The translations under genes and the position numbers were made by a program. A model generated the notes under the pieces. It was not told the origin of the DNA and did no database searches. It saw only the letters and a program-made list of their open reading frames with translations. A DNA stretch of 64,000 nt from Bolinopsis microptera (lineage: Eukaryota > Ctenophora > Tentaculata > Lobata > Bolinopsidae): positions 13,678,169-13,742,168 of the forward strand of contig NC_087072.1 of assembly GCF_026151205.1 (NCBI RefSeq), written 5' to 3'. This document shows, piece after piece, positions 1-64,000 of this stretch (its first letter is position 1; each line of letters starts with the position of its first letter).

Positions 1-594
1 TTCAAATATAATACGCGCAGTTAATTCTCACGCGCGCGTTTAGCGTGAAGAAACACACATTTTGAAGGTCGCGCCTTCCATTACCAAATTTATGTAGACG
101 CCCAGTATTTTGTGATTTAGGTTTTTGTAATTTGTCTAACTATCGAGCTATTACAAGTATTATTCTACCATATTCCAATTTATTCTGAGCTATTAACAAC
201 TATGATTGAAATCAATTATTGAGAATCGAGCAAGTAATTAGCCGCGTGACTAATTACTCTATTAACTTCATTAACAAATGGGGCCAAGCTGCGCTACAAT
301 TTTAGTAAAAACTCTAGAACGTCTTAAGATGATTTACTTAAAGATCTAATATTGTTATTATTTACCGTCATAGCAACTACTGTAATCATTACATACCAAA
401 AACATACACTGAACCACTCTAAAAAGGTCCGATAAAAAAGATGGGGACAAGAAATGGGGACGTGTCACAAATGTGCCACAAAATTGAGAATACATCGCCT
501 AAGGGTTTAAGGATCGACAGACGCTGAAATTCTTGTCTTGTCACGGCATGCGGAACTACATATTATAGAGATAATTAGCAGGCTAGTCACTTAC

Positions 595-2455
595 TTTATG
601 AGTTGGTTTGCTTCTTTGACAAGTTGTTCAGCTGCTTCCATACAATCACTCTTAACTTGGATTGCTGCCAAAGTCTCAGATCCCAGGTGCTGAAGATTTT
701 GATCTGATTGAAATGGAAGAAAAAATTGCGGCTAAAATTCAGCTATCACAAATCTATACGTTAAACAAGATAAGCTTAGTTATAATGGAGGAATATCGGC
801 TCATTGCTGCATTCCTCCCATTCCTTCTTTCTTCTTTAGATCGAGCGGATACCGCTGCTGGTAGGGCGCCGGTCGGACCCTACCTGCGCTCGAACCGCCG
901 TGATAATAGTAACTTAGTAATAGTAATAGTGTTAAGAAAGCAAGTACCGTTTTACAATGCTGCTGCAAATCCTTGACATTAGTCTGCAGGACTTTGTTAA
1001 GCTTGTCTAAATCCAGGACAACTGTGGCGTACATTAGTTGTGTGCCACTGTCCAGAGGTTCTTTGAACGATGTCTGAAAAGATACAATATATTATATAAT
1101 ATACAGGGTGGCCCAGAAGTAACTACTTACACGCAACCCTTTAATAACTCACGTAATTCTTGTCAGAATTGCTCAAAAATTTCAGAGGATATAGATATGG
1201 GTCAAACTTAGATTTCCTAAAAGGTTTCTTAAAATTCCATCGATTACAGAGAGTGTGGCACGCCACTCCTTTTTTTTCACTATTGTCACCATAAAGTGAG
1301 AACGCTTTGAGCTAGGAATAACAAAGTTTCTTGACTAATTTGGTTTGATGATTGAAGTGCTTTCCCAAAATTTCGAGTTGGTTGTTCACAATTTAACCGA
1401 GTTATGACCCTTTTAAGATCTTGTGGATATGTGATCTCGGCACTTAATAAGTGACCCCATCGGGAACGATTCGCTACTCGCTAGTGTGCAACAATGAGCC
1501 TCATTAGGCGGTACCGAGCATGTTCGGGGATGACAAGTCATTCAATTGCAAAGCTTTTAAATCAAGTTCCAGTCTTACATTTCTGACAGAGAGAGTAGCT
1601 AGAGGATTTATCCCTCAATAGCCCGTGAGAGCACTATATAGTATATATCACTATATATAATATATCACTATATATCACTATATATCACTATTCACTATTT
1701 AATTCACTAGATTATCACAATATAACTGGGACGGTCACATAATATGCCAAGATTGCACTATATCATAAAGCTTGATTTAAGGATCTGATAATAGACAATA
1801 CATTATGATAAAATTATGGAATATGGCGCTATCACAAGATTAAGTGGAGATGATTTACCCTCCCCCTCCCCGGCCCCCTGTCTAATGGACATGGACATTG
1901 GACATAAGGTAATGATCTGAGTTCGTAACTTTCTAACTAAATATATGTCCCGCGCAGCATACATGAATTTATTAGTTTACTAGTGTAACCCGGCCTTTGG
2001 CCGGGATTTCACTGCCGCAGTTAAAAAGGGTAGGAGTAATTACCCGCTGAGTCAAAACCCGCATTTAGGTGACCCAATAGTATTTTTAACAATAATCTCA
2101 TAATCAGTTCTTTCTCGTGAATAATTAAGTCATTATTAGCCATTAGGCACCACATTCCATGATCATAAGGTCTGCACACCTACTATTACACCTCATCACT
2201 CCCTCTTGAACCGCTTTCCATTTTTATTTAAATCGTTCTAGAAATTAACCCTTGTTAACTCCGCACCACACCCGCCTATTATATTTGAAAACACGCATAA
2301 CATTGTCGAATGAACTCTCTCTCTGCAGTCCAAACAGACCCCAAACACTAACAGTCCCTCCTCCCCTAATAAGCTTATGGAATAACATTAGTATTACAGC
2401 GAATCTTCCCGGGCTAACCCAATTATGACGTTACTTATACGTCATATACAGTAAT

Positions 2456-2505
<50 letters not shown>

Positions 2506-5500
2506 CCCGTAACTCTTGCCGTTCTGCTCAAGCCATTTTATGTAACATTTGTGGTACAAAATCATCAATTAAGCCACTTACCACCGGCCGATTTAAAAAA
2601 TGTTTGCTTATGGGCTTCGTCAGAGTTTTGTCGACACTATTCTGAAAAAACCAGTCCTCTGACTTTTACCGTTTTTTTATATAACCAACCGGAAATTACA
2701 CACGCACGCACAGACGATCAGACACACACACACACACACACACACATTCTGAGGTTATTAAGGTGATTAACTTTTAGAAGTAATGTGTATAAAGGATAGG
2801 TTGTGTAGAATGTGTAACAATAGTCCCGCTGTTGTGTAAGCCTAATCGAGTACCCTAATTGAGTTACACTCGCCAGTTAGGTCAAACTCATTTAAGATAT
2901 GTTTTTATATTTAATATCTGTATATGGTTCTGACAATTTACAATATCCAGTTTATCATGTAAATTTGATGAAGGTGATGAACCTTTTTTAGAGCTTGAGC
3001 TTCTGGAAACATACAAATGATATGAAAAGTTGTCTGTTTCAGAGGTTTATATACTAAATAAATAATTGTGTGCCTTATGAAGTTATGGACTATGTTGAGA
3101 CAGGTTAGTTTCACAAACCTTTCTCTCGACAGTGGAATTAAGGTTTTTAACCTTGTTCAGCAACTCTCGTTTCACCTTCAGTAGCTTGTTCATCTTCACA
3201 ATACACCGTAGAAATGGTACGGGATAGCCACCCAAGAAACCAGTACTGATACCTGTAATATAGTTCATTATGTTACTACAGTTAATATGATCTGTTTATA
3301 ATAATACAGCTAATAATAATAACTAGCTGTATACCCGTCCTGCTTTGAAAATGGAAGTCCGTTTCGAGTCAATAAAACTTCAGATCATCCTGTCGGGGAT
3401 TGAACCCTCCATTTCGCGCCCTCCATACATCGCTCAACACAGTACAAATATTCAATGTGTGCTGACTCATACTATATTCCATGGCTCATTATATCCATAC
3501 AATAGATGTTTCACGTTATCTATTATAAATATTATAAAGGAGTTGATAGTAAACATGGTTTAATAACAAAGGGAAGGTGAAAAGCAGCTAATTAGTAAAC
3601 TTTACACTAATTAAAGAGTTTCTCGTGTTACATCTTGTAGAGTCTGAATATGATGAAACACGGGAACAATCAGCAAATACTATCACGTTCATAATATCTA
3701 ACATGACGCAGTGGGTTGACGGGGGGGGGGGACATCTATATAAGCAACATTTGACAAAGCAACATTTGACAAAGCATAGTGTGGAGTGAGCTATGTGCCC
3801 ATCCTTGGAGAACCCGGTGGATGTCCTTGCTGTACGGCAGTGTTAAACAAGGAACTGAAACCGAGGGGTTCCGTTCAGGCCCTTCACACTTTGTTTGTGT
3901 CTATTTCTAATGTACCGTCACAATAGTGACTTTAATAATAATTATATATGCTTGATAATGGATGTGTATTGTGTAATAATCTCCATAGTGATATGTCGTC
4001 CATCATAATAGATAATATGCATCATGTAAATTTCCGTAGTCAGTAAAAGTCACGTCATTTCCAAGTAACGTAATGATGTCACGTGACTTGTGTTACCACG
4101 TGACTTACCATGCTCAGTAGTGATGTAGGAGGAGAGATTAGCTTGAGGCAGGATCACATCAGGTAGAATGTCCGCTGGTTCTGGGCTGGCAAACAGTGTA
4201 TCTTTAGAGATCATATCCACTTCACCGTTACTCTGGGATAGGTAGTGTTACTATGGTTACATCACCATATAAGGTAGTGTTACTCTGGGATAGGTAGTGT
4301 TACTATGGTTACATCACCATATAAGGTAGTGTTACTCTGAGATAGGTAGTGTTACTATACTGGTCTCATCACCATATAAGGTAGTGTTACTCTGGGATAG
4401 GTAGTGTTACTATGGTTACATCACCATATAAGGTAGTGTTACTCTGGGATAGGTAGTGTTACTATGGTTACATCACCATATAAGGTAGTGTTACTCTGGG
4501 ATAGGTAGTGTTACTATGGTTACATCACCATATATAAGGTAGTAACTATAGGTAAGGGTAGCCACTCATAATATTTGAAAAATTGGTCCTAGTACCTATG
4601 ATCACCTGATAATGGTATGACCTCTAGCTAGATGGTACGTAATGTGTTAGATCATCGATAACAGAATTCAGATTCCAATATCTGACCTAACTTTACGGTA
4701 CTTTCAGAGTAAACAAAATTCCACTACCCCCGGAACACATAATTAAGATGTTCAGTCGAAAGATTATGAATTTTTTAAATATGAGCTTATCGTTACATTA
4801 AGGACATTTCTCATGAGTGACTCCCAAAAGTAAAACTTCGCTGGTTAAATCTAGAACCTTCCAAAACAACATTCAGAAGTTGACTTATTTGCGGGGAAGT
4901 AATGTGTTAAAAATGGCAATTTTGAATTTTTCTGACGAAGGAAATTTTGGGAACTCTCTGAGCTGATTTCTGGGACATGTCCCAAAAAACCATGTATTTG
5001 ACTGTGCTTTGGCATCATTTCGTCAAATTATTAAATCATTATTATATATTAACTTACACACAAATGGTGTGAAGAACATTGTGTACTAAAGTAAACAGTT
5101 ACCAGTTTAGTAAACTGAACAGTAAACTGAACAGTAAACTGAACAGTAAACTGAACAGTAAACTGAACAGTAAACTGAACAGTAAACTGAACAGTAAACT
5201 GAACAGTAAACTGAACAGTAAACTGAACAGTAAACTGAACAGTAAACTGAACAGTAAACTGAACAGTAAACTGAACAGTAAACTGAACAGTAAACTGAAC
5301 AGTAAACTGAACAGTAAACTGAACAGTAAACTGAACAGTAAACTGAACAGTAAACTGAACAGTAAACTGAACAGTAAACTGAACAGTAAACTGAACAGTA
5401 AACTGAACAGTAAACTGAACAGTAAACTGAACAGTAAACTGAACAGTAAACTGAACAGTAAACTGAACAGTAAACTGAACAGTAAACAGTTTAGTAAACT

Positions 5501-8500
5501 GAACAGTAAACAGTTTAGTAAACTGAACAGTAAACTGAACAGTAAACAGTTTAGTAAACTGAACAGTAAACTGAACAGTAAACTGAACAGTAAACAGTTT
5601 AGTAAACTGACCAGAACATTAAAGTCAGGAACAGTGTGAGTCCCGAGACCAGGTCTATCGAATCTGATCCTGTAAGTGTTGGTGGTCGGGTCCACTGCTT
5701 CTACCTCACCTACAAATAACCCATCCTTGATGTGTGCTGCGGAAAATTTTAGGGTTAATTACATAATAACATAATTACATAATTACATAATTACATAATT
5801 ACATAATTACATAATTACATAATTACATAATTACATAATTACATAATTACATAATTACATAATTACATAATTACATAATTACATAATTACATACTAATGT
5901 CAGGGTTACATAAGGAGGACACAGTTTCTAGGTAACCTGGTAACCTGGTAACGTAATGTTACGGGACAATACTACTACTCAGCTACTACTACAGTCTACA
6001 CACTATCATACTAATTGGACAGGTGTGGGATTGGGAGGGTAGCTCACCTATCTGAGTATCAGTAGACTGATATCAGCGACTATCAGCTGATAAAATGTGT
6101 TATTAATGAGGTTGTGTTTCAATAAGATTATTGTAATACTCTTGTACTGTACAGTACTACTACACTACACTACAGCTGTAGTGTTACATCAGATGTAATT
6201 TGCCTTTGAGATCTCTTGAGACTTGACTGTGGGTCGTGTAATTTGTGTTGTAACTGCTAAAGAGCCAATTTACCTCATATACAGGGTGTACCATAGAAAG
6301 TGTGACTTTTTTGAGAAATGATACAAAATATTATGAAGGAGCAGTTGCTAAAAACTCTTCATCACATTGTGTCACTAGGTGTCGAATTTATGCATACCAA
6401 ATTTCAAGTCCCCATCAATTTTTGATTTCTCACAAATTGCTATTTTGTTATGGTGCTAATTTAGGAACTTAAGCTTGCTGTAATTTAGGGGTCTCAAGAA
6501 AAAAATTTTCGAAATCAATATTTTAGCTATTTTTGACAGTAAAGAGTAATGTCTATCATCTGCTTTTGTTCCTATCAAAAAATTTTGTTCCTAGCCGAAG
6601 TTATCGCTGGTCAAAGGTCAGCGCTCATAAGTAATTGTATTGTGCGAGCGATTTTCTATCACGCGTAGTGAAAATCGAGTTTATCTGGCGTAGTGAAAAT
6701 CGAGTCTAAAAATATTTTTTCTCCGACTGTTTTTGATTAATCACCCTGAAACTTTCAAAATATGTGTTAGGGATCATTTAGAAGAGATTTTCCAACAAAA
6801 TTTAGTTAAAAATAACTATGAAGTTTGATTTTGTAAAAAAATTACAGAAGTGGAAAAAAGTCACACTTTCTACGGTACACCCTGTATATACGCTACCGAT
6901 ATAATATGTTAAATCGTTGGGCAAAGACGAAATTACATCTCACATAACTTGCACTATTTGCTTACCTTTATTTTCAGCAACAGAATCGTCGAACAACTCC
7001 TCGTCGAACATTAAACCCGGTTAAGATTCCCGAATATGAAATAACATGGCCCGACAAAACGGCATTGATGAAAAAAACGAATATTCGATTAATTTCGTTT
7101 AATATTCACAAAATTCAGTTTAATGTGAGATAATGCATAAGATTAAATAATACGGAGCGGAAAGAAAGAAAGAGAAAACTGAAAGATCTGGAACTATAGA
7201 GTCGGGTCACATATCAGTGGCTTAGTTGGAAATGTGAGATGCTAAATACATGTGTGGCGGGTGCACTTCATACAATGTATCCAGGGGAGGTTGACGGGTG
7301 AAATATTAGTTTCAGTGGTATCGGATATTTCACCCATCTAATACTATTATAGAATGATAGTTGGAGTAATTCAATACTGCAGACAGTTGCAACTGTGTCT
7401 TAAAAATAGATGAAACATTGATTCTCTTAGGCATCTCCTCACAAATATGAATCATATATTAGGACCTGTATAGTGTGAACTGTATACTATAAAGGTACAT
7501 TGTACAACCGCTATGTGATAATATGGGTTTTTGTTTGAACATTAAATATTAAACTGGTTTGGTTTCACATTATTTAATAAAGTCACGTAAGACTAACTCC
7601 CTTCTTAAATCGCCAATTTTATAGCGTTACAACTTTACCTGTAACGCTAGTTCCAATGATAAGCACAGTTACCTGTAACGCTAGTCATAATGATAAGCAC
7701 AGTTACCTGTAACGCTAGTCATAATGATAAGCACAGTTACCTGTAACGCTAGTCCCGATAATAAGCACAGTTACCTGTAACGCTAGTCCCGATAATAAGC
7801 ATGGCCGGTATCTCGTCAGCCAGGTCTTTGTAAAGCTCTGCCTCTTCAGGGTTCACTTTACCTTGCTGTAACTCTCGTACTCTATCTCGCTGTCCTTCCA
7901 GCATCATGCGCTCTTCCTGTGTGAGAAGAGAACTATATAAAACACGATAACCCAGGAAAACAATACAGCATTGTTATTATATGTCATCTTATAAACATAC
8001 ATTTAAACCTCACACCAATTTCTATAAATAGTGATACACATTCCTGAGATCTCCAGAACAAATAATTAACATGATATCAGAACTGCGAGCACATGTTCTT
8101 CCGTAATCAGGTATAATAAATTCAAAACACGATGCAAGTAACTTTCTTACCTCAAAGAATTTGGGGCTGCATCTCCTTGGTTTGCCGAGAGACCGTCGGA
8201 CCATGGACCACTGCAGTCTAGTTAGTTTGGTACCCGGTTCTATATCAGGGTATGCTGACTGGACACAAGTCACGAAGTCATTCTTACCCAGAAATATCAA
8301 CCTGGGCGGGAACCGTTATTATAAACAGGATAAACAAAGCTAACGTGATAGTTGTTACAGATAAATTGAATTGGAAGATTATTTTATCAAATTAAGAGAG
8401 TGAATCTGTTTCTCAGTTGCTTTAGAAGTTGTACAGTCCAATCATTAGTGTGAGTAACTAACTTGTCTATGTTAGAATAGATAAGTGTGAGTAATTAACT

Positions 8501-9634
8501 TGTCTATGTTAGAATAGATAAGTGTGAGTAACTAACTTGTCTATGTTAGAATAGATAAGTGTGAGTAACTAACTTGTCTATGTTTGAATAGATAAGTGTG
8601 AGTAACTAACTTGTCTATGTTAGAATAGATAAGTGTGAGTAACTAACTTGTCTATATTAGAATAGATAAGTGTGAGTAACTAACTTGTCTATGTTAGAAT
8701 ATATAAGTGAGAGTAATTAACTTGTCTATGTTAGAATAGATAAGTGTGAGTAACTAACTTGTCTATGTTAGAATAGATAAGTGTGAGTAACTAACTTGTC
8801 TATATTAGAATTGATAAGTGTGAGAAACTAACTTGTCTATATTAAAATAGATAAGTGTGAGTAACTAACTTGTCTATGTTAGAATAGATAAGTGTGAGTA
8901 ACTAACTTGTCTATGTTAGAATAGATAAGTGTGAGTAACTAACTTGTCTATGTTAGAATAGATAAGTGTGAGTAACTAACTTGTCTATGTTAGAATAGAT
9001 AAGTGTGAGTAACTAACTTGTCTATGTTAGAATAGATAAGTGTGAGTAACTAACTTGTCTATGTTAGAATAGAACCACTCATAACGACACCACCTTCTAG
9101 CCTTCTCCACTTTCAGGAAGTTCTTTATCCTCAGACTTAAACCAACGCCCTGAATTCGTCATTAAAATATGTGAAAATAGTCGCGTCTATTATAACAGGT
9201 ACATAAGAACAATCATAGCTGCATACCACACGTTGACTTTCAGCTGGTAAATCATAATTCTAAAATGGGGTGATATATTACATGGTGCATAACAGTGTAC
9301 ATTATATTATCATATAATATGTTATGAGGAGTCATGAATATGGCATAATAAAGCACACCATTGCATTATTCAGATCGGGGGGGGGGGGGGGGGGGGGATC
9401 AGGTACTTAGTTCCGTACGTGACGTCGATTAAGTGTAATGTTGGAATTTTGTTTTTTTGGGGTTGGACACCCCCCTTAGTACCATATACTAACTGTTTTA
9501 CTGGGAAATGAGCAGCATGAGCAGACCCACCACTTAGTACAAAGATACTGTGTTTTGTAAGAAAATATGGTATTTAAAAAAAAACTTACACTGAGTACTC
9601 CAGGGTCATCAGTAATTGGGGAAGAGGTGTCCAT
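595..9634 (-). CDS. LIN9: LIN9 homologue, MuvB/DREAM subunit, nine exons, 3' end beyond window
   Basis: Exons in transcription order: 9590-9634 (start ATG 9632-9634), 9055-9149, 8151-8301, 7775-7916, 5612-5736, 4109-4232, 3119-3252, 948-1073, 595-689. Every junction has AG/GT and the phases agree (0,2,0,1,0,1,0,0,2), giving about 345 residues. The second exon carries the WCRYEWFYSNIDK block. The third carries the DIRP-domain core with KLTRLQW and LGKPRRCSPKFFE. The fifth carries FDRPGLGTHTVPDF. The sixth starts SNGEVDMIS. The seventh has GGYPVPFL and a basic helix. The eighth has YATVVLDLDKLNK. These are the landmark blocks of animal LIN9, in order. LIN9 is known as a nuclear core subunit of MuvB, which joins DREAM to repress cell-cycle genes or B-Myb to activate them. 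The N-terminus is shorter than in vertebrates, so an upstream exon may be missed. The C-terminal exons lie left of position 1. Several introns carry splice-junction tandem arrays. Confidence 0.93.
1102..1500. mobile_element. One-ended MITE of the CAGGGTGG family in a LIN9 intron
   Basis: A TA dinucleotide is followed by CAGGGTGGCCCAGAAGTAAC, the same kind of terminus as the complete elements at 6282-6884 and 55180-55946. The interior resembles the 55 kb copy in places, for example the stretch ending in AAGTGACCCC near 1450. I see no matching inverted end downstream, so the copy is truncated and its right boundary is a guess. Its end lies about 30 bp upstream of the acceptor of the LIN9 exon at 948-1073. 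Confidence 0.45.
1618..1702. repeat. ATATCACTAT-type simple repeat
   Basis: Irregular tandem copies of TATATCACTA in the LIN9 intron 1074-3118. The rest of that intron (1703-3118) has no gene. It includes a short hairpin, CCCGGCCTTTGGCCGGG, at about 1989-2005. Confidence 0.7.
2457..2500. repeat. (AG)n microsatellite
   Basis: About 20 AG dinucleotides in a LIN9 intron. The short ORFs through it are low-complexity artefacts. Confidence 0.9.
2720..2746. repeat. (CA)n microsatellite
   Basis: About a dozen CA dinucleotides in the same LIN9 intron. Confidence 0.85.
3322..3440. repeat. Possible dispersed short element, ACTAGCTGTATACCCG type
   Basis: The ACTAGCTGTATACCCG motif resembles the conserved terminus of some non-LTR elements. 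On the minus strand GGTTCAATCCC, a good B-box match, occurs near 3399-3409, which might mark a tRNA-derived SINE. I could not define both ends. It lies in the LIN9 intron 3253-4108. Confidence 0.25.
4233..4545. repeat. 52 bp minisatellite spanning a LIN9 splice acceptor, about 6 copies
   Basis: The unit contains GTTACTCTGGGATAGG on plus, which is CCTATCCCAG/AGTAAC on minus. That is the acceptor of the exon 4109-4232 plus its first six bases. Copies recur near 4231, 4275, 4335, 4387, 4440 and 4495, with GGTTACATCACCATATAA between them. Confidence 0.9.
4971..4984. promoter_or_regulatory. Perfect 14 bp palindrome, p53-half-site-like
   Basis: TGGGACATGTCCCA contains the decamer GGACATGTCC, which fits the p53-family consensus RRRCWWGYYY. 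Only one half-site is visible, in a LIN9 intron, so function is speculative. Confidence 0.2.
5101..5611. repeat. 12 bp minisatellite abutting a LIN9 splice donor, about 42 copies
   Basis: The plus-strand unit is AGTAAACTGAAC, with variant AGTAAACAGTTT units toward the exon-proximal end. On minus the array begins within a few bases of the donor CTG/GTCAGT of the exon 5612-5736. The unit length is a multiple of three, so the exon frame stays open through the whole array (Leu-Leu-Phe-Ser repeats) to a stop near 5099. Confidence 0.95.
5758..5893. repeat. 8 bp (ACATAATT)n array near a LIN9 splice acceptor
   Basis: About 16 copies of ACATAATT. The array starts about 20 bp upstream, in transcription sense, of the acceptor of the exon 5612-5736. 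Confidence 0.95.
6282..6884. mobile_element. MITE with CAGGGTGTACC termini and TA duplication
   Basis: The left end CAGGGTGTACCATAGAAAGT and the right end are inverted repeats of about 33 bp with one mismatch, flanked by TA on both sides (6280-6281 and 6885-6886). It is 603 bp long with no coding capacity. The TA duplication fits a Tc1/mariner-mobilised non-autonomous element. It lies in a LIN9 intron. Confidence 0.85.
7637..7804. repeat. 34 bp tandem repeat that duplicates a LIN9 splice donor, 5 copies
   Basis: ACCTGTAACGCTAGT starts at 7637, 7671, 7705, 7739 and 7773. On minus each unit holds about 25 nt of the end of exon 7775-7916 (ending ACTAGCGTTACAG) followed by GTAACTGTG. The donor GTAACT is therefore present five times in a row. 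The first, exon-proximal copy keeps the LIN9 frame. Confidence 0.95.
8448..9075. repeat. 37 bp minisatellite that duplicates a LIN9 splice donor, about 17 copies
   Basis: The plus unit GTGTGAGTAACTAACTTGTC plus TATGTTAGAATAGATAA reads on minus as the last 19 nt of exon 9055-9149 (TCTATTCTAACATAGACAA) followed by GTTAGTTACTCAC. Most of the 753 bp intron is this array. Confidence 0.95.
9377..9397. repeat. Poly-G tract
   Basis: Twenty-one consecutive G within the first LIN9 intron. A shorter run lies at 3721-3731. The exact lengths may be assembly-limited. Confidence 0.8.
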
Positions 9635-11140
9635 TTGTTAACATCCTTACATCATACCTTCACGTTATTATTTGTTATTTTAAATTGAACATCTTCCTGC
9701 TCGAGCACAAGGGTTTTGCTCGAGCACTAGGGTTTTGCCAATGTATAATAAGAATTTAAAGCAACAAAGATTAACTAACCCTTAAAGTAACAATTTGACA
9801 AGCCGAGTATTTTCATATAGAGCAAAAATATGATTGATATCACGTGCCACAGCAATGCAACGTTATTATATGTGCATATTATGTGTATATTATGTGTATA
9901 TTATGTGTATTAAATTATGTGTATACTATGTGTATATTATGTGTCTCTCTTCCTAGCTGTATTTAATTGACAAAGACAAAAGAGGCTATTGACTTTAATT
10001 TTTGTATGATGTATATATACTAAAAGACTAAAACGATACCAAAATACAAAATCATACACAATTGTAACACCAGACCAGCAAATATAATATATAACAATAT
10101 CTTTTACAGACAGATTCCTGCATTTAAATAAACAAATACATAAACATTCAACAATCCATCCCGATAAGATACAAAATACGAGAATAAACTTAATTCAGTA
10201 AAAAAGATAAATATCATAGTATCTACATATATTATTATCGAGTATACCTCAACAAATTTCATACTGTTTGTATGAAATTTGTATGAAATTTCATACTGTT
10301 TGTATGAAAAGCATCAATGTATAAAACAGCTGTAAACTTATCATATATCTTGAAAACGTATGAGCTTAAATTTGATTGATGAAGTGAAATGACTGGCCCA
10401 TTCCACGCAAATCGGAACTGAAAGATGAAAATTGTATTTAATTGGGACATATTTAATTAGCTGTGAAAGCTTTTAAACGTTTAGCGAGTGAAATTAATTT
10501 ACTTACTTACGTTCATACTTTAAGGAGGCGTTTTCTCCATTTTAGAGGTTTTATATTTTCATCAAATTCTTCATAGAAAGTTATAATAATAATAATAATA
10601 ACTAGAAATTTTTACATCGCTTTATAGCCAAAAAGAACTCAAAATGCAAAGATTCAGTTTGAGCCATCTAAAGCGACTCATGAACATTGAACATGTACAT
10701 AAGAACTTAGAATTTTATGAAGTATGGTTTTTATGAGAAAGATATTATATGATACTTATATGAATACTTTTTCAAAGAGATGAGTCTTTAGTCTCAACAA
10801 TATTGTTATTATTATTATAGTATTTACTATGCTATACTTCCAGTTAAATTTGAAATTTCCGACGTATTAAACAGTAAAAGAGTGTATAAATTTAATAAAA
10901 AGAAAATGCAAAATGTCTTGGTGAATTAACTTGATAAGAATGTGAAAGATTATGGATGTATCTTTAATGAACAATCATAAGTCTTTAAAGGAACACGTAA
11001 TGACCTCACCCTGAAAGTTTCCCTCTTAAAAGTAATTTTCTTCCTGGTGATCTTTATATTAATAAGGAACTTGCCATTATATCAGACTGTATAATATATT
11101 ATTTTTGAAAGTAGCCCTTGAAAAATAATCATAACAGACA
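9635..11140. other. Intergenic: LIN9 promoter side and 3' flank of the glycosyltransferase
   Basis: I see no gene here. It holds TATGTGTATAT repeats (9865-9945), short palindromic TTTCATACTGTTTGTATGAA units (10256-10310), and a dispersed sequence at 10694-10740 (ACATAAGAACTTAGAATT) that recurs at 17549-17595. Confidence 0.6.
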
Positions 11141-12327
11141 TTAAGATTTAATCCCCATTCTTTGCTTAAGAGCAGGTAAAAACTTTAAAATGTCTGTTTC
11201 TTCAATCTCATTGTAATCATAAGCATAAAAATCGGCCAGCTTATCTCTCCATGGATCCCCAGCAACAGCACCGCGGTGGGTTCTCTCAATCCAATCTTCT
11301 CTGCTCTTAACTTTGTAGTGGTTTAACTGAAATCATGTTTTTATCATTTCATTTACAGATGCTGTATGCTTTGAAATTTTCTGACCGCACAGACTGCAAA
11401 GAAAATATTGTCAAAGACAAAATAAAGTCAAAGAAGACATTTTCAATATAATTTGAATTCTTTGAATTAATCGTATCACTATTCTAAACTCAAAGGAAAG
11501 TTTTAATATCAGGAAATTCTCACCTGAATAATATCACTTGTGGGATGGTTGAGAGTGTAAGCTAACTTCTTCACATGCTCAGGAATAGGGGACAATACAT
11601 CAAAGTGCTCAGTTACCAAAGAATAACCTTGGTTAAAGGCAGGGTAGTGAACTGTCTTCATGCGCTTGAAATATTGAGGCTGAATAATAGCTTTATAAAG
11701 AATATCTAGTTCTGTCCTTCTCTTGGTAAATGATTCGATAACCAGGTCTTCAGGTTTGCTAATATGACCACTACTCCCGAACCAAGCCCAACCTATCGCA
11801 AGACCTCCATAGTTAGTGTACTTTTGTAACACTTTTTTTACAGTTCTATTACCTTTTGGTAACAAAAACTCATCATCATCAATTAGAGCAGTCCATTGGG
11901 ATTTACATCCATATAAACTAAGGGCATATGCCATGCCTTTTTGTTGAGTATTCAGAGCTGTCTGGAACTGAGCATCTGTGTATGAACTGTCCCTCCAGGG
12001 AACATAAGTGATTAACTGTTTTTCTATGTAAGGCAATAACACTGAATAAGTATCATCAGTTGATTCATTGTCCAAGATATAAAAATGATCCACTCCCATC
12101 ATCAAATGATATTCAATCCATTCTTCAATGTATGAGGCAGAGTTTTTTGTCAATGTTGTGATTGTCAGTTCAAAGGGAGCTGAAGGTTTGCGACACTTCG
12201 ACACTAACACTGACGAAGAATACTCCCCTCGTAAAAGGAATCCCACGTCCACAACATGAAAGTATGAAATAGCTACAACAGTCAATCCTATAAAAAGGAA
12301 AGTGTATCGTTTCTGCATATTTGCCAT
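11141..12327 (-). CDS. Glycosyltransferase family 92 (DUF23) protein, two exons
   Basis: The CDS is complement(11141-11326, 11524-12327), 329 residues, joined at a phase-0 intron (CAG/GTGAGA donor, TTTCAG acceptor). Residues 8-24 are a hydrophobic signal anchor, as expected of a type II Golgi membrane enzyme. The catalytic domain starts near residue 50 with the family pattern of a WIEYHLMMGVDHFYILDNES block, then IDDDEFL near 148-153 (the metal-binding acidic motif), and WAWFGSSGH. Exon 2 supplies the usual ending: HYKVKSREDW and a closing ILKFLPALKQRMG. The second exon is too short to be recognised alone but restores the domain end. Family-92 enzymes transfer sugars, galactose in characterised nematode members; the acceptor here cannot be told. 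A TTGACAG acceptor just upstream of the ATG suggests a 5' UTR intron. The composite insertion at 12376 lies about 50 bp upstream. Confidence 0.9.
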
Positions 12328-12481
12328 ATTCTGCCTGTCAAGTAAAATTAGTCAACAATTGAAAAAATATATTTAGGGGGGGGTCAACCTCATTTTACCT
12401 CATTTTACCTCATCCCAATTTTGCCTTTTTTGGCTGGCCTCGTGAGGTAAAATGAGGTAAATCTCGGCAAAAATTTTAAAG

Positions 12482-13950
12482 TTTTAACAGGTAAAATTCT
12501 CTAAATCGTCAATTTAGTCACGAAGGAGTATGGAAGGAGTTCTAAATGTGTGCTCCTCTAATATAAACAGTAAGAAATGGTTAACTTTAGTCGAGGTCTC
12601 AGGTCTCTACAATGTCGGGAAGTTCCTGCAGGAATTTGCGCATTGCGCTTGAAGCGCAAGATTCACAGCGCCAAAAGCGAAGGTCGTAGAGACATGAGAC
12701 CTTGACTAAAGTTAACCATTTCATACCATTGCTATAAGAGTATGCCACTTTCAGAGTCCTGAACACACTCCCATATCTCTTAATCGTCAATTATATGAAT
12801 TTTACCTGTTAAAATATATCATCTTTTACTGATATCATTTTAGTTTAACACTGTTAGTTTTAAAAAAGAAAATAATACTTCACACCAAACTAACACAGAA
12901 TATAAAAAGGAAGGTTTTCTTGGAGACCTGGATCGAGCATCAAAATAGTGTACATTGCTACTGTCATTGTCAAGACTCAAGAATAAGAGGGTCTAGTTGT
13001 GGGATTATGCTGGATAACAGATATGATAAGTGGTAACATCCTACAAAAGAATGTTAGCTTACTAAGGAATTTTCCTCTTACCGAATCATACAAGAAGTTA
13101 ACTAAGCTCCTCCTGGTCCTAAGCATTATCTTGTTTCAGAGGGAATGAGTGATTTAAAAAGATGAGGCCGAAGAGTTAGTTGTGAAGAAAGCATTTGTAC
13201 TCTGTAATTTCTAAGCTAATTTTTTTCGATATTTTTAGCTATTTACTGATCTTGTCTTGACGTATCAGTAAGAGATCACTGGACCTTGTTCGCGTTAGTT
13301 GTTAGTCATGTTATGCTGATCCAGTTAGTGACGAGCCATGAAGTAATCATTCGACCTCATTTAATACTGATCCTATCAATGACGAGCTATGTCTACCTTA
13401 ATTGGAACTTGCTGACTGCATTGGAAAATGGAGAACAATCGAGAAATGATAATCATAATCAGTGCCAGGATATAATCAAAGTTGAATTTGGAATCCAAGG
13501 AAAACCTTCCTTTTTTATATTATCATATTGTGCGTTAGTTTGGTGTGAAGTATTATGTTGAAAACAAAAATTAACAGTGTTAAACTAAATTGATATCAGT
13601 TAAAGATGATATATTTTAACAGGTAAAATTCATATACATGTAATTGACGATTAAGAGCTGTAGGAGTGTGTTCAGGACTCTGAAAGTGGCATACTCTATA
13701 GCAATGGTAAGAAATGGTTAACTTTAGTCAAGGTCTCATGTCTCTACGACCTTCGCTTTTGGCGCTGTGAATCTTGCGCTTCAGCGCAATGCGCAAATTC
13801 CTGCAGGAACTTCCCGACATTGTAGAGACCTGAAACCTCGACTAAAGTTAACCATTTCCTACTGTTTATATTAGAGGAGCACACATTTAGAACTCCTTCC
13901 ATACTCCTTTGTGACTAAATTGACGATTTAAAGAATTTTACCTGTTAAAA
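12482..13950. mobile_element. Fold-back element with about 450 bp inverted arms
   Basis: The arms 12482-12923 and 13497-13950 are inverted copies and both outer ends are TTTTAACAGGTAAAATT. Each arm contains a complete 330 bp MITE-like unit (12482-12813 and 13617-13950), itself bounded by TTTTAACAGG and CCTGTTAAAA. The symmetry continues about 110 bp further in. The 570 bp loop has no convincing gene. Confidence 0.75.
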
Positions 13951-14417
13951 ATTGGTGAAAAATATGGGCGTGGCCCAAGTCAGTATTATACGAAACCGTA
14001 GAGACACAAAAACATTTTTGGTTGTTCCCGACCCTATAGAGCAACTAATTAGAGGTGATATCTAATTATTTAAACGAAATGTGGTTTTGTGAACCGCCCT
14101 TTATTCTACAGCGAATCATGAACATTGAACATTCTCATTAAACTATATAAAAAATAAGTATAAAGAATAAGGAAAAGGAACGGGAATGAAGCCAATACCA
14201 GAAGTGAAACCCCACCAAAGAATAATTGATCCTTAGGTAGACCTGGTGAAATAAAGTAACTGAACTGTAAGTTTAAGAAAAGACGGAAGGAATAAAGGAG
14301 AGAGGAAATAATGTTATGTGAACATCATCAGCAGATGACTTGGCACACCGGTTTCGGGGGTTTAATACCTGTACCGGTTTAATGTGCCAAGACCCCCTAG
14401 CAATCACTCGTCAGTGA
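13951..14417. other. 3' flank of the Penelope-like element
   Basis: No ORF. It includes a small inverted pair, CACACCGGTTTCGGGGG and CCTGTACCGGTTTAATGTG, near 14344-14390, plausibly part of the element's 3' region. Confidence 0.4.
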
Positions 14418-17216
14418 TCACCTGTTCACGTTAAATGTGATGTCAAGGATGTCGCTGACATCAAGTATACTGTATTTGTATAGAATACTAGGTCGGTCTT
14501 TCAGAAGCTTTCTGAATTTACTCTTCAGGAGTCTGTCATTATAACATCTTGAAAGAAGTGTCCTATAAAGGGTGTTGGTAGAACACAGAAAAGAATCAAG
14601 GTCAGAGATAATGGAAGAGTAACGAAGGACCTGACCGTAAAAAACATTATAACCAACAGAAGAGGAAATATTACTGTTAGGAAAGGTGTACATGACCACA
14701 GGAAAGTTGAAGTCATCAAGTTTGTTGTAAAGCTTGGTGGCGACGTGTCCGGAGTTATTCATCGAGATGTTGATGTCGAGATAGTTTACGGACTTATTGT
14801 CGTCACCACTCCTCTCCATAAGCAGGTCAGGTGGATAAATGGACCTGATTAGGTTAGAGAAATGCAAATAGTTCATGGTGTTGAGGTCGTCGACATATCT
14901 GCAGTTTCTTGAGAGGAGCTTAGCGAGACCGAACTTCTTTTCTTTGATTAGGCGTGTCATGTAGTTGAATTCACACTTCCCTAGCGAAAGATCAGCGAAC
15001 TGGCTACTAGAATTCCCTCCCATGGGAATGCCTTTCGTTTGTCTTAAAATCTGATCCCCAAAACAAACAAAAGTGTTAAACAGAATAAATGTAATAGCTG
15101 TTTTGAGTTTATCAGCAGAAAAACATAAGTATCCGTTATATTCCTTTTTAGAGAAAAAATTGTTGTTCTTATACAGAGAAACACAAATAAATTTATTCGT
15201 ATTACTAAAGAGGAGATCTATTAGCTCGAAAAGCAGTGACTGTACAACCTGAAGGTCTAGATTGGTATACAGAGTGGTAAAGTCGTATACCTGCATATTA
15301 AAAATCTCTAGTCTAGGCAGCCTTTCCAGGAACTGTTTAGAGCTGTTAATGCTCCAGTCGCAGTTAATTCCAGTATTGTTGTAGATAGAGTTGCAGTATT
15401 TGGAAAAGTATTCTTTTAAAACTTTTAAAGCTTTGTTGACTACAACTGATATCTGCTTAGTGGTACATTTACTGGCCCCAGCTATAAATCTAGACTTATA
15501 AGGATTCTTGTGAAGTTTAGGAATCCAAAAGATTCTCGGTAGACAAAGGTTGTCCTCAGAAACACGAATATTAAAGTTATCTTTAATGAAGTTCACATGT
15601 TCCTGAATAATATCATCCTCTACAGAGTTAACCGGATGATAAGTAGAATTGCCACGACACTCTAGAGAAGTGAGATCGTAGCCAAGTTCGTTGAGAAGGG
15701 TTAAAAGATAAAACTTCTTGCAGACAAAAACATAATTATTTGAAGCTTTATCTACGGAGCAAATAATAAAAGAAGAAGAAAGACTGTCGAGATAAGATTT
15801 AACATCATCCCTTTGTAGAATGGAATTGTAGGGAGTGAAGTTATTAGGGGAGGAGGAGAGGAAGTTAAGGCGATTGGTGAAGATCCGGGAGACCTCATCT
15901 TTCCAATCCTGGAATTCCAAACATGAAAGTCCATGTTTCCTAGCCATACGGGTGGCGAAGTTGGCTGAACACTCGTTGAGGCTCTCCAAGATTTGCTCAG
16001 GAGGAACAGACACAGGTTCCCTAAATTTGGTACCGTAACTCATGATGCCTCTTAAATCCTCGTGCTCAATGAAAGCAAGGTCACCGGTGATGATGTGGCC
16101 TCGAGGCTGATAGCAATAAGGGTTACTGGAACAGGGGCAATCACCTTCCAGGATGGAGGAAATAGTAGTATTATCAAGTGATTTAAGGAATCTATTATAA
16201 TTAAAAAGCTTACGCCCGACAGGAATATCGTACTTATAGTAAACTTTTAAGGGAAGGAAAGGCGTAAGGTTTGGAGGGAGAAGAGTCAAGATCCTAGAGT
16301 CACGAATGACTGATTCTATTCGGAGTTTATCAAATATTTTAGAACAATAGTGAAAAGTGATAAACTCGCTATTAACAGAGGTGATATTAGGAGAAGAAGA
16401 GCTGTCTTGGCCAGTAAAAGATTGTATAACAAGGAAAATGGCTCCAGATTTGCAGAGGGAATGAGAGCTAAGTTGCTTGAGCTCGCCTTTTTGAAGGCTA
16501 CTTATATCTTTATAAAAGCTGTATTTGCTTTCAGACATTTTTCTTTTTAAACTTTCATATTTATTGTCAATCTCTCTTAAAGTGAGAGTCCTTTTGTATA
16601 TTCTATCTTCATGGCTTTTGTTTTTCTTTTTTCTGCCATGTCCTCTTTTATATCTTTTTATTTTACTTTTAAAATAAATATCGTTAAAGTTGCTTTTAGA
16701 AATATTACCAGAACCTTTTATGTTGTCATTGAGACCTAGAGGGTGAGCAGTGCTCAGGAGATTAATCCAAAGAAGTTCCCTGTCAGCTAAGGCCAGACGA
16801 GGGTCTTCAGTAGAGGAAGGGTCAATAAAATCAATAATTTGAATGGAGGCGTCATGAAAATTATGACCGGGAGTATTAAAGTGGTCATGGACAAAGGAGG
16901 ATTTGCCGGCTTTAACCGAAGCACGGTGTCCATTCATGCGTTCATTAAGGCGCTGTTCTGTGAGCCCAACATATTGAATACCACAAGAACAAGTGAGGAG
17001 ATAGATAATAGAAGAAGATTTACAAGAAAAGGATTCAGAGTGAGTTAACATGAAAGAATTATTAGTAACGTAACTGGTGAAAATATTACTTGACCTGAAT
17101 GGTTTACAGGTGAGACATCTTGACTTATTACACGGTGTAATATCAGGGGAAATAATACTGTTGGGATGAATCCAAGTGTTGGATGTGATGTTATATATTT
17201 TATTTCCTTTCTTAAG
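14418..17216 (-). CDS. Penelope-like retroelement protein: zinc motif, N-terminal GIY-YIG, reverse transcriptase
   Basis: The first ATG is at 17051, giving 877 codons. The same frame stays open upstream to 17216 and there encodes a Cys motif CNKSRCLTC (C-x4-C-x2-C) joined smoothly to the endonuclease, so the true start lies further up and is lost at TGA 17217-17219. Domains in order: the Cys motif; GIY-YIG-like IIYLLTCSCGIQYVGLT with R and HR downstream; a basic linker RGHGRKKKNK; then reverse transcriptase with IPKLHKNPYKSRFIAG, YDFTTLYTNL (motif A), KGIPMGGNSSSQFADL (motif B) and RYVDD (motif C, near residue 718 from the ATG). Penelope endonuclease is usually C-terminal; the N-terminal order matches the permuted clades called Chlamys and Naiad. 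No internal stops, so the insertion is fairly recent. Host role: selfish retrotransposition. Confidence 0.85.
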   Translation of the reverse strand, partial: LKKGNKIYNITSNTWIHPNSIISPDITPCNKSRCLTCKPFRSSNIFTSYVTNNSFMLTHSESFSCKSSSIIYLLTCSCGIQYVGLTEQRLNERMNGHRASVKAGKSSFVHDHFNTPGHNFHDASIQIIDFIDPSSTEDPRLALADRELLWINLLSTAHPLGLNDNIKGSGNISKSNFNDIYFKSKIKRYKRGHGRKKKNKSHEDRIYKRTLTLREIDNKYESLKRKMSESKYSFYKDISSLQKGELKQLSSHSLCKSGAIFLVIQSFTGQDSSSSPNITSVNSEFITFHYCSKIFDKLRIESVIRDSRILTLLPPNLTPFLPLKVYYKYDIPVGRKLFNYNRFLKSLDNTTISSILEGDCPCSSNPYCYQPRGHIITGDLAFIEHEDLRGIMSYGTKFREPVSVPPEQILESLNECSANFATRMARKHGLSCLEFQDWKDEVSRIFTNRLNFLSSSPNNFTPYNSILQRDDVKSYLDSLSSSFIICSVDKASNNYVFVCKKFYLLTLLNELGYDLTSLECRGNSTYHPVNSVEDDIIQEHVNFIKDNFNIRVSEDNLCLPRIFWIPKLHKNPYKSRFIAGASKCTTKQISVVVNKALKVLKEYFSKYCNSIYNNTGINCDWSINSSKQFLERLPRLEIFNMQVYDFTTLYTNLDLQVVQSLLFELIDLLFSNTNKFICVSLYKNNNFFSKKEYNGYLCFSADKLKTAITFILFNTFVCFGDQILRQTKGIPMGGNSSSQFADLSLGKCEFNYMTRLIKEKKFGLAKLLSRNCRYVDDLNTMNYLHFSNLIRSIYPPDLLMERSGDDNKSVNYLDINISMNNSGHVATKLYNKLDDFNFPVVMYTFPNSNISSSVGYNVFYGQVLRYSSIISDLDSFLCSTNTLYRTLLSRCYNDRLLKSKFRKLLKDRPSILYKYSILDVSDILDITFNVNR

Positions 17217-18105
17217 TCAAGAATTTACAGGACAAACTTAACAGCCGACTCCAACTGAAAAAGCCCTGGGAACCATCACCAACCAGATGCCTTGGGGCTG
17301 CCAAGGTTAAGCGGGCGTTAGGTGACATGAACTAATGTTCTCCCACTGTCACAGTGCAGCCAAGCAGAGTGCTGTTGTTCCAAGAACACTCTTTATAACC
17401 GGATCACACACTGCCGCTGCTTCTCGTACCGTAGCTAGGGCGGGCAGCTCACGCCCCTGTTTGGTCTAAGGAACAGAAAACATGAAGGGAAACACTCCTG
17501 AAGAACTGTGCAAAAGGGGGTAATAATATCATAAAAAGGGCCAACTACATAAGAACTTAGAATTGTATGAAGTATGAGTTTATATGAGTAATTTATTATA
17601 AAATTACCTTTCACTATCCAATTTCGACATGCAAATTCATGTAGATATCCAATCCAGTTCCATGCACAACTGTTGTTTACATTTGGTCTAGTTAGACACA
17701 ATTTGTTTCAGAGTGACTCGATAATCGCAATATCAAATTAAGATATTATTTAAATGGTCCATGTCATGCAATGCGGAAATATCCCCATAAATTGGCAACT
17801 GCCAAAGTGACACTAAAGTTATTGCTAATTCCTTTACAAAACTTAGTAAGTGCTATTTACAATATCCTAATGGATCATGGAAATTGAAATGTTCAATTTT
17901 CTTTTCATAAATAATAATTATGATGCGAAGTTTTATTTACCCCAAGTTTGGAGAGTAAGTAGGTTAAACTGGGAATGCCCCTTCCCAGGGACCACATCAC
18001 CCCTAATAAAACATTAAATATCATGGGAGACCATGCACAGCCTCGAATTATAGTATAATGACTTCGAATAAACCTTTTTTGTCTCTAAAAAAAGGCTTAG
18101 AAAAC
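17217..18105. other. Non-coding part of the composite insertion
   Basis: No supported gene. It carries the dispersed ACATAAGAACTTAGAATT repeat (17549-17595) shared with 10694, and AT-rich sequence. Confidence 0.5.
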
Positions 18106-18198
18106 TAGATTTATTTACCTCATTTTACCTCGTTTTACCTCATCCCAATTTTGCCTTTTTTGGCTGGCCTCGTGAGGTAAAATGAGGTTGACCCCCCC

Positions 18199-19696
18199 TA
18201 TTTATAATAAAAATATGATGATGATGATGATGATTTACAATCAAATAGCATAACGAAATTCAAAGGCTCCTGTATAGATTGTTTTCTATGTTGGAACTTT
18301 TTTATTAAGATCCTTGCCAAATGATTTTTGTCCTTTTCAATCTTAATCATCTGATCCAAAATTATCTGTAGCACAAGAACTGAAAAAAAAGGAGAAAACA
18401 AAAGCATTATATTACTTCAAAAGGATTATATTAGTGTAATCAGCTAGTCCTCCAGCACAAGAGCTAGAAATTCCATATGGTTCCAAAAGGACAGACTACA
18501 GTAAATTCCCGATTTACCGCAGACTTTGGGGGAAGGGAAACCTGCAGTAAATCGGGGGTTGCAGTAGATCAGGGTTTAGTTTTATGGTCCTAAATAGGTC
18601 AGCAATAAGTGAATAAGGCCTGAAATCCATTATTCATTATTCGACAGAATTGCTGCCTTAGCATTATATTGTAAACCATATTAAGACCTGTAAATATCCA
18701 TATTGTATCAGTATCAGTGGTGTAACGTTGCATCACATATTCTTCTATAGCACATACCACTCCTTCTTAAACCCAATTGTGCCATGTCATATGACATATA
18801 GGAAAATGCTGTCAATCATTGCACAGTAACTGAAGCGTTATACAGGAACATGGTTACATGATTCGAGATGCAGTAATGAGCACATGCTAACAAGCTCACC
18901 TATGATATGTATAATCTGTAAGAAAGATCAAAAGTTAAATTTGTATTCCTTAAATTTGTATTCATACAAGCTTAATTCGAGTCCTGTATCATATTATATG
19001 CATTACATAAGCATTGTCCACCCCATCACATTCACTGAAAATCACTGTACCAGCGCTTTTGTTTCTTTTCGGGCAACAACGAGTGCAAAGTGGCCTGACT
19101 CAAGCATTACAGCATTACCAAGGCGACTGTTAACAAAATATTTTTTGTCAAAATCTTTATTTTTCACTTTAGTTTAAGTTATATTAATATAGTAAATCCA
19201 AATCTTATGATACTGTTATTATAATAATAATAATTCTATACAGTTACATAATTGAAACAATTATGGCCCCTTATTGTGGGCAGAGTATGTGTCTTTATTG
19301 AATTGTCCTGATATAAACTTATCTGAGTGACTGCATTAAAATAATTTAAGGTGAGTTCTCTTAAAACTTTAAGACAATAGGAATAAATACTAGGACCTAA
19401 TAAAATGAAAACAAAATGCAGCCATCTAATTTGTTGTTGAGCTTTCTCTTCTCCTACGGTTGACTAGAGGAACCATCTTTGGCGAGTATTAGGAACTTAG
19501 ACCATTACAAATACCGTGCTGTAAGTTTGCAAGGCATGTGGACTAAGTGGGTCGAGAGTACTCAACTTGAAAGTGGGTGTTGAGAATCCTCAACTATACT
19601 AAAGATAATGATGTTCAGAAGATGAGGCAGTAGAGTGAGTAGTAGAGGCTGAAGAAGAATAAATGTCACAAGAGATGAGCACTATAATAATCATCT
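18199..19696. other. Intergenic, with (ATG)n and a possible pogo/Tigger-like remnant
   Basis: (ATG)n at about 18212-18231. At 18498-18576 CAGTAAATTCCCGATTTACC faces GGTAAATCGGG-like sequence in inverted form, with a related stretch near 25842-25872, suggesting a decayed short inverted-repeat element. No gene seen. Confidence 0.35.
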
Positions 19697-20326
19697 TTAT
19701 GATAGTTCACCAATGGCAATTTGTGCTAGAGAGCGGAAGGCAGTGATGCTGTTATCACTATCATCTCTTAAGATAGACCATGATGGTTGGTCATTAAAGG
19801 AATGGTCCTGCAGGGTTTCCCTGTAAGAGCAGCTGCACAGTGGACAGTAGAAGAGTCTGTGATAATTGGTGTCCAATACCTTACAATTTGGACACTGAGG
19901 GTCACAGTTGTTGGCTACCCTTGCCTGGAAGGCTGCAAAGGTGATGTCATGGCCATGTAGGAGTGACATAACCTTAATATCCGTGTTTCTGCTTGAGTAG
20001 CGAGGAAATAATCGTTTGCTCCTTTCATCAATGTTATCCAGTATCTGACCCTCACTCTGATTTATTCTTGGGTTCAGCAGGAGATGTTTATTCCAAGTAA
20101 ACTCCATGAAGCGGATTATTTCTTCTCTTGAGTAGCTGACAACATCGTTCTGGACACTAGTCAGAAGGTCTATTTTGCTTCTGTTTAGTTCTTTGGACCC
20201 AGTTTTCCACGTTAGAAACTTACGTATCTCGTCAATATGGTGCTGGTATCGGTGGGCCTTTGCCTCCTCTAGCTGCAAGATGAGCCCTTGCATAAATGGG
20301 TCACTTGTAAAGGCCTCCCCCAGCCT
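19697..20326 (-). pseudogene. LINE reverse-transcriptase C-terminal half, split by the 16 kb element
   Basis: About 205 codons reading into the element boundary as LGEAFTSDPFMQGL and ending at stop 19697. The tail has a Cys/His cluster (CDPQCPNCKVL, then HRLFYCPLC), as seen after LINE reverse transcriptases. The matching upstream part is at 36505-37163, whose last codons before the opposite boundary read ALTKASPSLG, so the two halves overlap at SLG. Confidence 0.7.
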
Positions 20327-20344
20327 CGGATCTTAGGATTAGAT

Positions 20345-20780
20345 TTGCAAACATTCCTGAGACACAGGTGCAAAAGTTAAGACAGCAGAATAATCCTAAG
20401 ACAGCAGAATAATCCTAAGACAAAATTTAAGCAATTCTGAGACAGCAAAAAATCCTGAGATAAAATTTAAGAAATCCTGAGACAGCGAAAAATCCTGAGA
20501 CAAAATTTAAGAAATCCCGAGACAGCGAAAAAACCTGAGACAAAATTTAAGAAATCCCGAGACAGCGAAAAAACCTGAGACAAAATTTAAGAAATCCCGA
20601 GACAGCGAAAAAACCTAAGACAAAATTTAAGAATCCTGAGACGCGCGAAAAAACCTGAGACAAAATTTAAGAAATCCCGAGACAGCGAAAAATCCTGAGA
20701 CAAAATTTAAGAAAACCTGAGACAGCGAAAAATCCTGAGACAAAATTTAAGAAAACCTGAGACAGCGAAAAATTTTTAGA
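20345..20780. repeat. Subterminal tandem repeats of the left TIR, about 38 bp unit
   Basis: Copies of GACAGCGAAAAATCCTGAGA then CAAAATTTAAGAAA, roughly 11 units. Subterminal direct repeats commonly serve as transposase-binding sites; that role is inferred. Confidence 0.85.
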
Positions 20781-21011
20781 TACAATTTATACAATAGCCA
20801 CAAGAATATACATGGATATTACATCTTTTAATTTCTTGCAAAGAATATAATAAATACAATATTACTAGGTATAGTAGGAATGTCAATAAGTCAATAGAAT
20901 TTGTCTGAAACCTCTATGTGCCTGCTAATGAAGTGAGTATCCCAGATCATATCTTTACAGGTAGGACTGTATAATGGGGGCCCGATGTTATAGCGGACAT
21001 CATCTCCCCCC

Positions 21012-21045
<34 letters not shown>

Positions 21046-21610
21046 TTACCCATTCTTACTCCCAGTTCCATAGCGGATATTATGCCAAATTATTGGACGG
21101 AGATCGTCAACTAATATTTCTTCGGATATTTCTCCGGTTTGCAGTTCCATAACCTTATCCGGAGACCATCTACGGTAATTTTGTTGATTCTCACAGAGCA
21201 AAGTGCAAAGAAACTGCCACAAACTGCTACAATCTCCGAGAAATCTACTTATTGAGTTATTGACTAGCTTGCTAAAATTCATCGGCAAATTACCGCTGCT
21301 CGAGTTACCTAGCCAGGCCCATTTCAGTTTTGAGTACTGGAGTCGGTTATCTAGTCAAAGCCTAGCTTTTTTGTAACTTGCAAGTGCTTTTGCGGATTCG
21401 ATTTTCAAATAGTCGTGGATTTCGGCAAATAGTCGTGGATTTCGGCGATATTTTCAGATTATTCTTCAATGTCCTCAAACCTGAGCACTGGGACTACTTA
21501 AATTTTTGCTACTATCTGAATGATTTGCTCAAGCTACTGGCTCGCTAGGTTCAAAGGTTTATTTCCTATTTATCATGAAAAAAAAATTGTGCTGGGTAAA
21601 AGTTTATACG

Positions 21611-21684
21611 GTGTTCACCCAGGTTTGAACTCCCGACCTCGCGCTGAGCTAGCCGATCGCCTGGCCGCTAAGCTACTCCGGTGA
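21611..21684 (-). repeat. tRNA-derived sequence (SINE head) in the left TIR
   Basis: On minus, TAGCTTAGCGG resembles a Pol III A box and GGGAGTTCAAACC resembles a B box about 40 nt later. The acceptor stem does not pair well, so it is a tRNA-derived repeat rather than a working tRNA gene. Mirror copy at 35147-35217. Confidence 0.5.
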
Positions 21685-21738
21685 TGTACTCAAGAAATTT
21701 TTGATGTACTTATTTAGTTATTTATTCACCCCTTCTTA

Positions 21739-22044
21739 CCCCCAGTTCCATAGCGGATATTATGCCAAATTATTGGACGGAGATCGTCAACTAATATTTA
21801 TTCGAATATTTCTCCGGTTTGCAGTTCCATAACCTTATCCGGAGACCATCTACGGTAATTTTGTTGATTCTCACAGAGCAAAGTGCAAAGAAACTGCCAC
21901 AAACTGCTACAATCTCCGAGAAATTCCCGGAGAGCTTCATCTCCGTATAACTGTATAATACAGTAGACGGAGCCGGAGAATCATCACCGTAGAAATGGAC
22001 CTCCGTCTAATAATTTGGCATAATATCCGCTATGGAACTGGGGG
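21739..22044. mobile_element. 306 bp PIF/Harbinger-like MITE nested in the left TIR
   Basis: Inverted ends of about 45 bp, starting CCCCCAGTTCCATAGCGG, flanked by TTA. Its left 190 bp is also present at 21057-21247 as a partial copy on the other side of the tRNA-like sequence. Inverse copy at 34799-35096. Confidence 0.8.
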
Positions 22045-22962
22045 TTAATCTGATTAAAAGCTACAAAAAATTCCAGAAATGAGATGGCTGGTTAACACCT
22101 ACCTTTGGAAAGCTCTGATGAACCTGCCTGTGGAGAAATAAACGCACTTAACTTCACCTCAATTGAGCAATAACTATTTATCGCTTATTACTTCATTTAT
22201 TTTGGATGTACAGTGTGCTTCGTAACTAATTTATTATTACAAAGTTTACTTTCTAATAAGCTAAAACGACAACTAATCTTTCGTTTTACTCCCTACTGTA
22301 CAGGTTTACTCGTCAATCCAGGTATATGAGAATGTGTGAGAATGGTCTTGAAACTCTGAAAAGAGGGAAGCAGTTTTGGGGACGGGGAGATTGAAGCGGG
22401 CGGGCGACTAATGAACCCCCCCCCCCCCCTATTGTAAGCCCCCCGGCTTACAATTGACCCCCCATGCAATTACACTGAGTCAATTGATCTCAGTATAATA
22501 ACATGGGGGTTAATTGTCGGTGGTCAATTGTCGTACTAAGCCTTAGATTGTACCTGCTAATGAGGTGAATATCCCAGATCATAGCTTCACACTTCACAGG
22601 TAGGACTGTATAATGGGGGCCCTGATGTTATAGTGGACATCACTTTCCCCTCCCTTATCTGATTAAAAGATACAAAACAGTCAAGAAATGAGATTGGTTA
22701 AAACCTACCTTTGGAAAGCTCTGATGAACCTGCCCGTGGAGAAATAAACACACTTAACTTCAGCTCAATTGAGCAATAACTGCCTATTTATCGCTTATTA
22801 CTTCATTTATTTTGGATATACAGTGTGCTTCGTAACTAATTATCATTATTATATTATATCAGCGAATGTGAACATCCATTTTAAATTTGTAAGATGCTAT
22901 CTCAATATCATTACTACAGATTATTCCTTTTTTACTAATAACCCCAGCTTCAGCTTAATAGT

Positions 22963-24109
22963 ATGTCAAACATCAAAATTTGTGACGAGGAGGGCTACAG
23001 CTTGATTCCCATTTTTGTAGTAAAAAAGCCAAAATCTACAATAGCTGTTGTCAAGGAATCCTCGACCAACGAGGACTTCCTCGTAGTGATTCTGGGGGAG
23101 GATGGTTATGGGGGACTCCACAGGCTGGAGGTTAAGATTGGGGACCAGCATTTCACGTCCCTTACTTCGTCAGATGATGGTAATCTTCTATTTTTCGGAA
23201 GAGGGCTTACAGAATTTATAAACATAGTATAAAAATAATGATTCTTTCCATTTTGATTTGTCTAATAAACCGATATCGACTGTTATCAGATGATTAGAAC
23301 TACCTTACACTTTAATTGCTAATCAGCCAATTCCAACAGGCCTGCGGGAGCTGAGAAGTAAGTTGACGTTTGGGTGTGAGCTGTTCTGCAGTAAAGTAAA
23401 ACAGGTGAAATGGAGGCAGGGTACCCGAAGTGAGGCAATAGCTGCCTCAATCATCAAAGAAGGGGTAAGTTGAATAATAGATTTACACATTTTAAAGGGC
23501 ACAGATGGTCAAGGAGGAAATAGAATCCCGTGTACTTGGAATTTTGAGATAGCTGCCCAACCCCCTCCCCCTCTTCCGTTTCTCCCCCCCCCCCCCCCCC
23601 CATCCCCATCCCCCGCCCCTTCTGTTTTTAAGCTACGAAAGTTTTAGATGCTTCAATTTGGGCCAAGGTAATGTGACCTATATCTTGATTAGTTTTGATC
23701 AACTTGCATCACGTGGCCCTAGCATGGCCATGGGGTACATATGTTATATGATACATTAATCAGTTAATAAATATTTCTCACCCAGAACACGACACACATA
23801 AATCACCATCTCCGGAAAAAATTGAAGGCAAACCGGGAGCTTCTTGACACCGTCCTTGGACCAGATCCGGTGTATAATGTGATTTCCCCAGTGGAAATAA
23901 TTTGCCCTGTGTGCGGCAAAGTTGTTCAGCTGACACGGACAGGAGGGCTTAGTGCTTTCACGTTGCATTCTCGGAGGAGGCATGCTCACAGTGAGGCCTC
24001 GAGAGAGCTGCTCAGGGCTATTAAGGAAAAAGAACAACTGCAAGTGGATCTTCCGCATATAAAGAGAATTAAACCAGATGCTTACAAGAGCTTCGACATT
24101 GGCTCTTGA
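22963..24109 (+). CDS. Element gene A: zinc-finger-like protein, three exons, 221 aa
   Basis: Proposed exons are 22963-23179, 23340-23464 and 23786-24109 with GT/AG junctions. The first intron is phase 1 and the second phase 0; all three frames connect without stops. The start is ATG 22963, first in frame. The middle exon encodes a basic stretch with SKVKQVKWRQGTRSEA. The last exon carries CPVCGKV followed by LHSRRRHAH, a C-x2-C...H-x4-H zinc-finger-like motif, and ends basic. I do not recognise the family. As the first of three co-oriented core genes it could be a DNA-binding accessory factor; this is inference. The unspliced ORF at 22963-23232 alone would end 18 codons after the proposed donor. 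The splice model is unconfirmed. Confidence 0.55.
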
Positions 24110-25231
24110 TGGTTATAATTGTTTTTTTGAACCTGCTAACAGCGTGCGATTTCATTTGTGTTCATTTCTTTTCATTCATCTTATCGTGTCAATGATAAAT
24201 TATTACCTTTTTCTAATTTTTAGTCATGATCACAGTCGAAGACCGTGATCATGTATTTTTCCGATGCCCTATTTATTGCAGTCTTATACATCATTATAAT
24301 CACGTCACCTCCCGCTTAAACAAACGCTTAAACAAACATGTTATAAACAGTCCCCCTCCGAGGGTCTTAGTGTTAAGTGTTAAAAAGTTAAAATGCAGTC
24401 TTCAGCGTTTCAAAATACAAGATAATAATGATATTACAACAGATAATTACCAATTTATAACATTGTAAATCAATTTTGATGACTAAATTAAAAGATTAAA
24501 GCAACGAAAGTTCTGATTAGTTATTGAATAGTTTTTTTCCGATGCTTTATTAATAATCAATCTGCACCCGAACCGTTAACGGGAATTGTAATGCTAGAAG
24601 TAGCATCCCTTGTAGTCCATTGCTATCTCCTTCAGGAACATGGAAATCTCGTTCCCTATATAACACTACTAGTGTCATATTACTGGTCGTCGTAATCCCA
24701 AGATGGCCCCGTATTGTCTGGAATAATTGTTCTGTCATATTATAAAGTTATAAACTACTAGTAAATTTTGCAATTTGGGCATGTACTAGAATAAAATCAC
24801 GTGTATTTTACTAGTAAATATAAGTTCTAACCAACCTCGAACGTATCAAACGGGGAGACGTTTATAAATTTATGTTCCCCCATGTAAATAAACTCGACAA
24901 CTGTCATGACACGATATCAGACCGCACAAAATTAAAACTGAAAGTATAGTTATTGACTAAGGAAACTGAGGGAAGGCTGTCTCGGATTCTTGGCAGTGAA
25001 ATTATTAAGTTATTATATCATTGACCGATTATTCCCACACATCAATCTTGATCTATATTTTAGAGAGCTCTACAATTTTCAGATTAGATAATTACAAATT
25101 TATTTATGCTCTTATGCTTTGAATCATAAAATTATCATTATCATAAAATTATCATTATATCATAAAATTATCATTATCATTATTCATTGTACAATCACGT
25201 CACCTTTTTCATTCATTAAGTCATAATCAGA
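24110..25231. other. Element spacer between genes A and B
   Basis: AT-rich with no supported gene. Short TCATAAAATTATCATTAT repeats at about 25125-25180 precede gene B. Confidence 0.5.
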
Positions 25232-27465
25232 ATGGCTGAGATTCATGGAGCTAGTGGGACTATCGTAAGAGTCAGAAATCATTCACGGAAGAATGAACAG
25301 GAAAAAGAGACGTACTTGCCATTCAACGCAACAATGTTACACCTAAAAGACGTTATGGGAGTTAGTCACAAAACGGACATCTTCTTGTCTTCCATAGTAA
25401 ATGGGAGAGAGTTCTTTTTGACGGGTGATGCCTCTCTTCAAGGCTTCCTGCTGATGAGCCATTTCGGCGAAGGACTAATCAGCCCCAATTTGAAGTTAAG
25501 ATACAAGAGGAAGCCCAAAACGAATGAGCAAGGTAGCGATCTTCGTCCTAGATTCATTTTCACTTTATCATTCATGCAACATTCACTCACATGACATATA
25601 AATTATATTGTTCAACCACACGAAACGGGTTGAGCAACTTGCAAGTTGTGATTCTAATAATGTAGAATTAACAATTTACAAATCATCAGTCTTAAGTATT
25701 TGAGTTATAAGTATAACAGATATTATATCAGGTGTTGAGACTGAGAGGAGTGCAGAAGCGGAAGGGAATCTGATTGTGGAGGCAGATGTTGAGATGGACG
25801 CTGACGGTAAGTTTCTAATAAATAACAACCGCACTAAACTAGTAAATCAGGGTTTGCGGTAAAACGGGGTTTTGTTTGTTCACATTATTCATATTAAATC
25901 AGGGGTTAATGTATATTGTCTGCTATTCTGTCGATTTAGGAGGGTTACATTTCGCACATGTATTGATGTCAATATGTAATTGTACGTGTAGCGATTTAAA
26001 AATAAAGTGTAGACATCTCACTTGGTTACCAATTGCTAAGTTGTTAGACATCATCAACGTATGGCCGCACCTAGCACTCTAAGAAGACCTTGCCTTTTTC
26101 AGACAGTACAATAGATAATGTGCTCCGGAATTTGCCAAGCGAATCTGACATCAGCTTCCCATCAGGTTATTTACTTTTGTTGGCACTTGTTAGTTGTAGT
26201 ATTAATACCGTAACGAATACATTATACGCCACTATTAATGTCTTTCTCCTTTTCTTGGATCTCCGAAATTATACAGTTATTCGTATAATTGACTTTATAA
26301 TTATGACCAAATGTTTTCAGACGTGTTCGATAGTATTGATCCCATACAGGGTGAGTTATGTACTGTTTTTTTTTGTAATATTTTGTCGAATTGTTCTAAA
26401 TAATTATATTACTATAACACCTTCGCTTCTTTGGGCTCCGCGTGATAATCCCCGACAGCTTGCTAGTATAGAGGGAATTTGCGGCCCGAAGAACCGAAGG
26501 TATTACATTGTATATGCTATAACTGTTGACGCAATTCCGCTTGGAACATGACGTGTAATAGTGTAATGTGATACGTCCGCATGTGTAATATATAGTGCGC
26601 AACTTTTATTTGTTTTGAAAACTTCCCGCCAGCCAGTCTAAGGTGACTCGCCTCTGTGCTGATAATACGCTCGCTTCTCTTGCGGGAAAAATATGAAAAT
26701 AACCAGCTCTCAATGTCCACGAGTTTTAGTGCTGCATATATTTCCCAGAAATAGTTATAGCAGAAAATTCTAGATTGAATATTGGATCTGAATTTATTAA
26801 GTTAAATGGTCTCACCTAGCACTCTAAGTTCTAACAGTGCCTTAACCGTTTCAGACAGTGCAATAGAGGAAATGCTGGGTAGTTTGATTGTGGATTCAGA
26901 TGTTGAGATGGAGGCTGACGGTAAGTTTTTAATTTAACAACCGCACTAAATCCATGAATGAATTAATTAATTAGGTAATTAATTATATAAAAATCAACCT
27001 AATCTGTCAAGCCCTTAAATTAAGCATATCATCAAATATCATCATTTTCACTTTATCATTCATGCAACATTCACTCACATGACATATAAATTCATAGTTG
27101 GTTCGAGAGATATTGTTCCTGACCTGGAACAACCTGCAAAGAGAAGGAAGAATCCTGATGAATCTTCAAGCTCTGTACCAGATGAAGCCATTGCTAGTGG
27201 ATCTTATTATGTGATAAGACTAGAGTCAATTTTCGTACTTGGAAGAGTCGTTTCTTCTAATGCTGTTTGCAATGAAATTGTCGTGCAGTTTTTCAAATCA
27301 ATTGCATTGACTAGCAAGTTACATTTCGAGCCTTGGGGCAAGCCAGAGTCCGAGGTGACTAAAGAGCAGCTATTAAGTATTTGCCCCATGCCAGAAGTAT
27401 CCCAGGGACGCCGATACAAATTGATCTTCAAAGCCGGCGACCTCCCTAGAACTGACCTAAAGTGA
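25232..27465 (+). CDS. Element gene B: acidic nuclear-type protein, six exons, 300 aa
   Basis: Exons 25232-25532, 25732-25806, 26103-26165, 26321-26350, 26855-26920 and 27098-27465. All five introns are phase 1, and all exons join in frame, including a 30 bp microexon. The N-terminal exon (about 100 aa) has a globular pattern ending in KLRYKRKPK. The middle exons are short and acidic; exons 2 and 5 are similar to each other (EADVEMDAD and DSDVEMEAD). The final exon has a basic patch AKRRKNP, a possible nuclear signal, then a beta-rich region with EPWGKPESEV and SQGRRYKLIF. No family recognised. A duplicated intronic sequence (25555-25602 and 27044-27091) supports internal duplication of this gene. 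Its role within the element is unknown. Confidence 0.6.
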
Positions 27466-27514
27466 TTCTATGTAACTTACTGTAACTGTCTGGAAGTCCG
27501 GAACTATTCGTCTG

Positions 27515-27931
27515 CTAACTGTGACAACAAACTTGAAAGCCTTCTAACTCTAATTCTTTTCCTTGAAAAGCCATACTTACAACCGTGCAGTTTGTTTCGT
27601 TGAAACACAGAACATCAAATTTTAGGTGCTGTTCAATTTCATCACGTATATTAGAGATTGCTTTGCTCAAAGATCGAATATTAAGAGATTGTACTTTAAA
27701 TTGATAAGGCCTACTCGTGTTGATTTGCCGTGGTTCGTAGTATTTACAGCTATTTAGTACATCTGAGCAGTTATCCCATGGATTAAAGTTTAAGTCATTG
27801 TTTTCTTCAAAAGTATTACCTATATAATTAGAGTCATGGTTTCTATGGTATGGGTTAAATTTTGCGCTATTCTCGTATTTACCGTGTACGGTGTATAATT
27901 GTCTAGGTGATACCTCGAAACCAGGAAACAA
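27515..27931 (-). pseudogene. LINE fragment: start of an APE-type endonuclease
   Basis: 138 open codons containing VQSLNIRSLSKAISN and FDVLCFNETNC, matching the first beta strand and the N-E-T motif of LINE apurinic endonucleases. No reverse transcriptase follows. It sits between genes B and C, antisense to them. Confidence 0.65.
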
Positions 27932-28151
27932 TTCACGTGTGCAGCTTTTGCATCCAAACGGCTACATTACAATGAGTTTATTTAAAATTTAAAATAGTAT
28001 ATTATGTCTTTTACTGTTTTTAAAAACCAATGAGAAAATCTTAAACTCTGCAGATTGAGATTTGGCTTTTTGATTGGCATATTCTGCCTATATTAAAGCA
28101 AAATCTGTATGCTTGCGAAAGTCGGTACCCCACACAGCGTACAATGTTGCA

Positions 28152-28201
28152 AAATGTCGGCAAATGTCGACGTGGCGACATTTGGCGACATTTGTCGACA
28201 T
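28152..28201. promoter_or_regulatory. Inverted AAATGTCG / CGACATTT repeats upstream of gene C
   Basis: Two AAATGTCG copies followed by two CGACATTT copies form a compact inverted array about 90 bp upstream of the gene C start. It could form a hairpin or bind a dimeric factor; function is inferred. Confidence 0.35.
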
Positions 28202-28283
28202 TATAAGGAACATGATGCCTAATTTTGCGGGGCTTAGAATTCTGTTGCCGTATACCCGTAATTCATTTTAACATTTCAACAGG

Positions 28284-31200
28284 ATGGAATTTGGGTCGGA
28301 TGGGGCAACGACAAAACAACTTCGGGATATCATCAAGGATGAGAATTGCTGGAGTACTGAATGCACATCAGCACTGTCTCCGCTCCAGATATTCTGCTAT
28401 GATAGACTACAGCACACATTGCAGTCATTTATACCTGGATTTGATGTTTTGGTTAACCCTATAACCGCATTCTGTTATGGAATGAACTGTGCAGCGAAAA
28501 ATCGATGCATTTCTCTTCATCGGCTTAATGATATATCAAGGTTTACATCTCATGTATCAGGACATCAGGACTCATGGTCAAAATCAGTCATTGTTCGACT
28601 GGCTTTTGTGGAAAAGGGTGATTATTTTACTGAAAAGTCGGTAATAAATAGCTGGGAGCCAATACCTTCAGTATCAGCGGTTGTGAACGATTGTAGGCAC
28701 ATGATGTTTGAGAGGGATCTCTCCGTGCACTATCTTTCGCACTGGAAGTCAATAATATACAATAATGGTGTAATAGAACAGAGCTCTATACTCTACCAAA
28801 GTGACGATGCTCTGGTCGAAGATATTTTGTCATACCCTAAAAAAATACCAAATTGGGGCAAATGGCAAGCTATCAAATCATGGGCTGTTAAGTTCTACAA
28901 CTCCGTTTCAGAAGGCCAATACGGTCTTTTTTCAGGGGAACGTAGGAAGCGTAAAGGGACTTCTATCGAGGAACTTGAGAAATATACAAGAACGATTAAC
29001 CATATTACACCTGGATACACTACAGTAAGCTCGTGGCAACCCCCAGTCACCGTAGAGAGTGGTTGTCATCCGAATGTTATCTTGGCACATATACAGGTCT
29101 TAGAGAATAGAACAGATGCTATAATGGTAAAATCGGAAAAGTCAATGAGGTACCCTGTTGTTGTTTGTTATGACGGTCAAGACTTAAATCAGGGAGCATT
29201 CTCTGTAAAGAGGAAAAGCGATGGTAAACTATTTCTCTGTGGTCTCCAGAAGATGATGTCCGCAGAGGATATCAGTGAAATAGGGCTCGAAAATTTCCGC
29301 CACTACTTATCAGAGGAAACCTCTTTTGTTTCTGAGGCAAAAGAATATCGGGCTTATGATTTAGCGGGTATATTGTCCTCGAATGTTGCAACATACTACA
29401 GGAGCGCTGCTGAAAAAAATCAACAGATAACTGATGAGGTTAATAGTGTTGTTGATGGGGTGACTAGTTGTAAAACTTGTATCTTATCTGGTGTCCCTTG
29501 CATCTACAGCGATGTTCTCGGGGAATGTGATGCTTGTGCAAGTGGCTGTGGTCCTTGTGTGTCACTGGTGGTTGTGTCTGTTTTTTCTGACATGGCAGCA
29601 ACTCAAGTTGCGTCATCGAAAACAAATCAAAACGTTGTAAAGTCAGTCGAGGCAGTTAATTCAACATACTATCATCGTTCATCATTTGCGTATGGATTTG
29701 GACTTTTGCATGTTGTTAAAAACATCATCAATCACCAAAGAAATCAAGTCATGACTGATACTTATGGAAACTGTATCCATATTGGCATTTTGATAAGTCT
29801 GTGGTCACAGAAGACTGATATCGGTGCAAAGTTAAGGAAACTCCTTTCCCCCCGTGTGATGTATGGAAAAGATCGCCAAGACGACAACAGCAGCTTCAGT
29901 TTGTGCTCTTCCGATGTGCTTGATACTTTGAATGTGTACAACAGATCAAGCTTGTACGTTGTACATAGATTTCCAGAAACACTATTTAGTCACAAAAAAG
30001 ATGCACTCAATCACCATGAGATTAAAGCAATATCATCTTTCATCTGGCATCCTCGGCTTGAGTTATTCTATATTGCAGATAGCTTTACATCTTCCATTTG
30101 GGTTTGTAAGAACAGTTCAATAATGAAATTACAGAAGTTGGACCCCCTCGTTAACAATAAACGCATTCTATCCTGTGTCCAATCTATTTCTGGGATGTGT
30201 TTTTTCTCATTGGATGGCAGAGATTGCTTGATATTTTGTGATAGTAAAGCGAATACTGTCAGGATGATTCTTGTGAAGTCCGGCCCGAAAGGTGTGAATC
30301 GGCTTCACACATTAATCCAAACTGAAAGTCCTAGTTTTGTTGCCACATCATCTTGTTACACAAACATAGTTGTATATTCACAAACCACCCGTATAATGAA
30401 ATTGTACGGAATACAATCAACCAAAGGAAAGTCCCCATCAGTGGAGAATATGAGCAGTAATTTGTGTATCCAACTTGAAGGAGAGGACTATGTAGCGGCT
30501 ATAAACTTTGTCGACTGCTCTCAACATATTTCTATGGTCGTTATTAGCGGAAAAGGAAATATTGTTTTCGTACAGTGGAACATACATGATGATATCTGTG
30601 TTAAATGGACCATAAATATCAGTGATTTAGTGCCCGAATCCGTATCACATTCTTTGGTGACTTTCAATGCAGCATACCAGCAGTTGTGGGCAATCCAAGT
30701 TTCAAAATCCGACCAAAAATCACTTGAGGTTAGAAGCTGGGATATCGATGCGCATGGGCTAAATTCATCACCTCTAGCCAACTTCGGTCTAAAATCCGCA
30801 AAGTTACCTGATGGGTCAGAGGAATGTTCTTACGTCGTAACTAAGAAGAGCACCTTATATCTCATCACTAAAAACAATGTGATATTTGAGGTTGGTAATT
30901 TAAAGTTTGTTATAAGTTACCTCGAAAACTGTTCTCATATCTATAAGGCTGTGGGCTATATACCAAGGGGCACGAAAGCTGCTGATGCTGTTAAAGCTAA
31001 TGTCGAAGAAGCAAAGGAAACACTCACAAAGGCGGTCACCTTCTTCAACAGTCTATTAGAGATGAAGAGAATAGTCAATAACAACGTGAAGGCTATCCGA
31101 TCACAGCATGGATGTGTCTACTATCAAACCATCGATTGTCTAAGTTCATCAATAGACAGTATGAACATAGTTATTGAACGTTGCAAGCTTCTTCAAGCTT

Positions 31201-31989
31201 GCAACTTGCACCATTTAAAGCCACACACTATCTTTAATGAAGCAATGATCGAACATGCTTTTGGGAAGTCAACCTCGTCAAGATCTACTTTCAATAAAAG
31301 CATGGCGGAATATGTTGCTAGCAAAAGAAAAAACGAGACTGATGTGTTTTATAAAGTTTGTAAAAACCCCTGGATTCAGCAATCCTAATGTGTATCGCAA
31401 ACGATACTGTGAACCACCCACAACCAGCCTTTCTGTAAGTGAAGTACAGCAAGTTTTGAAATCGGTGAAGATCGCACCTGATAAAACCTTCACTTTGATG
31501 TCTCTATCCGACACAAATGCAGATAATGAAGTAACTTGCATTAAGGGGGCAGTCAAGATCGCCAGTGCTCAACCTCGACAACGGAACAGAGTGAAGTGGC
31601 AGGAAACAGCCGGATTTAAACCTGTGCTTCTAGTGTCAAAGCCGGATGTCGGTATATCATTCATCTTTAAAGAGAATGATATAATCCCCATAGTAAATAA
31701 AAACTTCGGCTCGGTTCAGTTTGTGCACATCTCTTCGAATGTATCCTTGAATGACTTCTTACATTTTCGGTGTTGTGTAGGTAATGCGATGGATCCAAAA
31801 ACGGGTGAAATCGACTCCACTGAGTTTGTGATTACCGAAGTGAAGACAGTTGTAAATGAAGACGCTATAGTTGTTGACAAAACCGGAAAATATTTTGTTT
31901 TGAACTATACCGAGTCCCTGATGGTAGGCTCGAACTGTAAATTGCCTTCAGAATTTGTGGAATCTGTTGAAGCCTCAATTGAAGCATAG
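28284..31989 (+). CDS. Element gene C: putative transposase-like protein with propeller-like region, one frame break
   Basis: ATG 28284 opens 1034 codons to TAA 31386-31388. A second frame, open from 31255 to TAG 31989, continues the protein; one extra base in the AAAAACCCC run near 31362-31370 would join them. Residues about 290-540 hold an Asp in YDGQDLNQGA (near 296), a Cys-rich insert (396-430), SDMAAT (D436), FGLLHVVKN (H476) and KDRQDD (530-534). That order, acidic residues with an H-x2-K-N helix, recalls RNase H-fold transposases such as P/THAP9, but this is inference. About 580-870 looks like beta-propeller repeats (FIWHPRLELFYIADS; SLDGRDCLIFCDS). About 905-950 is helical. The tail after the break has RVKWQETAGFKPVLLVSK and YFVLNYTES. 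A CAACAG acceptor just before the ATG suggests an upstream 5' exon. Family not recognised. Confidence 0.7.
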
Positions 31990-32862
31990 ACAATAGACAT
32001 CTGTCGTAGACCTTAATAATTATTGATAATTGTTTAGGGGTAAAATTTGTTTCTTTTCGGGTAAATATTTAGTCGAGCTAAATTATGCATGATTCGATTA
32101 ATATCTGATCATAGCACTTCTCTTAAAATAGCACTTATTATACTCGTAACGACGTTCCGTTGTCAGAGCCAAAAAGTCCGATCTATTTATAAGTTTTTGG
32201 TTAATTATTAAATTAAGTTCACATGCTGATAGCTTTTATCTTTTGATGAGCTCTTTAGCTGTGATAGGTTTATATGTTTACCGTTTATAAACTGTAGGTC
32301 AGAATCGCTTAACGAGGATTTATCAGTCATATGATAGTACAATAGTCAATAATGATGTAATGTTATTCGACTGTCAAAAGGTATTTTGTTTTGAACTATA
32401 CCGAGTACCTGATGGTAGGCTCGAACTATAAATTGCCTTCAGAATTTGTGGAATCTGTTGAAGTCTCAATTGAAGCATAGACATCTGTCGTAGACCTTAA
32501 TAATTATTGATAATTTTTTAGGGGTAAAATGTTGTTCTTTTCGGGTAAATATTTAGTCGAGCTAAATTATGCATGATTCGATTAATATCTGATCATAGAA
32601 CTTCTCTTAAAATAGCACTTATTATACTCGTAACGACGTTCCGTTGTCAGAGCCAAAAAGTCTGATCTATTTATAAGTTTTTGGTTAATTATTAAACTAA
32701 GTTCAGATGCTGATAGCTTTTATCTTCTGATGAGCTCTTTAGCTGTGATAGGTTTATATGTTTACCGTTTATAAACTGTAAATCAGAATCGCTTTTAACG
32801 AGGATTTATCAGTCATACGATAGTACAATAATGATGTAATGTTATTCGACTGTCAAAAGGTT
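31893..32862. repeat. Tandem duplication of the gene C 3' end, about 488 bp unit
   Basis: 31893-32380 and 32381-32862 are adjacent direct copies, roughly 95 percent alike by eye. Each begins in the last codons of gene C (TATTTTGTTTTGAACTATAC) and continues into 3' flank ending TCGACTGTCAAAAGG. The second copy has the same final codons and stop but no upstream gene. Confidence 0.85.
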
Positions 32863-34031
32863 CCTTTTATCCTTTTATCGTAATTTTACTTTATACGGAT
32901 ACACGAACCTGTCTTTCACTGCTTCCAAATCCGGCCAAACGAGGAATTGAATTGTACTTTGTAGATTCGTCTCGTTATTGAGGCATACTATTTGTTTTGT
33001 ATTTTATAATAAGAATCTTCAGATCATATATCATATTCATAATATCACTGATTCATAATCACCGATCACTCACCAATCCCATTACACAGTTCTGCATGTA
33101 ACAATAATTGGGTTCACAATCCACTGACCACTTCCCGAGATATATACTCTTAACTCATCAAACTAGAGTAACGTAAGTTTAGCTGCACTCATGTTCCCCC
33201 TAACTCTTTCCAGTCTGCTTTTGTAAAATTTCTGTTAAAAGATGATGTTTCCAATTTTCTACTCAATTATAATTTTACCTATTATAAGTCTAATATATAT
33301 TCATATTGCAGGTGAGGACAAATCAATAGTTTTGCACGCCTATACAGTATACATGACCTGCACATATATCCTCCGTTATTGAACGGCTTGCGTCAAGGCG
33401 TAACAGATTTGCTGGGCACTGCATGAGAGCTTCTGACCAAGTTATCTCCTCTATCCTCCCCTGGCGACTTACCCAGTCCGGCCGTGGAACTGTGGAAGGA
33501 GACCACTTACCTTCCTGGACGTAGTAGCTCGTGACACTGGGCTCCAGTTGGACGACCTTCGAACTGTTATGTGCGATCAAGACGTGTGGAGGCAGACAGT
33601 GAATGGGAGTTCGATCGAGGATCGCCGAAAGTAAGTAAGTTGTTCAATCCCCCAGTACCTTTATTATTATAATTACCCTCCTAGGCTCCTACATCCTACC
33701 CGTTTTTGATGCTGTAATCTTCCCGTCCCCAACTTGTCACTATATGGTGCTGTCACTATATAGTGCGTTTTTTACACTATATGGTGACAAAGATCAGCTG
33801 TCATTATAAAGTGCTTGTCACTATATAGTGTTGTCACTATATAGTGCGATTACCCCCAAAACCGCTAATTCCCTCTTTTCATAGTTTCAGGACCGTTCTA
33901 ATACATACTCCTATACCTGAATTGACGAGTAATCCAGTACAGTAGGAAAGTTAACTTTGTAGCTTTTCAGAAAGTTAACTTTGTAGCTTTTTAGAAAGTT
34001 CGGAGTAATCACTCAGGTATAGTATCTCACA
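32863..34031. other. Element right spacer with palindrome cluster
   Basis: No supported gene. Three perfect CACTATATAGTG palindromes (33754-33765, 33819-33830, 33835-33846) and two CACTATATGGTG variants lie within about 110 bp close to the inner edge of the right TIR. Confidence 0.6.
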
Positions 34032-34798
34032 ACGAAGCCCAATCTACATCCAAAATAAATGAAGTTATAAGCAATAAATAGGCAGTTATTGCTCAATTGA
34101 GCTGAAGTTAAGTGTGTTTATTTCTCCACGGGCTAGTCCATCGGAGCTTTCCCAAGGTAGGTTTTAACCAATCTCATTTCTTGACTGTTTTGTATCCTTT
34201 AATCAGATAAGGGAGGGGAAAGTGATGTCCACTATAACATCATGGCCCCCATTATACAGTCCTACCTGTGAAGCTATGATCTGGGATATTCACCTCATTA
34301 GCAGGTACAATCTAGGGCTTAGTACGACAATTAACCCCCATGTTATTATACTGAGATCAATTGACTCAGTGTAATTGCATGGGGGGTCAATTGTAAGCCG
34401 GGGGGCTTACAATAGGGGGGGGGGGGGTTCATTTGTCGCCCGCCCGCTTCAATCTCCCCGTCCCCAAAACTGCTTCCCTCTTTTCAGAGTTTCAAGACCA
34501 TTCTCACACATTCTCATATACCTGGATTGACGAGTAAACCAGTACAGTAGGGAGTAAAACGAAAGATTAGTTGTCGTTTTAGCTTATTAGAAAGTAAACT
34601 TTGTAATAATAAATTAGTTACGAAGCACACTGTACATCCAAAATAAATGAAGTAATAAGCGATAAATAGTTATTGCTCAATTGAGGTGAAGTTAAGTGTG
34701 TTTATTTCTCCACGGGCAGGTTCATCAGAGCTTTCCAAAGGTAGGTTTTAACCAGCCATCTCATTTCTGGAATTTTTTGTAGCTTTTAATCAGATTAA

Positions 34799-35096
34799 CC
34801 CCCCAGTTCCATAGCGGATATTATGCCAAATTATTAGACGGAGGTCCATTTCTACGGTGATGATTCTCCGGCTCCGTCTACTGTATTATACGGAGATGAA
34901 GCTCTCCGGGAATTTCTCGGAGATTGTAGCAGTTTGTGGCAATTTCTTTGCACTTTGCTCTGTGAGAATCAACAAAATTACTGTAGATGGTCTCCGGATA
35001 AGGTTATGGAACTGCAAACCGGAGAAATATTTGAAGAAATATTAGTTGACGATCTCCGTCCAATAATTTGGCATAATATCCGCTATGGAACTGGGG
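34799..35096. mobile_element. PIF/Harbinger-like MITE nested in the right TIR
   Basis: Inverse counterpart of 21739-22044 at the equivalent TIR position, with the same CCCCCAGTTCCATAGCGG termini. Confidence 0.8.
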
Positions 35097-35146
35097 GTAA
35101 AAAGGGGTAAATATATATTTACATCAAAAATTTCATTCGTACATCA

Positions 35147-35217
35147 CCGGAGTAGCTTAGCGGATAGGCGCTCGGCTAGCTCTGCGCGAGGTCGGGAGTT
35201 CAAACCTGCGTGAACAC
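35147..35217 (+). repeat. tRNA-derived sequence in the right TIR
   Basis: Plus-strand counterpart of 21611-21684, with TAGCTTAGCGGATAGG (A-box-like) and GGGAGTTCAAACC (B-box-like). Confidence 0.5.
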
Positions 35218-36004
35218 CGTATAAACTTTTACCCAGCACAATTTTTTTTCATGATAAATAGGAAATAAACCTTTGAACCTAGCGAGCTAGTAGCTTGAGC
35301 AAATAATTCAGATAGTAGCAAAAACTTGTGTAGTCCCAGTGCTCAGGTTTGAGGACATTGAAGAATAATCTGAGAATATCGCCGAAATCCACGACTATTT
35401 GCCGAAATCCACGACAATCCGCAAAAGCACTTGCAAGTTACAAAAAAGCTAGGCTTTGACTAGATAACCGACTCCAGTACTCAAAACTGAAATGGGCCTG
35501 GCTAGGTAACTCGAGCAGCGGTAATTTGACGATGAATTTTAGCAAGCTAGTCAATAAATAGATTTCTCGGAGATTGTAGCAGTTTGCGGCAGTTTCTTTG
35601 CACTTTGCTCTGTGAGAATCAACAAAATTACCGTAGATGGTTTCCGGATAAGGTTATGGAACTGCAAACCGGAGAAATATCCGAAGAAATATTAGTTGAC
35701 GATCTCCGTCCAATAATTTGGCATAATATCCGCTATGGAACTGGGGGTAAGAAGGGGTAAGGGGGGGGGGGGGGGGGGGGGGGGAGATGATGTCCGCTAT
35801 AACATCGGGCCCCCATTATACAGTCCTACCTGTAAAGATATGATCTGGGATACTCACTTCATTAGCAGGCACATAGAGGTTTCAGACAAATTCTATTGAC
35901 TTATTGACATTCCTACTATACCTAGTAATATTGTATTTATTATATTCTTTGCAAGAAATTAAAAGATGTAATATCCATGTATATTCTTGTGGTTATTGTA
36001 TAAA

Positions 36005-36480
36005 TTGTATCTAAAGATTTTTCGCTGTCTCAGGTTTTCTTAAATTTTGTCTCAGGATTTTTCGCTGTCTCAGGTTTTCTTAAATTTTGTCTCAGGATTT
36101 TTCGCTGTCTCGGGATTTCTTAAATTTTGTCTCAGGTTTTTTCGCGCGTCTCAGGATTCTTAAATTTTGTCTTAGGTTTTTTCGCTGTCTAGGGATTTCT
36201 TAAATTTTGTCTCAGGTTTTTTCGCTGTCTCGGGATTTCTTAAATTTTGTCTCAGGATTTTTCGCTGTCTCAGGATTTCTTAAATTTTGTCTTGGGATTT
36301 TTCGCTGTCTTGGGTTTCCTTAAATTTTGTCTCAGGATTATCTGCTGTCTTAGGTTTCCTTAAATTTTGTCTTAAGACTTTTCGCTGTCTTAGCTTATTT
36401 TGACATCTCAGGTTCGCTTAAATTTTGTCTCAGCTTTTTTTGCAGTCTTAGCTTTTCTTAAGCAGTTTGTCTTAGGAATT
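36005..36480. repeat. Subterminal tandem repeats of the right TIR
   Basis: Units of TTTTTCGCTGTCTCAGG then TTTTCTTAAATTTTGTCTCA, about 38 bp, inverse of the left array. Confidence 0.85.
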
Positions 36481-36504
36481 TTTGCAAATCCAATCCTAAG
36501 ATCC

Positions 36505-37163
36505 AAGGCTGGGGGAGGCCTTTGTAAGTGCTTTTATTATAAATTTTATAGTGACCATCTTGTAGGATATCTCAAGGGGTGGAATCCCAAGCGCAACAGA
36601 GGTCAAATCTTTGGGAGGATGGTGAGTGGCCCCGCTTATCTTCAAGAGGACCATGGCATAAAAGTCTTTGAAAGTGTCGAGGTTGTCTTTTAGCCATATA
36701 GGAGCAGCATATAGAAGTTTTGTGAGTACCACTGTTCTGAAGAGCATTCTGAGTGAGCTTGTATTCAGACCTCTGTGGCGGGTGGAGTTTTGGGTGATCC
36801 TGTGCCAGGCAAACCAGCATTGCTTGAGTTTGAATTTTGCGTGACCCTTGAATGTGAGCTTGTTGTCGATTGTTAATCCGAGAACAGTTGATTGATACGT
36901 ATAGGTTATGGGTCTGCTGCCAATAATTAACGGACTTAAGGTTGTGACATCAGGTGCAGTTGAGGATGCTGGTGCGATCATTATGCACTCGGTTTTGTTT
37001 TTATCACAGTTCGGGATTAGTTTCCATTTACTGCACCAGACATGAAGGTATTTGCACATCAGCTGCATTATCCGGTGAGCACATATAGGATCCATGTGGG
37101 ATACTGCTATGCTTCCATCGTCCGCATATTTGAATAGACTTGAGTTAGAGCTGCATTCCAGTT
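36505..37163 (-). pseudogene. LINE reverse-transcriptase half upstream of the 16 kb element
   Basis: The frame runs on minus from about 37163 to the element boundary. It contains the catalytic LFKYADDGSIAV near 37130, VLGLTIDNKLTFKGH, and LLYAAPIW as in LINE C-terminal regions. It continues at 20326 on the other side of the element. The 5' part of the LINE is missing (stop near 37164), a common truncation. Confidence 0.7.
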
Positions 37164-38808
37164 GTTATTATATTAACAGTTACTATTGTAGCTCAAGATT
37201 TGAAATTTGTATTCCTTGTATTCCTTGTATTCCATTCAGCTGATGACGATTAACACATGTTTATTGAAAGCGTCTACAAGTTAAACCATCGTATCGCTTA
37301 TATGTTTCTAACCCAACTCCATTCAGTATTACATAAGGGATCATGTGTCAATATCATTCAATATAAACACAATGAAGCGATAGATTCAGGGGATGTAGAA
37401 TGATTTTCTTCATGAGGGGGCCGAAATCTTAGAGTTTTTCTAATTTAACACACGCTTTGGCCACAGCCTGAATTTCAAAAACAGCAAAACGTGATTTGGG
37501 CAATAGAGATCATTTTCAAGAACGGTTAAAATAATACGATTTTAAATGCATATTAGGGCCTGCAAGCAGCTCTTGCGAAATAAGTGTAGTTCGAAAAAGG
37601 GATGCATATAGGGACTACGGGTGGAAGATGAATAATTGATATTCCAACAGCATCTTGTTCCCTGCATTGTGCTGATTCCGGGAAGCATTTTGTTTACGCT
37701 CTCATCATTCTGTAGGATGAGATATCGTTCATTTAAAATTGGGTAATTATAGGCCTGTCAAGGATTTCAGCCTAATTAAGAGCTGATCAATTGCAGCTAG
37801 TTGTGCCATATAAGGGATAACTGAGGTCACGTGACATTCAGTCCTATCACGTGACCGCTAATCCTATCACGTGACCTTGATTCGTAAAGCCTCGGGCACG
37901 TGATCACATTCGTAACGTGTCGTATGCCGACTAGGAGATTTTGTGACGTCACCAGAGCTGAAGCTACTTGATCAGGCCTTATATGGAATAATATCGTGTA
38001 TCGGGTGTAATTGGACCCAATTAGAGCAGCTGAGCGCTCAATCTGGTACCACCTTCTGAAACCCAGCAGACAGCTGGCCCAGAGAATCGAAATTAGAAGG
38101 ATTTTTTATTGATGGAAATCGAAGCGGAAACCTTGTAACCCTATGTTTTCGATGACGCCGAACAAGATTAAACAGGTTATAATTGTCCTACTCTCGTGTA
38201 AATTGCTCTAAAACGTGATTGAAATTGTAATGATGCTATCAATTGTAATACAGTTTTTACATTAAGCTGAACGGCTGGCATTCCTGGGCCGCACTCATCC
38301 CAGATTGTCATTCCGCCGCAGCTTCAATTTATCTGGATATTACAGCCTGGGGTCCCCAGGTAACGACTGGAACCGCTATATCTGCCTAATCTCAGCTATT
38401 GTAAATAACGAAGCCTGTGATCCGCACATCAGGTATTGACCACATTGAACGGGCTTGAATCGAACAAGCCGTGTTATTAATATTAAAGATATTAATACCA
38501 AAAATCGTATTACTAGATTACCTTGTTGTCATTTGTGCGAAGTGCGTACTCTTTATACTGCAGTTTGAAGTGCATTACAGAGTTAATGTTATGTGTATTA
38601 TACAGTTACAGTTATGTAACTGTTGCACACAGTAAAACTTACTGCGATCGCGCTGATAAGAAGTGAACTGATAAGAGTCGAGTAAAATTGCAACGTAACT
38701 AAAATCAATGTAACACCGCTATATGAATAGTGATCATTTCTCAAATAGTTTTCTCAATATTGCAATGAAGTTGTCCGATTTTATTGATGGAACGTGTGAC
38801 AGCCTTCC
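37164..38808. other. Intergenic with an E-box cluster
   Basis: No gene seen. Four CACGTG E-boxes at 37828, 37848, 37868 and 37897, three in the extended form TCACGTGA, fall within 75 bp about 900 bp upstream of the candidate gene at 38809. Confidence 0.45.
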
Positions 38809-40081
38809 ATGTCACAGTCCTCCGTCAAACAAGGACATCCTTCGTTTTCTTTTGAGCCACAAGGAAAACCATGCGACTCATGTCGATTTAATGCTGGCCG
38901 AGGTTTCAAGTTTGATATTAAGTCATTACAGTACTCGATCGAAATGTACAGGCAAACGGACTTCTTTCAGCCTTGCAATATTGTCAAGTGAGTGCTAGTG
39001 TTTTTTAGGTATTTACCCTACAGCACAGGTTGTTCACGATACATCAGTCCGGTTTCAAACATATATTTTCTGCTGGGGGAAAATAAGAGAAATATAGCCG
39101 ATCGATCTTTCATAAATTAATCTACAGATGTTTGAAACCAAACCAATGACCAATGTTTCATGAACAATCTGTAGTTGTACTGTATGCATATTTATATTAG
39201 GCACTTAGTTTCTCTTATATTAATGTAATTTAGAAACTTTCTACATTTAATTGAGCAAAGACTGCACTTCATGCTGGCCAGAGCAATATTTCACACGAGA
39301 CTGCAGTATATTGCCGATCCAGCCACGTCGACGATGATCCCGTCAGTGATCTCATGATATTCATCTAGCAATGACAGCCCTTTTAGTTCTGGCAACAAGG
39401 TAAGAAAAATCGTTTTCATTTTATTTTGAAATGACAATATTAATGTAATTATAATTCAGGAAGATCAAGGGCCTCTACGACAAATTGAAAAAGCGTAAGA
39501 ACATGCGGAAAGGGAAACGATTGAAAATTTTGACTCCTTCTTGGACAAGGAGTTCCTTCTTGGTAGAGATCGTGCTGCAGACGATCACCATGTACCTGAT
39601 TCCCATGTTCCTGATCCATTACAGTAAGTTATATTAAGATAAGATACTGGGAGCGGATAAGACTGATAGATTATACACATGCTCTGATATATCTAAAATT
39701 CTTAAATAATATCTCTCTCGATTCTCGAATCAAGATTAGTTCGTTGATAGATGTAATGTTTACTCAGTAAAGCTTTAAAGTGATGTCAGGAATAATAAGT
39801 AAAAGTAAATCGGTCGGAAGGGAGTCTATGTTAGAATCAGAGTGGATGCAGGTTCACCGGAACTAGATTAAGATGTATAATATATAATATTTAAATCAAC
39901 TAAATAATCTAGAATTCATTCTTTTCAGGAATATGCGGGACAGGTTGACCAATCTTTCCACAAGAATGAGATCTCCTGAACAGTCACCATCCTCTTCGAA
40001 CTCCGGGAATATAACTGGATTAGCAGCAGATTACAACCAGCCTAGCTGTTCCTCAACTCCTGACGATGTCGACCCCATTCA
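38809..40081 (+). pseudogene. Candidate three-exon gene with a frame break, unknown function
   Basis: Exon A is 38809-38987 (ATG start, includes GKPCDSCRFNAGRGFKFD, donor AA/GTGAGT). Exon B is 39460-39623 (acceptor ATTCAG, donor GTAAGT). Exon C is 39929-40081 (acceptor TTTCAG, donor GTAAGT). A joins B in frame to give KKIKGLYDKLKKRK, but B joins C only in another frame (DHHVPDSHVPDPLQ then NMRDRLTNLSTRMRS), so B needs a 1-nt shift near 39500. Exon C is Ser/Pro-rich and acidic at its end. No later exon is seen before the Gypsy element. It could be a decayed element gene, a pseudogene or a mis-assembled host gene. Confidence 0.35.
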
Positions 40082-40106
40082 GTAAGTTCATCTAACTAAA
40101 TAAAAG

Positions 40107-40173
40107 CTGAAATTTTGTTCGAGAGAATGCAATATGCATCATGCATATTGCATTCTCTCGAACAAAATTTCAG
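40107..40173. repeat. 67 bp perfect palindrome, 33 bp arms
   Basis: The arms 40107-40139 and 40141-40173 are exact inverse copies starting CTGAAATTTTGTTCGAGAGA, separated by a single C. It lies 25 bp after the donor of candidate exon C. Confidence 0.95.
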
Positions 40174-41132
40174 TCAATTTGCTTCCAGAATTGAAATCTA
40201 GCAATGTGAAATGATAAATCCAGAAAGATTTTGATGTGGCAATTTAATTAAGGGTCAAAGGAAAAGTCCTGCGAATTTTGAAAAATATGCTTACAGTAAT
40301 GTGTAATGTCCAGCTCTCAAAGAGGGTACAAAATGCAAGGAGGGAGAAACTGGAAGAATTCTTGGAAAATTTGTTTTAAGGAATGAATTCCAGCAAATGA
40401 GGTAATGTAAATTTGGACAACAAGGGGCAAACTATGTCCTGCTAATTTACTCCCACAGCATAAAAGATTAATCAGTAATGTTATCTGAATTTTATAATCA
40501 CTAGGCTTCTGAACTTTTGCTGAATTTTGACATTCACACACCAAGACTTTAAATTTTATCAAATTACAAATTACTTTATATATACGTCTCTTATAACATA
40601 TTAAGTTAAAAAGTCTGGGGTGCCGTTGTAGGTTTACAACCTACGAGGACGCGCGCCGAGTTGGACTCGTCGACGGTATATGGAACAGATATTTTACGAG
40701 TATCACCCGTTAACTCACTGCTGCTCACTACTGCTTTGGGCGCGCGCGCGACAGCAGCAGTGAGCAGCAGTTAGTAGTTGACCATTGTTAATAATCCGGC
40801 CCGGCGCGTGCTACTTCGTAGCACTTGCCATCGGGCCATTTCGAGAAGAAAGCGGCGCGCGCTACTTCGAAGAAATTGTGACGAGTAACATCCGTCAAGT
40901 TAGTAGCAGTAAGCAGCAGTTTCTTTGCACTTAGCCGCTCCTGTGCATGTAGGTTTATAACCTACCAGGACGCGGCGACGCGCGCCGAGTTGGATCCTCG
41001 TCGACGGCCCTGTAATAATTGCATTTGAAACAAATATTTTACCGAGTATCACCCGTTAAGATTTTCAACAACAAATCAGCTTGTACGTATAATATGAAAT
41101 ATTGCATATTAGGATGTAAAAGTTTTAATACG
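40174..41132. repeat. GC-rich repeat block left of the Gypsy element
   Basis: 40617-40710 and 40945-41070 are direct copies containing ACGCGCGCCGAGTTGGA and GAGTATCACCCGTTAA. 40783-40900 is the inverse of 50690-50800, the sequence ahead of the LINE at 50933. It is therefore probably LINE 5' sequence in the opposite orientation. 40174-40600 shows nothing. Confidence 0.5.
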
Positions 41133-41940
41133 TGGTGTAGTTTTGTAGTCCTCAGTTTAGGTTTTATTTCACATTTTAATATTTAATTCATCGTTTTTTT
41201 GCCACTTTTATTTTAATGTTATCTCACGTTTCTATTTCATATTCGTACATTTACTTTCTTATCTTTAGTTCGTTCGGCCGTTTGTTTATTTATCACATTT
41301 TTACGAGCCCTATTTTAGAGATAAGGGAGAGATTTTGGAAAATAGACACTTCTGTAAATGTAACCGGGCATTCGTCGGGTTTTGAGTTATAAAGTTTTCG
41401 ACCGTTATACGAGAGCGTTTTATTTGGTACAGTACACTAAATTTAAGTCTTGTTTAAAACACAGACTCCGGCAGCCTTCCACCTTTCTTGTTTTTAAACA
41501 GACTGAGTCACCACATCGCAGCTCACCGGAGTTCACTGTCAGATCTACGTGCAGCCACTACCGCGAGTTGCTGAGTCCTCATCTCCTCGTTTACCGGGAG
41601 TTTAAATACTAGGTTTGTATCTTGTTTCAGACAGGTGCATCCGTAGCTCGTTTTATACAGTTGCGTTTATTTGACTCCTCGTTAATCGGGAGCAGTTCAT
41701 TTTAGCTTTAGGTTTAATTCCTCGTTCATCGGGAGTTGTCACTAAATTGCCAGCACATATCTCGTTTAAAACAGATATATCGTTCCTTACTCTTCGTTTA
41801 TCGGGAGCAGTTTATTAGGTTTTAGACCTTGTTTAATACAGGCTCAGTTAGTTCTAGTCGCCCTATCCTTTGACCAGGGAGCGCCCCGTTAAGGCCAGTC
41901 AAGCCGGTTGCCGTGTAATAGCCGTTTCGTTTTTACACCA
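41133..41940 (+). repeat. Left LTR
   Basis: Starts TGGTGTAG and ends TACACCA, a 7 bp inverted terminus. It contains four spaced copies of a TCGTTYAYCGGGAG motif, which may be promoter or enhancer repeats. Confidence 0.95.
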
Positions 41941-41942
41941 TC

Positions 41943-41961
41943 TGGAGGCCGTAATAAGTGG
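41943..41961 (+). other. Putative tRNA primer-binding site
   Basis: TGGAGGCCGTAATAAGTGG begins 2 nt after the LTR, the usual place. The initial TGG pairs with a tRNA CCA end. The tRNA was not identified. Confidence 0.5.
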
Positions 41962-41966
41962 TCGTT

Positions 41967-43328
41967 ATGGAAAGTCAGGGTAGAACGCTAGAGCTGCAGG
42001 CGGATATTACAAGCTTGAAGAAACAAAGAGCTGATGTGGAAGAACAAATCAGCAGGGCTGAGGCCAGTCTTAATGAACTGGAAACAGATGATATAGGTCC
42101 TATCAGAGAGAGGAAAATCGCGTTGTATGACATGGAAAAAGAGTTCAAACGAATAGGGAAATCCCTGGCTGAGAACACAGAAAGGTTGACTAATATGACG
42201 GTCAATGCTAAGGTTGAACTCAGTAGACGAGCTGTCAAAAAGGAAGCTGCTGAATGGTTACGTGACGACTCTGAAGTTAGTGTGGGCTCACCAGAGCTGA
42301 GTTGGCCACAGGAGAGAGCTCCACGTCAGTTCCACGGGAGTAAAGCTCCTCGTTACAGAAAGGGGGATGATTTTAGTACCTTTCTGCTACGCTTTGAGCA
42401 TCATGTCAGACTCTCCGGTATATGTGACAACCTAGATCTCAGAATCAGCGGATTAGTGGAGGACAATTCTCTGTTCAAGAAGATCTCTAACTTTCAGTTT
42501 ACTGGGGATGAAAAAAGAGATATTAAGAGATTTATTTCTGCCATTAAGACTAGGCTTTTCCCATCGACTGACACCCGGATAATGAGGACTAAGTTTGGTC
42601 GCATGAAACAGGAGACAGGAGAGTCAGTCGAACAGTTTTCGGAGCGAATACGTGACAGCGCGGAGATTATATTCTCGTCAAGACTAGAGCGAGAAGGAGC
42701 CGCTGTGACCGCCTTTATTTCTGGTTTATCTAACACAGCGATAAAACGTAGACTGTTGCAGATGGGAGACAGTGAAGATGAAAATCTGGATCACGTGACA
42801 CAGATCGCAGTGCAAGAGGAGCACATCTCACAGGCTCTGGAGGAGCAAGATGACAGTGTTTCACCGGTGGAGGAGTTCTCTGGAATGCCATTGTTCGGAG
42901 TTGGGAGCGAACCAGTGTCGGGAAATACAGGCTGTCAGAAATGTGGTAAACCGGGTCACGTGTCAGAAAACTGTTGGGCAGGAATCACGTGTCAGTTGTG
43001 TGACAAGACTGGGCATGTTGCCCGAGTTTGTAGAGAGATGGGTACAGCCAGCATTCCCAATAGAGGAAGAGGTGGATATAGGACGGGAAACTCCACTGCA
43101 CCTCCAGCTCCAAGAGGGAGAGCTGTCGTATGTTATGGTTGTCAGCAAGTGGGACATTACAGGAGAGACTGTCCGTCAAATAGATCTGGTACTTGGGGAA
43201 GTCGGGTTGAACGCCAGAGTGAGATGTTACAGGGGCAACACCAACAGATGAACTACCAGAATGAGCATTTAAACGGGTACGCGACTGGTTCAAACCTGAC
43301 CAATTACAGTCGCGGAGGAAGGTTCTAG
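41967..43328 (+). CDS. gag: Gypsy Gag polyprotein
   Basis: 453 residues from ATG 41967; an in-frame GTG nine bases upstream is not a likely start. Residues 1-90 form a coiled coil, the central part has a retrotransposon Gag helix pattern (TGESVEQFSERIRDSAEII), and three CCHC knuckles follow: CQKCGKPGHVSENC (about 322), CQLCDKTGHVARVC (about 340) and CYGCQQVGHYRRDC (about 388). Gag forms the particle and binds RNA. The stop is TAG 43326-43328. The pol frame overlaps the last 65 nt. Confidence 0.93.
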   Translation: MESQGRTLELQADITSLKKQRADVEEQISRAEASLNELETDDIGPIRERKIALYDMEKEFKRIGKSLAENTERLTNMTVNAKVELSRRAVKKEAAEWLRDDSEVSVGSPELSWPQERAPRQFHGSKAPRYRKGDDFSTFLLRFEHHVRLSGICDNLDLRISGLVEDNSLFKKISNFQFTGDEKRDIKRFISAIKTRLFPSTDTRIMRTKFGRMKQETGESVEQFSERIRDSAEIIFSSRLEREGAAVTAFISGLSNTAIKRRLLQMGDSEDENLDHVTQIAVQEEHISQALEEQDDSVSPVEEFSGMPLFGVGSEPVSGNTGCQKCGKPGHVSENCWAGITCQLCDKTGHVARVCREMGTASIPNRGRGGYRTGNSTAPPAPRGRAVVCYGCQQVGHYRRDCPSNRSGTWGSRVERQSEMLQGQHQQMNYQNEHLNGYATGSNLTNYSRGGRF

Positions 43329-46300
43329 AATTAGAGCCAGATAGTAGTCAGGTTAATGCAGTGTCGTGGAAACATATTCTGATTCAAGGCCTTTGCAGAG
43401 GTGCTGATGTCCTCTTTTTCGTAGATAGTGGGTCAGCTGTTAGCATTGTTTCTACGGGGCTGGTAAAAAAGCTTGGGTTGGAGGAGAACGTTGGTAGTTG
43501 TAAGATGGTTCTGAAGTCGTTTTCTCAGGACACGATTCCGATCAAGGGCCATGTTCGGATGGACATTGTAATAGCTGGAGGTCACTTTTCTCATGATTTC
43601 ATAGTTACAGACCTATTAGATACTGAATTTCTTATAGGGGATGATTTTCTCAGGACCAATAAGATAGTATTAGACTATAAGAAATGCCAACTAACCCTGG
43701 AAGACGGCAATAGTATCGGATTCAGAAAGAAGCCTACTAACGTAACTGTGACGGATCGGCTCAAGATCAGATGTGCGAAGGTGACTGTGATTCCGCCAAA
43801 CACAGCCCAATTTGTAGGAGGCCGAATCCAGGCAAAGGGCGGGAGTTATCAGGGCATCACGGAACCGAATTGTAGAAATGGGTTGCAGCGTACAGGCATT
43901 TTGATGGCTACAGCAGTAGTCCACTCCCGCGGTAAATTTGTCCCGGTGAAATGCATCAACGCCACCGACAGGCCCATTCGAATATTTAGAAACACTGTTA
44001 TGGCACATTTAAAACCGCTAGGAGATCATCACATGATACACGGTGTTAAGATAGTGAAGCCTGAGTCTGATGCGATACACAGGGACGTCTCCGGGATTCA
44101 GGACGCTACTGGTAGCGAGAGAGTACCGGATAACAGCTGCACTGACCAGTGGACTAAGAGGGAACTGTTCGAGAGCTTGAAACTTGGCGAGGTTGAAGCA
44201 GAAATGACAGCTAGTGACCGGGAGCGTCTTGAGCAGATAATCTGGGAGCATAGAGGGTGTTTCTCGAGAAACGAGTTTGATATCGGGTGTTGTACAGAGT
44301 TTGAGACTGAAATAAAACTGAAGGAGGGGACATCACCTGCATGGACTACGCCCATCCCGACGGCCTACAAGCTCAGAGACGAAATGGACAGGCAGATAGA
44401 CCAGATGGTCAAGGTTGGTGTAGTGGAACCAACGTTTGAGCCCAGTGAGTTTAACTCTCCCATTTTTCTGGTGAAGAAGAATACACCTGACCAATGGCGA
44501 CTTGTAGCTGATCTTAGAAATCTTAACAAGGTATGTCTAGATGAGAAGTATCCCTTGCCTAACTTGAACCACGTGCTAGACACGATAGGAGCAGATACGT
44601 TGTTTTCAAGTTTCGACCTCAGTAAAAGCTTCTGGCAGGTTCCGTATTCTAAGGAGTCAAAGAAAATGACCGCATTTCTTTACAGGGGCAAGTCATATTG
44701 TTGGGCTAGAATGATTATGGGGCACAAAAACTCTAGTAGTGCATTTTCGAGGATGATGTACAAGTTGCTGGCCACTATTCCCATCGATCAGCTAATTTTC
44801 TTTATAGATGATCTATTTTTGAGCTCTACATCGGTGGAGGATCATCTTAACAGGCTAGAAATACTACTAGGAAGGTTGATGAGTGCCAATTTAAAGCTCA
44901 CCCCCAAAAAGTGCGAGTTACTAAAGAGGAAAGTGACATTCGTAGGTGTATCTGTTAGTGATGAAGGAATACAGATCACAGAAGACCGGATCAAGGACTT
45001 ACTTGAGTTACCTGTTCCTACTACTAGTAAGAGGGTCCAAGAGGTGCTAGGAGCCCTAAACTATGTTCGGAAGTGGATCCCGAACTATAGTAGGTTAGCG
45101 AGACCGCTTCACCAGCTTACTGCTAAGGATACCAAGTTTGAATGGAGCAGTGAGTGTCAGAGAGCATTTGAGGAGCTGAAAAACGCAGTAGCCCAGAGCA
45201 CTATCTTAGCTATTCCAGATACCAGCGACCCTTACAAGTCATACCAGGTTCAGGTTGACGCTAGCAAACATGGGTACGGTGCCACACTCTCACAGGAACT
45301 TCCAGTTAACGGGGGAAGAGAGAGGAGAATAGTTGCGTTCTACAGCAAGGCGGTCCCACAGTTTAAGAGGGAACGTAGCCAGACTCAGCTTGAGTTTGAT
45401 GCGATGGTATTGGCCATTCAACATTGGAAGATGTACCTGAGAAATACGGAGTTCAAAGTTTTGACAGATTGCAAAAGTTTACTATCGGCTACTGACTCGT
45501 TGTTTTCTAAATCTGATCCGTCTCTCATCAGAAAGTGCCAGGAACTAGGCGCCAACTTCACCTTCTCAATAGAGCATGTAGAGGGCAAGAAAAACACGCT
45601 TTGTGACTTCTTGAGTAGATTCCCATTCAGGAGGAAGACAGTTGACATGGGATGTCAGACGGAAGTGGTAGATACTGATAAGGGAGGACACATAGGGCTT
45701 GATAAGTGTTCGCGAAATGATGAACGCAGGTCTACTGCACAAGAACTTACTGGAAGAGTTAGTGCTTGTGGTCGTGAAATTGAATCGCCCACGGTTAAAG
45801 CTGAGGAAAGATCTGGTTGCAAACCAGAGGGGACAATAATTGATGAATGTGAAATGAAAAGAGTTCCCAGTGAGTCAGAGATTATAATTGACAATGCTGA
45901 CTATACGTTGACTTTGAGTGATGCGATAGAGGATGTCGCAGAGACAGTATCTCGAGAGGGTTCTGATTTGGAGCTGCAGGATGAAGTTACAGACCTGCAA
46001 CTTTTGTTTGAAAGAGAGTATGATGGAACTGTCATACTAAGAAAGACTGAGCCGGAAACACAGAGAACTCCAGGATGTTACTGTAATCATTTGGAAGCAC
46101 CCCGTGACAAAAAGAGTCACAAACCTAAAAAACAAGTAACCTTTGCCATTTCTCAGACTGCAACAGAACCAGTCACTCAAGTTCTTCCCGATTTGGACGA
46201 TATTAGAAGGGAACAGGAAGCAGACTCCATTCTTAGTGTTGTTAAAGATTGGGTGGTTGCTAAGCAACGGGGAATGGTACAGGTTAACAGAACTCCTGAA

Positions 46301-46378
46301 AGACTATTATCATATTGGAAGCAATTTAATCTGATAATAAGACGGGCTCCTCAAGAGAAAATGGGTAAAAAGGAATGA
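43265..46378 (+). CDS. pol: Gypsy Pol: protease, reverse transcriptase, RNase H
   Basis: Entered by -1 frameshift from gag, so it needs no start codon of its own. Order: retropepsin with VDSGSAVS and IGDDFL; reverse transcriptase with RLVADLRNLNKV, FSSFDLSKSFWQVP and FFIDDLFL (FIDD in place of the common YVDD); tether LKLTPKKCELLKRKVTFVGV; RNase H with VQVDASKHGYGA, LEFDAMVLAI and VLTDCKSLL. A long acidic linker follows. The frame stops at 46378 because of an extra A in the run at about 46360-46366. The adjacent frame continues into integrase, so full-length Pol is not made from this copy. Confidence 0.93.
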   Translation, partial: AFKRVRDWFKPDQLQSRRKVLELEPDSSQVNAVSWKHILIQGLCRGADVLFFVDSGSAVSIVSTGLVKKLGLEENVGSCKMVLKSFSQDTIPIKGHVRMDIVIAGGHFSHDFIVTDLLDTEFLIGDDFLRTNKIVLDYKKCQLTLEDGNSIGFRKKPTNVTVTDRLKIRCAKVTVIPPNTAQFVGGRIQAKGGSYQGITEPNCRNGLQRTGILMATAVVHSRGKFVPVKCINATDRPIRIFRNTVMAHLKPLGDHHMIHGVKIVKPESDAIHRDVSGIQDATGSERVPDNSCTDQWTKRELFESLKLGEVEAEMTASDRERLEQIIWEHRGCFSRNEFDIGCCTEFETEIKLKEGTSPAWTTPIPTAYKLRDEMDRQIDQMVKVGVVEPTFEPSEFNSPIFLVKKNTPDQWRLVADLRNLNKVCLDEKYPLPNLNHVLDTIGADTLFSSFDLSKSFWQVPYSKESKKMTAFLYRGKSYCWARMIMGHKNSSSAFSRMMYKLLATIPIDQLIFFIDDLFLSSTSVEDHLNRLEILLGRLMSANLKLTPKKCELLKRKVTFVGVSVSDEGIQITEDRIKDLLELPVPTTSKRVQEVLGALNYVRKWIPNYSRLARPLHQLTAKDTKFEWSSECQRAFEELKNAVAQSTILAIPDTSDPYKSYQVQVDASKHGYGATLSQELPVNGGRERRIVAFYSKAVPQFKRERSQTQLEFDAMVLAIQHWKMYLRNTEFKVLTDCKSLLSATDSLFSKSDPSLIRKCQELGANFTFSIEHVEGKKNTLCDFLSRFPFRRKTVDMGCQTEVVDTDKGGHIGLDKCSRNDERRSTAQELTGRVSACGREIESPTVKAEERSGCKPEGTIIDECEMKRVPSESEIIIDNADYTLTLSDAIEDVAETVSREGSDLELQDEVTDLQLLFEREYDGTVILRKTEPETQRTPGCYCNHLEAPRDKKSHKPKKQVTFAISQTATEPVTQVLPDLDDIRREQEADSILSVVKDWVVAKQRGMVQVNRTPERLLSYWKQFNLIIRRAPQEKMGKKE
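43268..43314 (+). promoter_or_regulatory. -1 ribosomal frameshift signal between gag and pol
   Basis: TTTAAAC at 43268-43274 is phased as T TTA AAC in the gag frame, the canonical slippery heptamer. After a 5 nt spacer, CGCGACT (43280-43286) pairs perfectly with AGTCGCG (43308-43314). The pol frame opens just upstream, after TGA 43262-43264, so a -1 slip enters pol directly. Confidence 0.85.
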
Positions 46379-46803
46379 AGATGAGACACGTTACCTTATC
46401 TTAGTGCCAGAAAGGTGTGAGGAAAATATCATGAGACTGTTTCATGAAAACATTACGTACTGTCACCCGGGTGCTAACGCTTGTGTTGCGAGATGCAGAC
46501 AGTACTTCTACTGGCCAAAAATGGAAACAGAATTTGATCTGTTTGTCAAAGCATGCGTCAAATGTGGGGAGATGAAACCACCTAGAGCTTACCTAAAAGC
46601 TCCCTTGAATCACATCATGTTCCACAATTTTAACGATGCAATCATAGTCGATCACATAGTGCCCAGTGCCACGAAAAGAACGCCGCGTGGATATCGCTAT
46701 ATCCTGACTATCTCTGATGCATGGTCGAACTATGTGGTGGCAGTGCCGGTGCGCACTCAAACTGCAAAGGAGAACATTGCGGCAATCATTACAAAAGCGC
46801 TAA
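46379..46803 (+). pseudogene. Gypsy integrase, N-terminal part
   Basis: The frame, shifted by one from pol, reads NEDETRYLILVPERC then the HHCC zinc domain (HENITYCHPGAN with later CVKC) and the first two catalytic Asp (IIVDHIVPS; LTISDAWSNYVVAVPV). It is broken at about 46804 by unrelated sequence before the catalytic Glu. Confidence 0.85.
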
Positions 46804-47350
46804 TTATACCTGTTTCAAAAGCATCCTGTCTGGAAGTTCCCTGACTGCCGTGTGAATCTTTGGATCTATTTTTGGATCTATTTTTATATTGATATGATTT
46901 TTATATACCTATATATCCATCGCATAATTTCCATGTCCGCCTGAACAAACCTGGCACCATCAAATCTTACCTCTAGAAACCCCAGAACAAATCAAGCCTA
47001 GTCTGAATTCAAAACTAGTTGACCAGCTACGTACAGTTTCCTGGACAACTGGAACCTTTTTGGGCCATGCACAAGCCAATAGCATGTATGGTCCTGCAGT
47101 GGGGTCTCCTTGTCCTTGGATCTGTGTTTTGATCCGTCTTTTCTTAAAATTTTCAATTTGTGTCACTTAGACTCACCTATTAAATGTTAATCGACACCAC
47201 TGGTCCTAGTTAGATTTAGCCAAGGCACGACTACTCAAAAGTAACAGTTAAATAGGTGTGACATACTATTATATTCTTATAATTATATCATATGAATTGA
47301 TTGCACTGCTAATAAATAAAATACTTTGTTTTACTAAATACTTTGTTTTA
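46804..47350. mobile_element. About 545 bp insertion inside integrase
   Basis: Non-coding sequence separates KALI from NWIWRFGVC. It has small repeats (GGATCTATTTTT twice; ATACTTTGTTTTACT twice) and no recognised termini or clear duplication. The exact edges are estimated from where integrase-like coding stops and resumes. Confidence 0.65.
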
Positions 47351-48487
47351 CTGAAGAACTGGATCTGGAGATTTGGTGTCTGTCGAGAGACTATTGTGGA
47401 TAATCACCCAGGATTCAGAGCTGAGTTTTTCGGCGAGGTTTTTAAGGCCTTCGAATGTAAAAAAACTCATGGGACCTCATACAAATCAGCGAGTACAGGA
47501 CGTGCTGAGAATAACAACAAGCGGTTAAACACTGCCCTCCGCACTTGTCTGCCCGATGATAAGGAACATCTCTGGGATCTATACTTAGATAAGGTCACAT
47601 TTGCCCTTAACTGTTCCAAGAACCGCAGAACTGGATTTTCTGCTCACAAAATGATGTTTGGAAGGGAGGTTAACCTACCATTGACTTTTGTGATGGGGAC
47701 AGCGGAGAAGGTAGAATCCGAGGGAACCGGTACTGTTGCGGCAGCTGTTTACAAGAACCACATGGAGCTAAAGAGAATCATCTGGAAGGTTAGGAAGCAG
47801 TCCCAGAAAGATTTTGGCTATGCAGCGAAACAGCACGATCGCAACCTACACGGACCCTACTTCAAGGAGGGTGATCATTGTTTTGTACTGGTGCAGTGTC
47901 CCAGACATAAGTTCGAGCCAAGGTTTCGTGGACCATTCAGAATCACAAAAGTGATAAATGACCACTTGTACGTCGTCGACTTAGGACAGGGGGTGGAAAA
48001 GGTCGTTAATATTTGCAAAATGAAGAGATTTGAGACAAATAAGTATTCACGTCGGACCCCAGAAAAGCCTAAGGAACCTGATGAAACTCGAAAGAGCATG
48101 AAAGGAAACACATCTATCGACATAGATAGCAGTAGTGATGACGACCAGGAAGAGGAATACTGGGGGACTCTGCGTCGAAAAGCACAAGACAAGCAGATAG
48201 TGATTCAGAGCGATGATGCTCAGTCAACGACACGATCTACACCAAGAAGGTTGCCCACACCTCCAACAAGCTTGTCGGGAGGAAGTGTATCTCATTCACC
48301 ACGACCTAGGACATTATCGCCTACTACCTCGTCAGCGTCGACAGAAGGGGCTACATCGGTCGTGCAGGACTTCTTTACTCCACCACGAGAAAACGTGACG
48401 CCAGAACAGGAGACTCAACGAATAGGAGGATATAACCTGAGGCCACGTAATAATCTACGTCCGCCTGACTATTTCAGACTTTTATAG
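47351..48487 (+). pseudogene. Gypsy integrase, C-terminal part
   Basis: Resumes at WIWRFGVCRETIVDNHPGF with the catalytic Glu in TGRAENNNKRL, then the GPF-type module (PRFRGPFRITKV) and a Ser/Pro-rich tail ending GYNLRPRNNLRPPDYF. The apparent start at 47258 lies in the insertion and is not real. Confidence 0.85.
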
Positions 48488-48834
48488 TAGTATAGGATTT
48501 CTGGGACGTTTTAATCTCGTTTTAGACAGACTGAACTCAGCCCAGTCCTTGCTCTGTACCGTGTACTGTTGCACTTGCTATTTGACAGCTAAACTGGTTG
48601 TAAACATGATGGGGATATTATGTTGTATGCTGGATAATGGATATGTTGAAGGATATGCTTGTTGATATTAACTACATGCACTGGAGTCTGGGCTTTGTTA
48701 CGGCCGAATTCTTCTGGGATCTTTACCTTATTCTCCGTCAGAGGAGAACCGTGAAAGAAAATCGAACTGCTAATGAAGACGTCTAGAAACTTATGGAAGA
48801 AGAAACGTACAAGAAATCTCGTCTATACAGCTTG

Positions 48835-49012
48835 GAAGTGCCTCTTGTTTGATACAGAGTGCCATCATCATGGGAGTGCCTCTTGTTTGATACAGAGTGC
48901 CGTCATCGTTTGGAGTGCCTCTTGTTTGATACAGAGTGCCATCATCATGGGAGTGCCTCTTGTTTGATACAGAGTGCCATCATCATGGGAGTGCCTCTTG
49001 TTTTAAATGAGT
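48835..49012. repeat. 38 bp tandem repeat in the Gypsy 3' region
   Basis: About 4.6 copies of GTGCCTCTTGTTTGATACAG then AGTGCCATCATCATGGGA. Confidence 0.9.
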
Positions 49013-49018
49013 GCCATT

Positions 49019-49440
49019 TTAGTTTATTTGTTTTGATAAGGGGACAGATAATGATATGATATTTCATTGGTATTTTGAGACTTATATTTTTAAATTTTAT
49101 TGGATATTTATTATTGATTGTATTGTAGTGGGGATTTAGTCAATTCGGATCGAATCGATCGAGTTTATTTGTTTTGATAAGGGGACAGATAATGATATGA
49201 TATCTCATTGGTATTTTGAGACTTATATTTTTTAAAATTTTATTGGATATTTATTATTGATTGTTATATTGTAGTGGGGATTTAGTCAATTCGGATCGAA
49301 TCGATCGAGTTTATTTCTTTTGATAAGGGGACAGATAATGATATGATATTTCATTGGTATTTTGATATTTATATTTTTTAAATATTTTATTGGATATTTA
49401 TTATTGATTGTATTAGTGGAGTTTTTTTAAAGTTTTAGTC
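49019..49440. repeat. About 145 bp tandem repeat, three copies, in the Gypsy 3' region
   Basis: Copies start at about 49020, 49160 and 49308 with AGTTTATTTGTTTTGATAAG. The polypurine tract CCCGGGGAGTA follows just before the right LTR. Confidence 0.9.
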
Positions 49441-49501
49441 AATTCGATCTACGCCTCATTTATAGGCGAGGATCAAATCGATCAAATTGTCCCGGGGAGT
49501 A

Positions 49502-50309
49502 TGGTGTAGTTTTGTAGTCCTCAGTTTAGGTTTTATTTCACATTTTAATATTTAATTCATCGTTTTTTTGCCACTTTTATTTTAATGTTATCTCACGTTT
49601 CTATTTCATATTCGTACATTTACTTTCTTATCTTTAGTTCGTTCGGCCGTTTGTTTATTTATCACATTTTTACGAGCCCTATTTTAGAGATAAGGGAGAG
49701 ATTTTGGAAAATAGACACTTCTGTAAATGTAACCGGGCATTCGTCGGGTTTTGAGTTATAAAGTTTTCGACCGTTATACGAGAGCGTTTTATTTGGTACA
49801 GTACACTAAATTTAAGTCTTGTTTAAAACACAGACTCCGGCAGCCTTCCACCTTTCTTGTTTTTAAACAGACTGAGTCACCACATCGCAGCTCACCGGAG
49901 TTCACTGTCAGATCTACGTGCAGCCACTACCGCGAGTTGCTGAGTCCTCATCTCCTCGTTTACCGGGAGTTTAAATACTAGGTTTGTATCTTGTTTCAGA
50001 CAGGTGCATCCGTAGCTCGTTTTATACAGTTGCGTTTATTTGACTCCTCGTTCATCGGGAGCAGTATATTTTAGCTTTAGTTTTAATTCCTCGTTCATCG
50101 GGAATTGTCACTAAATTGCCAGCACATATCTCGTTTAAAACAGATATATCGTTCCTTACTCCTCGTTTATCGGGAGCAGTTTATTAGGTTTTAGACCTTG
50201 TTTAATACAGGTTCAGTTAGTTCTAGTCGCCCTATCCTTTGACCAGGGAGCGCCCCGTTAAGGCCAGTCAAGCCGGTTGCCGTGTAATAGCCGTTTCGTT
50301 TTTACACCA
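49502..50309 (+). repeat. Right LTR
   Basis: Same 808 bp length and termini as the left LTR, with about seven substitutions. Confidence 0.95.
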
Positions 50310-50932
50310 TAGGTACGTAATATATTTGGAGGACTTCGCCGCTTCGACGCGCCGCGCAAACTAGCATTCTTGCTTCGCATCGTTGCTCGTCGATTGCAAA
50401 GCAAGTAGCAACGATCTCAATGGATTGACATCGTCAATCAAGTAATATATAATATAATATAATACATGTTTTAAAAACTTAATCAAACTTCCCAGTGAAA
50501 TAAAAATTTATGAAAGTACGTTTTTTGCCACATCACAAATATGGATGAAATTTAAAAAATCGTTATGTTTCTTTTTGTCGTAGGTGACCCGCCGCGCACG
50601 ATCGAGTGCGCGGCTCCCCTGTATCGTAAAATGCATCTTACAATCTTAGTGAAACGACAATGGCAAATGGGGGTCACGACTTGACGGATGTTACTCGTCT
50701 AAATTTCTTCGAAGTAGCGCGCGCCGCTTTCTTCTCGATGGCACGTGCTACAAAGTAGCGCGCGCCGGGCCAGATCATTAACAATGGTCAAGGTCACAAC
50801 GTGATACAAGTTTTTTATTATTAACATAATAAGCTGGCTCCAGCTCAATTCTTACAATTTAACCCCTAGCAAGACACAGAACGAGCCGATATCGCAAGCT
50901 GCAAGCTTACCTAGTCCTGATGATCGCCAGGT
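50310..50932 (+). other. Probable 5' untranslated region of the downstream LINE
   Basis: No ORF. GC-rich patches (GTAGCGCGCGCCG) are shared in inverse orientation with 40783-40900. Confidence 0.45.
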
Positions 50933-53900
50933 ATGATCAACAAAATCTTGAGAGAAAACTGTAACCATTGCCTGAAAAATGTTTACATGGGTCAGCCGTT
51001 GTTTGAGTGCAGTAGATGTAATTGTATTGCCCACTCAAAGTGTTTTTCACAATCAAAAGCACAAATTATTAATGACAACTTCTATTGCTTTTCATGCAAA
51101 GACAAAATAGTACACAAGTATAATCCCTTCAAACACTTTATAGATGACACAACCTCACCAGAAGCACATGACGAAACATATAAAATATCCTCAATCTTAG
51201 ACAAATGCCAAGCTTATTCTGCTAATGAAATCAACTCATCGCATGGAGAAAACCTTAAAAAGTTTTCCAGCTCCTACTTTCTTAACATTGATGGCAATAA
51301 AAGCAATTTTGATAGTCTATTAACTGAACTGCACCGCATTAACCAAAACTTCACCGTAATAGGTTTATCAGAAACTAACATAGGTCCTGATGAAAGCACC
51401 GTGTATTCAATTCCTAACTACAATAGTTTTTACCAGAATACTGTAGGTAATAAATCCAAAGGAACTGGTGTAGCATTATATGTTCAAGATAGACTTAGCA
51501 GTATTGTGAACGAACTTGCGTCAGACGTAACCGAGAATTTAGAATCACTATTCGTAACTAGTCGTAAAAACTCAGAAGAAGTAACTTTTGGGGTTATTTA
51601 CCGACCACCCAGCGGTAATTTTGCAAGCTTCCTGACAGAATTATCCAGAATACTCCAGATATTGCCTAAAAGATCTGCATACATAATGGGAGATTTTAAC
51701 GTCAACCTTCATGCTAATAGTAAAGAAGTTAACAATCTCGAGGAGATAATGTTTAGTGCTAGTTTCTCACCTCTTATATCAACACACACGCACGAGAAAC
51801 CGGGATGTAATCAAACGTGTATTGACAACATTTACACAAATGATGTTAACAAGGTTGTTGCCTCAGGTACAGTATCTGACAGAATCTCGCATCATCTGCC
51901 AGTTTTCCATATTTTTGAAGACTTAGCTGTAACTAACTCTGAACCTCAAGTTAAACATACCCAATATTATGATTACAGTGAATCGAACGTTCGACTTCTT
52001 GTTTCGTCTTTAAACCAAGATTTCTCTGAGCATCCACCAAGAAACTTTAATGAATTTCATGACACATTCAAAACGAATCTAGACAAATCATGTAAACTCA
52101 GTAAACCTAAAGTCTCCAAAAGAACGCCAATTAGAAATCCGTGGATAACAGGAGGATTAATCGCGTCTATAAATAAAAAACATAAGCTGCACGACCACTG
52201 GCATAAAGCGAAGAGAGAGAAATGTTTGCATAATCCAGGTAAACTTTGTCGTGAGATCAAGGAAGCCTGTCACTGCAATCCTTGTAATGATGCCAGGGAA
52301 AAGCATGCTAATTTTACTGACAAACGTAGGAGAGTTAAACACGTAATACGATTAGCTCAACGCCACTACACGTGCAACAAAATTGAGGAGTGTCAGGGTG
52401 ACAGTAAAAAAACCTGGCAGTTAATTAATAAAGTGCGAGGAAAGCAAAATAAGCAAATGAAACCGTCATTCATGATAAACAATGAGCGTGTTATTTGTCG
52501 ACGAGTTATTGCTCATGAATTTAACAAGTACTTTGTGTCAATCGCCTCCAATCTGAACGAGGTCTATGAGAGGAGGATTGATGAAGATCCTATAATTGCT
52601 AAATCATTCACTGACTACTTGCCACAGTCCTGTCCGTCAAGTATTTATCTCGCTGAATGTACAAGCTCTGAAATAATACAAATTATAAGTGAATTTAATA
52701 ACGGTTAAGCTAGCGACATACCGGCACATGTAATGAAGCAGTGTAGTCAAACTATATCAGAACATCTTGCCAGAATTTATAACAACTGCATGAATGAAGG
52801 TGTCTTCCCTGATCAACTGAAAACGGGTAAGATAACCCCGATATATAAAAAAGAAGATGAGGAATTACTCGAGAATTACAGGCCAGTATCAACATTACCA
52901 GTATTTGGCAAAATATTTGAAAAAATTATTTACAGTAGATTATACAACTTTTTCTTATCTCGAGGAATAATATTCGAAAATCAGTTCGGCTTTCGAAAAA
53001 ACCACTCGACAAGTCATGCTCTTAATTACTCCGTAAATCATGTCGAAGAAAAACGGAATAATAAAAACCACGTATTAGGAATATTTATCGATCTCTCTAA
53101 AGCATTTGATACCTTACCATTTGATATGCTACTTAAGAAACTTAGTAATTACGGAGTTAGAGGAAACGCACTAAAGCTGCTCTCCAGCTATCTAAATAAT
53201 AGATACCAGTATGTTAGTGTACTTGGTGAAGAATCAGAGCCTCTCCCAGTTAAACTAGGCGTACCACAAGGATCCGTTTTGGGCCCCTTGCTCTTTCTTA
53301 TCTATATAAATGACATCTATAGATGTAGTACATTAGGAAAGTTTGTACTATTTGCAGATGACACAAACATCTTTGTAGCTGCTGAAACTAAGGAACTAGC
53401 ATACAAAATAGCGAATGAAATTCTTGACTCTGTGTGCCAATATATGCGCCATAATCTACTGCACATTAATGTTAAAAAATCTTGTTACATGTACTTCTCG
53501 CCTACTAAAGGTAAGACCATTGATAATACTGAAAATGACTTGAATCTAGAAATTGATGGAATCCCGATCAAACAGGTTACTGAAACGAAATTTCTAGGTG
53601 TTATTATAGATGACAAACTGAGTTGGACACCTCATATCGAGAAACTAACTAAGAAATTAAACAGTATATGTGGCCGTATTTATCGGGTAAAAAACTCCCT
53701 CCCCAGCCAGCTGTACAAACAGATATACCACACTCTTTTTGAATCTCATCTAGGATACGGTATAACTGTATGGGGTGGTGTATCAATTAATAAGCTTTCA
53801 CCGCTATTCCTTGCACAGAAGAAATGTGTCCGAATCTTATTTGGGGACTCGGAAGCATTTAGCGACAAGTTTAAAACTTGTTCTCGTAGCAGGCCAATCC

Positions 53901-54409
53901 AGTGCAGTATAAACAAGAAAGGTCAAATATCCAATGAATCAACTATACCTCACATTAAACCGTGTTCTATATGTATCAGCTTGAGGAAGACTGGTGATAG
54001 ACAAGTAAGGCCACATCGCTGCCAAATACTTGGGGCAGAATTCCACTCTAGAGAATCAACAAAACCGATTTTCCAATCTAAGGAACTAATGACAGTACAT
54101 AACATATATAGATACAGATGCATTACTGAAACAATGAAGATAGTGAAGAGTCATCAGCCCATATCCATGTATTCTCTATTTAAGAAGTCTCAGCTCAGAG
54201 ATGACAGATTTGTGACACCACACTCATCTCACAATTTCGCATATAAAGGGGCAAATCTATGGAATACGTTTCTTGAACAGTCAAATGCACGTGGTAAAAT
54301 AGGTTCTCTAGGCTCAATTAAATCCCAATTGAAGTATTCTATCATGAAGGCTCAACACCGACCTAACAATATTAACTGGCAGGACTTAAACTTCAACACT
54401 TTCCTATGA
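50933..54409 (+). pseudogene. Near-complete LINE (CR1/Jockey-like) with one nonsense codon
   Basis: One reading frame of about 1158 codons is interrupted only by TAA at 52706-52708, between EFNNG and ASDIP where a Lys codon is expected. Order: N-terminal PHD-like Cys/His finger (CNHCLKN...CSRCNCIAHSKCF...CFSCK); APE endonuclease with SETNIG, GVIYRPPSGN, MGDFNVN and SHHLPVF; reverse transcriptase with YRPVSTLPVFGKIFEK, FIDLSKAFDTLP, GVPQGSVLGPLLFLIYIND and FADDTNIF; then the usual C-terminal region TKFLGVIIDDKLSWTPHI. It encodes target-primed reverse transcription. The ORF is otherwise intact, so recent. 3' UTR about 54410-54640. Confidence 0.9.
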
Positions 54410-55179
54410 AAAGACCCCCATTTATATTTATATCTTTTACATTTTACACCTGTCACTCACATCATATATACACCACAAAAGAAAAAGATTCATTCAATCA
54501 TTACATTATACACTCACTCCACCAAACACGCACACAACCCATTGAAGAAGGTTACACGCGGGTGTACCGTTCGCTTTATCCGAAGGGAAAAATGATACTT
54601 TACGTAACGCGCGATTTACGTCTTGGTAGCTAAATTATTCAAGTGCTATTTGTCAGAGCGACACAGTACAAATGCTCGCGGCGCGAGCGCTTGCGCGGCT
54701 CTCTTATCCACCACTCATGTTTACATCGTACCAGGCAATGGTTCAGTTTAATTAGGCTCTTTCTAAATCGCTCGCCCAAACCGTAATAACAATTTCAACT
54801 TTTGCGCGTCTCCTATAAATGCGCGTTAGTTATCTGTGATAATTTAGCACCGGCGAACCATATGTTCTGCCTACTAGCAAAGTTCACTCAAAACGTTCCG
54901 CGCCCGCGGATAAGTCAATATTTGTGGTTTTCAGAGACCAGATATTGCCATATCTGGATCATTAAAAAGGCCACCTGATAAGTCTATACAGACATCAAAA
55001 CTCTTTTTATCGGTAGTCAGAGTGGTTCGTTGTCATTTTAGTAGTAGCACTTCCTTATTGCTAATATATAATTGGGAAAGCAAAATAATAGACTTCAAAT
55101 ATGCTTTCCACATTGGAAAATATAAGTTTAACTTGGACGGATAGGATTTATAAAACTTCTGATTATAATATTTATACTA
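54410..55179. other. LINE 3' UTR and intergenic sequence
   Basis: No gene seen. Contains GGTTACACGCGGGTGTACC (54550-54568), a short hairpin. Confidence 0.4.
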
Positions 55180-55946
55180 CAGGGTGGGCCAAAAGTCAGT
55201 ACCCATACGTTGGCCTTTATAGCTCAGTCACTGAGTGCCCAATTTAAATACTTCCTTCTGGCATGACTTAGTACCACCACTGGTTCGAGGAATTTGTCAA
55301 CACGAAAAATATTCGCGTTCATTTTTTTCAAATGGAAGTTCATTTTCACATGTATTTGATAGTTTGGATAGTCGGATCAAGCTAAATGTTATTGAATTGT
55401 GTTTGGCCATTCGAATTACGTTTGTCCTGAAAGAATTAGAACTGTAGCTTCTCAGATGACCGAGATATGAAGCATAACGAGTTTATTCATTACGTGTGAT
55501 CAGGTGATTGGTTTACCTAATCACGTGATAAGGTGACCCCGTTAACTACCCCGTTAAACATTATGTGAATTGTTAAGGGTGCCCAATTAAGGTGTCGTGT
55601 CACGGTGTCACATAATCACCCAGTCAATTTTGTTAACGAGATACAGAAAATGCTTGATAACTTCGTCATTTCTAATCCGTTTTGCCTCATGTTTTCAGAT
55701 CATATGCAACATTTGATAATCTACCGTCTCTGAAAAAATTAGGCGTTCAGCATGTTCAGAGAAAACAATATAGGTGTTTTAATATTGAATGGGCGTGGTC
55801 TAAAATATTCGAATTTTCAAATTTTGACGACGGAATCCTCGAACCAGTAAGTACAGTATGCCATCTGCAAAGCAACAGCTCTCAAATATAAAACACGGCG
55901 GAGCTATTAAAGCCAACGTATGGGTACTGACTTTTGGCCCACCCTG
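55180..55946. mobile_element. 767 bp MITE, CAGGGTGGGCC termini, TA duplication
   Basis: Inverted ends of more than 35 bp (start CAGGGTGGGCCAAAAGTCAG) flanked by TA at 55178-55179 and 55947-55948. Same terminal family as 6282-6884 and 1102-1500. ORFs inside are short and unconvincing. Confidence 0.9.
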
Positions 55947-56034
55947 TATATTGTATTTTGTATTTATGTATTTTAGTAAATGGTCATTAGAACCACCGGC
56001 ACCGTCCGGGCCCTAACAAACATTCACTTTATAT

Positions 56035-56535
56035 CTCCAATATTATTGGAAAATACAGTACACTTATCTCTAGTATTATTGGAAAATACAGTACACTTAT
56101 CTCCAGTATTATTGGGAAATACAGTACACTTATCTCCAGTATTATTGGAAATACAGTACACTTATCTCCAGTATTATTGGGAAATACAGTACACTTATCT
56201 CCAGTATTATTGGAAATACAGTACACTTATCTCCAGTATTATTTGAAAATACAGTACACTAACCTACAATATAATTAATGGAAAATACAGTACAGTTATC
56301 TCCAGTATTATTTGAAAATACAGTACACTTATCTCCAGTATTAATGGAAAAAACAGTACACTTATCTCCAGTATTATTGGAAAATACAGTACACCTATCT
56401 CTAGTATTATTGGAAAATACAGTAGGTACACTTATCTCTAGTATTATTGGAAAATACAGTACACTTATCTCTAGTATTATTGGAAAATACAGTACACTTA
56501 TCTCCAGTATTAATGGAAAATACAGTACACTTATG
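56035..56535. repeat. 33 bp minisatellite, left block
   Basis: About 15 copies of ATTATTGGAAAATACAGTAC then ACTTATCTCCAGT. Continues at 57770 after a retroelement insertion. Confidence 0.95.
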
Positions 56536-57769
56536 AAATGAAATGAAATGAAATGAAATAGAGTATTTATATCCCGCTTATATCAACAACCAATATTATT
56601 AAAAATAAAAATTGCCGACTTCAAAGCGGCTGGCGTGGTGACAAAAGTGATAATTTAAAACTCCAGAATGCATGTATATTCCCAGTAGTGTAAGAGTTCA
56701 TGTAAAAATGGCCAAAAAATATGTAAAAACTATTTTATTAGATAAGAAATAAACTATTATATCTCACTCATCTTTCTCACAAATTTTACCAGTCCTGATA
56801 AAATAACGTTTATTAGGATTTTCCGTGACCTTCCTCTTCAAATCTAGAACCAACTGTCTATGTACTTCACGCTCCTCCGGCGACCGATCCGGTGAAATAA
56901 AGACAGTTTTGAAACACTGAGACAGTCTGAGTTCTTTAGCTTTAATCAGTATCTGATGAACGGTGCTAGAGCTTCCAAATGATACTTTGACAGCTCTATG
57001 TTTTTCAGCAGCTTTATTCCCAACTCGAGCAGCTTCAAAGCGTGGCTTCTCTGCCATTTGTTCAAACACATCGCAAATTTTATCCCCAAGTTTCTCTCCT
57101 GCTTCCTCCTTTAGACCAAAAATCAACACATTTCTGCTGCGATCCTCTTCAGCTACCACATTCTGAACTACTTTCTTCAAGTTCTCTGCTGTGAAAGTGG
57201 ATGCAGAGCTGGGGGAGTGTTTTGACACAGCAGCACTGTAAGACTTAATCTCAGCTTGAACAGTATTTTCTACAGCGGTTTGAACAGTTCTCTGGACTGA
57301 TTCTAGATCCTTAGTCTTAATGTCCAAGAGTTCCCCTTGCAACTGAATAACTGATTTCTGAGCATTAATCATGTCACTTTTCATTTCCTCTAGTTTTGTT
57401 GTCGCTGTTAGAAAAGCTTCCTTATATGCAATAATACCCTGAAATGCATCAAAAAGGTGCTTTACTAAAACGTCCTTGTTTGGTTTCTTGAACTTGTCTA
57501 ATGTAAAATGACTATCTTCATCACAGTTTAATGTCTTCATCACTTCCTCAGCCCAAATACCAAGATCATTAGCAGCTTCACCAAACATGGTCAAATATTT
57601 ACATGACCACATTGTAGAGTCAAAGTCCACATTTCCCATAATGTATTCAGAATTGTACAGCACCAGACACAAACTAGCAGCTGAGTCGTCGTTAAATTGT
57701 AGCGATAAGAGATGAGATAAGAGAGCTCAATAATCAACGCGTAACAAAACTACACACAAAACGCACGTA
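56536..57769 (-). mobile_element. ORF1-only non-LTR retroelement inserted in a minisatellite
   Basis: The insertion splits the 33 bp array. On minus it carries a 5' leader, one ORF, a 3' UTR and a terminal (ATTTC)n tail at 56535-56560, as in CR1/L2-type 3' ends. Both flanks show the same ATTAATGG variant unit, compatible with a target duplication of about 27 bp. Confidence 0.75.
56764..57639 (-). CDS. LINE ORF1-type protein: coiled coil plus RRM-like domain
   Basis: 291 residues from ATG 57639; the longer frame to 57672 starts with TTG. Residues about 75-130 are a coiled coil. From about 165 an RRM-like domain begins with RSRNVLIFGLKEEAGEKLGD and continues with HRAVKVSFGSSSTVHQILIKA and FISPDRSPEEREVHRQLV, as in ORF1 nucleic-acid chaperones of CR1/Jockey-type LINEs. 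No endonuclease or reverse transcriptase accompanies it, so it must rely on another LINE. The frame is intact. Confidence 0.8.
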   Translation of the reverse strand: MGNVDFDSTMWSCKYLTMFGEAANDLGIWAEEVMKTLNCDEDSHFTLDKFKKPNKDVLVKHLFDAFQGIIAYKEAFLTATTKLEEMKSDMINAQKSVIQLQGELLDIKTKDLESVQRTVQTAVENTVQAEIKSYSAAVSKHSPSSASTFTAENLKKVVQNVVAEEDRSRNVLIFGLKEEAGEKLGDKICDVFEQMAEKPRFEAARVGNKAAEKHRAVKVSFGSSSTVHQILIKAKELRLSQCFKTVFISPDRSPEEREVHRQLVLDLKRKVTENPNKRYFIRTGKICEKDE

Positions 57770-58240
57770 TTAATGGAAAATACAGTACACTTATCTCCAG
57801 TATTATTGGGAAATACAGTACACTTATCTCCAGTATTATTGGAAAATACAGTACACTTATCTCCAGTATTATTGGAAATACAGTACACTTATCTCCAGTA
57901 TTATTGGAAAATACAGTACACTTATCTCCAGTATTATTGGGAAATACAGTACATTTATCTCCAGTATTATTGGAAAATACAGTACACTTATCCCCAGTAT
58001 TATTGGAAAATACAGTACACTTATCTCTAGTATTATTGGAAAATACAGTTTACTTATCTCCAGTATTATTGGAAAATACAGTACACTTATCTCCAGTATT
58101 AATGGAAAATACAGTACACTTATCCCCAGTATTAATGAAAAATACAGTACACTTATCTCCAGTATTATTTGAAAATACAGTACATTTATCTCCAGTATTA
58201 TTGGGAAATACAGTTCACTATATCCAGTATTATTTGAAAT
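57770..58240. repeat. 33 bp minisatellite, right block
   Basis: About 14 further copies of the unit seen at 56035-56535. Confidence 0.95.
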
Positions 58241-58961
58241 TATAGCATACTATCAGCGTGGTTCGCTGTAAGTGTACTCTCAATAGCATACAGCATTTGT
58301 GTATTAATAATCTATCAATTTGTTTGAGGTTGCTTTAACAACAATTCCAATAATGCTCGCTTGCTGTTTTTCTGAATATAATATTTGGGTAAGCAACTAA
58401 TCCATTTTAATGACCTACTTGAACAATGAACAGATACATTTTTCCTCTTTTAAGCGATCGGAGACTCATAATAAGTGTTACGTAGAACAGGGAATCAAGA
58501 GGAGATGGTTTCATTCATTATATATGTATTAAAATGAAAACAACTTGTTTTGTAAAAAAGAAAAAATTAATAAAGCAATAAATGATGCAATAAAATAAAA
58601 CAAAAATCAGATTTAAATTCATAAAATTCGACCAAATCATACATCATTCTCGAAATCAGAGTCTGATCCGAAACCACAATTTAGTTTCCTTTCGGGAAAC
58701 TTCTTTCGCTTTTTTTTGCTCGCTTTGGGAGCGAATCTGCGAAGTCCGTCCGCTTTTCTGCCCGAGAAGTCGTTGACAACAGTGACAAATCGTCCCGAGT
58801 TGCTGTTACCGTCATGTCAATCTTTGTCATCTCCAAAAGCCTGAATGTTAAATGTTTTGATACATCGTCGAAAAAATATATGTTCATTGCAATACACATA
58901 TTTGAACAGCAAGATAGTAACATATACATATATAATAACATTAGCAGCGGTCATTAGCAAC
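58241..58961. other. Possible last exon region of the SWIM gene
   Basis: On minus, an acceptor (ACATTCAG) at about 58844 leads into a basic open region with KASKKKRKKFPERK in one frame and PKRAKKSERSFPKGN in another, so the frame is unresolved. The rest shows nothing. Confidence 0.25.
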
Positions 58962-61692
58962 GGTCATTTAGGGCCTGTCGTGATATCATGGATCGCTTAG
59001 GTTCCACCAGGATCTGGTAGTCCTCATAATTCTGACCGTCGGTCATTGTCCAGCTATAAAATACAAATAATATTTTTCAGCTTCACATAACAGTTGACAC
59101 GTAAAGAACTGATTTTCACAATTTCACCTTTTCACAAATTCATAAATTGTTCGTTTACATGTTTACATATATAATAACATCTATAAACAAAAGAGCACCT
59201 AAAGAGGCTCAGCAAAGTGCTGGCCTATTTACGCTAACGAAGACTCATTCGTTCAATATGTCTCAAAGTAAATAAACTCCTCCATCCTACTCTTGCTAAG
59301 TTCACTAAGTTGGTAAAATCATCTTCGTTTTTCAAATAAATGTGTCTCTTAAATAGGTCCTTTTTCACAATAATATCATACAAATTAGTCCTATGTCTAC
59401 CCACTCGTCCCTTTAGCGTTTGACATCCTAGTGTAGCAAATAACAGAGACTGGTAGGCAGGCGTGTCGTTGTCACTGCGTAGAACATGACCTAGCATTGT
59501 CCACCGTGCCTTTTCCACTCTCTCGGAAAGGGGCCTGGTCTGGGTACGAGCGTAGAGGGCCTTGTTAGATATTGAGCTAGACCAATAGATGTGTAGGATG
59601 CGCTTGAGGTGCTTCCTCTGAAAAACATCTACAGACTCTAGAACATGCTGAAGTACGGCCCAGCAGCAGCAGTTGTACAGGAGCACTGATACTACTAGTG
59701 AGTCGTAGAGTTTGATCTTTCTCTTTTCAGTTATCTGACTCCTCTCTGATCCCTGGCACCACAGCTTGTCAAATGACAAGAAGGCGGTGTTAGCTTTATT
59801 TATTCTATTAGTAACATCCTGCTCTGATCCAAGCTTAGTACCAAGAAGCGTCTCGTTTCTCCACTCCTCTTTTCCTCTTAGCTCATTATCCCACTCGTCG
59901 CAGGCACCAACTTCTTCTAAATACACTCTGGTAAACTTTGTCTTTGTGTCATTGACAAAGAGACTCCATTCACTGAGAATATTCTTGGAGATCTGAAAGA
60001 TATCCTGTAACTCCTCCATATCTTCACCAATCTTCTTTACATCGTCTGAATAGCCGGACTCAAGAGGCATGTGGTTATCGGCTATCGGAGGGTTGGGTCT
60101 TGAGGGGAGGACTGCTCTTATGTGCACTACAGCTCCAGCTAGATTGAGGGTATACAATTTACCAGCTGTGCTGTCTCCTTGGGAGGCTCCTATGTTGAAA
60201 GAGAACATCTCTGAGTCAGTAGAACACACTCTGACTACTAGAGTGGTGTTAGCCATGAGGTATTGTACAAGCCTCAGGTCGTCTCTGGAGCATCCTGCAG
60301 CTTCTAGTAGTCTGATTGTTGTACCTCTGCGGATGGTATTGAAGGCAGCTGACATGTCAATACTCACTTTGTTCCATTCAAACTCCTTCTTCTTTACTAC
60401 AGATATGAGCATGCTCTGTGCCCAAACTAGGTCGGCACAGCTCTTGCCAGCTTTGTCGGCAGCTTGGAACGGTCCGGTGAAGTTGTCCACAGCTCTCTCT
60501 ATTCTGTTTAGCACTATCAGTGACAGGATCTTTCTAGAAACATTCAGCAGGGTCAATGGTCATATCGACTTAACTGGGCCGCGAGTTTTACCAGGCTTAG
60601 CCAGTGGTGTAAGGATGCCTGCTCCTATTGCTTCAATGTGAATGTTTTTCTCGAAAGACTCGTTGAACACTTTAGCTAGCTCTTCATGAAGGAGGGGGTT
60701 GTTCAGGGCTTTCATGACCTCGCATGTTTACATGGTGATTGTTAATTTTATCAATTAACCTTTGTGTTAAAGTGTTAACTTGTTAAATATTCACTTTATC
60801 TATCTACTTTTGTTATTTAATTTATTTTACTTACCGTGGAAGAAGCATCCCATCAATAACACTTGTGACAAGGTCTCTCATCTCACGTCTATTTTCAGGA
60901 GCAACACTGAAAAAATTATGAGTAAATATACAGATAGTCGCAAATTTTGTTGTGTCACGGTATTGTTCATCAGGTTTGTGATTCGCACACTAGTAATGAT
61001 TTGCAAGCCGCTTTGAACAATATTATTTTAAGGTTTCTTGAAAGTTTGGATTTCCAGATGTTATTCTAGGTCACCTAATACTTCTACCTTTTACCCTATC
61101 TACCTATCTGTCCTTTCAATTTAGGAGCCTAACCATCGACATTTTTTATAACACTCGAATAACACCTTTTCAACTTAATACAAGATATCTAAACTATAGC
61201 GTAATAAAAACGAACTTATAGATCATGCTCCTAAGATCTGCAAGCTTTCCGAATGTTGCATTTAGGTCTCCCTCAGTGTTTTTATCTGTTTTCTTCGGGC
61301 TCTGGTCTTGTGGAAGACTATCGTGTACTGTTAGTGGAAGACTAACTTCTTGAGTCGAACAGCTAGCACCAGGATCCGTGCATAGGTGAGGATTGTGCCT
61401 GCGATACAGTGTCAATGAAATTAATTGTTATAGAATCCGTATCAAAATAGGCATAGCGTTCTTATCAGATACATCATACAAGAGGATGCAATGATCAAAC
61501 AACTAGTTTTACGCTGTTCAAAATAGGTTATTCATAATTACTTAAATGATCCGTTTCTTACCTGAATGAAAGCGGAAGATCGGTCCATTCAACGTTCGAC
61601 TCACGAATAACCGCCAATAAATGTTTGCACGGTAATTCTGGGTAAGACCTGAAGTTCAGGCAATCACAATGGACACTCGGACTGACGGTGAC
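58962..61692 (-). CDS. SWIM-zinc-finger protein gene, partial, at least four exons
   Basis: Exons proposed on minus: 61562-61692, 61216-61398, 60835-60906 and 58962-59053; internal junction phases agree (2,2,2). The first encodes a SWIM motif, CDCLNFRSYPELPCKH (C-x-C-x11-C-x-H), then EWTDLPLSFRHNPHL, as seen after the motif in transposase-derived animal SWIM proteins. The later exons are hydrophilic (VAPENRREMRDLVTSVIDG; NYEDYQILVEPKRS). Upstream exons and the true C-terminus were not found. A LINE fragment (59234-60728) occupies the intron between the last two exons. It could be a domesticated transposase gene or an old transposon. Splicing is unconfirmed. Confidence 0.45.
59234..60728 (-). 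pseudogene. LINE reverse transcriptase, 5'-truncated, one nonsense codon
   Basis: The frame opens at about 60728, is broken by TGA 60560-60562 (Arg expected between KSI and PLTLLN), then runs 440 codons to 59234. Motifs: VSIDMSAAFNTIRR, GASQGDSTAGKLYTLNLAG and GYSDDVKK (YSDD in place of YADD), ending with GHVLRSDNDTPAYQSLLF and a basic GRHRTN stretch. No endonuclease. Different family from 50933. Confidence 0.8.
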
Positions 61693-63509
61693 CTGGAAAT
61701 GTGGGTAATTAGTTATTGATTAATCTGATTGTTATTTAATACTCAATTAATTGATAGTAAAGTAAATGTCCAAAATACAAGTACAGGGAGCGTCGACGAG
61801 TGTTGTTAAGTAGGGGCGATTGTGCTCGTTATGGGACTACCAGTTATGTGCTAGTACTGAGCGTAAGGAACGCTGGTATGGCTAGGACCCTGGTACGGCT
61901 AGAACAGAGAAGGTACTTAGACTGGGTGGTGTAGCCGGTGACTGAAACGGTTTAAGAAAACATGTGAAGAATGTTTAGGGCACCCTGGCCCTGATAAGCA
62001 ATGCTGAGTAGTGTAGGTTTATTTGATGGCCTGGAAGTGCTAGGAATTGTTATTATATTATAATAGTCGTAAGGAATTAAAACACAGAAGGCACAAACAA
62101 GTTTACTTTGTCGCATAATCTTGATGATATCTGAACATGTGTGAAATTGAACAAATAATGATATACCAGCTTAAACCCCTTATATTATGTACTATTAGAA
62201 AACCCGTGGTCACAGTGAGCAAGCTAATATTGATAGATGGATCAAACAACACTGCTAGTACCACGCACCAGTCACATAAATCATTATCGGGTGGTAATAT
62301 GTTAACAGTGTCACAATTAAACTACCGCAACATGGTCAAAAATAGGGTTATTTCGTCACAAAAAATTATTATAACTCTGTTAGCTCCTTGCTGGCAAAAT
62401 AACTAGTTCATTGATGATAAAGTTACATAGTATTCTAATAGAGTTATAGATCTTCAAAATAGAGGCAAGACATGTTTACTTTGCCACATCAGTTATTATA
62501 AGAGTTAGGTAATCGTCATCAGATTAACAGATCTTTTTTTTTGTAGTTTGGATCGATTAATATAGGCAATTAAGCATCATATGTCAATTTTAACACACTA
62601 TCTTGATATTGTTGGGGCAGGAAAAGTTAATTTTGTCACATTTTTAGTGACTTTGACAAATTTAACCTAAAATTGTTAAACTTGAGCTCTGATGTTCTAG
62701 ACAATATTCTACCAATCGTTTCTGAAAGAATGCTGAATTCTAATAGAGTTATAGATCTTCAAAATAGGGCAAAACATGTTTACTTTGTCACATCAGTTAT
62801 TATTAGACTTAGGTAATCGTCATCAGATTAACAGATCTTGTTCGTAGTTTGTATCGATTAATATAGGCAATAAAGCATCATATGTCAATTTTTACACACT
62901 ATCTTGATATTGTTGGGGCAGGAAAAGTTAATTTTGTCACATTTTTAGTGACTTTGACAAATTTAACCTAAAATTGTTAAACTTGAGCTCTGATGTTCTA
63001 GACAATATTCTACCAATCGTTTCTGGAAGAATGTTGAATTCTAATAGAGTCATAGAATATATAGATCTTCAAAATAGGGGCAAGACATGTTTACTTTGTC
63101 ACATCGCATCAGTTATTATAAGAGTTATTATAAGAGACTATTTCATTCTATATAAATCATTGTTTTTAACCTATTTACGATTTTGTATCATTTTTTGTGA
63201 CAATGTAAACATCGATTGATCTTAACTTGCATCAACTACATTGATAAAGTTTTCCCGCCTTTCAAACCAAAATCAGATATAAATAATTCGCCCAAAATTT
63301 AAAATTCCATATATTGTGACAGAATTAACCTCATTTCCCAATAACCAAGTGCCTGAATTAGGTAACTATTCGAAACAAAATATTTTAGGGCTATGATTGG
63401 TAGATCAACCATCAAATAATGAGTTAAAAGGTCTTTGAGGACACCTCACAGTAGAATAGAGGTATGGTATTCTGAGTGTGACAAAGTTACCCAAATATTG
63501 CCTTGTAAC
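61693..63509. repeat. Intergenic with about 305 bp tandem repeat
   Basis: Copies start near 62436, 62744 and 63046 (the last partial), each with TAGATCTTCAAAATAGRGGC and GGTAATCGTCATCAGATT. Elsewhere no gene is supported. Confidence 0.75.
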
Positions 63510-64000
63510 CGTTCGATGTAAATGAGCTTTTGTCATCATTAAAGTCTTATATGAGAGCGAATAAGTTACATATAAACATGTACAAGTGCTGCTACATACA
63601 CTTCAAACCCACCATGGCAGGTTCTAAGTTAGAGACTTTATCACACCCTGAAGTTGTATTAACTATAGACAACTTTCCTTGATCAAAAAGGTTTCATCCG
63701 CAAAATTTCTGGGTGTTATAATTGACGAGAACCTATCATGGGAAGATCACATTAAAGCTCTTAAGCGAACTCTAAATCATTCCACATCCACTTTATGTAG
63801 ACTTCGCTGCTCCCTTCCAGAATTTCTAAACCATGAACAATTATATTATACCCTGTTCGAATCACATCTTTCCTACTGTATATCTGTATGGGGTGGGGCA
63901 GCGAAACAACGTATAAGCTCATTATTTACTGCTCAGAAGTACTGTCTCAGAGTACTATTTGGTGACAGGCTGGCATACCTTGATAAGTTTAAGACTTGTG
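63510..64000 (+). pseudogene. LINE reverse-transcriptase fragment, runs off the right edge
   Basis: Starts about PFDVNELLSSLKSYM, continues NKLHINMYKCCYIHF and LTIDNFP, loses one base near 63681, then KFLGVIIDENLSWEDHI, LFESHLSYCISVWGG and FGDRLAYLDKFKTC. It parallels the C-terminal RT region of the LINE at 50933 (TKFLGVIIDDKLSW, LFESHLGYGITVWGG) at moderate similarity. Confidence 0.8.

Follow-up and report, generated by a model that had tools for sequence, protein, structure and literature searches.

A 16,211 bp stretch of the genome of the ctenophore Bolinopsis microptera is a mobile element with exact termini, terminal inverted repeats (TIRs) and three genes, A, B and C. It is probably a DDE-type DNA transposon that moves by cut-and-paste, was once autonomous or potentially still is, and belongs to an unclassified superfamily. 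The element occupies positions 20311-36521 of the window, by which we mean the whole stretch of 64,000 nucleotides that was analysed (contig NC_087072.1). Its features are collected in Table 1.

Table 1. Features of the element and its insertion site, in window positions.
Feature	Position	Strand	Basis or remark
Interrupted LINE, downstream half of frame	19697..20310	-	
Target site duplication, left copy	20305..20310	.	TTGTAA
Left terminal inverted repeat	20311..22833	+	L-type arm
Subterminal array	20392..20773	+	~9.5 units of 40 bp
Gene A exon 1	22963..23179	+	GT-AG model
Gene A exon 2	23340..23464	+	GT-AG model
Gene A exon 3	23786..24109	+	GT-AG model; zinc-finger-like CPVCG...HSRRRH; ends at stop
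Gene B exon 1	25232..25532	+	GT-AG model
Gene B exon 2	25732..25806	+	GT-AG model
Gene B exon 3	26103..26165	+	GT-AG model
Gene B exon 4	26321..26350	+	GT-AG model
Gene B exon 5	26855..26920	+	GT-AG model
Gene B exon 6	27098..27465	+	GT-AG model
Gene C long open frame	28284..31388	+	1034 aa; candidate transposase
Candidate catalytic D1	29172..29174	+	D297
Candidate catalytic D2	29589..29591	+	D436; matched to C' by eye
GLLH	29700..29711	+	at position of C/DxxH signature
Predicted WD40-like beta-propeller	29949..30902	+	residues ~556-873; mapped from C'
Candidate catalytic E	31251..31253	+	E990
Gene C, C-terminal part	31375..31989	+	other frame
Right core edge	33385..33732	.	retained as loop of commonest deletion class; 98.9-99.7% in copies
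Right terminal inverted repeat	34032..36521	-	R-type arm
Subterminal array	36001..36390	-	~9.8 units of 40 bp
Target site duplication, right copy	36522..36527	.	TTGTAA
Interrupted LINE, upstream half of frame	36528..37164	-	

Both termini of the element read AGGCCT...AGGCCT (20311 and 36521), and a target site duplication (TSD) flanks them. When the LINE flanks are joined and one TSD is removed, a single frame of 416 aa is restored, which bears out the insertion into a LINE proposed in the preliminary description. That description had placed the element at 20327-36504; the element is real, and each end had been set about 16-17 bp short. The inverted repeats of some 2.5 kb that it reported are confirmed by the arm-to-arm alignment, in which 20302-22833 matches 36530-34032 with 92% identity over 2,577 columns. 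Over the first 1.9 kb, compared without gaps, the window's two arms are 96.3% identical. The subterminal arrays are likewise present, with a period of 40 bp and not the 38 bp first given.

In all 13 copies compared, the two arms could be told apart, one being nearer to the left arm in the window and one to the right arm. This pairing, combined with the 3.7% ungapped difference between the arms in the window, indicates that the left/right difference predates the spread of the copies and was kept. The suggestion of recent duplication or gene conversion, originally drawn from the match between the TIRs, is thus not supported, and we reject recent gene conversion of the TIRs.

Searching 264.65 Mb of the genome with the 30-bp terminus (up to 3 mismatches) yielded 57 matches; the reversed terminus, used as a control, yielded none. 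The 57 matches form 24 end pairs, and exact 6-bp TSDs, varied in sequence, flank 22 of the 24. These copies, along with the exact ends, TSDs and empty site, establish the element as mobile.

The preliminary description placed three genes in the core, all in one orientation and two with several exons. GT-AG exon models support this, as does a dN/dS that stays below 1 in each of 12 comparisons. The ratios, obtained from pieces of two to three genes set against relatives, ranged from 0.12 to 0.47 and are given without a significance test. Gene A has three exons and encodes a zinc-finger protein of 221 aa; its exon 1 gave a dN/dS of 0.16 over 71 codons against a relative on C9, and exon 3 has a relative (L075) at E 6e-14. 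Gene B has six exons, the first of which gave a dN/dS of 0.26 against a relative on C2. The domain encoded by gene B exon 6 also forms the C-terminus of a transposase at C13:9480943-9483003 (33% over 84 aa, E 2.5e-6). This pogo-type protein carries Pfam DDE_1 and HTH_psq domains and is otherwise unrelated.

Gene C is the candidate transposase, and exons upstream of its long frame may also belong to it. The frame is broken in this copy near 31365-31380, a break absent from the preliminary description, and the closest relatives of the gene (L030 and L031) also carry stops. Its motifs run in the order D-D-xLLH-insert-E. The second D was assigned by eye against a diverged relative, C'; automatic MAFFT alignments misplaced that exon. 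Read from these motifs, gene C is a candidate DDE-type enzyme, for which we infer an RNase H fold and catalysis; the fold model excludes the half that holds D1 and D2. That model, made for C', places a WD40-like beta-propeller ahead of the E (mean pLDDT 53, pTM 0.37, with residues 33-145 below pLDDT 50); the first structure model had a pLDDT of 36.9. Structure comparison of the model (VIA, Foldseek) returned propellers only, and no transposase, among the matches listed, a result that says nothing on the helical or N-terminal parts. A WD40-like propeller inside gene C is thus predicted, with modest confidence, by way of C'. The candidate triad and the C' model together support the DDE-like motif set and propeller-like region that had been noted in the largest protein.

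No catalogued family among those searched matched gene C. Neither of the conditions under which the preliminary description would have failed holds, since other copies exist and no match to a catalogued family turned up. A search of 5.8 billion proteins gave no match at E ≤ 0.001 and none at E ≤ 10, viral contigs gave no gene C match, and PDB sequences gave nothing significant (best E 0.43). Consistent with the earlier failure to recognise hallmarks of known superfamilies, a Pfam scan of 8 core ORFs, which did not include two on the minus strand (102 and 106 aa), gave no significant match, and a THAP domain was not found by Pfam. Our literature searches, which covered open-licence papers, showed no such element.

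Among known systems, those with a C/DxxH signature (hAT, P, MuDR, Kolobok, Dada) call for the closest comparison. The element could be a highly diverged member of this group, with Galileo, from the P superfamily, as its nearest counterpart. Galileo has TIRs of 18-1,250 bp with internal tandem repeats, and its copies are mostly TIRs with a short middle and without transposase (PMC3573991); long, internally repetitive TIRs of this Foldback-like kind and deletion derivatives occur here as well. In the P element, a domain is inserted between beta5 and alpha4 (PMC7776569), which parallels the order of motifs in gene C, and P element/THAP9 resembles the present family both in having internally deleted derivatives and in having an insert between the second D and the E. 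However, the TSD is 8 bp in P and 7 bp in Galileo, whereas it is 6 bp here, and the TIRs here reach about 2.5 kb. The P insertion domain is helical and GTP-binding, and characterised DDE insertion domains are described as structurally alike (PMC7776569), whereas the insert here is a predicted beta-propeller, on the modest confidence of the C' model. The C/DxxH signature lies between the second D and the last E (PMC9587614, PMC10045372), and in its place gene C has GLLH and C' has GMLH. Kolobok has a 4-bp TTAA TSD (PMC9587614), in contrast to the varied 6-bp TSDs of this family. Finally, Pfam matched none of 16 core and relative proteins, the best E of 0.026 failing the cutoff. Membership of this group seems unlikely to us. 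Ginger, with a 4-bp TSD, TGTNR ends and short TIRs (PMC2836005), differs from the element in all three respects.

The proposed transposase has another parallel in RAG1-RAG2 and Transib, where a DDE recombinase works with a beta-propeller. Transib produces a TSD of 5 bp. RAG2 is a six-bladed beta-propeller (PMC4411706) and a separate protein, whereas the propeller here would sit within the transposase chain. Tentatively, and with slightly less than an even chance of being right, we suggest a new and possibly ctenophore-restricted superfamily: a DDE transposase with a WD40-like propeller as its insertion domain, the fused counterpart of RAG1-RAG2, served by A as a free copy-like zinc-finger DNA binder and by B as a mobile adaptor domain common to the DDE_1 transposase.

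An unrelated transposase encoded elsewhere might instead move the family, A, B and C then being cargo that a single copy picked up. The window copy is the only one with a full-length gene C (1 of 24 paired copies), the frame of the gene is broken there, and the derivatives have spread without it. Yet all 13 copies that were dissected have lost internal sequence, by deletions that fall into six junction classes and begin from a larger parent, and one copy (L013) retains both core edges. In a diverged second subfamily that shares the terminus, gene B exon 1 (75% aa) lies about 0.6 kb inwards of it, the gene B domain occurs on another transposase, and the gene pieces are under coding constraint. 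On this evidence capture as cargo is improbable. One candidate screen scored 40 of 477 candidates, making its counts lower bounds.

The cassette of three genes recurs in part, as diverged gene C relatives adjoin A-like or B-like genes. A gene C relative adjoins an A relative at C12:580-590 kb (the A relative at 580 kb having E 9e-5 in one search and 0.001-0.002 in another), and a second adjoins a B relative at C12:3.47 Mb (E 3e-4 with a profile built from two sequences, where the best of the shuffled sequences reached 0.094). An ORF at C12:577772-578155, at first considered a gene B relative, was downgraded (BLASTP E 1.9; no hit in the comparison with shuffles); since it lacks statistical support, we claim no complete A-B-C cassette outside the window, and at no other locus examined did all three genes occur together with statistical support. 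TIRs were not found within 22.5 kb around C'. Mnemiopsis leidyi also encodes a diverged gene C relative. The relatives belong to a diverse family.

Polinton ends start with AG, as do those of this element. Polinton/Maverick also shares its 6-bp TSD (PMC10045372), long TIRs and similar length (~16 kb), but the replication and virion genes of that group were not recognised, there being no Pfam match to PolB, retroviral-type integrase, ATPase, protease or capsid in the same 8 core ORFs, nor did gene C or its relatives match a family of that kind. We consider a degenerate Polinton very improbable. An assembly palindrome or segmental duplication can be dismissed for the window, whose flanks are non-palindromic beyond the TSD and whose empty site is restored, and 22 other pairs lie at separate sites, each with its own TSD; only the apparent 54-kb giant member at C2:1467551-1521556, which we rejected, has reverse-complementary flanks and is thus a palindromic duplication of one insertion.

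The element has TIRs and a TSD of fixed length, as DDE cut-and-paste transposons in general do. Under the cut-and-paste DDE transposon that we favour, the product of gene C would pair both ends, excise the element and re-insert it with a 6-bp stagger at AT-rich sites about TTWWAA; cut-and-paste rather than copying is what we infer. Zinc-finger protein A may assist C by binding, or competing for, the 40-bp subterminal arrays, and B may serve as an adaptor or in an accessory role. Copies with internal deletions, reduced to TIRs and a short loop, would be mobilised in trans like the derivatives of P and Galileo.

The family lends itself to testing: its ends are intact, its target preference looks palindromic, the candidate residues are defined, and non-autonomous copies that could serve as substrates are plentiful. 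Ctenophores are the lineage sister to other animals. If our reading is correct, the family would account for large TIR repeats in ctenophores that standard libraries leave unclassified. A propeller as insertion domain would let one chain both read chromatin or protein and cut DNA, and would be a new way of building a transposase, parallel to RAG1-RAG2.

The 16,211-bp element carrying genes A, B and C is a terminal inverted repeat (TIR) DNA transposon. Its single-copy core is bounded in the window by a pair of 2.5-kb inverted repeats (the arms), and its exact ends, 20311 and 36521, were fixed by a 30-bp terminal sequence that matched across fetched copies. The hexamer TTGTAA flanks the element on both sides, and a 416-aa LINE frame is uninterrupted once the flanks are joined minus one hexamer. 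The termini are GC-rich (for example, 20311-20325). In Mnemiopsis, one study places DNA transposon insertions in >90% of looped promoters and describes a GC-rich motif common to loop anchors (PMC12221973).

The genome searched (264,652,675 bases, 232 contigs), in which the window occupies C1:13678169-13742168, contains 57 matches to the 30-bp terminus with at most three mismatches, 31 forward and 26 reverse; the reversed terminus, used as a control, had no matches in the same search of the same genome. Paired by position and orientation, these ends resolve into 24 pairs and nine single ends. An exact 6-bp target site duplication (TSD) was found in 22 of the 24 pairs (15 and 7, in two rounds of comparison). 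One exception, C13:5468265-5474388, has degraded ends. The other, C2:1467551-1521556, was rejected as a single large element, being a palindromic duplication; that duplication (C2:1467500-1521620, loci L049 and L050) is ~54 kb across, with arms 95-99% identical where read and one element end in each. With the window and C2 pairs left out, the lengths of the other 22 range from 3,056 to 10,733 bp. The 22 TSD hexamers, read on both strands, favour TT at positions one and two (26/44 and 31/44), and thus AA at the last two.

The short copies are internal-deletion derivatives of the element. Among 13 copies mapped onto it, six have the junction 22546/33385 (one of them 4 bp off), three have 22645/33519, and four have unique junctions, two of these (L019, L020) within the arms. 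The retained piece 33385-33732 is 98.9-99.7% identical in main-class copies having it whole, and L013 additionally retains a 146-bp stretch from the left edge of the core at 97.9% identity. Parts of five copies, most in L009 and L016, have no counterpart in the window element. In 13/13 copies one arm is closer to the window left arm and the other to the right, and the identity of intact arms with the corresponding window arm is 97-99%, with five arms lower through indels. This argues that the left/right difference was retained and that the family spread recently.

Features in and around the element
Feature	Window position	Description
Gene A (zinc finger)		221 aa, encoded by three exons with GT-AG introns
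Gene B		300 aa with no internal stop, encoded by six exons with GT-AG introns
Gene C (candidate DDE transposase)	28284-31388	1034-aa frame
Gene C, C-terminal part	31375-31989	different frame
Repeat in gene B intron	26393-26784	dispersed, ~350 bp; many genome matches, 71-86% among those listed
Fragment between genes B and C	27515-27961 (-)	LINE endonuclease-like; 39% vs frame beside L016
Tandem duplication	31891-32861	gene C end and following DNA; 494 columns, 93.7%
Insert	33733-33853	rich in CACTATATAGTG units; absent from deletion derivatives spanning that point
Direct repeats	41133-50310	809 bp, 99.1% identical, around long frames; presumably an LTR retrotransposon with gag-pol-like frames
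932-aa frame	14418-17216 (-)	resembles, we assume, Penelope-type reverse transcriptase
Two abutting frames	50924-54409 (+)	594 and 566 aa; taken to resemble a CR1-like LINE with cysteine-rich N-terminus

Gene C has 13 genome matches and is full length in the window only. Its diverged relative C' (C12:581750-590324; 30% identical, 23 genome matches) has an A relative upstream, and a second, C'' (C12:3.467-3.471 Mb), has a B relative upstream. A search with profile A2 returned five proteins, one of them named, Mnemiopsis leidyi hypothetical protein ACHWQZ_G010908 (52% over 97% of C'). Both this protein and the C' frame continue unbroken across the break point of gene C, so the window gene has a frame break near 31365-31380, or the assembly is in error. 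Loci L030 and L031 run in a single frame across this point, yet carry a stop codon there. By NG86, without significance test and with the stops of several relatives skipped, dN/dS against relatives was 0.16 (71 codons) and 0.31 (36 codons) for gene A, 0.26 and 0.26 for gene B exon 1, 0.25, 0.25 and 0.41 for its exon 6, 0.33, 0.32 and 0.47 for gene C, and 0.12 and 0.12 for C'.

In a diverged subfamily on C2, B exon 1 (75% aa) lies ~0.6 kb inward of the same terminus. The exon-6 domain of gene B recurs at the C-terminal end of a 687-aa frame (L074:44-2104, C13:9480943-9483003) that is intact and contains the Pfam domains DDE_1 and HTH_psq; judged by these matches, this predicted accessory domain is common to two unrelated transposon types. 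The zinc-finger part of gene A matches L075, a 232-aa relative in a single frame, and weakly the C' N-terminus (E 3.5e-5 and 0.01 in two comparisons). Because of the latter match, gene A may represent the DNA-binding end of gene C in stand-alone form.

The ends and TSDs are observed; every later step of the mechanism is one that we infer. The gene C product, as putative transposase, would carry out DDE cut-and-paste transposition, joining the element at AT-rich sites with a 6-bp stagger. The A protein would bind the 40-bp subterminal arrays, and the B protein could serve as an adaptor. Deletion copies would arise from faulty repair and then be moved in trans. The element resembles Galileo-type P elements in anatomy, Polintons in TSD length, and RAG in pairing a putative DDE enzyme with a (here predicted) propeller. 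The defining features tested were not found in full for any of the three, and the superfamily is therefore left unclassified. On balance, the element is probably a cut-and-paste DNA transposon of an unclassified superfamily, formerly or potentially autonomous.
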